From: Tribonema minus
Lineage: Eukaryota > Sar > Xanthophyceae > Tribonematales > Tribonemataceae
Direction of reading: 5' to 3'
Length of the DNA: 64,000 bases
NCBI GenBank assembly: GCA_017506865.1
Contig: JAFCMP010000514.1
Span: 620,001-684,000 of the forward strand
Under the pieces are notes generated by a model that was given only the letters and a program-made list of their open reading frames with translations, made no database searches and was not told the DNA's origin. The translations under genes and the position numbers were made by a program. Below are positions 1 through 64,000 of the stretch, piece after piece (position 1 is the stretch's first letter; each line of letters opens with the position of its first letter).

Positions 1-2439
1 ATGGTGAGCGGATCCATCTTGTTGTGTATGATGGCCCGCTTCATGTCACGCGCGGTGCGGCAAACGCCGTTTTTTGCCGCCTCTCCGCCAGACGCCCCCG
101 GGCCAGCCTCTTCCGTGCCGATGTGAGCCGTGCTCAGGCTCAGGCTGCCGGCACGGTGCGCTTCGCCCTCCGCCATGCCTGAATATATTGGAGCCGCATG
201 TCCACTTTCTAGGGCAGCCGCTGCCGTCTGAGCAGCGCCGTCACGCGCATAATGATTGCAGCTTTGCTGAGAAGGGCCGCCGCCATTGCCGCTTGCTTTC
301 CACTTCTTCATGAACAACAAGTGTATGATGTGGAATACCATGGCACCTGCAATGCCAGCACGGGGAGCCAATATGAGCTGCCGACTTCAATTTAATTTTA
401 TGAGCTGCCGACTTCAAGTTGCTTTTCAACCAAAAATTATCATGTGCATCGATGTCTGAAGTAAGGAGAAGGAAAATGAGTGTCCATATCGCGCATCAGC
501 CTGAATGAGACCGCCGTCTTGCTGATTTGCAACACAAACGCACCACCTTCAGCATGTCATTGACCTGGCGACTCTAGATCGTTGCAAGCATCTGACGAGC
601 AAGAGCGCGCGCTATGTGCTGCTGCCGCATACAGCCATGCGTAGATATACACTCTTCATCTGCATTGTCTGGGGTGGGGTTTGCGACATGCCAGTGCGCG
701 GCTCACCTTCCTTCGCCCTATAGAGCAGATCCTGAGCAGAGCTTCCTGTTGGTGTTCCGGGGCACTGCCAGGCAGTCGCGCGCGCGGTGTTTCCGGGTCG
801 CGCTGAGCGGCAGCTGCTGAACGCGTATACGACTACGGCGAAGGTAGCTACGCCAGCAGCACCTTCAAGCTGCAGCAGCAGCGGTGCATATCCTGTCTAT
901 TGTACAGATCAGATCTCGCTGAAATCCAATGGCCGGACTCGAAAACCGAAAACCGAAAGGATCGTATCGTTTGAGCCGGCAGATCGCACAGCGATTGTGT
1001 TTGTGTGCAGCTTGCGCTCATCGTGCCCTAGCTTGGTGCAGCAATGATTACTTATAACAATCTCGCACGTGTTCGACACTCTGGTTTTTTTTTACCTCTA
1101 ATCTTCTTCAAAATCTTTTTGGGGGTGACTCGTCCGCGAAGTGAACGTGCCAAGCTCGGCGACTGCACAAAATGAATTGGGACCAGCTGCTGCAGCGACA
1201 GCAGCACCAACAGCAGCAGCGGCAGCACACAGCGCAACTACGCCGGCGTACACCAGCATCAGCGATGAAGCAGCAGCGGCGGCAGCACATGCCAGCTGCG
1301 CCAGTCACGGTGTTGCCAGCCTGAGCAGCATCAGCGTGAATGGCAGCTGCTGCAGGCGCAGGCGACACGGCGTGACGGCTGCTCCGGACTGCTGCTGCTG
1401 CTGCTGCTAGCAGCTGCAGTGACTAGGACAGCGGCGGCGCCGCAGCCGGTGACGGTAGCGGCAGCGGCAACGGCAGCAGCGACTGTGGCAGAAGCCGTAC
1501 TGGCCCCGGCGGCAGCACCAGCAGCACCAGGCTGCGGCTCAGCTACTGCTCCAGTGCAGCAGCGACAGATGTTGTGCACCCCGCCCCAGCAATGCTACAA
1601 GCTGCACGCGGCATTTGATTAAGAGGTGACGCACCTGCCCCTCATGCAATCAACCACTGTGACAGCTGCTGCCGCATCAGATTCTCTGCGTGTGGCAACA
1701 GGTGACAAGCTGGATCAGCTGCTGCCAGTAGCTTTTCGCCGCTGCAGCAGCAACAGCAGCAACCGCCGCCGCCAGCACATGTCAATGCCCGCAGCAGCCG
1801 GTCCTCTGCAGTAGCTACTCGTAGCTGCAGCACGTGTTGAAGAAACTTTGAATAGCACTGGCGCGCATATGCTCAGCTCTCTTGATAGCGCTCCACATGG
1901 CATGCTCTTTTTGTGTGAAAGCACACGTGGCGCAGTCCAAAGGGGCGGGACAGATCAGGGGGCGGGACAGTCGTGACGTGACGTGGATGTAGTGGCGGGG
2001 GAGATGAAAATTGGGGATGTTGTTTTTAAATTAGACGTAATTATCGATGCGCACTCACTTTAAGTTACATCAATTGAGACACTCGCAAGTTGTCACAACG
2101 TTGCACGTGCACAACGTCATTGGCTTGACACAATGTACAGGTAGGATCTGGTAGCAAGCTTCGCAACACTCGTCTGAGCTTTGAAGACTTTCAAGCCCAA
2201 GCGACCATTTTATTGCGCATGTGATCACATGAGAAACCTTGTCACTTAAGGCTCGTGTGGATTTCATAGGTATACAAATTGGCTTAAGCCTGACATTGAC
2301 CATATAGACGTTCACCATATAAGTGTGCGTCTGTCCCGCCAGCCCCTACGCTCTTACCTATGGCTGCTCCTGCGCGATATACCAGAAGCCCATTATCACC
2401 AGAGCCTCGAACCGGCAGTATTGCCCGCGTATGGCGGCT
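1..2439. other. No gene recognised; CAG/GCA-rich low-complexity stretch
   Basis: I see no coding region that can be supported here. Roughly 1160-1830 is rich in imperfect CAG/GCA/GCG triplets, which keep several frames open on both strands and give alanine-, glutamine- or cysteine-rich translations of under 100 residues. None shows a domain, a splice-supported extension or a consistent frame. The rest is AT-richer and without clear ORFs. It could hold the end of a gene lying outside the window. Confidence 0.5.
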
Positions 2440-2866
2440 ACAGTTCTGACAGGCACTGACAGCTTGCATGTCGTGTGATGATGCTGATATTAGGGTTAGG
2501 GCAAGAGCAAAACAGTTCCAACACGCACTGACAGCACGCATGTCATGTGATGATGCTGATAGTAGGGTCAGGGCAAGAACAAAACAGTTCCAACACGTTC
2601 TGACAGTACGCATGTCGTGTGATGCTGATATTAGGGTCAGGCGAAAGCAAAACAGTTCCAATACGCACCAACAGCTCGCATGTTGGGTGATGATGCTGAC
2701 ATTAGGGTCAGGGCAAGGGCAAAACAGTTCCAACACGCACTGACAGTACGCATGTCGTGTGATGATGCCGATGTTAGGGTCAGTCAAGGGCAAAACAGTT
2801 CCAACACGCACTGACAGCATGTGTTGTCGTGTGATGTTGCTGATATTAGGGTGTGGGCAAGGCCAA
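2440..2866. repeat. Minisatellite, ~70-bp unit, about six copies
   Basis: A unit of 68-72 bases is repeated head to tail. The phrase AAAACAGTTCCAACACGCAC recurs near 2511, 2581, 2649, 2721 and 2793, each followed by a GCATGTCGTGTGATGATGCTGA-like segment and then ATTAGGGTCAGGGCAA. The last part resembles the telomere-type TTAGGG motif found elsewhere in the window. The array stops about ten bases from the stop codon of the CHERP-like gene, so it probably lies in or against its 3' untranslated region. Confidence 0.9.
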
Positions 2867-2876
2867 ATGGCCCGCG

Positions 2877-5800
2877 TCATCGCGGCCCCGCATTGTACGA
2901 CTTGGCTTTGCGATACTGCTCGTACATGTCCTCGGGACCCCCGCCCCCGCCGCTCGGCGGTTTCACCCCGATGCCCCCCCGATCCATCTGCCCCCCCCCC
3001 TTCACAGGCTCCGCTATGCCCTTGCCACCAACACCCAGACCCGCGCCCTCTTGCCAGCCCATCTTTTTGAGCGCCTGAAAGCCCACGTTTTCTTCCGAAA
3101 TCTGGGTTTCCGGCATGGCCTGGGGTGGGGGGCGGTAACCGCCGCCCCTGCCGCCCCCTCTGTCCCCCCAGTCGCGCCTGCAGTCAGAAAAGCAAATGAG
3201 TGATTTGAGTGAAAGTGGATTGCAGCAGCTGTGCACCCGAACGACAGAATGGAAAGAGGACGAACATGCCACCGGATACAGAAGCTCGAGCACGGGGATC
3301 GCCATGTCCAAGCACCTCTGCAGCGAGCTCATACTGCAGCACACTCAAGAAAAACAACTTCCCGCAACTAGCTAAAAACTGTTTAAAATACACTCCATTA
3401 CTGACCCGCTGATGAAAAAGTCACCGCATATGCATTACACACAATACAAACCTTTAACATATGTATGGCAAGCTGTGGGGGTAAAAGTAAAGCTTTGCGT
3501 CTGAAGCCCCGCTTCTGGCTAGGACAATTTTATCCTACTGGAGATAGGAACACCCTCATGCCGCTCGCAAAAAACATTTCTGTACTGTATTTCACGCCAC
3601 ATTCAACTAGCATCTGTATGCTTCATAAGCACAAAAGGCTATCTCGCCGCTGCGCATCAATCACTCCAACAGCACTGCCAGCACGTTCCATGCTCCCCAC
3701 GCAAGACACCAACTACACCGCACATACGCCATCAGCCACCACGCAAAATCCCCTCTGCAAGTGCTCATTCTCACCGTTCTCGGTACCCCCCCCTGTCGCG
3801 CTCGCGGCTGTCGCTGCGCCGGTTGTGCTGATAGTCACCACGCCCCCGCCTGTCCCTGTCCCCATACTCCCTCTCCCGCCGCCTCTCCTCCCGCTCTATC
3901 TCCCGCTCCCGCTTGTCATCCTCCAGCGTCAACCGCCGATAAAAGTCGTCTAGGCGCACCTCCAAGCGGCCGGGCTCGATGTGCGGCGGTTTTGCGGGGG
4001 GCATCGCCGCGGCGTTGATGGGGGCGTAGGGCTTGGCGCCGCCGCGGAGCGCTGCCCTCACCAAAGCCACCATGATACCTACCTGTGAAGGGGGGGCGAG
4101 GGGGGTGTATGTGTGTGAAGTTGAGATGGCGAAAGCAGCGGGCGTTAGCAGTGAAGGGGGTGGGGAATGGTATCTTGATATGACAAGGGTGGAGTGTCTG
4201 GGGGGGCGTAGGGTTTGGTGCCGCCGTGGGGCGCTGCCCGCACCAGCGCCACCATGATACCTACTTGCGAGGGTGAAGAGGGAGAGAGAGCGAGCAGCGA
4301 CGCGGACTTGAGATGGATGCTCGCATGACATAATTGTTGTGCACAGCGCTCAGGTCTGTTGCCCTGACCAAGTGCTATGAAGCGGAGAGTCGCACGCACA
4401 ATTACAGCTCCAAGGGAAGCAGAAACGAAATGCAGACGCACCACATGCAGTCAGCACGCGCGGCACGAGTCCTGCTGACTTTTCAGCACTTCAGTCACCA
4501 CAACCCTCATTTGAGCACTGATGCACTTATGCGCCTTTTTGCACTGATAACTTCATCTTCAACCTTTGCAATTGAGGTTTGCACAAGCAATTCAATCCCA
4601 TCCTTGAAGTGCCGTGTCCCTGACAAAAAAGAACAGCAAATGCATGATCGATGGAGCAGGGCCTGCAGCATCAAAGCCTAACCCTAACCCTTCACTCTCA
4701 GCAAGCGCCTTCATGTATTGACGTTCACCGAACGCGTAAGCGATGGTGTGCCCACTGGCAATATGCACCGCGCCGCGTGCAGCATCAGAGCACTACTGAC
4801 ACAGAGCGTAGCTTTGGTGGATGTGAAGTTCACCTCGACCGCCAAAACAACCAAAACAGATATACATACATGCATAAATACCTGCATGTTGTCAATGTCC
4901 TGGCCGTGCGGCGCCATGCCCGCAGCGACGGGAAACAGCGACTGCACCGACGCTGGGGCCCCCACCGGCGGTGTGTGCGGCGCACCCCACGGCTCCCCCC
5001 CCATGTGCCCAGGGGGGTACATATGCGGCGGGTACCCCTATGAAGGCAGGAGGCGGCATGGTGAACAATAAATTGAGCATAGGTGTATACTTTGCAAGTA
5101 TATACATGAGGGCAGCACGTGGCTGTTATGATCCTCAGGAGGTGGAGACTAAGTAGTGTTTAAAGCGAGTGCTTGAGAGAGCGCCGCCGTGACAGGCAGG
5201 CCGGTTGGCGGAGCATGCTGCTAATGATGGGACCATAGCATGCATGTAAAATGCCTTTGCTGCGGCATCAGAAGGATTCAAAAGCTGGTCGCCAACATGC
5301 CATTAGTGCTCACTTCAACCTCAATCCCGCAACCCTCAACCCACTAAGCGTCTGTCAACTCCGCTGTGGCATACCACCTCTAGGCCCTACCGCCTTGTTC
5401 GCAAGAGCACTGCAGATCCGCTGCTTCCAGTTGACACCAGCCCTCACATGCCACCATCCCGCCAGCGCACATCACGACGGATTGAACTATGCCCAGTGCT
5501 GCATCGTCAATAGCCAAACCCTACTTGAACTAGCCACCACTTGAACTTCATCAACAGCGCGCCTCAACTCTCGCGCACTCACCGGCTGCTGCGGCATCAT
5601 GTGCGGCGCCATCACGTGCGGCGCCTGCCCCATGTAGTGCGGCGGCAGGTGCTGCTGATGCGCCATGTGTGGCGCTGCGTAGTACTGCGGCGCGTACCCC
5701 GGATACGCCTGCGGGTGCGGCTGCTGGTACATTGGGTGCTGCCCGGGCACCGGCTGCTGCACCACGATCACCTGCGGCGGCGGCGACGCGTAGTGCGCCA

Positions 5801-7247
5801 TGTGCTGCGGCTGCGGCTGCTGCTGCTGCGGCATGTACACCGGCTGCTGCTGCGGCTGCTGCTGCTGCGGGTACTGCTGCTGCGGCGGCGCCTGCGCCTG
5901 CGCCTGCTGCTGCGCCTGCTGCGCGTACAGCTGCTGCAGCTGCTGCGGGTCCATGTACGGCTGCAGCGGCGGCGACGGCGGCGCCGCGAGCGCCTCCTCC
6001 GTTTTCGCCGCCGCCGCCTTGAGCGCCTCCGCATCCGGAAACACGCCCTTCGACTCCCAGATCGTCACCACGCGCGCGATGCGCTCGCCCTCCGCCTGCG
6101 TCGTCGCGAGCGCCGCCGCCGCGCGCAGCACCGCGGGCAGCTGCGGCAGGCACTGCGTCTTGAAGGACTGCGGGCACGCCGCAGAGAAGAAGACGTCGTT
6201 GAGGATGTAGATGACGTGGAGCGCTGCCGCGAAGGCGGCGGCGGCGTCGCGGCCGTCCGGCAGCGCCTGCACGAACCGCCGCAGGCGCAGCGCGACGGCG
6301 GTGCCGCCGCCCGCCGGCAGCGCGCGCAGCACCCAGTCGCGCGTGCTCACGATAAAGTCGCGCGAGCCGTTGAGCCCGGACAGGATCTGGTACAAGTGCG
6401 CGGAGTCCTCGGCGCTCAGCTCGCGGTCGACGAGCGCTGCCTGCGGCGGAGGCGTCAGCTGCTGCTGCTGCTGCTGCTGCTGCTGGTACACTGGCTGCTG
6501 CTGCTGCTGCTGCTGCGGGGACATATAGGGTACGGTGCCGTTTGTGGGGGGCTGCTGCAGCTGCTGCAGTGGCGCCTGCGGACCAACGTGAGGCGACTGC
6601 GCATTCTCCGGTTGCTGCTGCTGCTGCTGCGGCGACGACGCTGCTGCTTGTGGCGCAGGCGACGCCGCCGCCGCCGTCTGCGCCTCCGAAGGGTGGGGCT
6701 GCATCGGCGTGTTGGTGCGGAAGCATTGTATGGCATACTGATAATAGTCATGGTGCTTGCCGTTCTCCCACAGGAAAGAGAATGTGGGATTGTTGAGCTC
6801 TCTTTGCTTCACGACAGCCTCGAACTCCATTCCGTTCTTCACTACGTACTGGGCTAGCTTGGATATCGTGGTCGCGTGCTTCGGATCCTCTGGGGGATTC
6901 GGCGGCCACTGCTGATACGGCTGCGCCTGCGGCTGCACGTACTGCTGGTACTGCGGCTGCTGTTGGTACATGTACTGCTGTTGCTGCTGAGGCTGCATGT
7001 ATTGGGGTTGCGCGTATTGAGCTTGCTGCTGATAGTACTGCTGCTGCTGGTCCGCCGCCATCGGGATCTGCTGCTGGTACGGCTGAACCTGCATGTACTG
7101 CTGCTGCTGCTGAGCGTCAGCCGGCTGTGCATACTGCTGCTGCTGAAGCGGCTGTGCGTACTGCTGCTGCTGATCCAGGGGTGCACCATAGTGTTGTTGT
7201 GGCTGCTCGGGGCCCGGAGGCTGCGGCGACTGCTGCTGCTGCTCCAT
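2877..7247 (-). CDS. CHERP: CHERP-like splicing factor (SURP, CID and G-patch domains), four exons
   Basis: Exons read 7247-5583, 5037-4882, 4082-3775 and 3177-2877; phases agree and give about 808 residues. An N-terminal Q/P/Y-rich stretch leads into a SURP domain (ISKLAQYVVKNGMEFE, then NPTFSFLWE), a CID/RPR-type helical domain (about residues 275-415, including FVSTRDWVLRAL-like and IYILNDVFF segments), and another Q-rich tract. Exon 3 carries the KPYAP..MPP..PP....LDDFYR block and an RE/RD-rich tail; exon 4 carries a G-patch (GFQALKKMGWQEGAGLGVGG) and ends EDMYEQYRKAKSY. That domain order and ending are typical of animal CHERP, a U2 snRNP-associated pre-mRNA splicing protein. The start is the only ATG before the Q-rich tract. 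The domain assignment is strong; exact exon borders are inferred from splice consensus. Confidence 0.85.
4195..4275 (-). repeat. Degenerate copy of the CHERP exon 3 acceptor edge, in intron 2
   Basis: This block repeats 4020-4093, the first ~60 bases of CHERP exon 3 with its acceptor. Both would encode VGIMVALVRAA..GG.KPYAP. In the copy the acceptor CAG|GTAGG has become CAAGTAGG and the reading continues into unrelated sequence with a stop. It looks like a tandem duplicate of an exon edge lying ~180 bases upstream of the working exon in transcript order. Confidence 0.85.
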
Positions 7248-8040
7248 CGCACAAACTCGCCTCGCCTATGCTCCCATGCTCCACGCCACGACTCAGCCCC
7301 GCATCCTTCGAGGCTGCCTGCCATCTTTCCCCCCCAAAAAGCAGCCTTGCTCAACCAATCGATGAAGGCTGAAGGCACACACAGCGCAAGAGTCTGGCAT
7401 TTGGAGCGCGCAGCAGAGCAGTGGCAGGAGCTCGGATCTGGACAGGAGAGGAGGCAGGTGAGCTGCGACATGTGTGCGCTCTTCAAACCACACCCAAACA
7501 AGTCATTGTTGAAGTCGCTGTGAAGCTCATGGGCGGTGAACGCGTTGCTATGATCGGCTGAGCAGCGTAGTTTTTCCTACTTTGGGTGACCCAAACGTTG
7601 TTCAAAATCACGCACTCAAGAACAGGCTGGCCGTTGCTGCTGCAACACTTGTGCTGTGCTCGATTCCTGTGGGCAAGCCGCTGCCAAGACAAACTTCGGC
7701 TTGCCAATGCGAGTAGACTGCATCAAAGTCAGATTGACTGTATGGCAGGAGCTGCGTTAACCTAGTCGACTTTGTCATCGCTGAGCACTTCTGTAACCCA
7801 TTGGCATTGCTTGGCAAGGGTGAGGTGCTTCGCTACAACGCCAGTGGGGCTGTGTTGGTGCGTGTGCTTTATCAAGCCTTGCGCAAATTTGTGTGCAAAG
7901 CAGAAGATGGCTCAGGCATAAGTCTCCTCCTTCATCTTACTGTTGAGAATGATTTAATGTTGCACATCATTGCGTCGCTACACATGAGCTCCTCATTAGC
8001 TGATGCTCTGTTATTTTCCTGCAGGAGCCTAGAACGCACC
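7248..8040. other. Intergenic region between divergent genes
   Basis: This ~790-bp stretch separates the start of the CHERP-like gene on the minus strand from the start of the small plus-strand gene at 8041. It probably holds both promoters. TTTTCCTGCAG ending at 8022 is a good splice acceptor, so the plus-strand gene may have an upstream non-coding exon here. No RNA gene or repeat was seen. Confidence 0.5.
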
Positions 8041-8529
8041 ATGCTAGGCCTGCGGCTTTGGCTGCTGGCCCTCTGCTTGCTGGCGATCACAGCGCTAACA
8101 GCGGCAAAGGAGGCCAGGGCGCCCAGCTTATTCGTCCGCTTCCTCGAGAGGTTCGAGCTGGGGGGGCAGTCGGGGGTCGTGGACAACGGCAGAGTCGTGG
8201 AGGAGGTTCCGCCGCGGCCGCTGCAGGTGTTTGAGTACGGCGCGCGCACACGCGCGGAGTTCAAGCGCAACAAGGCCAAGTACAAGTACCAGCACGTGTG
8301 CCTGATGGACGGGGAGGGGGCGGGCGTGTGGCACACGCGGCGCACGCCGTGGTTCTGGCGCGGAAACAAGCCGCCGTTCCACGTGCGCATCGTGCGGCCC
8401 AATTTCGTCGGCATGCTGTACTTCCTCATGAGCAACGAGAAGGTGCGCGTGGACTGGGTGGAGGAGGAAGTGGAGATGCCTGACGGCACTAAGAAGAAGT
8501 GCCTCAAGCACAAGATCGTTCCTCTGTAG
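8041..8529 (+). CDS. Small secreted or single-pass membrane protein of unknown function
   Basis: The frame encodes 162 residues from the ATG at 8041. The first ~22 residues (MLGLRLWLLALCLLAITALT, then AAKEA) look like a signal peptide or anchor with a likely cleavage site after TAA. The mature part is basic and aromatic, with AEFKRNKAKYKYQHVCLMDG, a TPWFWRGNKPPFHVRIVRPN block and a charged end (VDWVEEEVEMPDG). I do not recognise the family. The frame stays open upstream to 7801, but a splice acceptor at 8022 and the signal-like start favour 8041. Codon use is GC-rich like its neighbours. Confidence 0.6.
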   Translation: MLGLRLWLLALCLLAITALTAAKEARAPSLFVRFLERFELGGQSGVVDNGRVVEEVPPRPLQVFEYGARTRAEFKRNKAKYKYQHVCLMDGEGAGVWHTRRTPWFWRGNKPPFHVRIVRPNFVGMLYFLMSNEKVRVDWVEEEVEMPDGTKKKCLKHKIVPL

Positions 8530-9385
8530 GGAGAGTGGGGGCGAAGGCGCGGGGCAGCCTGTGGCATGCGTTTGTGCCACAGGCTTTACATTAATCATGA
8601 TCAGTGCAGCTCTTACACTGGTGACTTGCAACTTTCTCATTGCTCTGCTCTCGCATCTGAGTTGGTTTGGATCTCCCTTCGAAATGCGCATGTCGAGGGC
8701 GTCTCTGTTGTGCAGCCGCTTGCCTTGGTACGAGGTGGTATGCGCTTGAATGTGAAGGGTCATTATGTCGCATTTTTATGTGGACAATCTGTCAGTGCTT
8801 GTACGTGTGATGTGCGTTGTCACAAGTTCATGATTTTTTGGCTCACCCCTGGACGTGCATTTCTTCAAAGGGTGACATAGTGTGCTGTTGCTGTGCGGCA
8901 GCTGCGCATGGAAGGCCAGACGTGCAACCAAGTGCAAAAAGAAGAGCCGATTTGGTTGCTCAAGCCGGACAGCAGAGGAACCCCGCGTGGACGTCGTTAA
9001 AAGTCAACGTCAAAACCGGTGCAGCCCGGCCTGCGCGCTTGAGCATTGCTGCCGCAGTGCAACAGTTGTGTCATTGGCTCTTCTTCTTGGTGTTCTGTAC
9101 TCGATTCCACGCCTGGCCTTCCATGCGCAGCTGCAGCACAGCAACAGCACCAGCAGCACCATCACAATGTCATGTGATGTGCCAGACGCTGAGAGGAATT
9201 TCCCGCTCATGTCAGCACATCTGGCCCATCCGCAAGGCAGCAAAGCTGACCAAGATGAGAGCTACCATCAGAAGTTTCACCTTCAACGGGGGAACTTCAA
9301 CTTCTGCGACCAGAAGTTTGAAGTTCGGTCCTTCCATCCTCTACCAGGGGTGCTTGCTTGCTACAGCAGGCTGCGCAATACGCGA
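8530..9385. other. Intergenic and 5' region of the ethanolamine kinase gene
   Basis: The kinase frame is open back to 8882, but the translation before 9386 is rich in Cys, Ser and His with no family similarity and includes the CTTCAAC-type motifs that elsewhere lie in introns. It more likely represents 5' untranslated or intronic sequence than a real N-terminal extension. Confidence 0.45.
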
Positions 9386-10627
9386 ATGCCAACATATCTC
9401 AACAACGCCAATGAGGTACTGCCGATCAAAGTCAGGGCCGATGCTGAGCACAGAGAGGCGGATGCGCGCCATGTCGCCAAATGCCTGGCACCGGACCTGC
9501 TGCCAGACGGCAAGGCTCTCTCCTTGAGAAAAGTCAGCGGAGGCATCACCAACGAGCTCTATCAAGTCTGGCCTGAGGATGGCACCAATGGCGGCGTCCT
9601 TGTGCGCGTGTACGGCTGCAACACGGAGGTCCTCATCGACCGCGCCATGGACAACACCGTCAGCGCGGAGCTCAGCAAGCTGGGAACCGCGCCCACCTAC
9701 CACGGCCGCTTCGAGAACGGCAGAGTGGAAGGCTTTCTGGCCGCTCTGCCGCTGCAGCCCACGCAGATGGGGGAGGAGCGCCTGGTCCCCCTCATCGCCG
9801 AGGAGCTAGCACGCATGCACTGCCTGGACGTGCACGCCGGCGCCGCTCGGAAGGAGGCCACCGTGTGGCGCAAGCTCGAAGAGTGGCTGGCTCTGGCCTC
9901 GCAGGTTCACTTCAGCGAGCCGGACAAGCAGGCGGCGCTGGAAGCGCTCAGCCTCAAAGGCGTCGCGGCGCGGGTGGAGTGGACGCGGCGGCAGCTGGCG
10001 GCGGAGCCCGCAGCAGCAGCAGCGCTCGACGAGGATGAAACTGCAGGGGCGGCGTTCATGGAGGAGCTCGTTTTCGCGCACAACGACCTGCTGGCCGGCA
10101 ACGTCCTGCTGCTGCAGCGGCAGGGCGAAGCCGGCGGCGGCGGCGGCAGCAGCGCGGGCGGCAGCGAGGCGGCGGCGGCGCTGGCGGCAGCGGCGGCGGC
10201 GCCGCCGCCGGCGGCCGCGCACAGCAGCGGCATCGTGTTTGTAGACTACGAGTACGCGGCGTGGAACGTACGCGCCTTCGACGTCGCGAATCACTGGAAC
10301 GAGCACGCGGGATTCGACTGCGATTACGCGGGGGGGTACCCGAAGCCCCCTGTTCAGCGCGCCTTTCTACAGGCGTATGCGCGCGCCTGCCGGCCGGCGC
10401 TCTTCGAGGGGATCGGCAAGGCGGCGCGCGCTGCGCGGATAGAGGGCATGCGGCGCGTGGCGAACCGCTACACGCTCGTTTCGCACCTGTTCTGGGAGGT
10501 CTGGGCGATCATACAGGCGAAGCACTCGGTGGTGGATTTCGATTACCTGGGGTACGCGCTGCTGCGGCAGGGGGGGTTTGAGGCGCACTGCCGCGAGTTT
10601 ATGGGGCAACCGCCGCCGCCGCTTTAG
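9386..10627 (+). CDS. Ethanolamine kinase (choline/ethanolamine kinase family)
   Basis: This single-exon frame gives 413 residues from ATG 9386 (MPTYLNNANEVLPIKV). It phosphorylates ethanolamine with ATP, the first step of the CDP-ethanolamine branch of phospholipid synthesis, in the cytosol. The nucleotide-binding segment VSGGITNELYQVW is near residue 52, followed by a VLVRVYG strand. Brenner's motif HNDLLAGN lies near residue 231, and the choline-kinase motif VDYEYAAWNVRAFDVANHWN near 285. Between them sits a Gly/Ala-rich insertion of about 40 residues that is unusual for the family. The DYEYA...FDVANHWNE wording suits ethanolamine kinases slightly better than choline kinases, but specificity is inferred. 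A longer N-terminus opening at 8882 is possible. Confidence 0.85.
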   Translation: MPTYLNNANEVLPIKVRADAEHREADARHVAKCLAPDLLPDGKALSLRKVSGGITNELYQVWPEDGTNGGVLVRVYGCNTEVLIDRAMDNTVSAELSKLGTAPTYHGRFENGRVEGFLAALPLQPTQMGEERLVPLIAEELARMHCLDVHAGAARKEATVWRKLEEWLALASQVHFSEPDKQAALEALSLKGVAARVEWTRRQLAAEPAAAAALDEDETAGAAFMEELVFAHNDLLAGNVLLLQRQGEAGGGGGSSAGGSEAAAALAAAAAAPPPAAAHSSGIVFVDYEYAAWNVRAFDVANHWNEHAGFDCDYAGGYPKPPVQRAFLQAYARACRPALFEGIGKAARAARIEGMRRVANRYTLVSHLFWEVWAIIQAKHSVVDFDYLGYALLRQGGFEAHCREFMGQPPPPL

Positions 10628-11594
10628 TCACGTTTCTTTCGCTCAGCAGCATAGCTGCTGCTTGTGTTTTCACGCCCCTGCATTTCAGTTCTGTGCCACT
10701 CCGCATCCTCCCTTTTTTTCGATAAATCTGGTTTCATGGGAGGTGCCACAGGCAACGTGGCACTGATGAATATGGTTAATTTGCGGGTTTCATAGGTACG
10801 TTGCACGTGTGCGGAGGTTCGGAGATGCCTGCACACACACGTTCCCCATCTGTCGTCGCAGCTGTGCCGTGTGCTGCACACACAGCTTCTTGAGCTGGCA
10901 ACGTTGGCAGCAGCACACAATTTGTAAAACGCTCCATGATGTTTTTTCACAGGTGCAGAGCCTCTGATGCATGTTGGCTGTTTTTGTGCCATGTTCAAGC
11001 CATGTTGCATTGTTGTATTCCAGGCGTCATCTCAGCACCACTGTGTTGCACTCTGTGCACGCGTAGTCTGATTCGACAGCTTGAATCAGTGGTAGTTGCT
11101 CCTCAAGATGCCAAGTACAACTTCAACTGGTGTCACTTTTCATTGTGTCAGTCACGATTCGCTGCGGCGCAGGCATGTGCATTGCTTTGCATGACATCTT
11201 TGCACACAAGTCCGCACATGGCACAAGTGCCTCCGATGCCAGAGCTACGACAACGCGCGCATTACCCTCGTCCAATCTTGTGCTGAGCGCTGAGCATCCT
11301 CCGTCATTGGCCACACTCACGTGTGCTGCACTCATACCTACCAGCACAAAAACCGACTTGCTTGACCGTTGGACCGGAGACAGCATGACAGAGACAGCGG
11401 GGTACAACGCGTGCACAACACGCCAGATTTCCATCCATTACTCGTGCAAGCATGATACTTCTCAGGCCGTATGACAGAGACAGCGGGGCACAACGCAGCG
11501 CAGGCACAAACACGGCAGTTTCCATCCATTATTCATGCAAGCGTGGCTGTGCCGCCGCTGTGTGTCCCCTGTCTGTCCATGCACTGCGCGCGAA
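10628..11594. other. Intergenic region between convergent genes
   Basis: This ~970-bp stretch separates the ethanolamine kinase stop from the IRE1 stop. A short duplication is visible near 11376-11435 and 11462-11535 (GACAGAGACAGCGGGG...TTTCCATCCATTA). No gene can be supported. Confidence 0.5.
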
Positions 11595-14500
11595 CTATGT
11601 ACAGGATTGCGCCAGACCGACACTACGTGCCTGCCTGCGCCACATACGCCCTACAAAAACAGAATGACGCGAGCGCGGGCGCGCCGCGCGACAGCCGCCA
11701 CCGGCGCGCGCCTCTAGCGGCGCCCCCCCCTCGCCGCCCCGCGTAGGGTTCACGAGCCCCGACCAAAACCCCCAAACCCTAACACTAGGACATAACGACA
11801 ACCCACAAACCGACCAGCCGCGCGACGCCTCGCGCAACGACACACACACGCACGCACGTCTACGCACCGCCCGCAGCGCCCCCGCTGGGGGGACGCGCGC
11901 CGCCCCCTCCCCCCTGCCGCCCCCCCCCCCTGCCCCCCACCCCCTGTTGCCCCCGCCGCCCCCCTCCTGCCCCCCCCCGCGCGCCGCGGGCGGCCCCTGC
12001 TGCGTCGACCGCAGTGCCTCTAAGCTGCGAGCTGCGCCCACGGGGTCTTGGCCTCCGGAGAATATGGCGGGATCGCGCGCGGCGGCGGTGGCGGCGGCGG
12101 CGGCGCCGCGGATCGGCTGCCCCCAGCGCTCGGCCTTGCCGGGCCGCAGGCGCAGCTCGACGGCGCCGTGCGCAAAGTCGCAGCGGCCCTTGCGGCGCAT
12201 GGGGCACACCTGGCCCTGCAAACGACGAGAAGCAGCGTGGGGAGATTAGATGGCAAAAGAGTTTGGTGACAGGCTTTGAGTGGGGGTCGCTGGGCAGATT
12301 GCGATCACATTTGGTGTGGGATCGAGCGTCTTGGGCGCACCAGTGGTCGCAGGCCCATGCAGCTGCCGGGAGATTTGGCGTGCGCAGGAAAAAGTTGGTG
12401 CAGCGAGCACAGCAGTCATGACGAACCACTGACTTTCCAAGATCTACTTCAGTAACACTATCGAGTCAGCACTGTCTAACAACGCCGCAGGCGCTGCAGC
12501 CGCGAATGCGCACTCACCAGGCTTGCGTCCCAGTGCGAGCACAGCCGCGTGCGGAACTTGGGGTCTGCGGCGGCGCGCGTCAGGTGCGCATTGCGCGCGC
12601 CGCCGCCGCCGCCGGGCGCCGCCCCCCGCGTGCGCGCCGCCGCGCCGTCCGGCCGCGCCGCCCACGCCTCCGCGTGCCGCCACCAGCCGCGGCAGCGCAG
12701 CGACGCCGCCAGTGCGCCGCCGCTCCACACGACGACGCCCTCCAAGGCTGGCGCGTCAGCGCTGACGACGGTGGCAGCGTGCAGCGCGCTGCGTGGCGCG
12801 ACGGCGGCGGCGGCGTCGCCGGCGACGGCGACGGTCGCGGCGGCGCTGACGGCGGAGTCGCCGCCGGCGGCGGTAGGGGGCGGTAGAGCGGTGGCGGCGG
12901 CGGCGCTCGCGGGGGTGAGCGCTGCGACGGCGGCCCAGGTGGCAGACGTGTCTGCGGGTGCAAAGCCAGCACCGCTGCTGCTGCTGCCGCTCTCTTTGCT
13001 GCTACTGCTTGTTCCGTTTTCTGTGGGGCCGCTGCCGCTGCTGCTGCTGTCTTCAACATGGCTGCTGCGATCTTGAATGTCGTCGATGGCGCCAGCAGCG
13101 TCAGCTGGCGATGCTGCCAACGGGGGCGACGGCGGCTGCGGCGGCGGCGGCGGCAACTGCAGGTCGGAGGATGCGCGTTTCTTGCTCAGCCTGTCCGCTG
13201 CATCATCATCACCCGCCGCCCTCGCCGCCGCTGCTGCCGCTGGCGCATCGCTCTGCGCCTCCGCAGCTGCGCCCTTCCCGCCGTCGCCGCTGCCGCTGCT
13301 GCCGCCATCCGGCGCGCCGCCGCCGCCGCCATCGCTTTTTGCCGACTCTTGCGGCGGCGGCGGCAGCGCGCGCAGCGGCGGCGGCGGCGGCGGCCGCGAC
13401 GGCAGGTAGTCTGCGAACGCCGGCTCGCCGTGTAAATGCGCCTCGGCAGCTAGCCAGCAGTGCATGAGGAGCCGCGGAAACAGGGACTCAACGTAGTGCA
13501 GCAGGCCCGAGGGCAGCGGCGCCAGCAGCGCGCGCGCCGCCGGCGGCAGCTCGTGGAAGTGGTGGCGCTGCTCAGCAGCAGCAGCGGCAAACAGCAGCAG
13601 CAGCAGCAAGGGCGCGGGAACATCAGCGACACGGCAGTTGCCACACGCATCAAGCTCGGCACTTGTTTGCCGCGATCCCCAGCAGATGCTCAACATTCTG
13701 GATGGGGGATATAGGGCTGCGCCTCCACCAGAGTTGAAGTTGACGCGCCTTGCTTGCACGCGAGGCACAGGAAATTACTGTCTTCGTTGAAGCTTGTTGA
13801 AAGGTCGCAAATGTGCGGCAGGTCACTGCCAGAGTTGAAGTTGACGCACCTTGTTGCGCACGAGGCGCAGGAAGTCGCGCGCGCTCGCGCGGTCGTAGCT
13901 GCTGTCACCGCCAGAACTTCATGTTGAAGCACCTCGTTACACAGAAAGTCACAACAGTCGCCAAACTGCCACAGCTGTAGGTCACGCACCTTGTTACGCA
14001 CAAAGCGCAGAAAGTCGCGCGCGCTTGCGCGGTCATAGCTGCGGTAGCGCCCTGCCAGATTTAGTGTTGGTTCAGATTTGAAGTTGACGCACCTTATTGC
14101 GCACAAGGCGCAGAAAGTCGCGCGCGCTCGCGCGGTCGTAGCTGCGGTAGCGCCCCGCGTCCTCCAGCAGCGCGGCGTCCACCCTGCGGTCCCATGCGCG
14201 CCCCACGACGCGCGCCGCGTCGCGCTCCACGCACAGCAGCAGCGCGCTGGAGGCGCCGTCTTCCCGCTCGAGCCTGCGCAGGGTTAGGGTTACGATTAAA
14301 TTAGCGGGGGCGAGAGCTGTGTCTTGGTTGAGCGCTGCTGTGAGGCCAGCACGGCAGTGTGGTGTGGGGTTTGAGGTGGCGGTGAGCGGCAGGTGCGCAA
14401 GGGGGAGCGGCCAGGCAACTCCACTTCAACTCCAACTTGACTCATCACAATCAATATTGTCAACTGCTGTTTCAACCTCGCTCCTGTACACACCGTTGAA

Positions 14501-17500
14501 ATCCACAGAGGACAGGCGCTCCAGAGCATCTTCAACTTCAACTTCTGTAACTTCAAGTCCAACTTCATGTGTGGACGCACCTGTCGCTGAAGTCCACGAG
14601 GAACGCGAGGCGCCGCTCGTCGCCCCAAAAGAACGGGTGGCGGCACACGTCGGCGGCGCTCGGGCGCGCGTCAGGGTCCGCGCGCACCATGCGCCGCACG
14701 AGGTCGTGCGCGTCCGGCAGCGGCGCGGCAATTCGCGGCAGCTGCGGCGCATGACCGCGCAGCACGTTCGCCTCGCGCTCCCACCACTCCCCGAACGGGT
14801 GCGCCGCGGGCGCGAGGCAGTGGAAGAAGATGCAGCCCAGCGCGAACACGTCCGCCGCCTGCGCGCGCCGCGACCCGCCGCCGCCGCCGCCGCTGCTGCC
14901 GCCGCCGCCGCCGCTCTCGTCGTCGCCGCCGCCGCCCGGCGTCGCGTCGCCGCCCGCAATGCGCCGCGACAGCACCTCCGGCGCCTGCCAGCCGGCGCTG
15001 CCGTGGCCCCCCATGGAGCTGGAGGCCCCCCCGCCGCCGCCGTGCGTCCCCCCTCCCCCCCGCGCGCTCGCCCCCCGCCCCCCCCCCGCGGCGCTGCTCG
15101 GTCCGTACGTGCTCTGGCCGTGCGCGAGTTGCTTTCCGAGGCCCATGTCGGAGATCTTGAGGACGTATGACGCGAGGTCCGCCATGGAGGTGAGGGGGGC
15201 GGGGGTCGCAGGGGGCGCGGCGCCGCTGTCCGTCCCCTTGCTCGCCAGCAGGATGTTGTGGGGCTGCAAGGGGGGGGTGGGTAGGTTAAAGTTGAAGTTA
15301 GAGGGTTGAAGTTGAGGGCTTGGTGGGATGGATGGGTGAGGACAAGTAGTGTGAGATGGATGTGTTGAGCCGAGCTCTGCGGCGGCTGCGGCAAGCAGTT
15401 GACATGCGTCAGCACTGCCCATGTGCCGTTGGAACTTCAGGTTGGAAGGCACGTCGCACCCCGCACAGAGCGCCGAAGAAGCTGCAGACTCGAATGCAGC
15501 TGCAATGCGATGAGTGTATCAGTGTCCGCTTTCCAGCCAAGATCCTTTTCGCCACACCATCCGTGATACAGGCACACCACTACATATCAGGTACTGGGAT
15601 ACCTACGGTACTGGGGTGTCTCGGTACCTCATACTAGGGTATTCTACTTACATCAAATCCGCGTCTGACAAAAGCGCGTATACGGTACTGGGGCATCTAC
15701 ACCTATCTGCACCTGACAACAATCACGAGTATGGCCCCGCACGCACCTTAAGGTCACGGTGCACGATGCGCAGACCGTGCAGGTGCCGCACGCCCTCCGC
15801 AATCTGCAGCAGCGCTCCACGCAGCTCCGGCGGTGCTGCCGGCGCTGCTGCCACTGCTGCCGCTGCCGCGCCCCCCGCTGCTGCCGCCGCCGCCTGCGCC
15901 GCCGCTGCCTGCGCGTGCGCTACCTGAGCGACGCTGGCGTGCAGCGACAGCTCGCAGAGTTGAAGTGCGAGGTAGACGAACTCGCCAGCTTCCTCGCGCA
16001 GGAAGTAGCGCACCTGTGCAGGTTAGGGTTAGGGCTAGGGTGAGCGCGGGAGCGTGATTGGCGCAGCAGAACAGGTGCCGAGAAGTGAGGGGAGTGATGA
16101 CAGCGGCAGTGCCTGATGCTAGGTGACTTTGCCGGTGGCAGTTGCTTCAAGTCGTGCCCGTGCAGCATGTGCAACTGCCAGCTCTTGCGGCGTGTGTGCG
16201 CTCGCAGTCATGAACCCAGTGCGCTCTGCAGTCCCTGCGCACGGCCATACGAGCTGCACCGAATACAAGCCCTGCACCGACTGCCATCAAGTCTCGAGGC
16301 CCCCTTCGCAGGAGCATGTCAAGTCTCAAGCCCCCTTCGCAGGAGCACTCCCAAATTGCTCCCAAGGGCTGTCTAGTTTAGCCCTTGAAACAGCAACAAT
16401 GTGCCCTTGGCATATCGTCCCTGCGCATCAGTATACAGTAGCGCCTCCACAACCTCACTATTTTAGGTAGGTAGCTATGTACATATAGACACTATTTTAG
16501 GTAGGTAGCTATGTACATTTAGACTGAAGGAAAATGTGTACCCTAGCCTGCAGCACTCTCCAAGTAAGTGGGTACATACATATAGGCTGAATGCATAGCC
16601 AGCCTACAGCACTCATCAACTAGGTACATATACTGCTTGAAGTACATCAATACCCAGCCTGCAACACTCACCACGTGCGGGTGCCCATCCGACTCGATTA
16701 AGAGCGCCATCTCGCGGTCTGCACGCGCGTGGAAGTCCTTGAGCATGCGCTTCACCGCCACCGCGCGCCCCGCCAGCAGCCCCCGAAACACCACCGTGCC
16801 GCTGCTCCCGTACCCCAGCACTACGTCCGATACGCGCAGCGCGCCGACAGTTAGATACCCCTGCTCATCTCGCTCCGGCGGCGCCGCCGGCGGCGGAGCC
16901 ACAATGTCGCCTACTGCGGAGTCATGGCTGCTGGCGCTGCCGTTAGTGGCCACAGCGGCATCCGCAGCGCCGCCGCCAGCAGCAGCGGCGGCGGCGGCGG
17001 CGGTGCCATGCGCATCGGCGCCGCGCAGCAACGAGCCACCCGCAGCACCCAGCGGCACTCCGTCCCCCTTGTGATAGAGTCCCGCGGCTTTCCCCCCCGC
17101 GCCCCCCAGCACCCCCGCCAGGCCGCCGCCGCCCGCGTACGCCGCGCCCGCCGCGGCGGCAGCGGCGAGCGCCAGCAGCGCGCCGAGCACGAGCCAGTGC
17201 GTGGCGGCGCGCGGCAGCGGCGGCGCCGCGTGCCTGCCGCCGCCGCCGCCGTCTGTCACCACGACCCTGCCGCCGCCGCCCACGCCCACGTGGCCGATGC
17301 TGTCTGTGGGGAGGCCGCCGAGGCGCGGCACGCGCGCATACGCGTCCGGCGGCAGCAGCCGCGCCTGCAGCGCCGCCTCGTCCGCGGCGACCGCGTGCAC
17401 GCCCGCGAGGCACTGCGGGAAGCCCTCGTGCCCTACCATGCACCGCGCGCCGCCGCCGCCGCCGCCGCCTGAGTCCCACGCATGCCCCCCGTGCCGCCCC

Positions 17501-20500
17501 CCTGCACCCCCTGCTGTTGAGGACCCCAGATGGGAGAGCCCCGGCCGGACGCGCCCCCCCTCTCTGCCGCCGCCCGCCCCCGCTGCGCCCCCCGGCGGCA
17601 CCGTCACCAGCGCGTGCGGCCCGCCCACGGACGTCCGCCGCTTCCCCAGTCCCCCGGGCGCGCCGCCGCCTCCGCCGCCGCCGCTGCTGCTGCCGCCGTG
17701 CGCGCTGTCGACCTCCTCGTGCGGCGGCGGCGTCAGCATGAGCGCATAGACTTGGCCGCTCGGCAGCGCCCCCAAGGCCGCCGTTATTGCGCCGGGCGCG
17801 GCGTGCGTGCCGCCGCCGGCGGCGGCAGCGGCAGCGTGGTGCAGCGGCAGCGCGTGGACGGGGCGGCCCGCACGCGGCGCACCGCTGCCGCCGCCGCCGG
17901 CACCCACCGCAAAGACTGCGGCCACGGGCGCTTCGAAGCTGGCGGACCAGTCGATGGGCGCGCTGCTGCTGCCGCTGCTGCTGCTGCTGTGCGTGTGGTG
18001 GCCGGCGTCGGTGAAGTGAAGCGCGCCATCGGGCGTCGCGAGGGAGTGCTGGAGGTACGCGCCCCAGAGGGCTTCGGCGGGGGCGGTGACGCCCATGCCG
18101 TCCGTCGGCACGTATTCGCCTGCGGCAGCGGCGGCGGCAGCGGCAACTTCAACTTCAACATCATAGCCTGCTGTGGAAGGTCTGTACCGCGCACCGCTGC
18201 CAGCGGCAGCGGCGACTGTAACTTGAGCATGGTAGCCTGCAAGTGTGGACGGACTGCAGCGGCGGTGACGTGTGGCTAGATTCATCTACTGTTGAACTTA
18301 AAGTTCAAGGCCCCATCACCAGCGCGTCGGCGCTCACTTGTGTGATTTCACTTACTGGAGCATCGTATCCTGCAATTGTGGATGGTCTGCCAGCGGCGGC
18401 AACATGCACTGACTAGATTCATCTGCTGTTGAACTTGAAGTTCGAGGCCATCAGCAGTGCGTGCGTCAGCGCTCTCACCTATGGTGAGGTTCCACTGCTC
18501 CTTGCCAGTGGGCACGTCGAACGCGCGGATGGTATGGTCAACGCGGCCCACCCACACCTCTTCGTCCGCCTGGTGGTGCGGCAGCAGGCGGCCGCTGGGG
18601 TCCTCCTGGCTGCTGCCGAACTGTGCCGCCGAGTCGCCGGACAGCACCTGCGTATGCGGGCAGGGAAGTGCTGCATCAGGGCCTGATACAGCCATCCACC
18701 CATGTACGTACTTGTATGTATAGGTTTATGTGCGTATTGTAGGTACACCCGTGTGTGAATGTATATGGGTGTGGCATGCATATAGGCAATAAAGGAAAGG
18801 GCAAATGGAGAAATACATGCACGATGAACTGCCGCTGGCGAAAGCAACTGGTGGGACACGGTTGGCATGCGCGCGGTGCTCCTGGCTCTGCTTCATAAAC
18901 AACATCCCAGAAAAGGATGGCTGGTTGACACGCGTCAAAAGATGTCAAAAGATGCGGCCACAGTGCACAAGAGGTCGACGCCGGCATTGACAGGCCCTTA
19001 GCTTAGGGTTACATGTTGCCACCAGTGTACATACCTGCAAAATCTCTCCGGTACGCGCATTGACCCTGTACACACGCGCCACGCGCCCCCCCGTGTAAAA
19101 CGTCGACCCCCCTGCCAGCAGCGGCGTCTGACTCGCCAGCTGCACAACACAATAAAGGGGGCAAATATGTTGAGTAATGCTGGATGGGCATGCATGAATC
19201 CAATGCAGGATGGGCCCCAGGTGCATGAACGTGATTGAAGGCCTCGACAAGCGCAGAGATTCGAAGCTGGAGGGCAGTTGCATCTTAACATTGCCGCGCA
19301 GAGGTGTTGACTGACTGCTTATGAGGGGTGAGTGGAGCCGGCAATCATGCCAACAGCAAACTGTAATGAGACTTGCAGTGGAGGTCACAGTGCTCAGCAC
19401 TGGAGCGTCACTGCTGTCCCATATGGCACTGACAGTACTCAAGTTTGCCCGCAGTGAAACCTTCTGCGCAGCAAGCAGGAGCAGAGCTGCCAAGTACATC
19501 TGGCTACAGCTGCCTTCATAATGCAGCCCTGCCATTCAGCTGCAGATTGCATTACGTAAGGCATACCCATGTCCGTGCTGAGCACTGTCACGTTGCTAAG
19601 CGCTGCTGCTGCTGCAGGGTTAGGGTTAGACGCAGACGCACTCAGCTAACACGCAGTGCAGCAACATCCGCGTCTTAACGGCAACAGCAGCCCGCAGAGA
19701 GCATCACGCTCGCCTCCGCTGCTCCGCAAATTGTTGCCTCTTCGACAGAACTCGGCATGGCGGCGATTGCCGACCTGCAATCTTTCAGCAACTTCACAAC
19801 CCTCCTCGCGACACAGCACCCTCAACTTCAACAGCAGCACCGACCTCCTTGGCATTCAGCCCGAGGCTCTGCAGGCCCTGGCTGGTGTGCATGAGCATGG
19901 TGCCGTCGAGCGCTGCCACCAGCCACTGCTTCTGGCAACTGCAAGCGACAGCAACTCCAACTTCAACAACGACAGCAGCGCACCTCCTTGGCGTTCAGCC
20001 CTAGGCTCTGCAGGCCCTGGCTCGTGTGCATGAGCATGGTGCCGTCGAGCGCTGCCACCAGCCAGCGCTTCGCGTCCAGCGACCCCGGCAGCTGCTGGTA
20101 CGACTTGATGAGCGGCTCGCCCGTGACAGCGCTCCACCGCACCTCGCCGGTGGCGGCGTCGACTGCATGGACCTGCGTGAGCAAAGTGAGTGGTGAACGA
20201 TTCGTGATTGCAGGTGGAGTGTGGTAGATGAATTCATCATGAACTGGAGCAACACCAGCGCCCGTGGGAGCGCTCCACCGCACCTCGCCGGTGGCGGCGT
20301 CGACCGCGTGCACCTGCGTGTATTGCACAGAGTGTTCACCGCTTCATGAGTGCACACGGCGCGGTAAACTGTATTCATCAGAGCGGCAGGTGAATTCATC
20401 GGAGCACACCACCTGTGACAGCGCTCCACCGCACCTCGCCGGTGGCGGCGTCGACCGCGTGGACCTGACAGTAGCAATATGATTGCATATGAAGCGTGGT

Positions 20501-21568
20501 TCAAGGTGAATCGATCAGCGCCAAATGGTGCAACTCCAGTGCGCGCGGCGCTGGCTGAAACGTCGAGTCCGTTTGCGTGATCTGCCGCCTTTGGTCGTGG
20601 GCGTTCATGCATGAAAGCTGAATGACTGGCGGTTTGGTTGATATGAATTTGGAGAATGCATTGCAGCGCCTGTGGGCGAGGCTAACCCTAACCCCAACCC
20701 TAAGTTGCGCCACTTCATGGCACTATCACCTTTCGTGTCTGTTACCCGCGCTGACAGGGTGGCTCAAACTGTCAGCCTTTTGAGGCCGTGCCATGACTGA
20801 TCCCACTTGGCACATGCAAGAGGCGAGCAGCCCTGCGGAGTTTGCCTAGACCATGATAGCCTGAGCGCTTGTTGTCGGCAATACTGGGCCTGTAAACTTG
20901 CTCGGGTGTCACACTGAGCTTCGAGCTTGTAGGATCTTTGATGGTTGGTAACCACAATCCATACAAGCCACAAACGTGCACATCGTATTGGTTGTTCAGC
21001 CATCAAGATGCCATAAACTGTCACAAACTGCACACGCTCAGTCAGTCTTGCATTGAGCCAGCCTCAAACCTTCCCACCTTGAGCTACTAGCATGCCCAGA
21101 GCATTTGAGCCACGCGTGACGCCTCTATTGCAGCTACTTGCATGCATCTGTTTGCAACTGTCTGCGTAAATGCCTCACCTGACCATCGATAGTCCCAACC
21201 ATCATAGCCCTCGCCCCCATGCCACCGTCGCCTGGCCCCACGGACGCAATGGCATGCCGAAAGGCGTCGTGCTCACGCCCCTCCACCAAAGCCCGTTCGG
21301 ACGCATACGCCGCCGCCGCTGCCTCCCCCGTATTGCTGCTGGTGGCAGCCGAGCCCGGTGCAGAGTCGCAGGACACGTGGGCAGCATCGCATATCGTTGG
21401 TGCTCCAGGCCGACGGATGGTGTCCACCACCGCCAAAGGCCTTGCTGCTGTCTCCTGATAGAAGAGCAGCAGCAGCAGGCACAACAACAGTGGCTGGCAC
21501 CATGCCGCCATGCTGGTTGCGCTCACGCTTGTTCCGTGTCCCATTTTCGATCGCCTGAGTGCAGACAT
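11595..21568 (-). CDS. IRE1: IRE1 kinase/endoribonuclease with a C-terminal CCCH zinc finger, ten exons
   Basis: Exons are 21568-21179, 20172-19984, 19139-19035, 18647-18479, 18119-16672, 16013-15747, 15263-14581, 14273-14093, 13567-12518 and 12215-11595; all phases match and give ~1700 residues. IRE1 senses unfolded protein in the ER lumen and cleaves RNA from the cytosolic side. Exon 1 gives a hydrophobic signal segment; exons 1-4 give luminal propeller repeats (VHAVDAATGEVRW, VDHTIRAFDVPTGKEQW). A transmembrane helix lies near residue 590. The kinase follows: GYGSSGTVVFRG, AVKRML lysine, IVHRDLK, ISDMGLGKQL (DMG, as in plant IRE1), GSAGWQAPEVL and DVFALGCIFFHCL. The KEN RNase domain spans exons 8-9 (DRASARDFLRLVRNK, then HHFHELPPAARALL). 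After a long low-complexity region exons 9-10 form C-x10-C-x7-C-x3-H (CSHWDASL / CPMRRKGRCDFAH). The final C-terminus is tentative. Confidence 0.88.
13733..14060 (-). repeat. Tandem degenerate copies of the IRE1 exon 8 donor edge
   Basis: The last ~65 bases of KEN exon 8 plus the first intron bases (real junction at 14093/14092) recur at 13983-14057 and 13831-13905, with weaker ones near 13930-13955 and 13733-13780. The two best would encode YDRASARDFLR.VRNK followed by GTGCGT, the same donor as the true exon. All lie in intron 8 on the intron side of the exon, spaced ~90-150 bases. Confidence 0.9.
14281..14580 (-). repeat. IRE1 intron 7: telomere-type tract at the acceptor and a decayed exon 7 edge copy
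   Basis: In sense orientation the acceptor of exon 8 reads AACCCTAACCCTGCGCAG, so two telomere-type repeats serve as the pyrimidine tract. At the donor side, 14490-14525 encodes ERLSSVDFN, a decayed copy of ERRLAFLVDFSDR at the end of exon 7. Several CAACTTCAA motifs follow the donor. Confidence 0.6.
16457..16530. repeat. Short tandem repeat in IRE1 intron 5
   Basis: CTATTTTAGGTAGGTAGCTA, followed by TGTACAT.TAGAC, occurs twice, from 16458 and 16492, with a 34-base period. A looser third version (GGTACATACATATAGGCTGA) follows near 16570. It lies in the intron between exons 5 and 6 of the IRE1 gene. Confidence 0.8.
18130..18440. repeat. Tandem repeats in IRE1 intron 4
   Basis: AGATTCATCTACTGTTGAACTT occurs at about 18278 and as AGATTCATCTGCTGTTGAACTT at about 18415, a ~137-base period. 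Within this, a TAGCCTGCAAGTGTGGACGG-like segment followed by a CAGCGGC-type run recurs three times (near 18165, 18232, 18368). It lies between exons 4 and 5 and includes acceptor-side sequence. Confidence 0.65.
19842..19930 (-). repeat. Degenerate copy of the IRE1 exon 2 donor edge
   Basis: This block repeats 19984-20072, the last ~85 bases of exon 2. Both encode WLVAALDGTMLMHTSQGL and then QSLGLNAKE before the donor. The real donor reads GAG|GTGCGC; the copy reads GAG|GTCGGT. It sits in the intron ~140 bases downstream of the working exon. Confidence 0.9.
20258..20470 (-). repeat. Two degenerate copies of the IRE1 exon 2 acceptor edge
   Basis: The first ~50 bases of exon 2 with the acceptor (20172) recur at 20261-20312 and 20410-20465. 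All three encode VHAVDAATGEVRWSA after a CAG acceptor. Only the copy next to 20172 continues into the rest of the propeller repeat, so the two upstream ones are decoys or could give alternative joins that end out of frame. Spacing is ~150 bases. Confidence 0.92.
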
Positions 21569-22108
21569 CGCCTTGAAGTCCTGGTGTCCAGGGCATGAAG
21601 CATCATGCCACCGCCAAGCAGACAGTTCAGGAGCATTTAAGCTGCCGAGGACGGCCTCATGACCTCACTGTGGATCCTCTTTGCTCTCACTTGGCAATTA
21701 TACTTCGCTGGTCAACCCGCAGGCTTTTCTTGCGCTACGATACTGCTTTGCTGCGCCTGATGGTGATGTTAAGACGCTATTAGTCCGCCGCACACGTACA
21801 CCAGAAGATGGCGAAAGCTGGCAAAGCACACACGCGACGCAGCCCATTACTGCTGTTAGCAAGGGGAGTCTGGAAGGAACAATCCCGAGAGGTGAAATGG
21901 GAGCCTCGAGGAGGGGGCCCACGAAGATGACCGTTCATGGCAAGGACTCCGCACACCGCCGAGCGTGCATGTGTGCAGAACAAGCAGCGTGCAGCACAAT
22001 TCTTCCGTCGGAGCACCTGATGACCAGCAGCCCGAGTCACTGCAACCACACCAGAACACATAATCCAGCAATGTTCACCGACAAACGCAGTCTCATTATG
22101 TAGAGGCC
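21569..22108. other. Intergenic region upstream of IRE1
   Basis: This ~540-bp region lies between the IRE1 start and the stop of the same-strand tRNase Z gene. It should hold the IRE1 promoter and the tRNase Z 3' end. I see no ORF with support and no repeats. Confidence 0.5.
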
Positions 22109-24826
22109 CTAATGGCAGCAGGGCTCCGAGGCCTCCGCCTCACCCTCGCTCACATCCCCCCCGCCCCCTTTCCCTCCCCCCCCCTCCAGGGGGGCCCCCT
22201 CGCGCCCCCTCCGCTCCTTCCCCTCCGTCAGCACCCTACACACGAGCGCCGTCACCTCACGCAGCCGCGCCGCCGCCGCCAGCTCCACGACCATGCCATC
22301 AAACGCCACGGCGGCGCTCTGCCCCTCGGCGAGCGCCGGCACGCGCGGGTAGCGCTGGCTGAAGTGCGTGAGGACGGCGGCGCGCGCGCCCATGCGCCGC
22401 GCGACGCGCAGCGCCTCGCCCGCCGTGCAGTGGCGCTTGCGCGCGGCGTCGGCGGCGCGCGCGTCGTCGAACGTCGCCTCGTGCACCAGCAGCGCCGCGC
22501 GCGCGCCCGCCGCGACGAGCGCGTCGCACGGCCGCGTGTCGCCGCTGTACACGAGCACCTTCTCACCGCCGCCGCCGCCGCCGCTGCTGCCGCCGCCACT
22601 GCTGCTGCCGCCGCCACCGCCACAACTACCGCTGCCGCCGCCGCCGCTGCCGCAGTCAGCGAGATCGTTGCTGCTGCTGTCGCCATGGCGCCGGGCAACG
22701 ATCAGCGCGCAGGCCTCGTGACAGTGCAGCACATTGACGGAGCGGAGCTCGTAGGCGGAGTGCAGCGCCGCGGCGCGCGCGTCGCGGAAGCGCAGCGGCT
22801 CCGCAGCAACATGGCCCGGCGACACGGACGCGCACGCCGTCAACCAGCGCAGCACTGTCTCCGGCGCGATAACGGGCAGCGGCGGCAGCGCAGCGCCGCC
22901 GCTGCCGCCTTCCTCAGCGGCGCCGCCACTGCAGCCCGCGCGCAGGCACAGCAGGCGCCACAGCCCCGTCATGTGGTCCGCGTGCTTGTGCGAGATCCAG
23001 ATGGCGTCGAGTGCGCGCAGCTGCGCCAGCGCTCCGGCGGCGCCGAACTGCCTGCACAGGTGCCCGTACGTCCCCTCGCCGGCATCCATCAGCAGCGACA
23101 GCGGTGGCGCCGCCGCGGCATCACCGCCGCCAGTCTTCGTGCTGCTGCTGCCGCTGCGCGCTGCCAGCTTCAGCAGCAGGCCGCTGCAGCCGCGGCTCTT
23201 GGACGGCGCTGCGGAACCTGTGCCCAAAAGGTACAACAGGTCCCTTTGCAATGGCTTGTCCTCAGCAAATGGTGGCTGGGGTGGGCTAGCAAGCGGGGGC
23301 GGACTGGCAGACATGGGTTTTACACTAGCAGTGCTCAAGCGTGCCCGCAGTCGCGCAGCTGCGTTGAAGTTCGATGCCGCCGCCGCTGCCGGCGGCGGCA
23401 GCGGCGGCGGCAGCGGCGGCGGCAGCGGTGGTAGCGGCACCACCAGCGGGACTGATGCATGGTGCGGCAGCGCCGCTGGTGCTACAGCAGCAGCAGCGAG
23501 TGCGGCTAGCACAGCAGCTTGTTCCTCCTGCAGTCCTAGCACTTCAAGATCGTGCAGCACCGTCTGTTGAACTTCACTGACGTTAATGCGGCGCGGCTGG
23601 CCCCATCTGCAAATTCGCCTCTCGTCTGCGGGTAGGAGCGTCACCTGCATGAGCGGTTCCGCCTGCCTGTAACTGTAACTGCGCCTCGGCGGCGCGCGGT
23701 CGCTATCATCTGAACTACCACTGGAGCTGCCGTCATCGCTACTACTGCTGCTGCTGCTGCCGCTGCTGGTAGTCCTGCTCTCATCTTTACCACTATCATT
23801 ATCACTGCTATCTGAACTGCTTATGCTGCTTCTAGCCCTGCTGCAACCTTCACCTGTCACACGGGTCCCCCCTAACTGGCGGACTCCACTCTGCTGCAGT
23901 GACAATGCGTCCGAAACGACTTGTACACTATTAGTGCCCACAGAAGGAGCACTCTTGACCTCCAGCCTAGGCTGGTTTTCTGGGCGCAGAGCCCAGTGCA
24001 ACGGAAATACACTCGGAGCCAACGCATTCAGCGCAGCGGAGTGCGCAGCCACTGCCCTATGCAGCACCTGGCACCTGCCGCCGTCGTTGACAACGACGTG
24101 TCTGCCGAGCGACTTTGCCAGCAGCGGCGCATACGCAGCGCACGTGACCGTCGCCGTCGGCGCCAGGTGAAAGATGTAAGTCGCGCCCTCCTTGAACAGC
24201 GGATGCGCTGCGAGAGCTGCTATGTATGCTGGCGATGGGCACGAGACCACCAGGAAAGACGGCCTGTCGCCGTGCTTGGCTCGGCAGTGGTAGAGGGCTA
24301 GCGGCCGTGCCTGAGTGCGTGCGTCCCGCGCCCGCTTGTGGCGCGCCGTGGCACTGCGCGACGCATCAAAGACGCCCGCCCTTATGTCGAAGTGGTCGTC
24401 CTCCAGCTCGAAGCAGGCGCTGCTCTCATCCGCGTCTAGCTCCAGTGGCACTGCGGTGACCTCCGGGAAGCGCCTCTGCAGCAGCTCCGTGGTTGCAGAG
24501 GCCAATGTGGCAACTCCTCGAGGGCCGAAGAGCTGAAGGGAAGGTGCTCCCAGGCTGCTCAGGGATAGGTACAGGCCCGGCAAGCCCGCGGCGTCGTCTG
24601 CCGCGGTGCCGCACAGGAAGGCTTTTTTGATGCCAGGCAACTTCACGCCGTGCTCCTGCGCAAACCGGGCCACCCCCTCCCCTACATTGAACAGATAGCG
24701 CGCCATGACGGTGGCCACCTTCTCCTCCTTCTTGCCATACAGAGGGACTCGCTCCACGGAGGCCAGCAAGCAGGGAGTAGAGCCATCGGCTCCCGTGCCC
24801 AGCACCTGGCACGTGTAGCGCAACAT
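22109..24826 (-). CDS. Long-form tRNase Z (ELAC2 type), intronless
   Basis: One 905-residue frame begins at the ATG at 24826 (MLRYTCQVLGTGADGSTP). tRNase Z cuts the 3' trailer from precursor tRNAs, in nucleus and organelles. The long form has two metallo-beta-lactamase halves. The N-terminal, non-catalytic half shows YLFNVGEGVARF and ARFAQEHGVKLPGIKKAFL. A Ser/Asp-rich and then Pro-rich linker of about 200 residues follows. The catalytic half begins LLYLLGTGSAAPSKSRGCSG and LLMDAGEGTYGHL. The zinc motif HKHADH lies near residue 612, with VYSGDTRPCDALV, HEATFDDARA near 781, and VLTHFSQRYPRVP near 819. Homopolymer inserts (Gly/Ser-rich before VLVYSGD) enlarge it relative to the ~800-residue norm. 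A targeting peptide is not obvious. Confidence 0.93.
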   Translation of the reverse strand: MLRYTCQVLGTGADGSTPCLLASVERVPLYGKKEEKVATVMARYLFNVGEGVARFAQEHGVKLPGIKKAFLCGTAADDAAGLPGLYLSLSSLGAPSLQLFGPRGVATLASATTELLQRRFPEVTAVPLELDADESSACFELEDDHFDIRAGVFDASRSATARHKRARDARTQARPLALYHCRAKHGDRPSFLVVSCPSPAYIAALAAHPLFKEGATYIFHLAPTATVTCAAYAPLLAKSLGRHVVVNDGGRCQVLHRAVAAHSAALNALAPSVFPLHWALRPENQPRLEVKSAPSVGTNSVQVVSDALSLQQSGVRQLGGTRVTGEGCSRARSSISSSDSSDNDSGKDESRTTSSGSSSSSSSDDGSSSGSSDDSDRAPPRRSYSYRQAEPLMQVTLLPADERRICRWGQPRRINVSEVQQTVLHDLEVLGLQEEQAAVLAALAAAAVAPAALPHHASVPLVVPLPPLPPPLPPPLPPPAAAAASNFNAAARLRARLSTASVKPMSASPPPLASPPQPPFAEDKPLQRDLLYLLGTGSAAPSKSRGCSGLLLKLAARSGSSSTKTGGGDAAAAPPLSLLMDAGEGTYGHLCRQFGAAGALAQLRALDAIWISHKHADHMTGLWRLLCLRAGCSGGAAEEGGSGGAALPPLPVIAPETVLRWLTACASVSPGHVAAEPLRFRDARAAALHSAYELRSVNVLHCHEACALIVARRHGDSSSNDLADCGSGGGGSGSCGGGGGSSSGGGSSGGGGGGEKVLVYSGDTRPCDALVAAGARAALLVHEATFDDARAADAARKRHCTAGEALRVARRMGARAAVLTHFSQRYPRVPALAEGQSAAVAFDGMVVELAAAARLREVTALVCRVLTEGKERRGREGAPLEGGGGKGGGGDVSEGEAEASEPCCH

Positions 24827-25620
24827 GCTGTCGGTTGCGGGCCTGCGACACTAGCAATCCTTGCCGCCGCTTTGCCGCTGCTCCGCATTCGCCCTTTACT
24901 AGCACACTACGTGGGTTGTTGATGATGATTTTTGACCCCAGCAGAGCGTTCACTCGATCCTCGAACAGCCCAAACACCTTCGCAGAGCAGAAGAGCCATG
25001 CTGACTGGAGCGAGGCAGTTGTCCAAGGCACACTTGCCTGCCATGAGGACGGTGATAAGATCGACGCTGCTCAGCGCAGCGCGGCGGCATCCAGGTCAGG
25101 CACTCCGAACAGGTGTTCAACCTGCGAATGTTCCCTGTATCATGACAAATGCACACCAGCTGCACGTCGTATTTCGCATCGCTCGTGGAGAGGATGCGCC
25201 AAAAGAGCAGCTCACTCGGCTCGCCGCACTCCGCACATCTTATGCGCGCCAAACAACACTCGTGCTGTGCAGATTCACGAACCTTCAACCCAGAAATCCG
25301 TGTTTCAGATCGTCTTGCGCACACGCTACGCCAGCCATATGCTCTGCAGATGTCGCTGCTTGTCTGCGCTTGTCATTATAGTTAGTGTTATCAGCAAACG
25401 TAGCACGAGTAGCTGCCGCCCTGTGTGCTTCGTCATCCAGGAGAGTCTTTCGCTGACTCAAAAATCCCCTTTGCTGCTGCCGCTGCCGGCAGCCTTTGGT
25501 CTCTGCCCTTGCGGAGCACAAATACAGAAGCTGCAACATTCAGCCAAATCGAAGCACGAGCGGGGCTGGGAACCGCGCCGGCGATCATCTCACACGTACC
25601 CCATCGCCGGGTACGAACCC
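24827..25620. other. Intergenic region between divergent genes
   Basis: This ~790-bp region separates tRNase Z (minus) from the DUF1279 protein (plus) and probably carries both promoters. The plus frame of the latter happens to stay open across it from 24835, but the translation is Cys/Ser/Arg-rich with no family features, so I treat it as non-coding or a possible 5' leader. Confidence 0.5.
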
Positions 25621-26055
25621 ATGGCTCGCGAGGATGACCGGACGCCAGAAAGCAGCACCGCCAGCACCACGAAAGACAAGAAGTGGAGCCTGCAGTACAC
25701 GATGGGCCGCTTCAAACACATCATGAAGGAGTATGGCCCCGTGGCAGCCACCCTGCACGGCAGCGTCTTTCTCACCACCCTGGGAGGCATGTACGCCGCG
25801 CTGGAGAAGGGTCTTGACATCAACGCCCTGCTGGCGCAGCTGCCTTTTATTGACGGCGCAGCCTTGGGGAGCGGAGGCGCGGGGGGGCAGCTGGCGGTGG
25901 CATACGGCGCCACGCTGATGACGGGGCCTGCTCGCACCATTCTCACTGTGGTCGCTACCCCGAAGGTGGCACACGTCTGGCATGCCTACATCAAGTCTCG
26001 GCCGGCCCCGCTGATCAAGCCGAAGAAAGACAGCGCGCGCAAGCAGGAGTCGTGA
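25621..26055 (+). CDS. DUF1279/FAM210-like small membrane protein
   Basis: The 144-residue frame starts at ATG 25621 (MAREDDRTPESSTAS). Residues ~25-125 fit the DUF1279 domain of the FAM210A/B family: MGRFKHIMKEYGPVAATLHG, a first hydrophobic segment (VFLTTLGGMYAALEKG, then LDINALL), a Gly-rich loop, and a second segment GQLAVAYGATLMTGPARTIL followed by TVVATPKVA. The tail is basic (IKPKKDSARKQES). Animal relatives act in mitochondria; plant relatives are often plastid-targeted. The same frame is open upstream, so a transit peptide could be added from there, which would explain the polar start, but no clear targeting signal or ATG context supports this. Confidence 0.8.
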   Translation: MAREDDRTPESSTASTTKDKKWSLQYTMGRFKHIMKEYGPVAATLHGSVFLTTLGGMYAALEKGLDINALLAQLPFIDGAALGSGGAGGQLAVAYGATLMTGPARTILTVVATPKVAHVWHAYIKSRPAPLIKPKKDSARKQES

Positions 26056-27013
26056 TGAGTTGGTTTCACTAGTGTATTGTACGAGCACGCGCACGTACCA
26101 CCTGTTGGTCAGCTACATAGTGCACATGTTGTCATAGGCCCCATGGCGAACGGGGCATGTTCTGCGAGAAGCACAGGTGGTTCTACTGTGAAGTCGTCTT
26201 ACGTGCCAGCTACGCTATATACATATTGTGCTGCAGTTGTAAAGAGTAAGGCGGTTCTCACACACAACCAGGGAAGGCTGCAAGCGCAGCAAGCCTTCCT
26301 GCCACTGTTAATATCATATTTTTCTTACCATGGTGACGGTCTGCATGGCCGCAGCTGCTCCATGGTCACGCTTTGCTCCCTGCATTGCGCGCAACTGCAT
26401 TTGACTGCCGCATGGGCGTTCGTGTGTTGCTTGTCTCAGCTGCTGTTGACTGAAATGTTGGACGCGAGGGCTGATGTGTGATGGCAGATGTGTACTTTTT
26501 ATTAATTCTCGCTCAGGGCGCGAAAAAGCCCAGATGATGGTCTAACTTGATGCTGCTGTACGGAATCTGCATGTCGTATGACTTCTGAAAGCGTCTCAAC
26601 GACAACCACTCAAACGCCGCTGCCGCCAAATGGCATCTCGGGATCCTCCCCTACGTCCTCCTCCATGTGCCCCCCCCCCAGATGTGTACCTGATTTTGCA
26701 TAGTGTCCCCATGCATCATGTTGCCCGGGCGGTTTGTGTATGGCAACAGGCGGTTATTTGCGTTCTATCATTACTTAAAAAACAACAACTCAAAGGTGGA
26801 ACTCAACGCAGGCATGCAGCCGACATGTCATTGGTACTGTGAGTTATGATAGTGATACCAAGATGGTATCTGTATTCCTCTGCTTGTTAGTTGGACGCAC
26901 GCATTGGACTGTGTGAATGACCCAGATGTGAACATTGTGCAGGGGTGTGCACATGTCACTGGTCACCTGTCCCAATCTTCAAGCATCACATGGACAACGT
27001 AGTGCACCATCAG
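26056..27013. other. Intergenic, nothing recognised
   Basis: No ORF over 140 codons has any family feature here. The stretch is less GC-rich than the genes around it. It ends where the left arm of the palindrome begins. Confidence 0.4.
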
Positions 27014-28705
27014 TGCCGGCATATGCGACATGCTTTTCAAGCAATGTGTCTGCATGTGCGACGTCAAAAGACTCTGACTGGCAGACGTGAAGCGGGTGTT
27101 CCCTTGACACCCTCAGGCCCACCGCGGGAGTATGTTGTGCTGCACTGATCATGAGCACACACGTCATTACAGATTGCATACATCACATTTGACAAGTTGA
27201 TGAGGCGATGATCGTCTTTGGCGCCTGATGGTGAACTAGTTGTCCAAGGGCATGTTGAGCCGCAGTGCTCAACAACGAAGGGCAGCGGATGGGTCATTCT
27301 GCTGCGGAAGCACGACCAACAGTGAGCAACAATAATAGAAGCTACTAGTAGTCGTCTTGCAGCAATGTCGGACGGAGAGACAGGGGCAGGAGCAGGGCGA
27401 GCAGCAGGGATCCTGAGCTCGCTGCAATTCACGGCTCGCTGGAAGCTGTGCTGGAGCAGCTGTTGGGGATGAAGCACGAGATCACGCAGATCAGCGGCCG
27501 CGTGGACACTTTAGAGGCATCCGCAGGGGGCAACGGGGGGGGCATCGCTAACGACAATCGCAAGGAGAACAACTCTATGTGGAGTGCCGCAGCTTGGGAT
27601 AATAAAAAAGGCCGCAGGGCAGAAGCGATGGTTGATGGTGGGTGCTGACACCCCCCCCCTCTTTGGCCTAACGTCGACCGTGAGCGGAGCAGCACGCGTA
27701 CTACACTTGCGTGACAGCGTAGAGACGGGTGTCGGGATAGACGTGACGCAGCCCGTAGCAGACATAATGTGGGACCTCAGCAGCCTGAATCCGGGGGCGT
27801 GCCGGTCAGTTGCTGCGGTGGGCACAGCCCCGGCCGCTGCGGCAAAGGGGGACGTCAAGACGTTCCGTGAGCTGCAGCGGCCTTTTCGGCTCTTCACGGA
27901 CACCCTGAGGGCCATCGCGGCCTATGACAACTCCGTGCCGGGCCCCAGCGTCGCCGTTGTTTCACGTCTATCCCGACACCCGTCCCTACGCTGCTGCTGT
28001 CACGCAAGTGTAGTACGCGTGCTGCTCCGCTCACGGTCGACGTTAGGCCAAAGAGGGGGGGGGTGTCAGCACCCACCATCAACCATCGCTTCTGCCCTGC
28101 GGCCTTCTTTATTATCCCAAGCTGCGCACAAAGAGTTGTTCTCCTTGCGATTGTCGTAAGCGATGCCCCCCCCGTTGCCCCTGCGGATGCCTCTAAAGTG
28201 TCCACGCGGCCGCTGAGCTGCGTGATCTCGTGCTTCATCCCCAACAGCTGCTCCAGCACAGCTTCTAGCGAGCCGTGAATTGCAGCGAGCTCAGGATTTC
28301 CCTGCTGCTCGCCCTGCTCCTGCCCCTGTCTCTCCGTCCGACATTGCTGCAAGACGACTACTAGTAGCTTCTTTAATTGTTGCTCGCTGTTGGTCGTGCT
28401 TCCGCAGCAGAATGACCCATCCGCTGCCCTTCGTTGTTGAGCACTGCGGCTCAACATGCCCTTGGACAACTAGTTCACCATCAGGCGCCAAAGACGTCAT
28501 CGCCTCATCAACTTGTCAAAAATGTGATGTATGCAATCTGTCATGACGTGTGTGCTCATGATCAGTGTAGCACAACATACTCCTGCAGTGGGCCTGAGGG
28601 TGTCAAGGGAACACCCGCTGCACGTCTGCCAGTCAGAGTCTTTTGACGTCGCACATGCAGACACATTGCTTGAAAAGCATGTCGCGTATACTGGCACCAA
28701 AGGCG
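27014..28705. mobile_element. Large imperfect palindrome, arms ~735 bp, probable transposable-element remnant
   Basis: The left arm (27014-27746) and right arm (27962-28705) are reverse complements with a few percent difference and small indels; the spacer is ~215 bp. Matching landmarks include GACTCTGACTGGCAGACGTG, GTTGTCCAAGGGCATGTTGA, GGGATGAAGCACGAGATCAC and GTTAGGCCAAAGAG on opposite strands. Each arm carries the same coding piece: a heptad-like coiled coil (GSLEAVLEQLLGMKHEI, then SGRVDTLEAS) and LGIIKKAAGQKRWLMVGAD. In the left arm the frame is broken, partly by a two-base loss (GGATCC against GGGAAATCC). From the left arm a 191-codon frame runs across the spacer (DIMWDLSSLNPGACRSV). 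It could be two inverted copies of one element or a foldback element; family unknown, no transposase motif seen. Confidence 0.75.
27894..28469 (-). pseudogene. Palindrome-borne coiled-coil ORF, unknown element protein
   Basis: This is the longest frame of the right arm, about 191 codons. It holds a Q/E-rich start, the coiled coil HGSLEAVLEQLLGMKHEITQ and the segment QLGIIKKAAGQKRWLMVG with TPPLFGLTSTVSGAARVLHL. It runs out of the arm into the spacer, where its frame ends in unrelated Arg/Pro-rich sequence. The left-arm copy continues differently in the spacer, so neither is clearly intact. No known transposase, integrase or reverse transcriptase motif is visible. Confidence 0.4.
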
Positions 28706-29960
28706 GCAAAGGGGATCCTGATGAGAAATGTGAACTGACATGACCATGCGCCTCTGCGTGCAGACAGCTGATGCGACGCTGCACAATGGAACACAGAGAA
28801 GGCATGCACTGTACACGTGCAATTTAAAAACATGCTGCGAAAGCCACATTCAACAGCAACATGCACAACGACGCACTGAAGACAGTGTGCAATGCACAAA
28901 CGACTCACGGCGGTAGACGAGCAGCAGTAAAACAATGGGGCGATGCAGGGGGGGGGGGGGGGGGCGCAATGCAAGTGGCCATTGGCTCCACACAGCGAAG
29001 CCTGCAGATATAAAACAAATACGCGCTGCCAGGATGGCAGACCCTAGAAACAAACACAGCGCGCGCACGTAAGCTGTGCTTCCGGTGGACAGATTGCCCC
29101 ATGACTCCTTGCAGCAACGCTCGGTTGCGCAGCCCGAGCTTCCTGTTCCCGCAACGCACAGCCAGCCAATTGCAGTCGGCAGTCACGGTCGCGGCGGCTG
29201 CGATCGGAGCGAGCGTGGCATGAACCAAGATGAGCGACGGGCACAAGTGACATGCTAGAGAATGCTTGACGGCAGCCAGGCAGAGCATGCACCCAGCGCA
29301 CACACAGCCAGTTGCAATCAGCGCTCACGGTGGCGGCGGCTGCAGTCAGGGCGAACATGTTCCAATGAGGTTCAGCAACTGCCACATGTGTCAGGCTGGA
29401 GAATGCTCGACTGCATGGAGGGAGGCATGCATGCGTGTATGTGAGGAAAGCATATTGCTGCTCGTCAGCCCACGACTAGGGGGATTGCGAGTAGGTGAGA
29501 GCGTCTGCGCAAAAACCTCTTGCCAGGAGTGAGCTAAAGGTAGCTGCTGCACAGCTGCTGCGAGCTGTCCTGGGCTTGAAGGCAATATTGAAGTGCGCAG
29601 CACGGTCGCAGTCGGTGTCATTGTAACGGATAAAGCACTGCGCGCCTTCGCGAATGCGCGAACAAGCAGCCGGCCTGTCTCAGTGCCTTCATCTGACATT
29701 TGTATGAGTATAACACAGAGCGTGGGCATGCACCAACTTCAACTCAGACTTCAACTCAGAACTACCTCAGAACTACGTATCTTGCCATGACTAGTACTTA
29801 CACAAGCAGTTACATATGACCCCGGGCGGGCCGAATGCTATATCCTCACACACCCTGAATGAACCCTCAATCGTCACACGAGATCAGGTTAGGCTTAGCT
29901 TAGAGTTAGGGCTGCTGTTGGGGTTAGGGTTGCAGTGAAAAGGAAAGGATTAAAGTTAGT
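28706..29960. other. Intergenic or 3' region of CENP-C, unresolved
   Basis: No gene can be supported. A run of about 18 G lies at 28946-28963. GCGCACACACAGCCAGTTGC, with AATCAGCGCTCACGGTGGCGG after it, near 29296-29340, resembles GCAACGCACAGCCAGCCAATT with a CACGGTCGCGGCGG follow-on near 29150-29200, a local duplication. The minus frame 29729-29391 opens after a possible acceptor (AAATGTCAG) and could be a terminal exon of the CENP-C gene, but it has no similarity to support it. Confidence 0.4.
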
Positions 29961-30240
29961 GTTGAAGTTAGGGAGAGTCTCAAGTTGAGGATCGCCCAGC
30001 AGATCTGCGCGTCCGCGTCACGGACAGTTGATGACTCACGTATTTTGCCGTGAGTAGTACAGAAGCAGTTACGAATGACCCTGCGGTGGGGCGGGCAATA
30101 TGCGACGTACTCACACCCTCTGAGCGTCCCCTCCATCCCAGGAGAGGTCAGGGTTTAGGCTTAGCTCAGAGATAGGGATACACTTAGGGTTTGGTCGAAG
30201 CTAGGGGTAGGGATAGGGTTGAAGTCAGGGAGAGTCTCAC
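29888..30240 (-). repeat. CCCTAA-type tracts and a decayed copy of the CENP-C exon 6 donor edge
   Basis: The block 29970-30025 repeats 30232-30290: both encode the DAQICWAILN segment followed by the intron start. In the copy the donor GTGAGACT has become CTTGAGACT. Around both are loose CCCTAA/CCCTAAC runs in sense orientation (29888-29940, 30148-30225), so the unit duplicated was probably exon edge plus telomere-type intron sequence, ~260 bases long. Confidence 0.8.
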
Positions 30241-33200
30241 GTTGAGGATCGCCCAGCAGATCTGCGCGTCGGCGTCGGGGGCGTGGTTCTCCAGCCTGTA
30301 CACGTTGCGCGGCGGCACGTAGAAGTGGTCGCCGGGAGAGAGCAGGTACCTCTGCGCAGTGGCGTCATCAAACGCGTCTGCGGGCCTGTCGCTGCCTTCC
30401 GGAATCTTGGCGATGGCCAGCTCCAGTGAGTAGGGCCTGCGCAGTTGGAGACATGTACCCGGTGCAAGTTGTTGGCGAAAGTGTTAGATGGCGTGCAGGG
30501 CTGACAACGACAGCGGTTCAGTAAGGGGGGTGAAGGCGTCTGCGGGCCTCTGGAATCTTAGCGATGGGCGAGCTCCAGCGAGTAGGGCCTGCAAATGGGG
30601 ACGTGAAAACCGGTGTGAGGTGTTGTCGAAAATGTCAGACGATGTGCTGGACTGACAACGACAGCGGTTCAGAAAGGGGGGTCAAGGCATCTGCGGGCCT
30701 GTCGCCGCCTTTCGGGATTTTGGCGATGGCGAGCTCCAGCGAATAGGGCCTACGCATTTGAAGACGCAACCGGTGCGAGGTAATTTTTGACAAGATCAGA
30801 CGATGTGCAGAACTGACAGCGACAGCGGTTCGGAAAGGGGAGTAAAGGCGTCTGCGGGCCTGTCGCCGCCTTTCGGAATCTTGGCGATGGCCAGCTCCAG
30901 TGAGTATGGCCTGCGCATTTGAAAGCATCATAAATACCCGGTGCAAGGTGGGTTTGACAATGTCAGACGATGTGCAGAGATACACAACCAGTGCGAGGTG
31001 TTGTCGAAAGCGTCAGACGATGGGCAGGGCTGACAGCGACAGCGGTTCAGGAAGGGGAGTACAGGCGTCTGCGGGCCTGTCGCCGCCCTCTGGAATCTTG
31101 GCGATGTCCAGCTCCAGCGCATAGGGCTTGCGCAGTGGCACAATATAAGTGATAATGGATATAGTCAGCGGGTGGCACAGTCTCTGCAATGTGAACCAGT
31201 GTACGGCGGACCGGGGCAACAGTAAATAGCAGTTGCAGGAGCAAAGAATGACAATTATTGATGGCGGCTGTCTGCATCTTCTGCAGTGACGTACCTGCAG
31301 CCAGTGACCCAGTACAGTGTGCGTGTGGTCGTCCACGCTCTCCAGTTCTGAAGCTCTTTTTACACTTCAAAGTGAACTCCAACACCAACGTTCAACAATA
31401 GTATGCAGTGACGCACCTGCAGCTGGTGACCCAGTACAGCTGCGTGTGGTCGTCCACGCGCTCTGCCGCCTTGAGGCCACGTGGCGGAAGCGTCAGTGCT
31501 CCGGAGGACCACGATGACAGGCCGCACGCCGCAGCGCCGCGCACGCTGAATGCGCGCGCCGCCTGCAGCAGCGGCAGCAGCAAGTCAGCAGCAGCAACAG
31601 GTGAGCAGCAGCACTGGTAGCAAAGTGAGCTGCAGGAGCAGGTGTAAAGCAGCAGCAGCAGCAAGTGAGCAGCAGCAGCAGCAGGAGCAGCAGCAGCAGC
31701 CGTGAGCAGCAGCAGCAGCAGCGGCGGCGGCAGCAGCAGTGAGCAAACTCCATCTGACATTCATAAAGCTGGAGAGGAAGGGTGCAGTGGCAGGGTTGCC
31801 TGGCAGCAGCAGGTGCACTGGCCAGTGCATTGCAGGTCAAAACAACACTCAGACGTGCGAGCCAAGTCTGCGGCTCATAGTATGTGGTTTGAGGGTGCTG
31901 GCATTGCGGCGCATGATGAAAGGGACAAAACTTGTATGTTCGGACCTTGTGGCGCCGTCCTTGACACCATCTACAATTTTAACAACAGCACGTATGCTCT
32001 CTCATGTCAGTTGATGCGGTTACCAGGCAATATGAGGTAGTATGTATGGAAACGAATCAAAAGATCGTAGAGCTCTAGGTGACAAAGGATGGTTAGCCGC
32101 AAGTGCCTTCCACCAATAACCGTGGTCACCGCTGCTGCAGTCATTGGCCACGAGTCAAACAGTGCCATCATATCCACAGGTCAAAAGACTTCTGTGTGCG
32201 AGCTTTTTAGCGTTCGAGGGCATGCATGTTCGTATATAGAGGCTTGTCTGCAGATCTAGTATATACATACATACCTGGCAGGGCGCCGAGTTCTCTGCCT
32301 GTCCGTCGGCAAGGTGCAGGCTCTGGTACACCAAGCTGTCGTTCCTGAAGATGATCTCTGACACACACGGGCGACGATAGGGAACATTGGTGGCACGTGT
32401 CAATTGTTGCATTCGAGCCGACTGAATTGCCCTCAGAGCAACGTTCCCAAATAGTGTGAGTCCACATTGCACATGCATATGTATACACCTACATACACCA
32501 TGCACATCTGGCAACGCTCAGCTACAGCCTACAGCGCTCAACTCGCACTCACCCTTCTGCTCCTCACCCTGCGAGTCCGCATCACACATACATACACCAG
32601 GCACGTCTGGCAATGCTCAGCTACAGCCAGCAACGCTCAGCGCTCGTACTTGCATTTCTGCTCGTCCCCCTGCGAGTCCACGTCGTACACAAAACAAATA
32701 CTTCAAGTATATACATACATACACATATTTCTGGCGGTGCTGGCAACGCTCAGCTCACACACTTACGTTTCTACTCCCTCTCCCCTGCGCGTCCATGTCG
32801 TACACAAAAACGTATACATACATACAGTACGCATGTTTCTGGCAGTGCTCAGCTCGCACTCACGTTTCTGCTCCTCCCCCCGCGCGTCCACGTCGTACAC
32901 CAGGCAGCTCTCCTCCATGCGCATGTAGCGCCCGCCCTTCGGCAGCGGCCGCAGCTGACCGGGCGGCAGCGGGCTCAGCTGCGCCGGCGGCACCTGCTGC
33001 TCGGGCGCTGCTGCCGCCGCCGCTGCTCCGTTGCCGTCGCCGCCGTGCTGCTGCTGCTGCCTGCGCCGTGCTCCTGCTGCCTCTCTGTCCCGTGGCCGCT
33101 CTCTGGGGTTAGGGTGAGGGTTGGGACGGAGAATGTGCGGTGATGGTGTCGGTTATGCAAGCGACAGGGTGCGCAGCTACTCGCATTCACGGCGAGCATA

Positions 33201-34319
33201 ACGGAGGCAGCAGGCAGCCGATGTCGAAACCACTCTTACATGCTGCGGTGCGCCGACTGCTGCAATGCGTGCACACGCGCGCGCAATTTGTACACCGCTA
33301 GCGCCCGTCGAGGCCTGTACTTCGCACGAGGTCGAGCGCACAAACAGCGCACAGATGCGGGACAGGGGCCACGCGCCGCAGCTGCTCAGAGCGCAATCAG
33401 TGCTCTGCATTCTCAGCAGCTGCAGCAGCGCTCGTGCGCACGCAGCGCGTCAGCGCTGCCGCGTGCCGCTGACCACTCACCCGCCTCCTCCGCAGCAGCG
33501 CACCACAGCAGCCGCTCAAAGCGCCTGATAGGTTTTCCCATCTGCTGAGTGTTGCGGCGACACACGCGCCACTAGGCCCTCGTGCAACGCTGCTCATCAA
33601 CGCTGCTCATCACGCTCCTCCGCAGCAGCGTACTTCAAGTACCATACTTCAACACGCGCTATGTGCGCTGCCGCAAGCACCGCACACGCTACACTGCGTA
33701 CCTGGCTGGCGCAACCGCTCATGACGCTCTGCACGGGTATGCTACTTCAATTAACCTACTTCAACACCCGCCCTGAGCGCTGCCATACGCGCCGTTCTGC
33801 TCGCCTGGCGGGCGCAACCGCGCTCACCAAGCTCTGCACAGGTACGTCACTTCGAACACCCTACTTCAATACCTTCGCTGAGCGCTGCCGCACTGCGTAC
33901 CTGGCAGGCGCGACCGGCGTTGGCGCCCCCAGCCGCTCCACCCCCCTGACCCCTGGCACGAGGATCCCCGCCGATCGCTCATCAACCTCCGCAGGTACCT
34001 ACTTCAAGTACCCTAATTCAACACCCGCCCTGAACGCTGCCACACGCGCCGAATAAACTTCTCACCTGGCAGGCGCGACCGGTGTCGGCGCCCCCAGCCG
34101 CTCCACCCCCCTGACCCCCGGCACGGGAATCCCCGCATCCAGCGGTGGCGGCGAGTACACCGCCTTCTCGCTCTTCCACCACTCCAGCGTCTGCAGGCGG
34201 CTGCGGCCGCTGCGCCGCACGCCCGGCGTCGCGTTGTGCTGCACGCGCGCGTCCTCAATCTCCACGAAGCGCCGCCGCGGCGCGGCCGGCGTGGGCTCAA
34301 TGACTGCTGCCGCCGCCGT

Positions 34320-34350
<31 letters not shown>

Positions 34351-37300
34351 GTGTTCGACGGATATTATATCATCGCCAGGTATTGGTTTGCGGCAAACAG
34401 CGGCCGCAGATGACGCATACAACAGTGAATTGATGACAGGGTTCAGTGGCGGCGTATCACAAGTGTGCATCAAGAGTTAGGGTTTGGTGTTTTTCTTCTT
34501 TAGCTGAAACCCACGCCGCTGCCGCCGGCTCGTCGCTGAGCATAACTGCGGCGCTGCAGCCGCTGCCATGACGACCACTTGGCTAACAAGTTGCAGTAGA
34601 GTGACTAACTGATGTGGTATCAATAGCAGCTGGTGTTGTCTTGATTTCGCAAGTCACAGTGCTCAACTCAACATCTGTCAGCCGCTGAAGTACGCTCTTT
34701 TTGCCAAGTTGCCAATTCGTGCATTGCTGCTGTTGATGCTGCTGTTGCTGCTGCTGCTGCTACACCTATCACTGCCTGGGTATGGCAGACGCATCAAGTG
34801 CTGGCTGATTGAACTGACTGATGTGGATTTCACGTTATTAATGGTGCCATTTGGTGGTGCTAGGTCAGTGTGCACATGTGATGTGGAAACAATGATTTTT
34901 GCAGTGCAGCCCACATCATTTGACTGCTTTCTTTGTGGCGAGCTTGTGGCTTAGGGCTAGGCCTAACCCTAACCCTATGCTCATGACATGTGATAAAAGA
35001 AGGCAATTAGATGAGCTAGCTGCATTGCATCGGCCTAGTATCAAACAAGGGCTGCGTTTTGCACTAAGCTACACATGTACTTCGAAGTAGCACCAGCTTT
35101 TCTACTAGCTTCATTACACTCGCGTTGTGCAAAGCTGTGTCAGCGCTGGGTTCAGAAATGCAACTTAGCGCTGTCCCCATTCCTGAGCTGAGATCTCTTT
35201 GATCTATTGTTCTTAGCAACTTTGCTGACCGCCTTTGGCAACCCTTATTGTAACCTAATTCTAACTTTAACACCATGCCTTGCACAGGACTTTGGTGGAC
35301 ATCATCAAACAGCACACTGGCCAGGCAGGCGGCACAGCGTAATTCGCCTCTAGAATACACGTGTTGACTTATGTGGCGTGCACTGCAGAGGCATGTGCCT
35401 GCATCATCAGAAAATACTGCCAGGCATGCCGACAGCGGAGCGCAGTTGACGCGGTCAAGACTGCAGGACCATTGCCTCTCCGAAGAAACACCTGACGGGA
35501 TAACCCCCTGGCACAAGCGCAACTCAGCCCAAGTTCAACCATGGAATATTCCTGCAACAGTTGAAGTTGTTTACCTTTCTTGGCTTTCTTCTTCGCACGC
35601 GGCTTAGCGGCCTGCGGCGTCTCCGCCGCGACAGCGCCGCCACCCTCCCCGCGCTCGCCGTCAGTTTCGGTTTCAGACCCATCCATTTCAGGCACTGCTG
35701 CTGCTGCTGCTGCTAGCCTCTTCCCCTTCCCCTTCCCCTTGGCCGCAGCAGCAGGACTCTCTGCCTCATCCACCTGCTCCTTCCGCTTCGCGGCAGCCTT
35801 CCCCCGCCCCCGCTCCGGCTCCGCCGCCTTCTTCGCCGCCTTCGCCTTCTTCCCGCCCTTCGCTGCTGCCGCTGCCGCCGCCGCTGCTGCCTCTGCGTGG
35901 CTCTCATCCGCCTCATCGCCGCTGCTGCCGCCGCCGTCATCCTCCGTTGCAGTTTCGTCCTGCACCGCTGCGGGCGCGGCGGCGCCGCGCGCGCGCTTGA
36001 TTGCGGCGGCCGCACTCTTCTGCGCCTTGCCCGCTTTCGCAGGCGACTTCTTAGCGGGCGACTTTGCCGCCGCGCCGCTGCCGCCGCCGGCGCGCTTCGC
36101 ATCCTTCAGCGGCGGGCTCGGCGACGGCGGCGTGCCTCCGCCACCATCCTCATCGCTCAACAGATAGTCCATGCCATCGCCGCCGCCTCCGAAGTCGTGC
36201 TCATACGGCGCCGGCTCGAATGCAGCGGGCGCTTCCGCCGTCAGCGCCGCCGCCGCCGCGGCTTTCGCCGCCGGCGGCGACGCTGCAGCAGCGGCGGCGG
36301 GCGGCTGCCGCTTCGCGGGGCTCTTCGACTGCTTTTGCTGCGGCCGCGGCGGCGGCGCCGGCAGCGGCGAGTGCTGCACGGGCCCCTTCCGGATCTCCGG
36401 CACCGAGGTGCGCATCGGCCGGTGCTGCTGCGCCGGACTGGCGCTGAGCGCTGCTGCTGCCGCTTTCTTGTGCTGCTGCTTTGCGGGGCTGGGCGACGGC
36501 GCTGGGCTGCTGCTGTGCGCCGCGCCGCTCCTGCCATTGGTCCTGGTGGCCGCTGGCAGCGGCGAGGCTGCCGGCGACGCTGCCACCACCGCCTTCTTCG
36601 CAGCCGCCGTGCTCCTGGGTCCCACCGGCTGCTGCCGCGCCGCCGCTGCCGCAGCCTTGCTGGAGGCTGACACTGTTGGCGAGGCCTTGCTTGCGGGCAG
36701 CTGCATTGGCGTCGCTGCAGCAGCCGCAGCTGCTCGCGGCTGCAGGGCCGGGGACGGCGCCGTGAAGTCGATGTCGTCGTCGATAGCCTGTCGCTGCTGC
36801 TGGCGCTGGGAGGCGTACTGCAGCCTCCGTGCCGGCGTCGCGGAGACAAGCGGCGCTGCGCCCTCGCCGTTTGCGCTGCTGGCGGCGGTGCCTGTCACGC
36901 TACTCCTCATCTGAGCAGCGTCCTCTGCGTCCTCGCCTCCATCGGACATGAAGTCGTCGTCCAGCTGCTGCGGAGGCGTCTCGTCGGGGCTGGCGGTGAA
37001 CTCCGAGGCGGGCGTGGAGACCGCGGAGGCACCGCTGCTGGCAGCAGTGCCTGGGGTGGAGTCTGCTGCCTGCTGCTGCGACGACAGCTTGGCATTGGCC
37101 CAGAAGGAGTCTATGTCGTGCTTGCCGTCTTGGTTGAGCGCAACTTCTGCTTCATTGACGCTAAGCCCGGTGCGGTTGCCCCTGAGGATCACTCCGCCAT
37201 CCCTGCTCTTGACGTCATTGACATGGCTCCGGATGTTCTTTATGTAGTCGAAGGTGTTGGTGGGGTTGGGCATGCCTTCTGGCACGCCCTGCGCCCTCTT

Positions 37301-37375
37301 GGCGGTGTTGGGCAAGTGCTTTTCAAGGAAGCTCATGGCGCCACCACCGCTGGCTGCAGCAGCAGGCCCCGTCAT
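30241..37375 (-). CDS. CENPC: CENP-C (Mif2-type) inner kinetochore protein, six recognised exons
   Basis: Exons 37375-35575, 34348-34066, 33060-32864, 32357-32275, 31562-31417 and 30436-30241 join in phase to give ~902 residues. CENP-C bridges centromeric CENP-A nucleosomes to the outer kinetochore. The N-terminus (MSFLEKHLPNTAKRAQGVPE, DIDSFWANAKL) is followed by a long Ala/Ser/Lys-rich region. Exon 2 holds the diagnostic CENP-C motif GVRRSGRSRLQTLEWWKSEK near residue 645-665. Exons 5-6 form the dimerising cupin: SSGALTLPPRGLKAAERVDD, HTQLYWVTSCR, YLLSPGDHFYVPPRNVYRLE, DAQICWAILN. The start is the first ATG in frame; a second (MSFLEK, 37336) is possible. After exon 6 the frame would stop at 30184 if unspliced; a further exon is possible. 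Divergent with the BTB gene, 408 bp away. Confidence 0.85.
30536..31138 (-). repeat. Four tandem copies of the CENP-C exon 6 acceptor edge
   Basis: The first ~65 bases of exon 6 with the acceptor (real at 30436) recur at 30536-30595, 30686-30760, 30846-30920 and 31064-31138. Each encodes a form of YSLELAIAKIPEG followed by DRPADA and then diverges (TPL.EPLSLS) instead of continuing into the cupin. Most keep a pyrimidine-poor but AG-ending acceptor. Period is 110-215 bases. Together they fill most of intron 5. Confidence 0.93.
31283..31350 (-). repeat. Degenerate copy of the CENP-C exon 5 donor edge
   Basis: This repeats 31410-31475, the last ~55 bases of exon 5 with its donor. The true edge encodes ERVDDHTQLYWVTSC and ends TGCAG|GTGCGTCACTGC; the copy reads ESVDDHTHTVLGHWLQ (frameshifted by an insertion) and ends TGCAG|GTACGTCACTGC, a stronger donor than the original. 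Spacing is ~130 bases. Confidence 0.9.
32535..32860 (-). repeat. Three tandem copies of the CENP-C exon 3 donor edge
   Basis: The last ~50 bases of exon 3 (real donor after 32864; VYDVDARGEEQK) recur at 32749-32810, 32634-32692 and 32535-32590, at ~110-base spacing. Each has the CGTCGTACAC...GGAGCAGAAAC-type sequence followed by a GTGAGTGCGAGTTGAGC-like intron start, with the donor progressively altered (GTAAGTG, CAAGTAC, GTGAGTG). All lie in intron 3 on the intron side. Confidence 0.9.
33697..33975 (-). repeat. Three tandem copies of the CENP-C exon 2 donor edge
   Basis: The last ~75 bases of exon 2 (real donor after 34066) recur almost unchanged at 33897-33975 and in shortened form at 33808-33842 and 33697-33737. 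The best copy keeps PGVRGVERLGAPTPVAPAR in translation, but its donor GTGAG has become GTACG. Unit spacing is ~100-170 bases. The intervening sequences are also related to one another (ACTTCAA..CCC, AACGCTGCCACACGCGCC). Confidence 0.9.
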
Positions 37376-37783
37376 CGCCACCAACACCAGACTCAGCAAA
37401 ACCTGCTGTCAGTGCTGCAGCCACGCTGCCCAGCGAGTGCCGACCGCCCCACGACCACTTTTGAAGGGCAACTGTGAGAAAACTTAGCCTAGAGATCTTC
37501 GAAGAAGATTTGAACTTTTTCCCGGCTGCGACGTGAGTGTTTGAGCGTGCGTCTACTCGGCTGCAAATTCAGCGCATGCTAGCAGACTCTGGTTTCGAGC
37601 GATACGTTGTGACCATGTCACAGCCCATCAGGGCAGCATGATGTGACATTTTAGCATGCACACTCTGAAGCTTTGACGTGGCATTTGACAGCCCCCTAGC
37701 AAGCGCTGAGCTGTTGCAACACTTGTGCAAGCTTCACGTCAACTAATCTTGACCAAGCACGCTGCCGGCCAGGAGACCGCGAA
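37376..37783. promoter_or_regulatory. Shared intergenic region of divergent CENP-C and BTB genes
   Basis: Only 408 bp separate the two presumed start codons, so both promoters must lie here or in leading exons. No TATA box stands out. Repeats and exon-edge copies are absent. This is inferred from gene orientation only. Confidence 0.4.
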
Positions 37784-39750
37784 ATGGAACCAGACATCTC
37801 AGAGGATCAGGCCGCTATCGTCGAGTGCACGATCCGAGCCGTGCAGGACATTGCTGGGGTGAGAACGCAGTACACCATTGTGCGACTCTGCGTGCCGATC
37901 AAATCCATCACGGCTCGCTGCATCGTTGCACACAGAAGCAATAAATCACACTGGGTTGTCGGAGCTGAACCATGGGTCCACACTCTGCTGCTTGCGTCTG
38001 CCAGGTTTTGGACCGCAAGCATCAGATTCTGGCGCAGCGAACCGCAGAGCTACACATGCGCATCGACGACATATGCCTGCCAGTTGACAGCGAGGTAAAA
38101 GCAGTGCGGCAGTCCTGCACGTCATCTCACATAACGCACCAGACGGCCTCACATGGCAGCTGCGATGCTACCACCAAGCTGCTGACAAATACACAATTTG
38201 GGCTTCGCGTTGGTGGCTCGTGGCCCAGCGCGGTAGTGCATGCTATAACACACACAGGTGACAGGTGCTCCGGTGCACATTGCACAGGCAGCCACGCCTG
38301 ATGACGCCGTTGAGACATGAAATCACGACCGGGCACGTGATTGTGCAGTCACGACTTGCAGCGATCACCCGCACAGACTTGTTCCGCGGCTTCTCCCGCT
38401 ACCCTCAACTCCCATGACGGCAGGCCCCTCTCGCGCCCCCCCTCACACAAGCAGGACTACGCCCCCCCAGAGCTCCTCACGCTCAACGTCGGCGGCGCCG
38501 CGCTGACAGTGCGCCGCAGCGCCCTCACCCACTTCCCCGACTCCCCCCTGGCCTGGATGTTCAGCGGCTGCTGGGACCACGTGCTCCCGCGCGACACCAA
38601 ACACAGGCCCTTTCTCGATCTCGACGTCAGCTGGTTCAAGCCCATCGTCGGCGCGCTGCACGCGCTCAGCAGGGGCACTGAGCCGCACGAAGTCGTTGTC
38701 CCCGTGGCGCACCTCGCGCACGATGACCGCCTCGGCCTGCGCGCGTGCGCGGAGCTCCTGGGCCTCACCGAAGCGCTGCGCTTCGAAGGCGGCGTGGCGG
38801 CGCTCACCGCCCCGCCGCCGCCGCCGCCGTCTCCGTTGGACATCCACTTCCGCAAGCCGTGCGTTTTCAGCAGTGAATTCCGCCCTGTGCCATTGGGCGT
38901 GCAAACCATACCGGCAGCAGCAGCGCCAATCGCCGCCCCCACCAAACCAGTCGTCCACACCCCCGTGACGATGACCTTCAGTGAGGATATGGCGGCGCTG
39001 GCGGCGCCCGCGGCGGCGCTCGCGCGCATGCAGCAGTGGCTCGCACAAGAGGTGGACAGCATCGCTACAGCAGAACGCGCGCTGCAGAAGCAGAATGATA
39101 GCTTCGCGCTCGAGTGCGCTTTCATGCGGCGCTGCGGCGCAGACATGGACTCGGCAGGTGAGCGCTTGCGCGCCTGGCTACAGCAGCAGCTGCAGCAGCG
39201 CTCAGCCCCTGCGCAGCAGCTTGAGCACTACGGCAGCACCAGCGGCAACGACACCAGCACCGACAACAACGACGATATCGTGTCCATCGCCTTCACAGAC
39301 GTGCTCGGGCACGGCGCGCTGTCCACGCGGCGCGCGACCTTCCTGCAGTTCCCGGCGTCGCCGCTCGCCGCCAAGTACGCGGCGGAGCGTTGGCGCGAGA
39401 GCCTGAGCGCTGAGGCGCGCGATGACGAGGGCCGCATATACGAGGATCACGACGGCGACTGCTTCCGCCGGCTGGTGAATATCATGCGGCTGCGCGCGCT
39501 CGTGCGGCGCGGCGATTGCCCCAGCGGCGCACTGGATGCGTGCTGCCCTAAGCCGGAGGCTACTGCGCCGATGAGAGCGATGCTGCAGTATCTGATGGTC
39601 GAGTGGGGGGAGCTGTGCAGCCCCTTCGCAAGGCGGCGCGTTAGGGGTGGGGTCGGGGTGTGGATTAGGGTTAGGGCTAGGGTTGGCATTAGGGTTAGGG
39701 GTGGGTCAAGTCTTGTCAAGGGTTGCTGCATAGCGCAGCGTGGCGCATAG
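37784..39750 (+). CDS. Protein with two BTB/T1 (potassium-channel tetramerisation type) domains
   Basis: Exons 37784-37858, 38005-38094 and 38455-39750 join in phase for ~486 residues. The first two exons encode a short helical lead (MEPDISEDQAAIVE, RKHQILAQRTAELHMRIDDI) that may form a coiled coil. A T1 domain follows at ~58-130: LLTLNVGGAALTVRRSALTH, PLAWMFSGCW, FLDLDVSWFKPIVGALHAL. After a Pro/Ala linker and a helical stretch (LARMQQWLAQEVDSIATAER) comes a second, weaker T1-like region, ~330-420 (VSIAFTDVLGHGALSTRRAT, IYEDHDGDCFRRLVNIMRLR). T1 proteins of the KCTD type usually act as cullin-3 adaptors; that role is inferred. The last ~35 residues are read through a TTAGGG-type tract, so the true end may be spliced differently. 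Confidence 0.72.
39655..39705 (+). repeat. Interstitial TTAGGG-type tract overlapping the BTB gene end
   Basis: GATTAGGGTTAGGGCTAGGG, then TTGGCATTAGGGTTAGGG, forms a degenerate telomere-type tract. It lies inside the open frame of the BTB gene and would be translated as an Arg/Val/Gly repeat. Confidence 0.85.
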
Positions 39751-41012
39751 CGGACAGGCGTGTGAGGGCTGGCGATGCTGAAAGCCCAGGGTGTGGTTGT
39801 ATGCTGGTCGTATGCATTTCATGCGCATCAAGGGCAGCAGATGGCTCTCGTGTCAGTGAGCTAGGGTTTAGGGTCAGGGGGTAGGGGGGTGCCCTCGCAC
39901 TACCACCGATGGTGTATGATCTGCCCTCTTGCTGACGTACTCTGTGTGTTGGCAGGCTCTGGGTTCCGCATGAGGGTTCTTTCACAAGGTGTGCGACGCT
40001 GTATGGCATGTGTGTACATAGGTTGCTCGTTTCCTTTGCCTGCATACGCATGCGCTGTGCAGGACACTCCGGAGCTCTATAAAGCGTGAGGACCAGCGTG
40101 TATACACAGCGGGCCTCGCATTCAATAAGCAACTACCTGTGGTAGCAACCAGTTCCCCTAGGGTAGGGTAGAAGATGGAGTGTCACTGCTTGCTTTTCTT
40201 CGCGTGAAATTGATCACTCTAAATTGATCACTCTTGCTTGCACGGAATCTGCTGTGGTGTGTGGTGCACTGCTGCTTGCGCAGTCCTGCTGGCCCAGAGA
40301 GGCTTTGTTTGAGGCCTTCTTTCAACACAAATGCCTTGTCCAGAAGGTTCGGGTAGATTCTGCCTGCATATCCATACAGAGCACTTCATAGAGTGGAGGT
40401 GGATCGTCCGCCACGCCAGCCCACACCCACCCACCGCTCTTTTTTCAAATACGCTCTTCTTTGCATATGCTACAAACACCGAGGTTCACCTTCTCTGATT
40501 CTATTGAACACTGTTGAAGTTGGCGTTGATGGCGTGTATTCGCTTTGCTTGAGACATGGTCACCGTCACGCCAAAATGGCGTACATGCATCGACCGTGCG
40601 GCTGCCAGCCAGCAAGCGCGAGCGCGAGCGATGGGGCCAACACTCTTTCTCTCTCACGCATTTTTAAAAAAGTGTCGATCGACCAGATCCGTCCAGTCGC
40701 GCTTATGCCGTTGAGATGGTCTCGCTCTTCCTGGCAATTTTTGTGATGACACCCTGGCAGCCGCTCTGCTGACTGCAAGCGACCAGCAAGTGGTAAGCGA
40801 GTTTTGCAAAGGACAGCTCCCGGCAGCCAGCAGGTCTGCAGCCGGCTCTCCTCTCCGTGGTGCGCCTCAAAGTGTGCTGACGAGCGGCCTCTGAGAAAAA
40901 GGCTGGAGGAAACCAACTGCACACCAACCCGCCCCTGATAGCATCAGCTGGTTGCAAGGCGGCGCAAGCAGTGCTACGGGGGTGAGCGTGATACCTCAGG
41001 CGCAGGTCAGGC
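39751..41012. other. Intergenic, nothing recognised
   Basis: This ~1.26-kb stretch between two plus-strand genes has only short frames. It should hold the 3' end of the BTB gene and the promoter of the glycosyltransferase gene. AATTGATCACTCT occurs twice at 40209-40231. Confidence 0.45.
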
Positions 41013-43411
41013 ATGCTGCAGATGCGGAGACCTTCTGGCATAGCAGCCCCTGAACCTGAGGAAACGGATGCAGAGGCCCTGCTGGGAGGGGGCAAGAGCA
41101 TCTATGCCGGAGGCGGCGGCGGCCTGGCCAGCCCCATGGCTGCTCAGGGAGGAGCGATGCTGGCTTTGCTGCGGAGCCGGCTGACCTGGCTGTCAGCCGC
41201 CGCAACAGCAGTGGCACTCGTCCTGGCTGCCGCCGCCACTCTCCTTGTGTTTCACAGCCTGTTCTCGTTGGACCTCCCTCGAGGCCTGCCGATCAGCCAA
41301 TTCGACGGAGACGGCATCAGCAGCGACGCTGCGACCATGTTCACCGTCCGCATGAACACCTTCCGCCGCAACGACGACCTCAAGCGCTCCGTCGACAACT
41401 ACGCCCTGTGCCCAGCGGTGACCCGGATTCAAATAGTGTGGAGCGATCAGGAGAACGAGCCGCCTCCTCTCAACTTCTTCTCCCCCGCGGCTCGCGAGCT
41501 GATAGAGTTCGAGCTGCACACCACTGACTCCCTGAACAACCGATTCAACGCTCTTTCGCCTCCCCCAACCGAGGGCGTCTTCAGCGTAGACGACGACATG
41601 CTTTTCAAGTGCGAGGACCTCAAGTTTGCGCACCAGACATGGCGTGCGGCGAGCGAGACCATGGTGGGGTTCGTGCCGCGGCTGGTGACGAGGGACGAGG
41701 AGACTGGCGAGCATCGCTACCGCTCGTGGTGGTTCACCTGGTGGAATGGGGCGTACAACTTGGTGCTCACGAAGGCGGCGTTCCTGCACCGAAAGTGAGT
41801 AAAACAAGCATGCTTTTTCCAATGCAAACGTATATTGCTGCCGCCAACATCTAAGTGAAAGCAGTGACAGCAATCTTGTTTTTTCCAACCACTCACGGCT
41901 TTGCAGGCGAAGCGACAAAATCATATGCTCGGGACCTGAGTGGAGAATTATTTATTCTAGCAAGATGCCTTTGTGTGCACGTTTGCAGCAATGCAGCCAC
42001 CAACCAACTGGCAGTTTAGCAACCCCGTGCAATCGTTTGCAACAGAGTGTTAGGACAGCAAACTTGATGATGTTTGTTTTTTGCAGGAAAGAATTCAATT
42101 TGTTACCATTACATTTCCAGGAGCACTTCCCACATCAAGTAATAGCATCAGCAGCAATTCATGATACTGCACATTAGAGCATGCATTGGCACGTCCTGTG
42201 TTCTGTCTGATGCTGGTGTGTATACGGGATTTACGACAGCAAAAAACTTTTCAAAACTGTACACATGTATACGGGATTTACGACAGCAAAAAACTCTTCA
42301 AAAACTGTGCACACACTCAACCAACTACCGAAGATCCAATATGGTGGTGGTACACCGCTCGTGAACGCTGTTAAGCTCAGCAATCAACCCTATAGAGTTG
42401 CATGGATTTGGTTCACGGCTGGGGCGATGAGAAATGGGGGCAGAGAGCTTTGCCCTTCACAATGCGTCACATCTTGAAGTTTGCATATGTGTTGCTGGCA
42501 TTTACACATCTGGTACGCATGTGGCCAATGTGTGCGTCAATGCTTACAGTGTAGATATGGGACTTTCGCAGAGTTTGCACTGTCAAGCAAGGCAGTTCTG
42601 CTGCTGTTGTTGGTGGGGCTACAAATCCACTTCAATCCCTGCAGCACCGGAGTTCAGTCGACTTTGCTCCCTCAATGTAGCACATGTCATAACATGCACT
42701 GCACCTGGTGCAGCCCAGAGTAACTGCTATGCCGCAGCGAATGTAGACTAAACCTTACCTTGTCTCCTGACTTCTCAGTGCCATGCACAGTTCACTTCTC
42801 ACATCACCACGCGTCATGCGAATGGGCCTAGTGCGTGGGAAGCCATTCATGCGTTGTTGGGCAAGCATCGTATCAGTGTCAGTGCGCTGAGCTGTGTACA
42901 AAATCGATGGCACCTTTTTGTCTGCATAATGTCTGCTTTCCTGAACTCTTGATACGTGAGGTCTTCATTATCTCAGCCCTAGTGCACTGGAAACACATTG
43001 CGACAACTGGACTTGGAACCTTTGCACTATTGTTTAAGCTCAACACCAGAACTCAATTGCCCCCGCCCCCTCCCCCCAACCTCCCAATTCCCCCCCCCCG
43101 CCCCCCCCCCCCGCAGGCACCTCGACGCCTACATGACGCTCCCCCCCAAGATGCTCGCCTACGTCGACGCGCACCGCAACTGCGAGGACATTGCCATGTC
43201 CATGGTCGTGGCACGCGACACGCGCGCGCCGCCGCTGTGGGTGCGCGGCGCGATCCGCGAGCTCGGCGCGCCGGGCATCAGCAGCAGCGGCGGCCACTAC
43301 CGCGCGCGCTGCGCGTGCCTCGACGCCTTTGCACAGGTGCTCGGCGGCACGCACCTGCAGCTCGGCACGGCCAAGGCGGTGCCCTCGCGCGGCCGCTGGC
43401 TCTGGACGTGA
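41013..43411 (+). CDS. GT64 exostosin-like glycosyltransferase, type II membrane protein, two exons
   Basis: Exons 41013-41794 and 43117-43411 join in phase (AA|G) to give 358 residues. A short cytosolic tail precedes a membrane anchor at ~57-86 (LTWLSAAATAVALVLAAAAT, LLVFHSLF). The lumenal part is a GT64 domain like the C-terminal half of exostosins and EXTL proteins: FTVRMNTFRRNDDLKRSVDN, IQIVWSDQENEPP, the metal-binding DDD in VFSVDDDMLFKCEDL (~193), MVGFVPR, and in exon 2 HLDAYMTLPPKMLAYVD with CEDIAMSMVVARDTRAPPLW. Such enzymes transfer N-acetylhexosamine in the Golgi; the acceptor here is unknown. The second ATG (MRRPSG) is an alternative start. The 1.3-kb intron ends in a long C run. 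Confidence 0.87.
42220..42312. repeat. Two-copy direct repeat in the GT64 intron
   Basis: A ~45-base unit, GTATACGGGATTTACGACAG followed by CAAAAAACTCTTCAAAA.CTG, occurs twice end to end. It is not related to the exon edges. Confidence 0.85.
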
Positions 43412-45453
43412 GGCGCAGCGGCGGCAGCAGCGGCGGTGGCAGCGGCGGCAGCGGGGGCGAGGGCGGGGGTGTTGTCAGCAGCGGCGTGGGGCGGCGCAGC
43501 GGCGGTGGCAGCGGCGGCGGTTGCGGTGGCACCATTTCACCAGCGCCACGCAGGACGCCGGCGATTGCTGAGCGCCGCAGCAGCTGCTGGCTGTGTGTAA
43601 TGTGCAGCTGGAGCAGTGTCTCTTGCGAAGGCGGCAGCACGCCAGGGCCGGGCTGGGCCCAGGTGGCTGCGGGAGAGCGGCGCGCGGCAGCTCGCATTCT
43701 GCCGCGCCCTTGCGGCAACGGCGTTTGCGCAGCGCCCCCGCGCACGCATCAGCAGCAGCAGCCCAAGTTAACTGCGGTTCCTGTTGACCGAGGCTGCTGC
43801 CGCAGTGCTGCGATACAAGCGGTACCCCCCCCCCCCCCCCCCCGTTGCGGCTTGTCGCGTCTCGGCGGCAAGCGGCAGCGTTGGCTGGCGGCAAGCGCGG
43901 GGCACGCGGTGCGCGTGCATCGGCCGCGCACGAGCACCCATCGCTGTATTGGCAGCGTTAAAGCTGAGTGCTGCGCGCGGCGACGCGGGTTGTGTGTGTC
44001 TGGCACGGCTGTGGCAACTGCGCGGGCGGCGCGAGACGCCTCGGCAGGTGGTCGCCGTCGCTGCGTCAGTGCTGAGTACTGGAGGCGATGGAGGGGGGGG
44101 GCGGGGGGGGAGGGGGGGAGGGATAATGTGGTCAGGCGCGTCGCAATGCCGTCAGTGCAGCTTGTTGCGGCGGCGCCGCCACGAAAATTGTGTGCTGTCG
44201 CGATGGCGGCGGCGGTGGCGGCGGCAGCGGGCGCGGCGGTGCGTCGTGGCGTCGGTCTTTGTTGCGTATGTGGCAGTTGAGAACAGTGGCGGTGCGTGGC
44301 GTCTGCGTGACGGTTGTATGGTCCACGGACGGAGATGGGGGGGGCGCCGGAGGAGGCGTTGTCCCCCTTTCAGCGCTCTCGCGGCGTTGGCATGCACGGC
44401 TCCCGTGTTGCTTGCAAAGTAGCAGCACTTTTTGTATTTGCGCGGTACATAGTGGAGCGGTCTGCGGTCAACAGTGCTCAGGTACCCTGGGACTCGGGGC
44501 GCGGCGCTGGCATCCTGTGAGAACACATCCCTTCCCCATTGACACCACCCCTAATAATTTTACACCCTGCTCATATTTTACGCGACCCTGCAGGCAGCAG
44601 CTTCGCAGTGTTTTGTCTTGTCTGCGTGTTCTACATGTGGTGCTTGCATGAAAAAAACGGTGCCACAAAAAGCTGCTGCTTCGCCGCGAGACTTGCATTT
44701 GCATCGTATCTGACTTTGCGGAGTCAGTGGCGAGGCACATGGTGTGAGCGTTGCGGTCGGTGAAGCTCAGAATTCGTTGTAAGTCGGTGGTTTTGTGTGC
44801 GTATTCAAGCATCATGCCAGCTGCGCGACCCCCCCCCCCCCCCCCGATATGTAGTATCGCCCAGTCTCACAAATGAAGGTCGCCCAGGCAGTGCAGGCAC
44901 GTGCCGACTTTGTCTCGTGTGGAATTTGCATTGCAGCACAGCAATCAGCACCCACTTTGGCTCTAACCACTTGTCACGTATTGCAACACCCACTGTACCA
45001 TCATATTCCCTTACGCAACGGCAACTGCCTCTTGCAATTAGCGTCCCTTTCTGATGGTGGACCGCCATGTCCTACACTATGGGTAGCTCTGACTGCTGCA
45101 ATCGCGCGTGTGTAGCAGACCCTTTGAACTAATGAGTCGGATGGGCAAAAGATGCCACCGACCTCTCCAGTCGACGTCGCAGGAATAACATCGGAAAAAA
45201 CGGTCTACTTCAACTTGTTGAAGATCCATCCGCGTAAAGCAGTGAAAGCAGTGAAGCAGTGAGACACAGAATGCAGCAGTCTGGTGCAGCAGTAGGGACT
45301 GGTGAGCAAGTGGTGCAGGATGCAGGAAGCAAGCAGCCACCTGAGCCCTTTCTGCCTTCAGCTGCAGCACTGCTGCTGCTCCTGCTTGATCAGGCGCTGT
45401 AGCAAATAGTCCAGCGCAACCTGCTGTAGCAGCAGCTGCTGCTAGCGAGAACC
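43412..45453. other. Intergenic with GC-rich low complexity
   Basis: From 43412 to ~44240 the sequence is rich in GGC/CAG-type triplets and in C or G homopolymers (43827-43845, 44094-44120), continuing to a C run at 44827-44845. Frames here are long only because stops are rare. No domain is recognisable. The last few hundred bases before 45454 should include the promoter of the CD36-family gene. Confidence 0.5.
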
Positions 45454-48400
45454 ATGGCGCGTGGCGACAATCGAGCTGCTGGTGGACTGCAGACCGCCAG
45501 GTCAGCGGACACGTGGATGAGCATGACAACCGAGATCCAGTCGCTCGTTGCCAGCGTGCACCGGAGCACCCCTGCAGCAGCAGCACCTGTGAGCGATGCT
45601 CCGGGCATGAGGATGGCCGACGAGCTCACCGGCATGTCCAAGAAGTGGCAGCGGCACTTCAGGCACAGCCAGTGGCAGCTCGCGGGCAAGCTGGGGGTGG
45701 CGGCGGGGGGCATGCTATTCCTGTCCATGTGCGTCGCGTGGACGCAGATCCTGTACCCTCTCGTCCTCAACTCCAAAGTGGCCTTCGAGGTCGTGCTGAG
45801 CGCTGAGGACCAGGCCTCCGGCGCGCCTGCCTACGCCGCCTTTACGCGTGACCTGTACGCCGCGGAGGCGGCGGCGGCGGCGGCGGCGCCCGCGGCCGCG
45901 CTCACCGCGCTGTACCTGTGGAACGTCACCAACGCGCGCGACGTCGTCGCTTCCGGCTACATGCCGCGCCTCGCGCAGGCCGGCCCGTACGCGTTCGTGC
46001 GCCGCACGCGCCGCTACGATATTGTCTTTGCGCCCAAAACCAGCCGCACCGTCTCGTACAAGGAGTGGTCGTACCTGGAGCCCGTGACGGACGCGCGCGC
46101 GTGCCGCGACATGGTGTTCCGCATGGACCTCGCGGCGCTCGCGCCAAACGCCACGGACTGCCCCGGCGCGGCGTGCGACTGCCGCGACCCCGCAGGCGAC
46201 GTCGTGACGGTGGTCAACACGCCGTTCCTGCGCCTCGTGCACGAGGAGACCCCTCAGGTGAAGTTGGACCTGAAGTACGCGCCTGCGAAGTGCGTCTGTG
46301 TGTGACTCTCAGGTTGATGTGCGCGCTGAGGCTGCAGGTACTCGCCAATCAGGCGGCCCCTGGTGAGGCCTGCATGAACTCTCCATACATAGTCTGTAAG
46401 AGTATGTGCGCTGCTCAATATGCTGGCGTGGACGGTAAACGTGTCGTGACGCCGCGTTCGACGCGACTCTGCGTTGACAATCATCAACATGCGGCTCCGT
46501 GTCTCTCCTGCAGATGAGAGTTGCCAGAGTGGCACCATCCTCAGTGCATATGGCGAGTACTCTGTAATAACATGCCCTGATCATTCCTTCAGAGCGTACG
46601 GCTGGAGTTGCAGTGTTCTCCACCAGGCGCTGTGTTGAAGCCGCAAGCTCACATCTTTCCACACCATGATTTTTGGACCTGATGCTTATGCTTGCTGTGC
46701 TCAAATACACGGTTTCCCAGCATTTGTGGTTGAGCCGGTACTCTGGTGCGCATTTGCTGTTGTCCTCTGCGAGCTGATAGATTTCGATCTGGGAACGGAT
46801 ACCATACACAAATACATAGCATACAGCACTCACTGAGCCTGCATTGTTTCAACTCGAGATTGTAATGCAGCTGCTGCATTAGCTAGTGCGTCCAGAAGCA
46901 CTCGATTTCGCGGCACACCGCGCAACAGATCTATCTCTCCCCCGCTGCCACAAGCATTTTCTTCTTTCCCGACTTCGTGCTGCAGTCACTGCACCCACAT
47001 AGTGCTTAATCAAAGGCGTATCGCTCAATGACGTATCGCCCAATGGCGGTGTCGCTGCTCCGCTGCTGCAGGGCCTCCTAGCGGACCTTGCGCAAGAAGT
47101 CTTCGAGGGCATACACACCGCGCTCACCGGCGGTTTCGTACTCGCGACCAAGGCGGCGCTGTTGCCGGGTATGCTGGAGTCCGTGTGGAAGTACCGCCGC
47201 GCCGCTGACGCCGCGCGGACCGTCGGCGCGCTGTATGCGCACATCGCCGGCGACATTGGAGCGGATGCCGCACGCAAAGCGTTCATAGCACCAGGTTAGC
47301 GGAACTTCACCCCTAACCCCAACCCTGATCCTACGAACCTAACCTCTGTCACAAAGTGCCCTAAATGCTGCACGAACCGTCAGCGCGCTGTATGCGCACA
47401 TTGCGGGCGACATCGGAGCTGATGCTGCACGCGATGCTTTCATAGCACTAGGTTAGTATAGCTTCAACTGTGAACCTAGCGAACACCTGCGAGCCCAAAA
47501 CCTAGCTCACCTGAATTGGTTTGGGTGTACCGCCATGCCACCGACGCCGCGTAAACCTTTGGCGCGCTGTATGCGCACATTGCGGGCGACGTCGGCACTG
47601 ATGCCGCACGTGACGCATTCATAGCCCCGGGTTAGAGCAGTCCTTCAACTCTGAACGTGACCCTGGTCCTAACCCTAACCCTAACTTAAGTCACCTAAGT
47701 GGGTGCGCGCCGCCGACGCCGCGCGAAACGTCCGTGCGCTCTATGGGCATGTTGGGGTGATGTGGAGCTGATGCCACACGCGACGCATTCATAGCACCAG
47801 GTCAGAGCACAACTTCAACCCGAACCTAAACCTGACCCTAGCCCTGACCCTAGCCTAAGTCACCTGAGTCTATGTGCGCCGCCGATGCCGCGTGAACTGG
47901 TTCGCTGCATGCGCATATTGAAGGCAGAATCGGAGCTGATGCTGCACGCGACGCGTTCATAGCACCAGGTCAGTATAGCTTGGACTTAAAACCTAACGAA
48001 CCCCTGAGAGCCCAACCCTAGCTCAGCTGAATTGGTGCGGGTGTCACCGATGCTGCGCAAACCGTCGGCGCGCTGTGTGCGCACATCGCGGCCGACGTGG
48101 GAGCTGATGCTGCACGCGACGCGTTCATTGCCCCAGGTCAGAGCAGAACTTCATCCCCATTTTCAACCCTGATCCTCAATCTTTTCCTAGCCCAAGTCGC
48201 CTGAGTCGGTGCACGCTGCGGATGCCGCGCCAACCGTCGGTGCGCTGTCGCGCACGCTGCCGGCAATTATTATCAGAGATGATGCCGCCCCCGCATCGCG
48301 TTCGCCCGTCAGAGCGGACTGTTACCCTAGCCCTCGCTCTAGCCCCCTGAGCGCAACTCTACTGTAGCTCATCAGAGTCGGAGTGAGTTTACCGCTGTCA

Positions 48401-51400
48401 GAGCTGCGCAAGCAACGTCAGTGCCGATGCCGCATGGGTCAGCGCAACATCAAGCCTAGCCCTAAGCCCGGCTTGCCTGAGTCGGCACCGCCGCGCGAGT
48501 CTGACGATATCCCCTACCCTCACCGTTACCCAGCCCCATTTCTAATCCTAGCCCACGTGAGCATCAGACCTCCGCTTTCGCCGCGTCAGGCTCCTGTTGC
48601 GTGAAGCGAGCCGGCAAAGTGCTGGCGTCTTTGCACTTCCGGACGACTTGAAGTAGCATCTGCTCGCCCTCGCAGCAGCTGCTACTTCGTGTGACACTTT
48701 CTTACCTATCGGAGACGTGCTGGGTCTGAGCACAGCTCGAGCGCACTCACATTTGAGCATCGGGGAGCATTCATGGTGCAGATGTTTCATGCTCTGTGCC
48801 CGCCCTCCTTGCTGCCGCGCACGTACAGGTGACCCCCCCGCCCCCCCCCCCCCCCCCTAAACTCCCCGTGGCTTGATGTAGTGAAAAGTTGTGCTTGCTC
48901 ACGCATGCTAGTAGTACTTCTCACACATGACTCCCCCCCCACCCTGCGCTTACGACACACCATCCATCGCGCAGGCACGCAGGATGCTGCCATAGACTGC
49001 GGCGGCTACTCCGTCCCCCCCGCCAGCGACGCCGCCGCCGCCCCGCCGTGCCCCTGGGGCGCCGGCGCCTACGTCGCCGCCGCCGCAGCAGCAGCAGCGC
49101 TCCCTGGCGCCGCGGCGCTCGCGCTCACGGCGGCGGAGGCGGAGCACCTGCTGGGCGCGCGCGCGCCGCCGCTGCTGAGCGCTGCTGCCGACGGCGCGCT
49201 GAGCGATGCCGCGAGCGTCCCCCTGTGGCTCGCGACGGGGCGCCTGCTGGGGGCGGACGCGCTGGCGGCGGTGGCGCCGTGGCCGATGCGCGGCGCGCGC
49301 GAGCCGGGCGACGGCGCGCAGCGCGCGGCGCTGGTCGCGCTCCTGTGCTCCTGGGAGCCCGCGGAGACGGGCGCGGCGGCGCCTGAGGAGCGGAGCGCGG
49401 GGTGGGGGGAGTGCGGCGCAAAGGTGGATGGGGTGGCGGCGTGGCTGTTTGCGACGTGGTACCGGGAAAGCGGGTGAGTGCGGCCGTGTGAGTGGTATGG
49501 TAACCCTGATTCCCACGCTTGGAGTGAGGGTTCGGGGTGGTAACCCTGACTCCGAAGGTGAAAAATAGAGCGGGTGAGTGCGAGAGCGCTGCGTGGTTGG
49601 GTTGAATCAGGGGTAGGGTCGGGTCAGTTACTGCAAGAAAGGGGCCATAATTATAGGCCGCAGCAGGGTCAAGTGAGGGTTGAGAATCGGGCAAGTGACC
49701 GTGAAATTGGGGTCAGGTTTCTAGGCTGCAGTAGGGTCAAATCAGGGTTAAGGGCTGGGTCAGTGACTGTAAGAGTATGGTCGGGATTGTAGGGTGATCA
49801 ACTCTAATCCTGGGCGCTAGTAACACCAACCCAAACTTTACCCGCAACGAGAGAGGGTTAGGGGGGGGGGGAGTAGGCGCCCCTTGGGGGGCAGGGTAGG
49901 TATGGTAGCTCTAATATCCAAGCTTGGAGTCAACGTTTGGGGTGGTAACCCCAACACCCAAAGTTAAGTAGAGATTACAATTGGGGAGCGAGAGAGCGAG
50001 GTGCGCTTGGGCTGAGTAAGGGGTAGGGTATGTGTCAGCGACCCTCAAGTCGGGGTTTGGATTTGGGTGATCAACCCTGCTGGTCCGAGTAACCCACACC
50101 CAAACTCAACGTATGAGTAGAGCGTGTGAGTGGACACGCAAGGCACCCTTCAGGTGAGGTAGGTATGGTAATTCTAGCCCCAAGCTTAGTGTAAGGGTTG
50201 GGGACAGTAGCCCTAAGATGAGGGTTTATATTAGGGTGACAAAACCCCAGCCTGTCTTCCCCTTTACTCATGGAAAGCTTACATCTCATTGACAACATCC
50301 GATGCACACCTGCGTCATGTATGATTCCACGGAGTGGCTGAACGCTGCTGACGCCGCGGCCCTACATAGTCTGCTGGCATTTGCGCACCCCCCTTGTTCT
50401 GCACTCACAACAAGCATACATCTCATGAACGGCATCTGCTGCACACCTTCACCGCGCGCAGCTCCGCAAAGCGTGTCACAGCAGAGTGGCTGAGCGCTGC
50501 TGACGCTGCCACATTCCAACTTGATATTGTTACGCCGACCCCCCGTCCTTCACCCAAGGGCGGAGGACTTGGTGCTGACTTCAAATTGAAATCTGTCACT
50601 GTGGGTCTCTCTGGCGCACCTGCGCCACGTACCTGCAGCTCCACAGGGCGCGCCACAACGGAGTGGCTGAGCGCTGCTGCCACTGCCTTGCGCACCCATC
50701 CTCTCCTTCACTCATGGAAGTATAATACAATACTTGCAGCACATCTCACCTGAGGGAGACTCAAAAAAAAGTACAACTCACGGACAACATCTGCTGCACG
50801 CATGCGCCGCTCGCAGTTCCGCAAACCGCGTCACAACGGAGTGGCTGAGCACTGCTGACGCTGCCACCCTCGCCTGCGGGCCTTTGCGCGCCCATTTTCT
50901 TCTGTACTCACTACAAGTACACACTCCGCACGCAGTTCCGCGGAGCGCGTCGCGGCGGAATGGGTGAGCGCTGCTGCCGCTGCCACCTCCCAGCTTGATG
51001 TCATTGCGCCGCCCCCCCTCCTTCACTCAAGCGCACAGGACTCAGTGCCGAATACATGGTTTCCTCATGCGCACCTGCACCACGTACGTGCAGTTCCGCG
51101 GAGCGCGTCACAACGGAGTGGCTGAGCGCTGCTGACGCTGCCACCCTCGCCTGCGACGGAGCGTCGGACGCCTGCGGCTGGCCCATAGGCGCTGCCGCGG
51201 GGCTGTCGCTTGAGGCGGCGCGCAGCATCATGGATCCGGGACTCGCGACGGTCTCGGTGAGCGCTGCTGCATTGATTTGCTTTCCCCTGGGGGTATGTAG
51301 GTTGGACAGTTTAATTGCATTGATTTTCTCCTGGACATGTGGGTCATGGAGTACGTGCCATTAAGCGTAGGCGCTGCCGCGGGGCTGTCGCCCGGCATCA

Positions 51401-52631
51401 TGGATCCGGGACTCGCGACGGTCTCGGTGAGCGCTGCTGCAGTGGTTTCTTCTTTTCCTGGGGGGTAATCCTCATGGGACGTGGGCTGGGGGTTTGTGCT
51501 GCAGTGAACTGCCATGACTGGCATTTCTGCACAAGGCTGCTGCTAACAGAGCTGTCACACACATCAGCAATATCACACACAGAGTGAGAATGCGTTTTGA
51601 TGCTCCCGCACAGCGCCCTGCGTCCGCTTGCATGGACCCAGCAAACCGCCAACGCCTGCAGTACCAGTAGCTGTAACTGCAGCCCGCTCTGCATGACAAG
51701 ATGCCAGGGCCTGCGGCGGCTGTTCATGTAACTTCAACTTGTTGAACCGTAGCTTCATGTTTGAACTTGCTGCTGCTGCGCCGCAGTGCTGCGCGCGGGA
51801 TGTGACTGTAACCTCATCTTCTTGAACTTGCTGCTGTGACGCTCCGTGCAGGACGCCCCCTCGCTGCTCAGCGTGCACTCCCCCAAGGGGTTCATCCTGT
51901 GGGCGGATGCGTACCGCTATTGTTCCGCACCAGACCGGAGCTGTGCCGAGTTCTCCCCCTCTGCCATAGAGGCCGCAACTGTGACTCTCCCTGCGAACTT
52001 CCCTGCAGGTGACACTCCTTTGTAGTTGTTTGCTTACTGCAGCCTTAATCGTTAGATCGTGTCATTGCGTGTTGCGGCGATCTGCCAGCAGCTACGGCAG
52101 TGACTCTCTCCTTGAAGGCAGGGTTGCTCTGCAAACTTCGCAGTATGTTGGGGGGTGTTGCACGACTTTGCAGCAGCAACAACAATGCCTGTGCCACTCC
52201 TCATGTAGGACACTGCATCACCTTTATTCGGAGTTACATGCACCATATGTACCTGAACACAAAGCCTACATGCCCTCTGCTACTGACAGCCGTGTAGCTC
52301 TCAGCCTGTTCAACCAGACATTGGTGTGCATGTGCCTTCAATGCGTGGTCCTGATATACATAACCACACAAGCCTATCTGCCCTTTCCTACTGACAGTCG
52401 CGTAGCTCTTACTCTCAGCCACTGGCCATCGATGTGCGTGCTGCCTTAGGTCACGGCGGCTAGGGTTAGGGTTGGGGCTAGCGCAGTGCTCACTGCCCCA
52501 TCCCATCTTCAACATCCGTCTCAAAACCACGCGGATACGCATACTTCAACACGCACAATGACCCCCACTTCAACTCACACGCGCGCGCGCCCCCCTCGAC
52601 ACCCATCTCGCTGCGCTGCGCGTACTTGAAC

Positions 52632-52727
<96 letters not shown>

Positions 52728-55700
52728 CAACTCACCCCCTTGACCCCCCCCTTCGCCCCCCCCCCCCCCCCCCGCCGCAGCTGACGCCGCAGCAGACCCC
52801 AGCGGCGCCGCGCGCGCCGCCGCCATCTGCAGCACCGCTCAGTACCTCTTCCGCAACTGGGCCGGTACCTCACCGTGGGCGGCGGGCGCGGCGGCGCGCT
52901 ACTTGAGCGCCGTCCTTCCGCAGGGCACGTTCTCCGTAACCGACGACCTGACGGCGCTGGGGTACGCGCAGTGGGGCGGCGGCCACGTCACGCGCGCGCT
53001 GTATGGGCTGCCGAGCGTGACGGCGGTCGCGCGCGCCGGCGCGTGGGCGCTCGTTCCGAGAAGGTTCTACGGCGCGCTCCCCGAGTTTGGCGCGCGCGCC
53101 GCCGCGGCGGGGTACCCGTCGATGGCGCTGCCGGTGGCGACGGCGCGCGCGCTGCTGACGGGTGAGCGCTGCTGCGGACGGGTAGGGGGTGTGTGCGTTG
53201 TCGGATAATGCGACATGTTTTTGTTGCAGCTGACGTAGTAACTGGTGTTGATAAATGTTTGTCACGCAGGCGGCGTGCTGCTGCCGACATGGCGCTGTGC
53301 TCGCTAGCAGTGTTGGGGGCCTGAGACTCTGCTGTCGACATCTACCTCAAGAATTCGTTGTAGTACAGTGTCGTAGGGGCTCTGTGCAGGTACGACATAG
53401 GAGCGTTGTGGCTCATGGTACCATCATTGGTTTCATGAAATTCACTGAGACTTTTGTGAGTCATCGCTTGTTGACGTTGTAGACTGAACAGCGCCTTGAC
53501 TGCAAGCCTGCCACCACGCCATCGCCAATGCTTGTGGCAGCATTAGCACATCAACCGCATCCTATCATCACTCTTCAGACCGTTTGAACTTGCGGTAACG
53601 ATTGGAGTCAGCTAGGTAAGGGCCAGGGTTGGACACCCGCCATGCACACATTCAGTGCTCGCGCACTCGCACAGAACCGGGCTCACTCATTCACCGTACG
53701 ACTAGCACGCACACACAACAATGGCACGGCGTTGCACACGAACTTCATACTCACGACAATGCCACGCGTACTTGCAGGGCTTGGTGCTCAAGCCCTCAGA
53801 AAGCACGCGGGTGTCTTTGCAGGGCTAGCGTGCGCGGACGACGCTGGCAGACGGTGGCGCAACTCATTACCAGGGCAATGTTGTGCACACCTGCACCCTC
53901 AGCCGACGACCGTACCTCTCCCTTTGCCGCAGGGCTGGCGCGCGCAGACGACGCTGGGAGGGCGCTGCGCAAGCACGTCATCACACGCGCCACCACCTAC
54001 TCACGGCAATGTTTCGCGTACTTGCAGTAACAGGTGCTCAAGTTCTCAAACACGCGGTTGTCTCGTTCACCGCAGGGCTAGCACGCGCAGACGACGCTGG
54101 GAGGGCGCTGCGCGCGCACGTCATCACGCGCGCCACCACCTACTACGGCACCGGCGACGGCGACGGCTTCGCGGCCGGCGACGCCATGCACGTGGAGGAG
54201 AACACTGCGGCGGACTACGCCACTGACGACCCGCAGGTAATGACATCCATTGCTCAGGAAGGGCTAATTATTGTCTTTGACGAAGGCAGTAACGGTCCTG
54301 AAGTGGGTTTAAGTGGGACATTGAATTTGGCACAGCATCGGCAATAGCAACGGTTTTTCCCCGATCTTTGGGTGAGAACACCGCCGCAGCCTACGCCACT
54401 GACGATCCGCAGGTAGCGACATCCGTTTTTCTTTTGTCACTGATGGTGTGTGGTGAGGACAGTGACGTGTCAAAAGTGTGATTGTCAGTCAAGTTGGGAT
54501 AAAGTACAGTTGACACAGCACAGTGGTGACGGCTTCGCGGCCGGCGATGCGATGCGCGTGGACAAGAACATCGCGGCAGACTACGCCCCCGATGACCCGC
54601 AGGTAACGACATCCGTTGTTGTATTTAAGTCGATTGGTATGTTACAAGGGTGGTGAATTTGCTGGACTGCCGGCGGCTGCGCGATGCGGGTGGACGCGAA
54701 CGCTGTTGCAGACTACGCAGCTGGCGACTGGCAGGCAACAACCTGAGGTACTTGGGAAGTATTTTTTTATGATTGGTCGTTGGCAAAGGCGGTAATGTTG
54801 CTAGAGTGCTGCCGCTGATGCGGTGCACATGGACTAGAGCGCTGTAGCAGACTGCGCCGCTGGCAACCCGCTGGCAGTGACCTCGGTTGTTCCGTTTCAG
54901 AGCCTGTCAGACTATCCGACTATGTGTATTGACGGTCTGTGACGAGGGGCAGTGACGTCATGCACAGAAAAGCAGACCATTCATGCGCTACCGCCGCCGC
55001 CGCCGCCGTCGCAGGTGATCGCGGCGCTGGGCGGCGACGCCGCCGCCGCGGCGCGCCACCTGGCGGCGCTCTGCGCCACCACGCTCAGCAGCGCGGCGGA
55101 GTGCGCAGCGCTCGACACGTACCACCAACACTGCGTGGCGTCGGCGCTGCTGCCCGACAGCGTCGCGGTGAACTGCGACGCGTTCCAGACGCGCGTCGCG
55201 AACCCCGCGCGCGACCCGCTGCGCGGCGCGCAGTGCACGGCGGCGCGGCTCGAGGTGCACTACCACCCCTGGCCGAAGCAGGCGGGCGGGGTGCTTGCGG
55301 ACGCGCTGTCGAGCTACGTGTGGCGCCAGGTATGTAGGTATAAGTATGCATAGGTACGGTGTGGTGCCAGTACTGATATAGGTTTAGTGATGCTGGGTAT
55401 GTAGGTATATGGGTGCTACAGATATGTAGGTACGGGTGGCGTGAGGTATCTTGGGTACGAGTGGTTAAGTATGGGTATGGGTAGGTAGCGGCGGCGCCAT
55501 TGTGTGCAGGTATGGGTGGCACTGGGTATGTAGGCATTGGTCACTTCAGGTATGCAGGTGCGTGGCGGCATGGGGCACGTGGGCACGAGTGGTGCCAGGC
55601 ATGATGGTCTGCAGAGACTGCAAGTGCGTCGCCACGTGCGCAACCCTTCGCACCGCGCTGCACAACCGCGCCCTCAGGCGCTGACGGGCACTTAACGTTG

Positions 55701-58700
55701 GGCTCAGTTTGAGGCCCACCACGTCGTGCGAGTGCTATCGGGCCGTCCACCCAGCAACCCGCATGACTCCCTTTGCTCTCCTTGCTGCGCCAACAGAGGA
55801 CGCTCTGTTTGTCTGCGCTGTACGCGAAAGAAGCACCAGCGCGCACATGCGCTCGTGACCCGTGGCCACAACGCTCAGGCACAGGCTGCATTGACCCGTG
55901 GCCACAACGCTCAGGCACAGGCTGCATGTACAGCCTGCGAACGTTCACGAACGAATCGTCGCGCACTACCGGACGCACTGCCCCACCATTATCCTAACCC
56001 TAACCCTAGCCCTGACCCTTACTCTAATCCTAGCCCTAGCCTTAACCACGCACCAAAACTTCTCGCGCGCAGGCGCTCATGGGCGCCGGTTGCGCATGCG
56101 CCTGCAGGCATCGCACTACTCAAGGAAGGCTCACTAATCACCACCTTCTGCGCTGCATAAGCACCTTGTGCTACTGCCGGAAAGAACTGCGAACGGGAGT
56201 GGGGTTAGGGTTAGGGTTAGGGTTAGGGTTAGGATTGCTGTTGTGGACGGCCAGGTCCCGCTGTTGTACCTTGTCTGCATGCATCCGCCGCTATCGCGCA
56301 ATTGCCCAGGGACCAGCGATACTTCTTCTTTCGCACCAGCACAAAGGCACTGACTTTGATCTGTTTCACGCACCCGCGCTGACATTTACGAACCACGCCG
56401 CAGGTGCTCATGGACGGCGGCTACGTGTGCGCCTGCAGGTGACCAACGCACCACCTAACCCTAACCCTCTAACCCTAGCCCTAACCCTGACCCTAACCCC
56501 AACCCTAACCCTCGTAGGTGCTCATGGACGGTGGGTACGTGTGCGCCGCCGGCGTCGCCGCGGCCGACGACTGCGACCACGCGCGCGGCGGCCTCTTCAC
56601 CACCGCCCCCGCGCTCAACGTCCTCTTCCGCGGCCGCGCCGACCCGCTCGTCATGAAGCTGCTGAGCACCCGCTACCGCGCGCGCGGCGTGAGCTACGCG
56701 TGCGCCACCCCCGCGGCGATCGCACGCGACGCCGACACCTGCGCGATGATCGAGAGCGGCGCGCCGTGCGGCGGCGACGGCGGCTTCACCGTGCGCGCTG
56801 ACGGCGGCGGAGCGTCGCCGGTTGAAGTTGTGAGCGTGTCGCCCGCGCAGCCGGCGCTGTGGCATGCCGCCGAGGTGCAGCTGCCACGCGGCGGCGGCGG
56901 CGTGCGCAGCCCCGTCTTTGCGCTGCGGCCGGGCGGCACGTGGGGCGACGAGGCGTTTCAGAAGGCGCAGGCGTGCGGCGACTGGCGCATGCTGGGGGGG
57001 CCCGCGGGGCTGTGGAACAGGCGAGACAACAACTTCAACATTGTCAACACTTCAACATGTCACAACTTCAATGATGTAACAACTTCAACATGTAACAACT
57101 CCCATTGTCACAACTTATACGTTGGACTTGGTGGGCCCTAACCTCAAGGCTGATGAACCCCAAAGCCAGCCTTCAGTGGGTGTCGTGTGCACAGCAGACG
57201 GGTTTTAAAACATGTGGAACAGGCAAGCACACAACTTCAACTTCGTACCCTTGCAAGTATGCGGCTGGCCCGAATTCTAGGCCTGACCACTTTTCTAGCC
57301 CTCAATGCATTTCGTGTGCGCAGCCAATCGACCATGTCCAGACATGCTGCGGCGCAAGACTTGCATTGTCACGTGCCACATGGCGTAGGTACCAGGCCAC
57401 TGAGTACGATTTGTATTCCGTGCACGTTTTGTCATGGCATGTACGTGAGAGGTTCAGGATCAGTGGCTAGTGTGTTAATATCATGATGGAAATAGGGGTA
57501 GAGCTAGGCCACGACGCATTGCTACTGCGCCATGTGCAGCGGCTTGCAACGCTGGAGGAATAAGGTTAGGATTTGAGTTGAGGGCAGGGGTCGAAGTGAG
57601 GGTTAGGGTTAGCGCTAGGTTACTCTGCAGCAGGCACGGGCGCAGACGTCAGTGGCAACATTCAGCAGCCGTGAGCCAACAGGACAGGCGCTTTCCAGTG
57701 TGCAGCCACATCGCACAGCGTTCCAGCCTGAGTCAGAGTCTGATTCACATCACGATGCCACAGCAGGGCCCCATTCACTCACTATCACCACATCGCCTAT
57801 CCGTGCAGCTGCGAGACGACACTGGAGACAGGCCGCGAGGGCTTGGACAGAGTCGGGCAGTACGTAGCAATCCACGGCAACACGACCATCTACCCCATAC
57901 CCGCCGCAGCTGCCGCAGCTGCTGCCGCCGACGCGCGCGCCGCCGCCGCCGCCGCGGCACCAGCTGCTGCTGCTGCAGCCGCGGCAATGACCACCACTGC
58001 CGCCACTAGCACTGGTGGCAGCGGCAGCAGCGGCGGCAGCAGCAGCGCGCTGCGGGTCGGCGGCGGCGGCGTGACGGCGAGCTTCGCCCCGCAGCTGTGG
58101 GAGGGGTTCGCGCGCTACGCGCTGCCGTACGGCGCGCGGCGCTCCGGAACGCGCGCGGACGGTTCCGGGACCGTTCCCGTGCTCTCCGGCGACGCGCTGA
58201 CGGTGTTTGCCATGGCGCGCGAGGACGCGCAGGCGCTGAGCAGCGCTGAGAAGCGCGCAGCAGCGCTCAGGGTGCCGACGCCGACGACGAATGCGCAGCT
58301 GACGGCGCGGCCGGAGGTGTACGCGCCGGTGAACCGGTACTACGCGGGCCCCAGGTGGGTAGGCATGTATGGTGATGGCGAGTGTGTGATACATTCTTGA
58401 GGTATGTGTATATGTATTTGTATGTATAGAAGCTGCAAGCACGGCCGGAGGTGTACGCACCGGTGAACGAACCGGTACTACGCGGGCTCCAGGTAGGCAT
58501 GTATGGTGATAATGAGTGATACCCCAGAGGTACTGCAGAGGCATGTATTTCGTATGTATATACATAGGAGCTGGCTGAACGTACGGAGGTGTACGCGCCG
58601 GTGAACCGGTGCTGCCCGGGCCCCAGGTAGGCATGTACGCATCTCAAATCGTTGCTCCTAGCACCACTTGCACCTCAAGGCAAGTGGGGTGTCAGGCGCG

Positions 58701-60718
58701 AGCACAGCAAGTGATGGAATGTGCCACAATGCCTCACGGTGCGCGGTGCCGCAGCCGCATATGATTCGCAAAGCAGCGCTCGGCGCACAGTCGCGCGCCA
58801 TCACCGCCCAGACTGTGGTGTGCACCGCACAGAGTGTGACTAGGCACGTCTCTCTGCGGGTTAGGGTAACGGGTAGGGTTAGGGTCAGCCTCGGCATGCC
58901 CTTACACAGTACCCCCCGGCATGTCGGCCACAGCAGCGCTCAGCGGACTGCCCTCTTTCGCCAGCAGTACTAATAACCTCCTTACATTCCGAACATCAAG
59001 GAAACTCATTATTGAGAAAGCATGTTCATCGGACGCTATCGTGTGCAGCGACTGGGCGGCGGCGGGCGCGCGTGTAGGATTATCTCTCCGCGACAGCCTC
59101 GGCATGCCCTACGCAGTACCCCCCGGAATGTCGGCCACGGCAGCGCTCAGCGGAATGCCCTCCTTCGCCAGCGACGCGCACTTCTACAGCAACGCGGCCG
59201 CGGGCGGCGTAGACTGGAGCCGCCTGCAGAACCTGTCGCCGGCGCAGTCGCGTCATGCGAGCACGGTCGACGTGGATCCCGTGACGGGCATCGCGATGCG
59301 GCACGCTCTGCGCACTCAGGTTAGACGTACATCAGAACATGCACTTTTAAATACGTGTTTGATGTTGTGAAACTTTGTTGATGAAGTTGAGCGACGCGAG
59401 CACGGTGGACGTGGATGCGGTGACGGGCATCGCCATGCGGCGCGCTCTGCGCTCACAGGTATGTATACTTCAGAAGTAGAGTGCTCTGCGCACGCAGGTT
59501 GGCTGTACATCGAAGCATGCTTCTTGAGATGGGAAGGTTTTGATATGTTGAAATTTTGTCGATGCAGTCGAGCAATGCGAGCACGGCGGACGTTAATCCC
59601 GTGATGGGCACCGCAATGCGGCGCGCCTTGCACACTCAGGTTGGATGAACATGAAAGCAGGCTTTTTGAAACGGGTATATGATGTTGTGAAGCTTTGCCG
59701 ATGCAGTTGAGCGATGTCAGCACGGAGGAGGTGGATCCCGTGAGGACTCAGGTCGGGTGTACATCAAAACATGCTTTTTGAAAAAAACATGTGATGTTTT
59801 GGAGCTTTGCTGATGAAGTTGAGGGACGCGAGCACGGTGGACGTAGATCCCGTTATGGGCATCGCGATGCGACTTCAAGTACGCACGTGCGGCCCGCTAG
59901 AGCGCACAAGGGGCGTGCTGCCACGCAGCACGGTTTGCGCACAGCACGCAGGCATGCATCGTTTTCAAGCAAGCGGATCCTGGTGCTTGAGAACTGGTGC
60001 CGCTTGTTCAAGCTGCCGATACGGTGACCTGTTGCAGGGGTGTTACATGCGAAGCTGCCCTGCTGCGTTTTTACAAGACGCTGCATCATCCCTCCTCCCA
60101 GACACTGCCACAATGACGGGCGCTGCTTCTCATCACCGACACGGCAACACTACTCACATTCACTTGCTCTCTCCCCCGCCATGATGCAAAGAGCACCACA
60201 CTGCTGCGCTGCTCTGTGACACTAACACCGTAGCGCCGCACCGCAAAACACACAAAGCTGCAGCGCGCCGTCTGGCACCAACGCCGCTCACACACCTTTT
60301 GCCCCCTCCCCCCTCCCTTCCGCCCGCTTGCCCCCTCCCCCCCCCCCTTCCCCCCCCATTTTTTGCCCCTTGCTGCTCGCTGCCGCAGGTGAGCCTGCGC
60401 GTCGAGCGCAGCGCCCTCCTCCCCGCGCTCACCACCAACCAGGACCGCTGCCCCGCGCCCACCAAGACCGCCTTCGCGGGCGGCTACGGCTGCTTCCTAT
60501 ACATACCCCTGGCCTGGACGGACGACCAGCGTGTCATCGACGACGCCTCGGCGCGCCGCCTCGCAGACGAGTTCTGGCTGTACCCCACGCGATACGCGCC
60601 GCGCACCGCGGCGGCGGCGGCGCTCGCGGCGGCGGCGCTCTGCGGCGGCGGCGCGCTGCTGTGGGCTGTGTGCCGCTGGCGGCGCCGCAGGTTCGAGGCG
60701 ATCGTGTACGTCGACTAG
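45454..60718 (+). CDS. Giant CD36/LIMP-2 (scavenger receptor class B) family protein, twelve exons
   Basis: Exons 45454-46257, 47072-47294, 48975-49473, 51094-51256, 51852-52008, 52781-53161, 54076-54236, 55015-55329, 56518-57020, 57809-58354, 59097-59319 and 60389-60718 join with all phases agreeing, giving 1434 residues against ~470-530 in animals. CD36-family proteins are plasma-membrane or lysosomal lipid receptors with two membrane spans and a large lumenal domain. The N-terminal span is at ~79-106. Then comes LYLWNVTNARDVVASGYMPR, GPYAFVRRTRRYDIVF and VSYKEWSYLEPV, the family's opening strands. The closing part is in exons 11-12: PGMSATAALSGMPSFASDAH, STVDVDPVTGIAMRHALRTQ, VSLRVERS, then a second span (~1398-1422) and the tail RRFEAIVYVD. 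Between lie ~900 residues of lumenal sequence, Cys-containing and partly Ala-rich (LTALGYAQWGGGHVT, NCDAFQTR). Intron 9 appears to be GC-AG. Confidence 0.85.
47357..48315 (+). repeat. Six tandem copies of the CD36-gene exon 2 donor edge
   Basis: The last ~105 bases of exon 2 plus ~65 bases of intron (real edge 47190-47294; GALYAHIAGDIGADAARKAF then IAP) recur at about 47357-47455, 47525-47635, 47700-47800, 47870-47970, 48033-48140 and, badly decayed, 48205-48315. Period is ~165-175 bases. The first five keep TTCATAGCACCAG|GTTAG- or GTCAG-type donors, while stops and indels accumulate; the sixth has lost the donor. Intron parts carry CTTCAAC and CCCTAACC motifs. A still weaker seventh may lie near 48400. 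Confidence 0.95.
48830..48858. repeat. Poly-C tract in CD36-gene intron 2
   Basis: A nearly pure run of about 25 C lies ~120 bases upstream of the exon 3 acceptor, followed by a second C-rich stretch closer to the acceptor. Confidence 0.85.
49555..50245 (+). repeat. Loose tandem copies of the CD36-gene exon 3 donor region
   Basis: The real junction reads GGAAAGCGGGTGAGTGCG at 49464-49481. Similar AGAGCGGGTGAGTGCGAGAG occurs at 49567 and AGAGCGTGTGAGTGGACACG at 50119, with a weaker form near 49990. Between them the phrase GTTCGGGGTGGTAACCCTGA recurs in variants (49530, 49935, 50180). The array is more decayed than its neighbours; only a few exon bases are included in each copy. Confidence 0.65.
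50298..50995 (+). repeat. Five tandem copies of the CD36-gene exon 4 acceptor edge
   Basis: The first ~60 bases of exon 4 with its acceptor (real at 51066-51155; AERVTTEWLSAADAATLAC) recur near 50298-50360, 50437-50517, 50611-50690, 50790-50880 and 50925-50995. All share GGAGTGGCTGAGCGCTGCTG or close variants. Four keep a CAG/GCAG acceptor-like ending just before the exon part. The copies are ~135-180 bases apart and increase in similarity towards the working exon. Confidence 0.95.
51369..51470 (+). repeat. Copy of the CD36-gene exon 4 donor edge
   Basis: This repeats 51188-51300, the last ~70 bases of exon 4 and the intron start. Both contain ATCATGGATCCGGGACTCGC followed by GACGGTCTCG|GTGAGCGCTGCTGCA. 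The copy lacks 15 bases (LEAAR) but keeps frame and an identical donor, so it could be spliced in place of the true edge if joined by an acceptor. Confidence 0.93.
52629..52725. repeat. (CA)n microsatellite in CD36-gene intron 5
   Basis: Nearly pure CA dinucleotides run for ~95 bases with one interruption (AAACAC near 52649). A 29-base C-rich run (52745-52773) then leads straight into the exon 6 acceptor. Confidence 0.97.
53640..54011 (+). repeat. Tandem copies of the CD36-gene exon 7 acceptor edge
   Basis: The start of exon 7 with its acceptor (real at 54065-54150; GCAGGGCTAGCACGCGCAGA) recurs near 53926-54011 (almost identical for ~75 bases, including the ITRATTY codons) and 53814-53880. 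A weaker version may lie near 53760-53800. Each keeps a GCAG acceptor. Period is ~110-150 bases. Confidence 0.9.
54373..54890 (+). repeat. Four tandem copies of the CD36-gene exon 7 donor edge
   Basis: The end of exon 7 (real 54160-54236; ENTAADYATDDPQ|GTAATGACATCC) recurs at 54373-54430, 54523-54620, 54670-54745 and 54818-54890. The first two keep CCGCAG|GTA.CGACATCCGTT donors; the second also repeats GACGGCTTCGCGGCCGGCGA further upstream. The third and fourth have lost the donor and most codons. Decay increases with distance from the exon. Confidence 0.93.
55332..55605 (+). repeat. Short repeats built on the CD36-gene exon 8 donor
   Basis: The real junction reads TGGCGCCAG|GTATGTAGGTAT. 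Variants of GTGG(C/T)GCCAGG and of GGTATGTAGGTA recur about every 40-60 bases over the next ~270 bases (for example near 55360, 55396, 55425, 55508, 55527, 55590). Only the last dozen exon bases are included. Confidence 0.65.
55992..56517 (+). repeat. Telomere-type tracts and copies of the CD36-gene exon 9 acceptor edge
   Basis: CCTAACCCTAACCCTAGCCC starts near 55993; five perfect GGGTTA repeats lie at 56200-56228, in the opposite sense; and CCCTAA variants run from 56455 to 56512, ending AACCCTCGTAG at the exon 9 acceptor. Between the tracts, copies of the exon start lie at 56397-56445 (CCGCAGGTGCTCATGGACGG, then CGGCTACGTGTGCGCC) and, decayed, at 56068-56110. The real exon begins GTGCTCATGGACGGTGGG at 56518. 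Confidence 0.9.
57205..57245 (+). repeat. Copy of the CD36-gene exon 9 GC-type donor edge
   Basis: TGTGGAACAGGCAAGCACAC, then AACTTCAAC, repeats TGTGGAACAGGCGAGACAAC at 57011 with its following AACTTCAAC. Phase with exon 10 works only if the exon ends AACAG and the intron begins GC. The copy has the ideal GC-donor sequence AG|GCAAG. Confidence 0.75.
58428..58640 (+). repeat. Two tandem copies of the CD36-gene exon 10 donor edge
   Basis: The end of exon 10 (real 58295-58354; RPEVYAPVNRYYAGP then AG|GTGGGTAGGCATG) recurs at 58428-58500 and 58567-58640. Both keep GGAGGTGTACGC.CCGGTGAA and CCAG|GTAGGCATGTA donors that are closer to consensus than the original GTGGGT. Period is ~135 bases. Confidence 0.95.
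58855..58965 (+). repeat. TTAGGG-type tract and copy of the CD36-gene exon 11 acceptor edge
   Basis: GGGTTAGGGTAACGGGTAGG starts near 58858. Directly after it, 58887-58958 repeats the first ~70 bases of exon 11 (real from 59097): CAGCCTCGGCATGCCCT, ACCCCCCGGCATGTCGGCCA, GCAGCGCTCAGCGGA.TGCCC. The shared boundary at CAG|CCTCGGC supports that acceptor for the true exon. Confidence 0.92.
59395..59885 (+). repeat. Four tandem copies of the CD36-gene exon 11 donor edge
   Basis: The end of exon 11 (real 59255-59319; ASTVDVDPVTGIAMRHALRT then Q|GTTAGACG) recurs at 59390-59462, 59567-59650, 59706-59760 and 59817-59880. The first three end in CAG|GT donors; the last has CAAG|TACG. A partial extra donor (GCGCACGCAG|GTTGGC) sits near 59490. 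Period is ~110-175 bases. In the first copy the coding sequence is intact and in frame. Confidence 0.95.
60301..60388 (+). repeat. Polypyrimidine tract of the CD36-gene exon 12 acceptor
   Basis: C-rich sequence with runs of 6-10 C and scattered T extends from 60301 to 60358 and is followed by GCTCGCTGCCGCAG at the exon. It is much longer than a typical pyrimidine tract. Confidence 0.8.
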
Positions 60719-60839
60719 CGGCGGCGGTGGCGGCGGCAGCAGTGGCGGCCGCGCGTGCATCGAGGGGCACACTGCCGCCTTAGGTCTCGTTGCCGCAGCG
60801 GCGCATGGAGCTTGCGCACGCGGCCGCGCATGCGCATGC

Positions 60840-60935
60840 AGCGACGGAGCGGCAGGCGCAATTCGTCTCGGCGGCGAGCTGCTGCGCCGCTGCTGCCGCC
60901 GTAGATTCGGCGAAATCATGTATGTCGACTGAGGG
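60840..60935 (+). repeat. Degenerate copy of the CD36-gene last-exon end, beyond the stop
   Basis: The end of exon 12 encodes RRRRFEAIVYVD and stops at 60718. About 215 bases downstream a matching frame reads CCRRRFGEIMYVD and stops at 60932, preceded by a similar GGCGGCGAGCTGCTGCGCCG stretch. So edge duplication also affects the terminal exon, in what should be the 3' untranslated region. Confidence 0.85.
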
Positions 60936-63286
60936 GTACAAGGGCGTTGCACGCGCGGCCGCCGTGCTCGCACGTGTATGAGAGAGACACACGGCCCTGA
61001 TCAGCAGGCTCCTGCGGTGGCGCGTCAAGATGCTGCCGCGTGCGCGCATGCGATTGGACGGCAGCATCGGCTACCAGTCCCGGAGCGCTGCCGTGTACGC
61101 TCGTGAACATCAAGGGCGCAACCGCTAATCCACTCTCAGCTGCATAGCATGGCGATGGCAGCAACGGTGGGCACAGAACTTATTAAAGGTCGCGCGCTTA
61201 GGCCCAAGGGCGCTGGCGGTGCCGCCGCAGTGGCGCAACCATTCTACGTCGGCTGGTGAAATGACCTCACATGTGTGCAATGTAGCAGCCTTGGCTGGCA
61301 ACATACAACGGTGCATACTGCTTGCAGCCGGTTGCCATTCACAGCAGGTGCACCCCATGCTTCTAAGCGATGCGCTGTGCAAGAGCAGCTGCTTCGTGGC
61401 GCAGAATGGGATCACAACGAGGTGCCGTCTGCTGGCGAGCAGCACTTGGTGCCATGTCCCTGGTCTGCGGCAGTGCTCAGCAAGCCAGCCTGGCCATGAA
61501 AGACAACACTGCCACTTAACTACGCAGCTGCCTGACACGATGAGCACATGTGCACGGTCATTATAGATGGCAATGCGTGGCAGCAGCACGCCATGCATCA
61601 GCGGCAGTCAGCGGTGCGAAGCATTCTCTATAGGAGCCACCGCAACTCACAGGCGGGCAATGCCAATCTATCCCCGTCCGCTTGCTTGCAGCACGGAGTA
61701 TGCGCTGTCACACAGTGGTGCTCGCTGTGGCAGCAATGGCAGTGGCACGTGTGCTTGCTGTCTGTAGGATGCGAGACAGCCGTGATGGAATGTACAGTAG
61801 GGTAGGTATAACACCGCAGCATGCCAACTCACGGCGAAGCACCTCTCAAGGAGCGTTTGGAAGTGATGCTGAGAACAAATGGCATGCGCCATCACTTCTT
61901 GCTGCAGGTGCTACCACACATGACTACATGTGAATTTCTTTGCTGCTTCACTGAGAGCTTGCAACATCATTCATACGTACAGGGCGGTATGTGCAGTGGG
62001 TGCACATGGACAGGCCGCACTTCAAGCTGTTGAAGATGGTCACTGCTTGGTGGACAGGGGGCGTCAGCCCGCACAGTGCACGTTGATGTATGCATGTATG
62101 TATTGCACATTGCTGCTAAAGTCTGCTAGTCTTATGGGTCACCGCGCAGTGTCTGCATGCTACGGGGTGCTTTTGGTCATCCACGTTAGGGGTACAAAGA
62201 GTCTGTATACAATGATGCCATACTCGAGTGACTGTGGTCACGGACTTGAAAGGCCACTTGCGGTCCGACAACTGCATGCAGGCAACTGTAAGACGTGCAA
62301 ACGTGCGTCCAGGCATTGTCTACAATTGTAATTCCCATGTCTGAGTACTTGGCCACAGTGTCGCACAGATCCCAATATGCATGCAGTTACATCCACATAC
62401 AAACATCTGCACAAACATTTACTGCAGCAGCTTGAGTGGCGTGGCGTTGGCACCTTCCATTTTCCGACCATTGGCGAGACTGGGCTTCGTGCAGCGAAGA
62501 AGGGCCAACCACGGCACTTTGCTTGCCAAGCATCGCACCATGCTGGTCACATGTAGATTGCATGTGACTTTGGCAAACTTACGAGCGCACCCAAGGTCAT
62601 TTGTACCATGATGTGTTTGCAAAGTTCAACTGCAGGTGATGCTGCAAGTACAGCAGTTGCGCCCAATGCTGTTGTGACTTGAACAATCTGGCTGCGTGAC
62701 CATATCACAAATGTGCGACCTGCAAAGTGAGCGGCGTTTGATGTGCACATGCATCCTGGCCAAGACGGTCAGTCGAGCGCTGCCAGCCTGACACCATCTT
62801 GCGGCTACGCCCGGTCATGAATGCGATCAAATCATTCCAGTAGTGGATGCTCCACCTTGCAGTGTGCATCAAAGCTCACACTTCTATGCCTTCAACTCCA
62901 GCTGCCTGCATCAATGCGGTGATTGCATATGTACCTCCCTCTGAGCTTTTTTGTGCCAGAGCAACGCATTCTCAACCCTATAGCATGTTCAGCATCAACA
63001 TGCATTATGAAACACTCCTGCCACATTGCATATCGCCACAGAACGACAGGTATCGCGCGACAGCATTTGGTGTGAACGCAGTATTAGCAGTGCTTGACCG
63101 TCACTACTATACGGTCACAAGGGTTGAGGGCGCATACCGAACGCCATTACACACTGCAAACTGCACATCCTACATGGCGACCAGGAGCACAGTGTATGCG
63201 CTTTACAACGCAAGAGAGGCAGCCACCGGAGTCACTTCGTGTAAACCTGTTCTATTGACGAACGAGAAGCTAAACAATCGTGCCAC
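60936..63286. other. Intergenic, nothing recognised
   Basis: This 2.3-kb stretch between the convergent CD36-family gene and the kinase gene has only short frames (under 190 codons) with no domain features. It is less GC-rich than the genes and without exon-edge copies. Confidence 0.45.
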
Positions 63287-64000
63287 TCAGAACCCTGCAA
63301 ACGCCTGCTGGTCTGCATCAGTAATGTCCATGTCCCCTGCAACCACCCCGGCCGCCTCCAACTCTCCTAGCGCCTTGCAAAACGCTGGTGGCTCGAGGCC
63401 ATGAGAGCGCACAGCATCCCAGTCCCACCCTTCAAAGCAAGCGTGGGACTGCACCTCCCGCGCGCCGCCGTGGCCCAGCCGTTCCAGCGGCTCCGGCTGA
63501 AGCAGGCCCCCTATGAGATTGTGCACGGCAGGGAACGTCGGCCACTCAGCGCAGGCGCTCGCGATGTGTGACAGCCGCGCAGTCACGCTGTCGCACGTGG
63601 CGTCCCGAATTGAAGTTCGAATGGCGTCGTCCTGCTCATCCTCGCCGATGCCGTAGGGGAATGGCGGCTGGCCCGCGAGCATCTCTACGAGCAGTATGCC
63701 GAGTGCCCACCAATCTACGCAGCAAGAGTGGCCGCGCCGCGCAACCATTTCCGGCGCCATGCAGTGCAGCGTGCCGCAGTACGTGCGGGCCAGGTCGCCA
63801 CTGGCGCTGCATGGGATGCGCCGCGCGCAGCCGAGATCCACTACTTTGATGTGGCCACGCGCGTCCAGCACTACGTTGCTGGCCTTGAGATCGCGGTGCA
63901 CGACTCCGGCGGCGTGCACGTCTGCGACAGCCGACACCAGCTCCGCCATGTAGAACAGCGAAGTGACGAGCGAGAGGTGGCCGTCACGGGCTGCTCTGAT
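63287..64000 (-). CDS. AGC-type serine/threonine protein kinase, partial (N-terminal part outside the window)
   Basis: The open frame enters from the window end and stops at 63287, giving 237 residues of the catalytic C-lobe and tail. Visible are VVHRDLKASNVVLD (catalytic loop), IKVVDLGCAR (DLG instead of DFG), the activation segment with TYCGTLHCMAPEMVARRGHS and CCVDWWALGILLVEMLAGQP then PFP, and an AGC-like LIGGLLQPEPLERLGHGGAR ... ACFEGWDWDAV segment. TYCGT with APE and the R-L-G-G..-I/VxxHxxFxxxdW pattern are typical of the PKA/PKG/S6K (AGC) group. The tail ends ADQQAFAGF, resembling an AGC hydrophobic motif without a phosphosite. Subfamily cannot be set without the N-lobe. Confidence 0.88.
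   Translation of the reverse strand: MRAARDGHLSLVTSLFYMAELVSAVADVHAAGVVHRDLKASNVVLDARGHIKVVDLGCARRIPCSASGDLARTYCGTLHCMAPEMVARRGHSCCVDWWALGILLVEMLAGQPPFPYGIGEDEQDDAIRTSIRDATCDSVTARLSHIASACAEWPTFPAVHNLIGGLLQPEPLERLGHGGAREVQSHACFEGWDWDAVRSHGLEPPAFCKALGELEAAGVVAGDMDITDADQQAFAGF

Follow-up and report, generated by a model that had tools for sequence, protein, structure and literature searches.

Intron growth is usually ascribed to transposons and random insertion, and in some algae and other protists introner elements, which form dispersed families, are a genome-wide source of intron sequence. Intronic minisatellites consist of local head-to-tail copies. Duplication across a splice boundary has also been described: in a potato RdRp gene a tandem duplication crossed an intron-exon boundary and, in one gene and a single event, created a new intron, and the AGGT model of intron gain by exonic duplication (Rogers; the ATP2A1 case) is summarised in the same source (both according to PMC4974935). 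At the DNA level, short direct duplications are made by CST and Pol alpha-primase when they fill in 3-prime overhangs; the available part of PMC8355091 presents these small tandem duplications among short (<100 bp) insertions and, as far as that part goes, does not tie them to splice junctions; the link to Tribonema minus made below is one that we infer.

The window analysed here, 64,000 nucleotides of T. minus contig JAFCMP010000514.1, contains a CD36-family gene in whose introns the edges of the exons recur as direct copies (Table 1). As in the potato case, the duplicated segment straddles the splice boundary and brings splicing signals with it; in T. minus, however, existing introns appear lengthened by arrays, in about one third of the introns sampled and with a fixed exonic extent, rather than one intron being created (compared with PMC4974935). 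The AGGT model, as summarised there, shares with T. minus a tandem duplication that provides splice sites and leaves the protein unchanged, but the AGGT signature is absent (0/77 introns) and the units are part intron. The arrays resemble intronic minisatellites in being local and head-to-tail, and differ from them in that the unit takes in an exon edge and splice site and that divergence hides most of them from Tandem Repeats Finder, which reports one CD36 array only (59634-59853). Nor do the two units compared with the whole genome behave like introners: among the best candidates scored and listed, each matched only its own locus (6/6 and 5/5, the query included). Since single boundary-crossing cases are known (PMC4974935), the process itself is not new. 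The original prediction could name no description of it as a genome-wide feature, and the scale and stereotype of the arrays do appear new; as far as the literature could be searched, we found no precedent for widespread exon-edge copying of fixed size.

The twelve exons of the CD36-family gene splice into a single frame of 1436 amino acids. The open reading frame of exon 1 matches Pfam CD36, and the product is 93% identical over 75% to a public T. minus protein. Each exon edge (100 nt of exon plus 60 nt of intron) was locally aligned to its own intron and compared with 100 dinucleotide shuffles. Copies that include exon and score well above the shuffle maximum form nine sets in 8 of the 11 introns, two of the sets being single copies, while introns 1 and 5 show no edge copies by this alignment. 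At least eleven arrays had been predicted; that number is reached only with weak cases, such as the donor copy in intron 9 (an alignment of 28 nt, about 10 nt of it exonic) and a putative repeat of exon 12's end with its stop codon (60878-60930), whose score is reached by 2/244 other 1-kb pieces. Donor-side (introns 2, 4, 7, 10 and 11) and acceptor-side copies (introns 3, 6, 8 and 10) both occur, as foreseen. No more than short extras are present at the donor side of introns 3 and 9 and, as a 13-nt match, in intron 10, and some further matches are intron-only, among them a telomere-like match in intron 8. Two unit types alternate in intron 2, which indicates that arrays also grow internally.

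Table 1. Genes, exons and exon-edge copies in the window (window positions; alignment scores against the shuffle maximum where given)
Feature	Extent	Exons or copies	Strand	Details
CD36-family gene	45454..60718		+	12 exons; one open frame to stop
CD36 exons 1-6		45454-46257, 47072-47294, 48975-49473, 51094-51256, 51852-52008, 52781-53161	+	
CD36 exons 7-12		54076-54236, 55015-55329, 56518-57020, 57851-58354, 59049-59319, 60389-60718	+	
Intron 2, donor-edge array, exon 2 end, 6 copies	47367..48303	47367-47456, 47531-47680, 47706-47863, 47876-47973, 48049-48176, 48214-48303	+	48-129 vs 27
Intron 3, acceptor-edge array, exon 4 start, 5 copies	50329..50987	50329-50363, 50440-50512, 50614-50687, 50813-50878, 50932-50987	+	50-112 vs 28
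Intron 4, single copy, exon 4 end and donor	51368..51467		+	122 vs 28
Intron 6, acceptor-edge array, exon 7 start, 3 copies	53686..54008	53686-53748, 53766-53850, 53927-54008	+	46-131 vs 27
Intron 7, donor-edge array, exon 7 end, 4 copies	54374..54892	54374-54427, 54525-54618, 54674-54738, 54808-54892	+	45-118 vs 26
Intron 8, acceptor-edge, exon 9 start, 2 copies		56068-56114, 56399-56433	+	31, 55 vs 28
Intron 9, short exon 9 end copy, GC donor (weak)	57213..57241		+	39 vs 25
Intron 10, donor-edge, exon 10 end, 2 copies		58431-58522, 58584-58637	+	100, 81 vs 27
Intron 10, acceptor-side copy, exon 11 +45 to +100	58886..58941		+	89 vs 27; stops short of junction
Intron 11, donor-edge array, 6 pieces	59396..59871	59396-59460, 59483-59559, 59564-59697, 59703-59743, 59746-59809, 59828-59871	+	37-118 vs 26
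Possible copy of stop-codon end of exon 12 (weak)	60878..60930		+	38
IRE1 intron in RNase domain, donor-edge array, 3 copies	13568..14092		-	n17
Intron with donor-edge copy, IRE1 luminal part	18648..19983		-	n12; 88.7% identical, period 139
Stretch upstream of exon 19984-20172, two acceptor-edge copies	20173..22153		-	n11; 76-95% identical
Intron with donor-edge array, CENP-C-like gene	33057..34065		-	n20

The copies are real and are not limited to the CD36 gene. Direct, same-orientation copies of an adjoining exon edge were found in 27 of 72 predicted introns drawn from the window and 250 kb of other contigs (18/53 outside the window). Beyond the CD36 gene these introns are predictions of a self-trained gene finder rather than annotation, and at least two (n2, n11) are probably intergenic spacers. 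Automatic classification gave 30 introns, from which inspection removed three, two of them repeats between exons (n38, n81) and one an exon-interior copy (n78); a second count, over 77 introns, gave 26 with copies (CD36 8/11, others 18/66). When 83 donor and 83 acceptor edges were examined at a score of at least 40 (11 of the 83 donor edges had no matched acceptor partner and were left out of the 72-intron set), 19/83 donor and 14/83 acceptor edges had copies (13/62 and 11/62 outside the window), against 1/64, 0/64, 0/70 and 0/70 in controls that included exon interiors; edges scored against introns of other genes gave 0.2-0.6%. Under a second criterion, a score above all 40 nulls, edges numbered 15/83 and 18/83 and controls 3, 2, 2 and 0. 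The donor-edge rate is uneven by contig (C13 8/13, the window 6/21, C334 4/14, C46 1/18, C90 0/17). A metaprofile over 59 introns shows that exon windows on the donor side have copies in 25-34% when they start between -80 and -20, in 3% at -100 and nowhere deeper in the exon; for exon windows on the acceptor side, starts from 0 to +40 give 9-17%, and intron windows near donors find a match elsewhere in the same intron in 6-17%. Both within introns and near donors, the motif TTGAAGT/ACTTCAA occurs in excess. All arrays are known from a single assembly, as would suit an artefact of noisy long reads; most copies, however, diverge from the exon, by several per cent up to more than 20%, and are joined to different intron parts, and exon-interior controls give 0 to 1 matches, making such an origin very improbable.

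Elsewhere in the window, IRE1 shows the pattern, as predicted, in two introns. One of these (13568-14092) interrupts the match to Pfam Ribonuc_2-5A between 72 and 74, one flanking exon covering positions 16-72 and the other 74-126; the second (18648-19983) is assigned to the luminal part on PQQ matches that lie below cut-off. The stretch 20173..22153 was predicted as an intron, but here an exon of tRNase Z has been fused with IRE1 by the gene finder, so that the far end of the stretch is no true intron border. As to CENP-C, the predicted donor-edge array is present in intron 33057-34065, but the identity of the gene, which we take to hold a CENP-C-like motif, is not backed by any Pfam family match for 34068-34346.

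The unit is stereotyped, a feature that had not been foreseen. Its period is 158 +/- 28 nt (27/29 arrays, periods up to 230) and its exonic extent 66 +/- 16 nt (29 arrays), exceeding 100 nt in 1/27 against 43% expected if uniform (0/5000 draws as low). Copies missing the junction were excluded from these and from the splice-site, splice-strength, gap-tolerant and p-distance measurements. Among 49 junction-reaching copies the splice site is retained in 30/33 donor (GT 27, GC 3) and 16/16 acceptor copies, at near normal strength, bearing out the expectation that copies usually keep it. A fall of similarity with distance from the exon, predicted for the longest arrays, is not general: of 12 arrays holding two or more copies, only 5 have a nearest copy that is more alike than the farthest. 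Some young arrays carry AG/GT at the repeated junction, as might be left by intron birth through duplication of AGGT-bearing exon pieces (the Rogers model). The units nevertheless include intron sequence, and in 0/77 and 0/77 introns did the intron start resemble the downstream exon start or the intron end the upstream exon end, so that we find this origin hardly credible.

An even, genome-wide tandem duplication could make the link to edges merely apparent: with the exon as a constant template, copies of interior sequence would blur at double the rate. Repeat families in intron interiors that are independent of the edge arrays do exist, in 13/72 introns, and in simulations interior copies lose detectability faster with age (8/81 in the oldest class, compared with 53/92 for edges). 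Yet the simulation puts the ratio of edge to interior at about 0.24 when copies have diverged by 1-25% and at about 1.2 for the oldest class. The observed ratio is 27:13, an approximately eightfold excess of edges relative to simulation, and the exonic extents are not uniform. Coding ends, where no splice junction lies, gave no match at the 4 stop and 5 start edges usable under stringent settings, few being usable because the gene finder joins neighbouring genes. Looser settings (score at least 40) gave 4/26 and 4/30 stop edges and 7/31 and 7/44 start edges; at least the top stop-edge match (47299) stems from a CD36 intron that had been split in error, and others adjoin known array edges. A strict rescan kept 7/28 stop edges, four scoring at least 36, which we judge to be of low complexity. 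The remaining gene-end edges that score, like the possible stop-codon copy of the CD36 gene, would fit even duplication, which on balance we regard as unlikely.

The copies might instead be functional, as alternative exons or splice sites under selection for variant proteins or splicing regulation. The retained splice sites (46/49) are consistent with this, as is the comparison of exonic with intronic parts. The p-distance between intronic copies is 0.19 for exonic and 0.44 for intronic parts (11/12 arrays), a gap that is partly alignment failure in a measure that may understate identity by allowing few gaps. An earlier intron-part identity of 0.54 was too low for the same reason, as homology with an indel was seen by eye in n33, a young array (97% identity over 217 nt); in the preferred gap-tolerant alignment the intron part is homologous in 68/84 copy pairs, and substitution-only identity is 0.82 for exonic against 0.77 for intronic parts at donors and 0.83 against 0.79 at acceptors. 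Exonic parts thus seem better conserved, mostly by fewer indels. Differences between exon and copy favour third codon positions (2.46 +/- 0.37 against 1.61 simulated), while stop codons are not clearly depleted (4/1143 codons, 0.35%, against 0.57 +/- 0.22% simulated; n2, n31 and n55 were excluded from these two tests only), signals of selection that are suggestive at most. Moreover, 27 of 31 gaps in copies are not multiples of three and break the frame, and no systematic opposite splice site bounds the 33 donor and 16 acceptor copies: a good acceptor lies near the start of 9/33 donor copies (4 of the 9 in frame) against 4/33 control stretches, and the opposite site at 2/16 acceptor copies against 1/16. 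As a class the copies differ from tandem-duplicated alternative exons, which are bounded by acceptor and donor and keep the frame; single copies may qualify. Two copies, the second of intron 7 and the first of intron 11, are present as in-frame exons in the public protein; these may be ab initio errors, since our gene finder, from composition and splice-site weights alone, calls the same two, among others. Overall, a function for the copies seems rather improbable.

The copies are direct, contiguous repeats of exon plus intron beside the original, which is what defines local duplication across a splice boundary, and it is probable that recurrent tandem duplication straddling the junction, followed by decay, lengthens these introns. 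A segment of about 100-220 nt, comprising about 66 nt of exon and about 90 nt of intron, would be duplicated locally and repeatedly, each new copy being placed on the intron side; repeats, internal re-duplication and decay would give rise to arrays by which the intron grows longer and acquires additional, near-functional splice sites. The duplications would be tolerated because splicing would still use the outermost site, the one next to the intact exon, and so leave the protein unaffected. The intact CD36 frame, together with the Pfam continuity across the IRE1 array intron, suggests that the outer junction is the functional one. That copies never extend into the exon, as originally noted, is expected, because coding duplications are purged. 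The copies presumably originated at the DNA level, possibly by fill-in repair of staggered breaks, and exon constraint, perhaps with exon-copy exchange, may keep the exonic parts alike. The intron growth proposed in the original prediction is therefore the best-supported reading of copies that are local, direct, found at both edges and in 27/72 introns, and mostly homologous in their intron part; ordered decay is not the rule, and a uniform neutral process explains neither the fixed exonic extent nor the edge-over-interior excess. Plain neutral duplication also does not predict the lower divergence of exonic parts. A tentative possibility is that junctions are a mutational hot spot at which a nucleosome-sized segment is copied whose breakpoint on the exon side lies about 66 nt away from the splice site, the exonic parts later being kept alike by exchange with the exon or because selection retains them as spare exon edges.

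For gene annotation these arrays are a warning: models in such genomes can mistake exon-edge copies for exons, as the public CD36 model may have done twice. In T. minus, a large share of introns would preserve a record of growth outward from the exon, and numerous splice sites that are nearly functional would remain inside them. How introns lengthen, how splicing chooses among near-identical neighbouring sites and how alternative exons arise could thereby be tested directly in a single organism. If junctions are indeed a duplication hot spot, a process linked to splice junctions would set intron length genome-wide.

Copies of exon edges inside introns are a real and widespread feature of the Tribonema minus genome, and they are unevenly distributed among its contigs. 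When each exon edge of the CD36-family gene was aligned to its own intron and compared with 100 shuffles, exon-including copies were found in 8 of the 11 introns, in nine sets; the same alignment found none in introns 1 and 5. We then considered a sample made of the window (C511, 620001-684000, in an assembly of 158 Mb and 554 contigs) and five 50-kb stretches of five other contigs, on which the gene finder was retrained; 83 donor and 83 acceptor edges with strong coding exons alongside were kept, none of them from the C112 stretch. With a score of at least 40 taken as a copy, the last 60 exon nucleotides recur in the downstream intron at 19/83 donors, and the first 60 in the own intron at 14/83 acceptors. 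The same test applied to exon interiors and wrong edges gave 1/64, 0/64, 0/70 and 0/70, and exon edges matched introns of other genes at 0.2-0.6%. By contig, donor copies number 8/13 in C13, 4/14 in C334, 6/21 in the window, 1/18 in C46 and 0/17 in C90.

Self-comparison took in 72 introns, 11 of the 83 edges being dropped for want of a partner. As first classed, 30/72 introns carried edge copies (donor 20, acceptor 16; 21/53 outside the window), and recognisable repeats made up on average 34% of these 30 introns and 4% of the remaining 42. Inspection of the pairs removed predicted introns n38 and n81, whose pairs are exon-to-exon repeats, and n78, whose copy derives from an exon interior, leaving 27/72 (donor 18, acceptor 15; 18/53 outside the window); a separate count gave 26/77. 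At least n2 and n11 are probably spacers between genes merged by the gene finder. With 8/11 CD36-family introns, 27/72 sampled introns and near-zero controls, the original observation of exon-edge copies inside introns is borne out. Across the sample, 28/271 predicted donors (about 1 in 10) are GC, and predicted acceptors prefer GCAG.

The repeated unit is of restricted size. In a metaprofile of 59 introns, exon sequence is copied from no farther than about 80 nt before the donor and ~60 nt after the acceptor, stopping sharply within the exon. Of the intron windows close to a donor, 6-17% have a match at another place in the same intron. The exonic part measures 66 +/- 16 nt (29 arrays), and the nearest period 158 +/- 28 nt (27 arrays with a period up to 230). 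Exonic parts longer than 100 nt were seen in 1/27, against 43% expected under uniform breakpoints; the lower bound of the exonic extent is partly a detection effect, but the upper bound is not, because the search reached 200 nt into the exon. The unit size may stem from breakage or copying on the scale of a nucleosome, or it may reflect selection against long exon-like copies.

Edges are also favoured over intron interiors. Taking 26 array-free introns as templates, we simulated duplications with ages of 1-25%, keeping the exons almost unchanged and using assumed indel and age settings; the procedure used on real introns detected 787/882 edge and 673/883 interior duplications which, with the available positions, predicts an edge:interior ratio of 0.24. 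Edge copies were observed in 27 introns and interior families independent of them in 13, about 8 times the predicted ratio. In the oldest simulated age class 53/92 edge and 8/81 interior duplications were detected, and the observed edge excess is then less than twofold.

Where a copy extends as far as the junction, GT or GC is retained in 30/33 donor cases and AG in 16/16 acceptor cases, with splice-site scores near those of working sites. Of 84 copy pairs, 68 are homologous over the intron part of the unit. Between two intronic copies the mean difference is 0.19 in the exonic and 0.44 in the intronic part, and lower in the exonic part in 11/12 arrays, a comparison that calls for caution, since copies were located through the exonic part and some intronic parts were misaligned at indels (n33). 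In a gap-tolerant test, substitution-only identities lie close (donor 0.82 vs 0.77, acceptor 0.83 vs 0.79), so the exonic parts mainly have fewer indels. Differences between exon and copy show a third-codon-position ratio of 2.46 (jackknife SE 0.37; 58 copies, 32 arrays), against 1.61 +/- 0.14 in a neutral simulation. Stop codons (4/1143) show no clear depletion, and 27/31 gaps break the frame. These differences would be compatible with exchange between exon and copy, or with selection that is weak or lies in the past; conservation of the exonic parts is possible, if still uncertain.

The 12 exons of the CD36-family gene join into a single 1436-aa open frame with a terminal stop, the exon 9 donor being its sole GC donor. 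The only protein among the matches listed for the spliced product is JKP88DRAFT_261336 of T. minus (Xanthophyceae), 93% identical across 75% of the query length. By eye, its joins are identical to ours at introns 2, 3, 4, 5, 6 and 8, and the ends of introns 1, 9 and 10 differ. It takes in two intronic copies as exons, one in intron 7 and one in intron 11; these may be an annotation error or real alternative exons. The gene finder, in its first training (on the CD36-family gene and five Pfam-supported pieces), reproduced both insertions plus others; those of the public protein need not, therefore, rest on RNA.

Coordinates of the features (window positions unless a handle precedes)
Feature	Position	Remark
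CD36-family gene	45454-60718	+ strand
Intron 2 array	47295-48303	two intron-part types alternate by eye (copies 1, 4 vs 2, 3, 5); a higher-order repeat
Intron 7 copy	54519-54602	exon in JKP88DRAFT_261336
Intron 11 copy	59387-59458	exon in JKP88DRAFT_261336
Tandem array	2440-2861	
Tandem array	20118-20467	overlaps an array-bearing exon edge
Tandem array	30395-30977	
Tandem array	33701-33889	
GC donor (example)	57020	
TTGAAGT/ACTTCAA (example)	57028-57116	
CCCTAA/TTAGGG run	47645-47700	telomere-like, intronic
CCCTAA/TTAGGG run	55993-56047	telomere-like, intronic
CCCTAA/TTAGGG run	56202-56233	telomere-like, intronic
CCCTAA/TTAGGG run	56454-56512	telomere-like, intronic
Broken rbcL fragment	L009:1501-1689	large contig
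Broken rbcL fragment	L010:1501-1650	large contig

Among the best candidates scored in a genome search, all matches of the intron 2 unit (6/6) and the intron 11 unit (5/5), query counted, lie at their own locus, which makes a mobile origin of these two units less likely. The window's other tandem arrays have periods of 72-161. In 63.7 kb of sampled introns TTGAAGT and ACTTCAA occur 48 and 41 times (2.7 and 2.3 expected), 33 of 94 counted sites lying within 100 nt of a donor; among telomere-like sequences, the same introns have 7 occurrences of AACCCTAACC and 6 of GGTTAGGGTT (0.02 expected each). The rbcL fragments look red-type, in keeping with a yellow-green alga, and are likely plastid-derived insertions.

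Single duplications across splice boundaries, and the AGGT model, are already described (PMC4974935), and small tandem duplications arising at breaks have been studied (PMC8355091); among the openly licensed papers listed, no title or opening of an abstract reports genome-wide exon-edge arrays. The proposal that introns grow by repeated tandem duplication across splice junctions is the best base for explaining the arrays, with corrections: similarity does not generally fall in order with distance from the exon, the unit size is fixed, the exonic parts may, with some uncertainty, be conserved, and edges are in marked excess.
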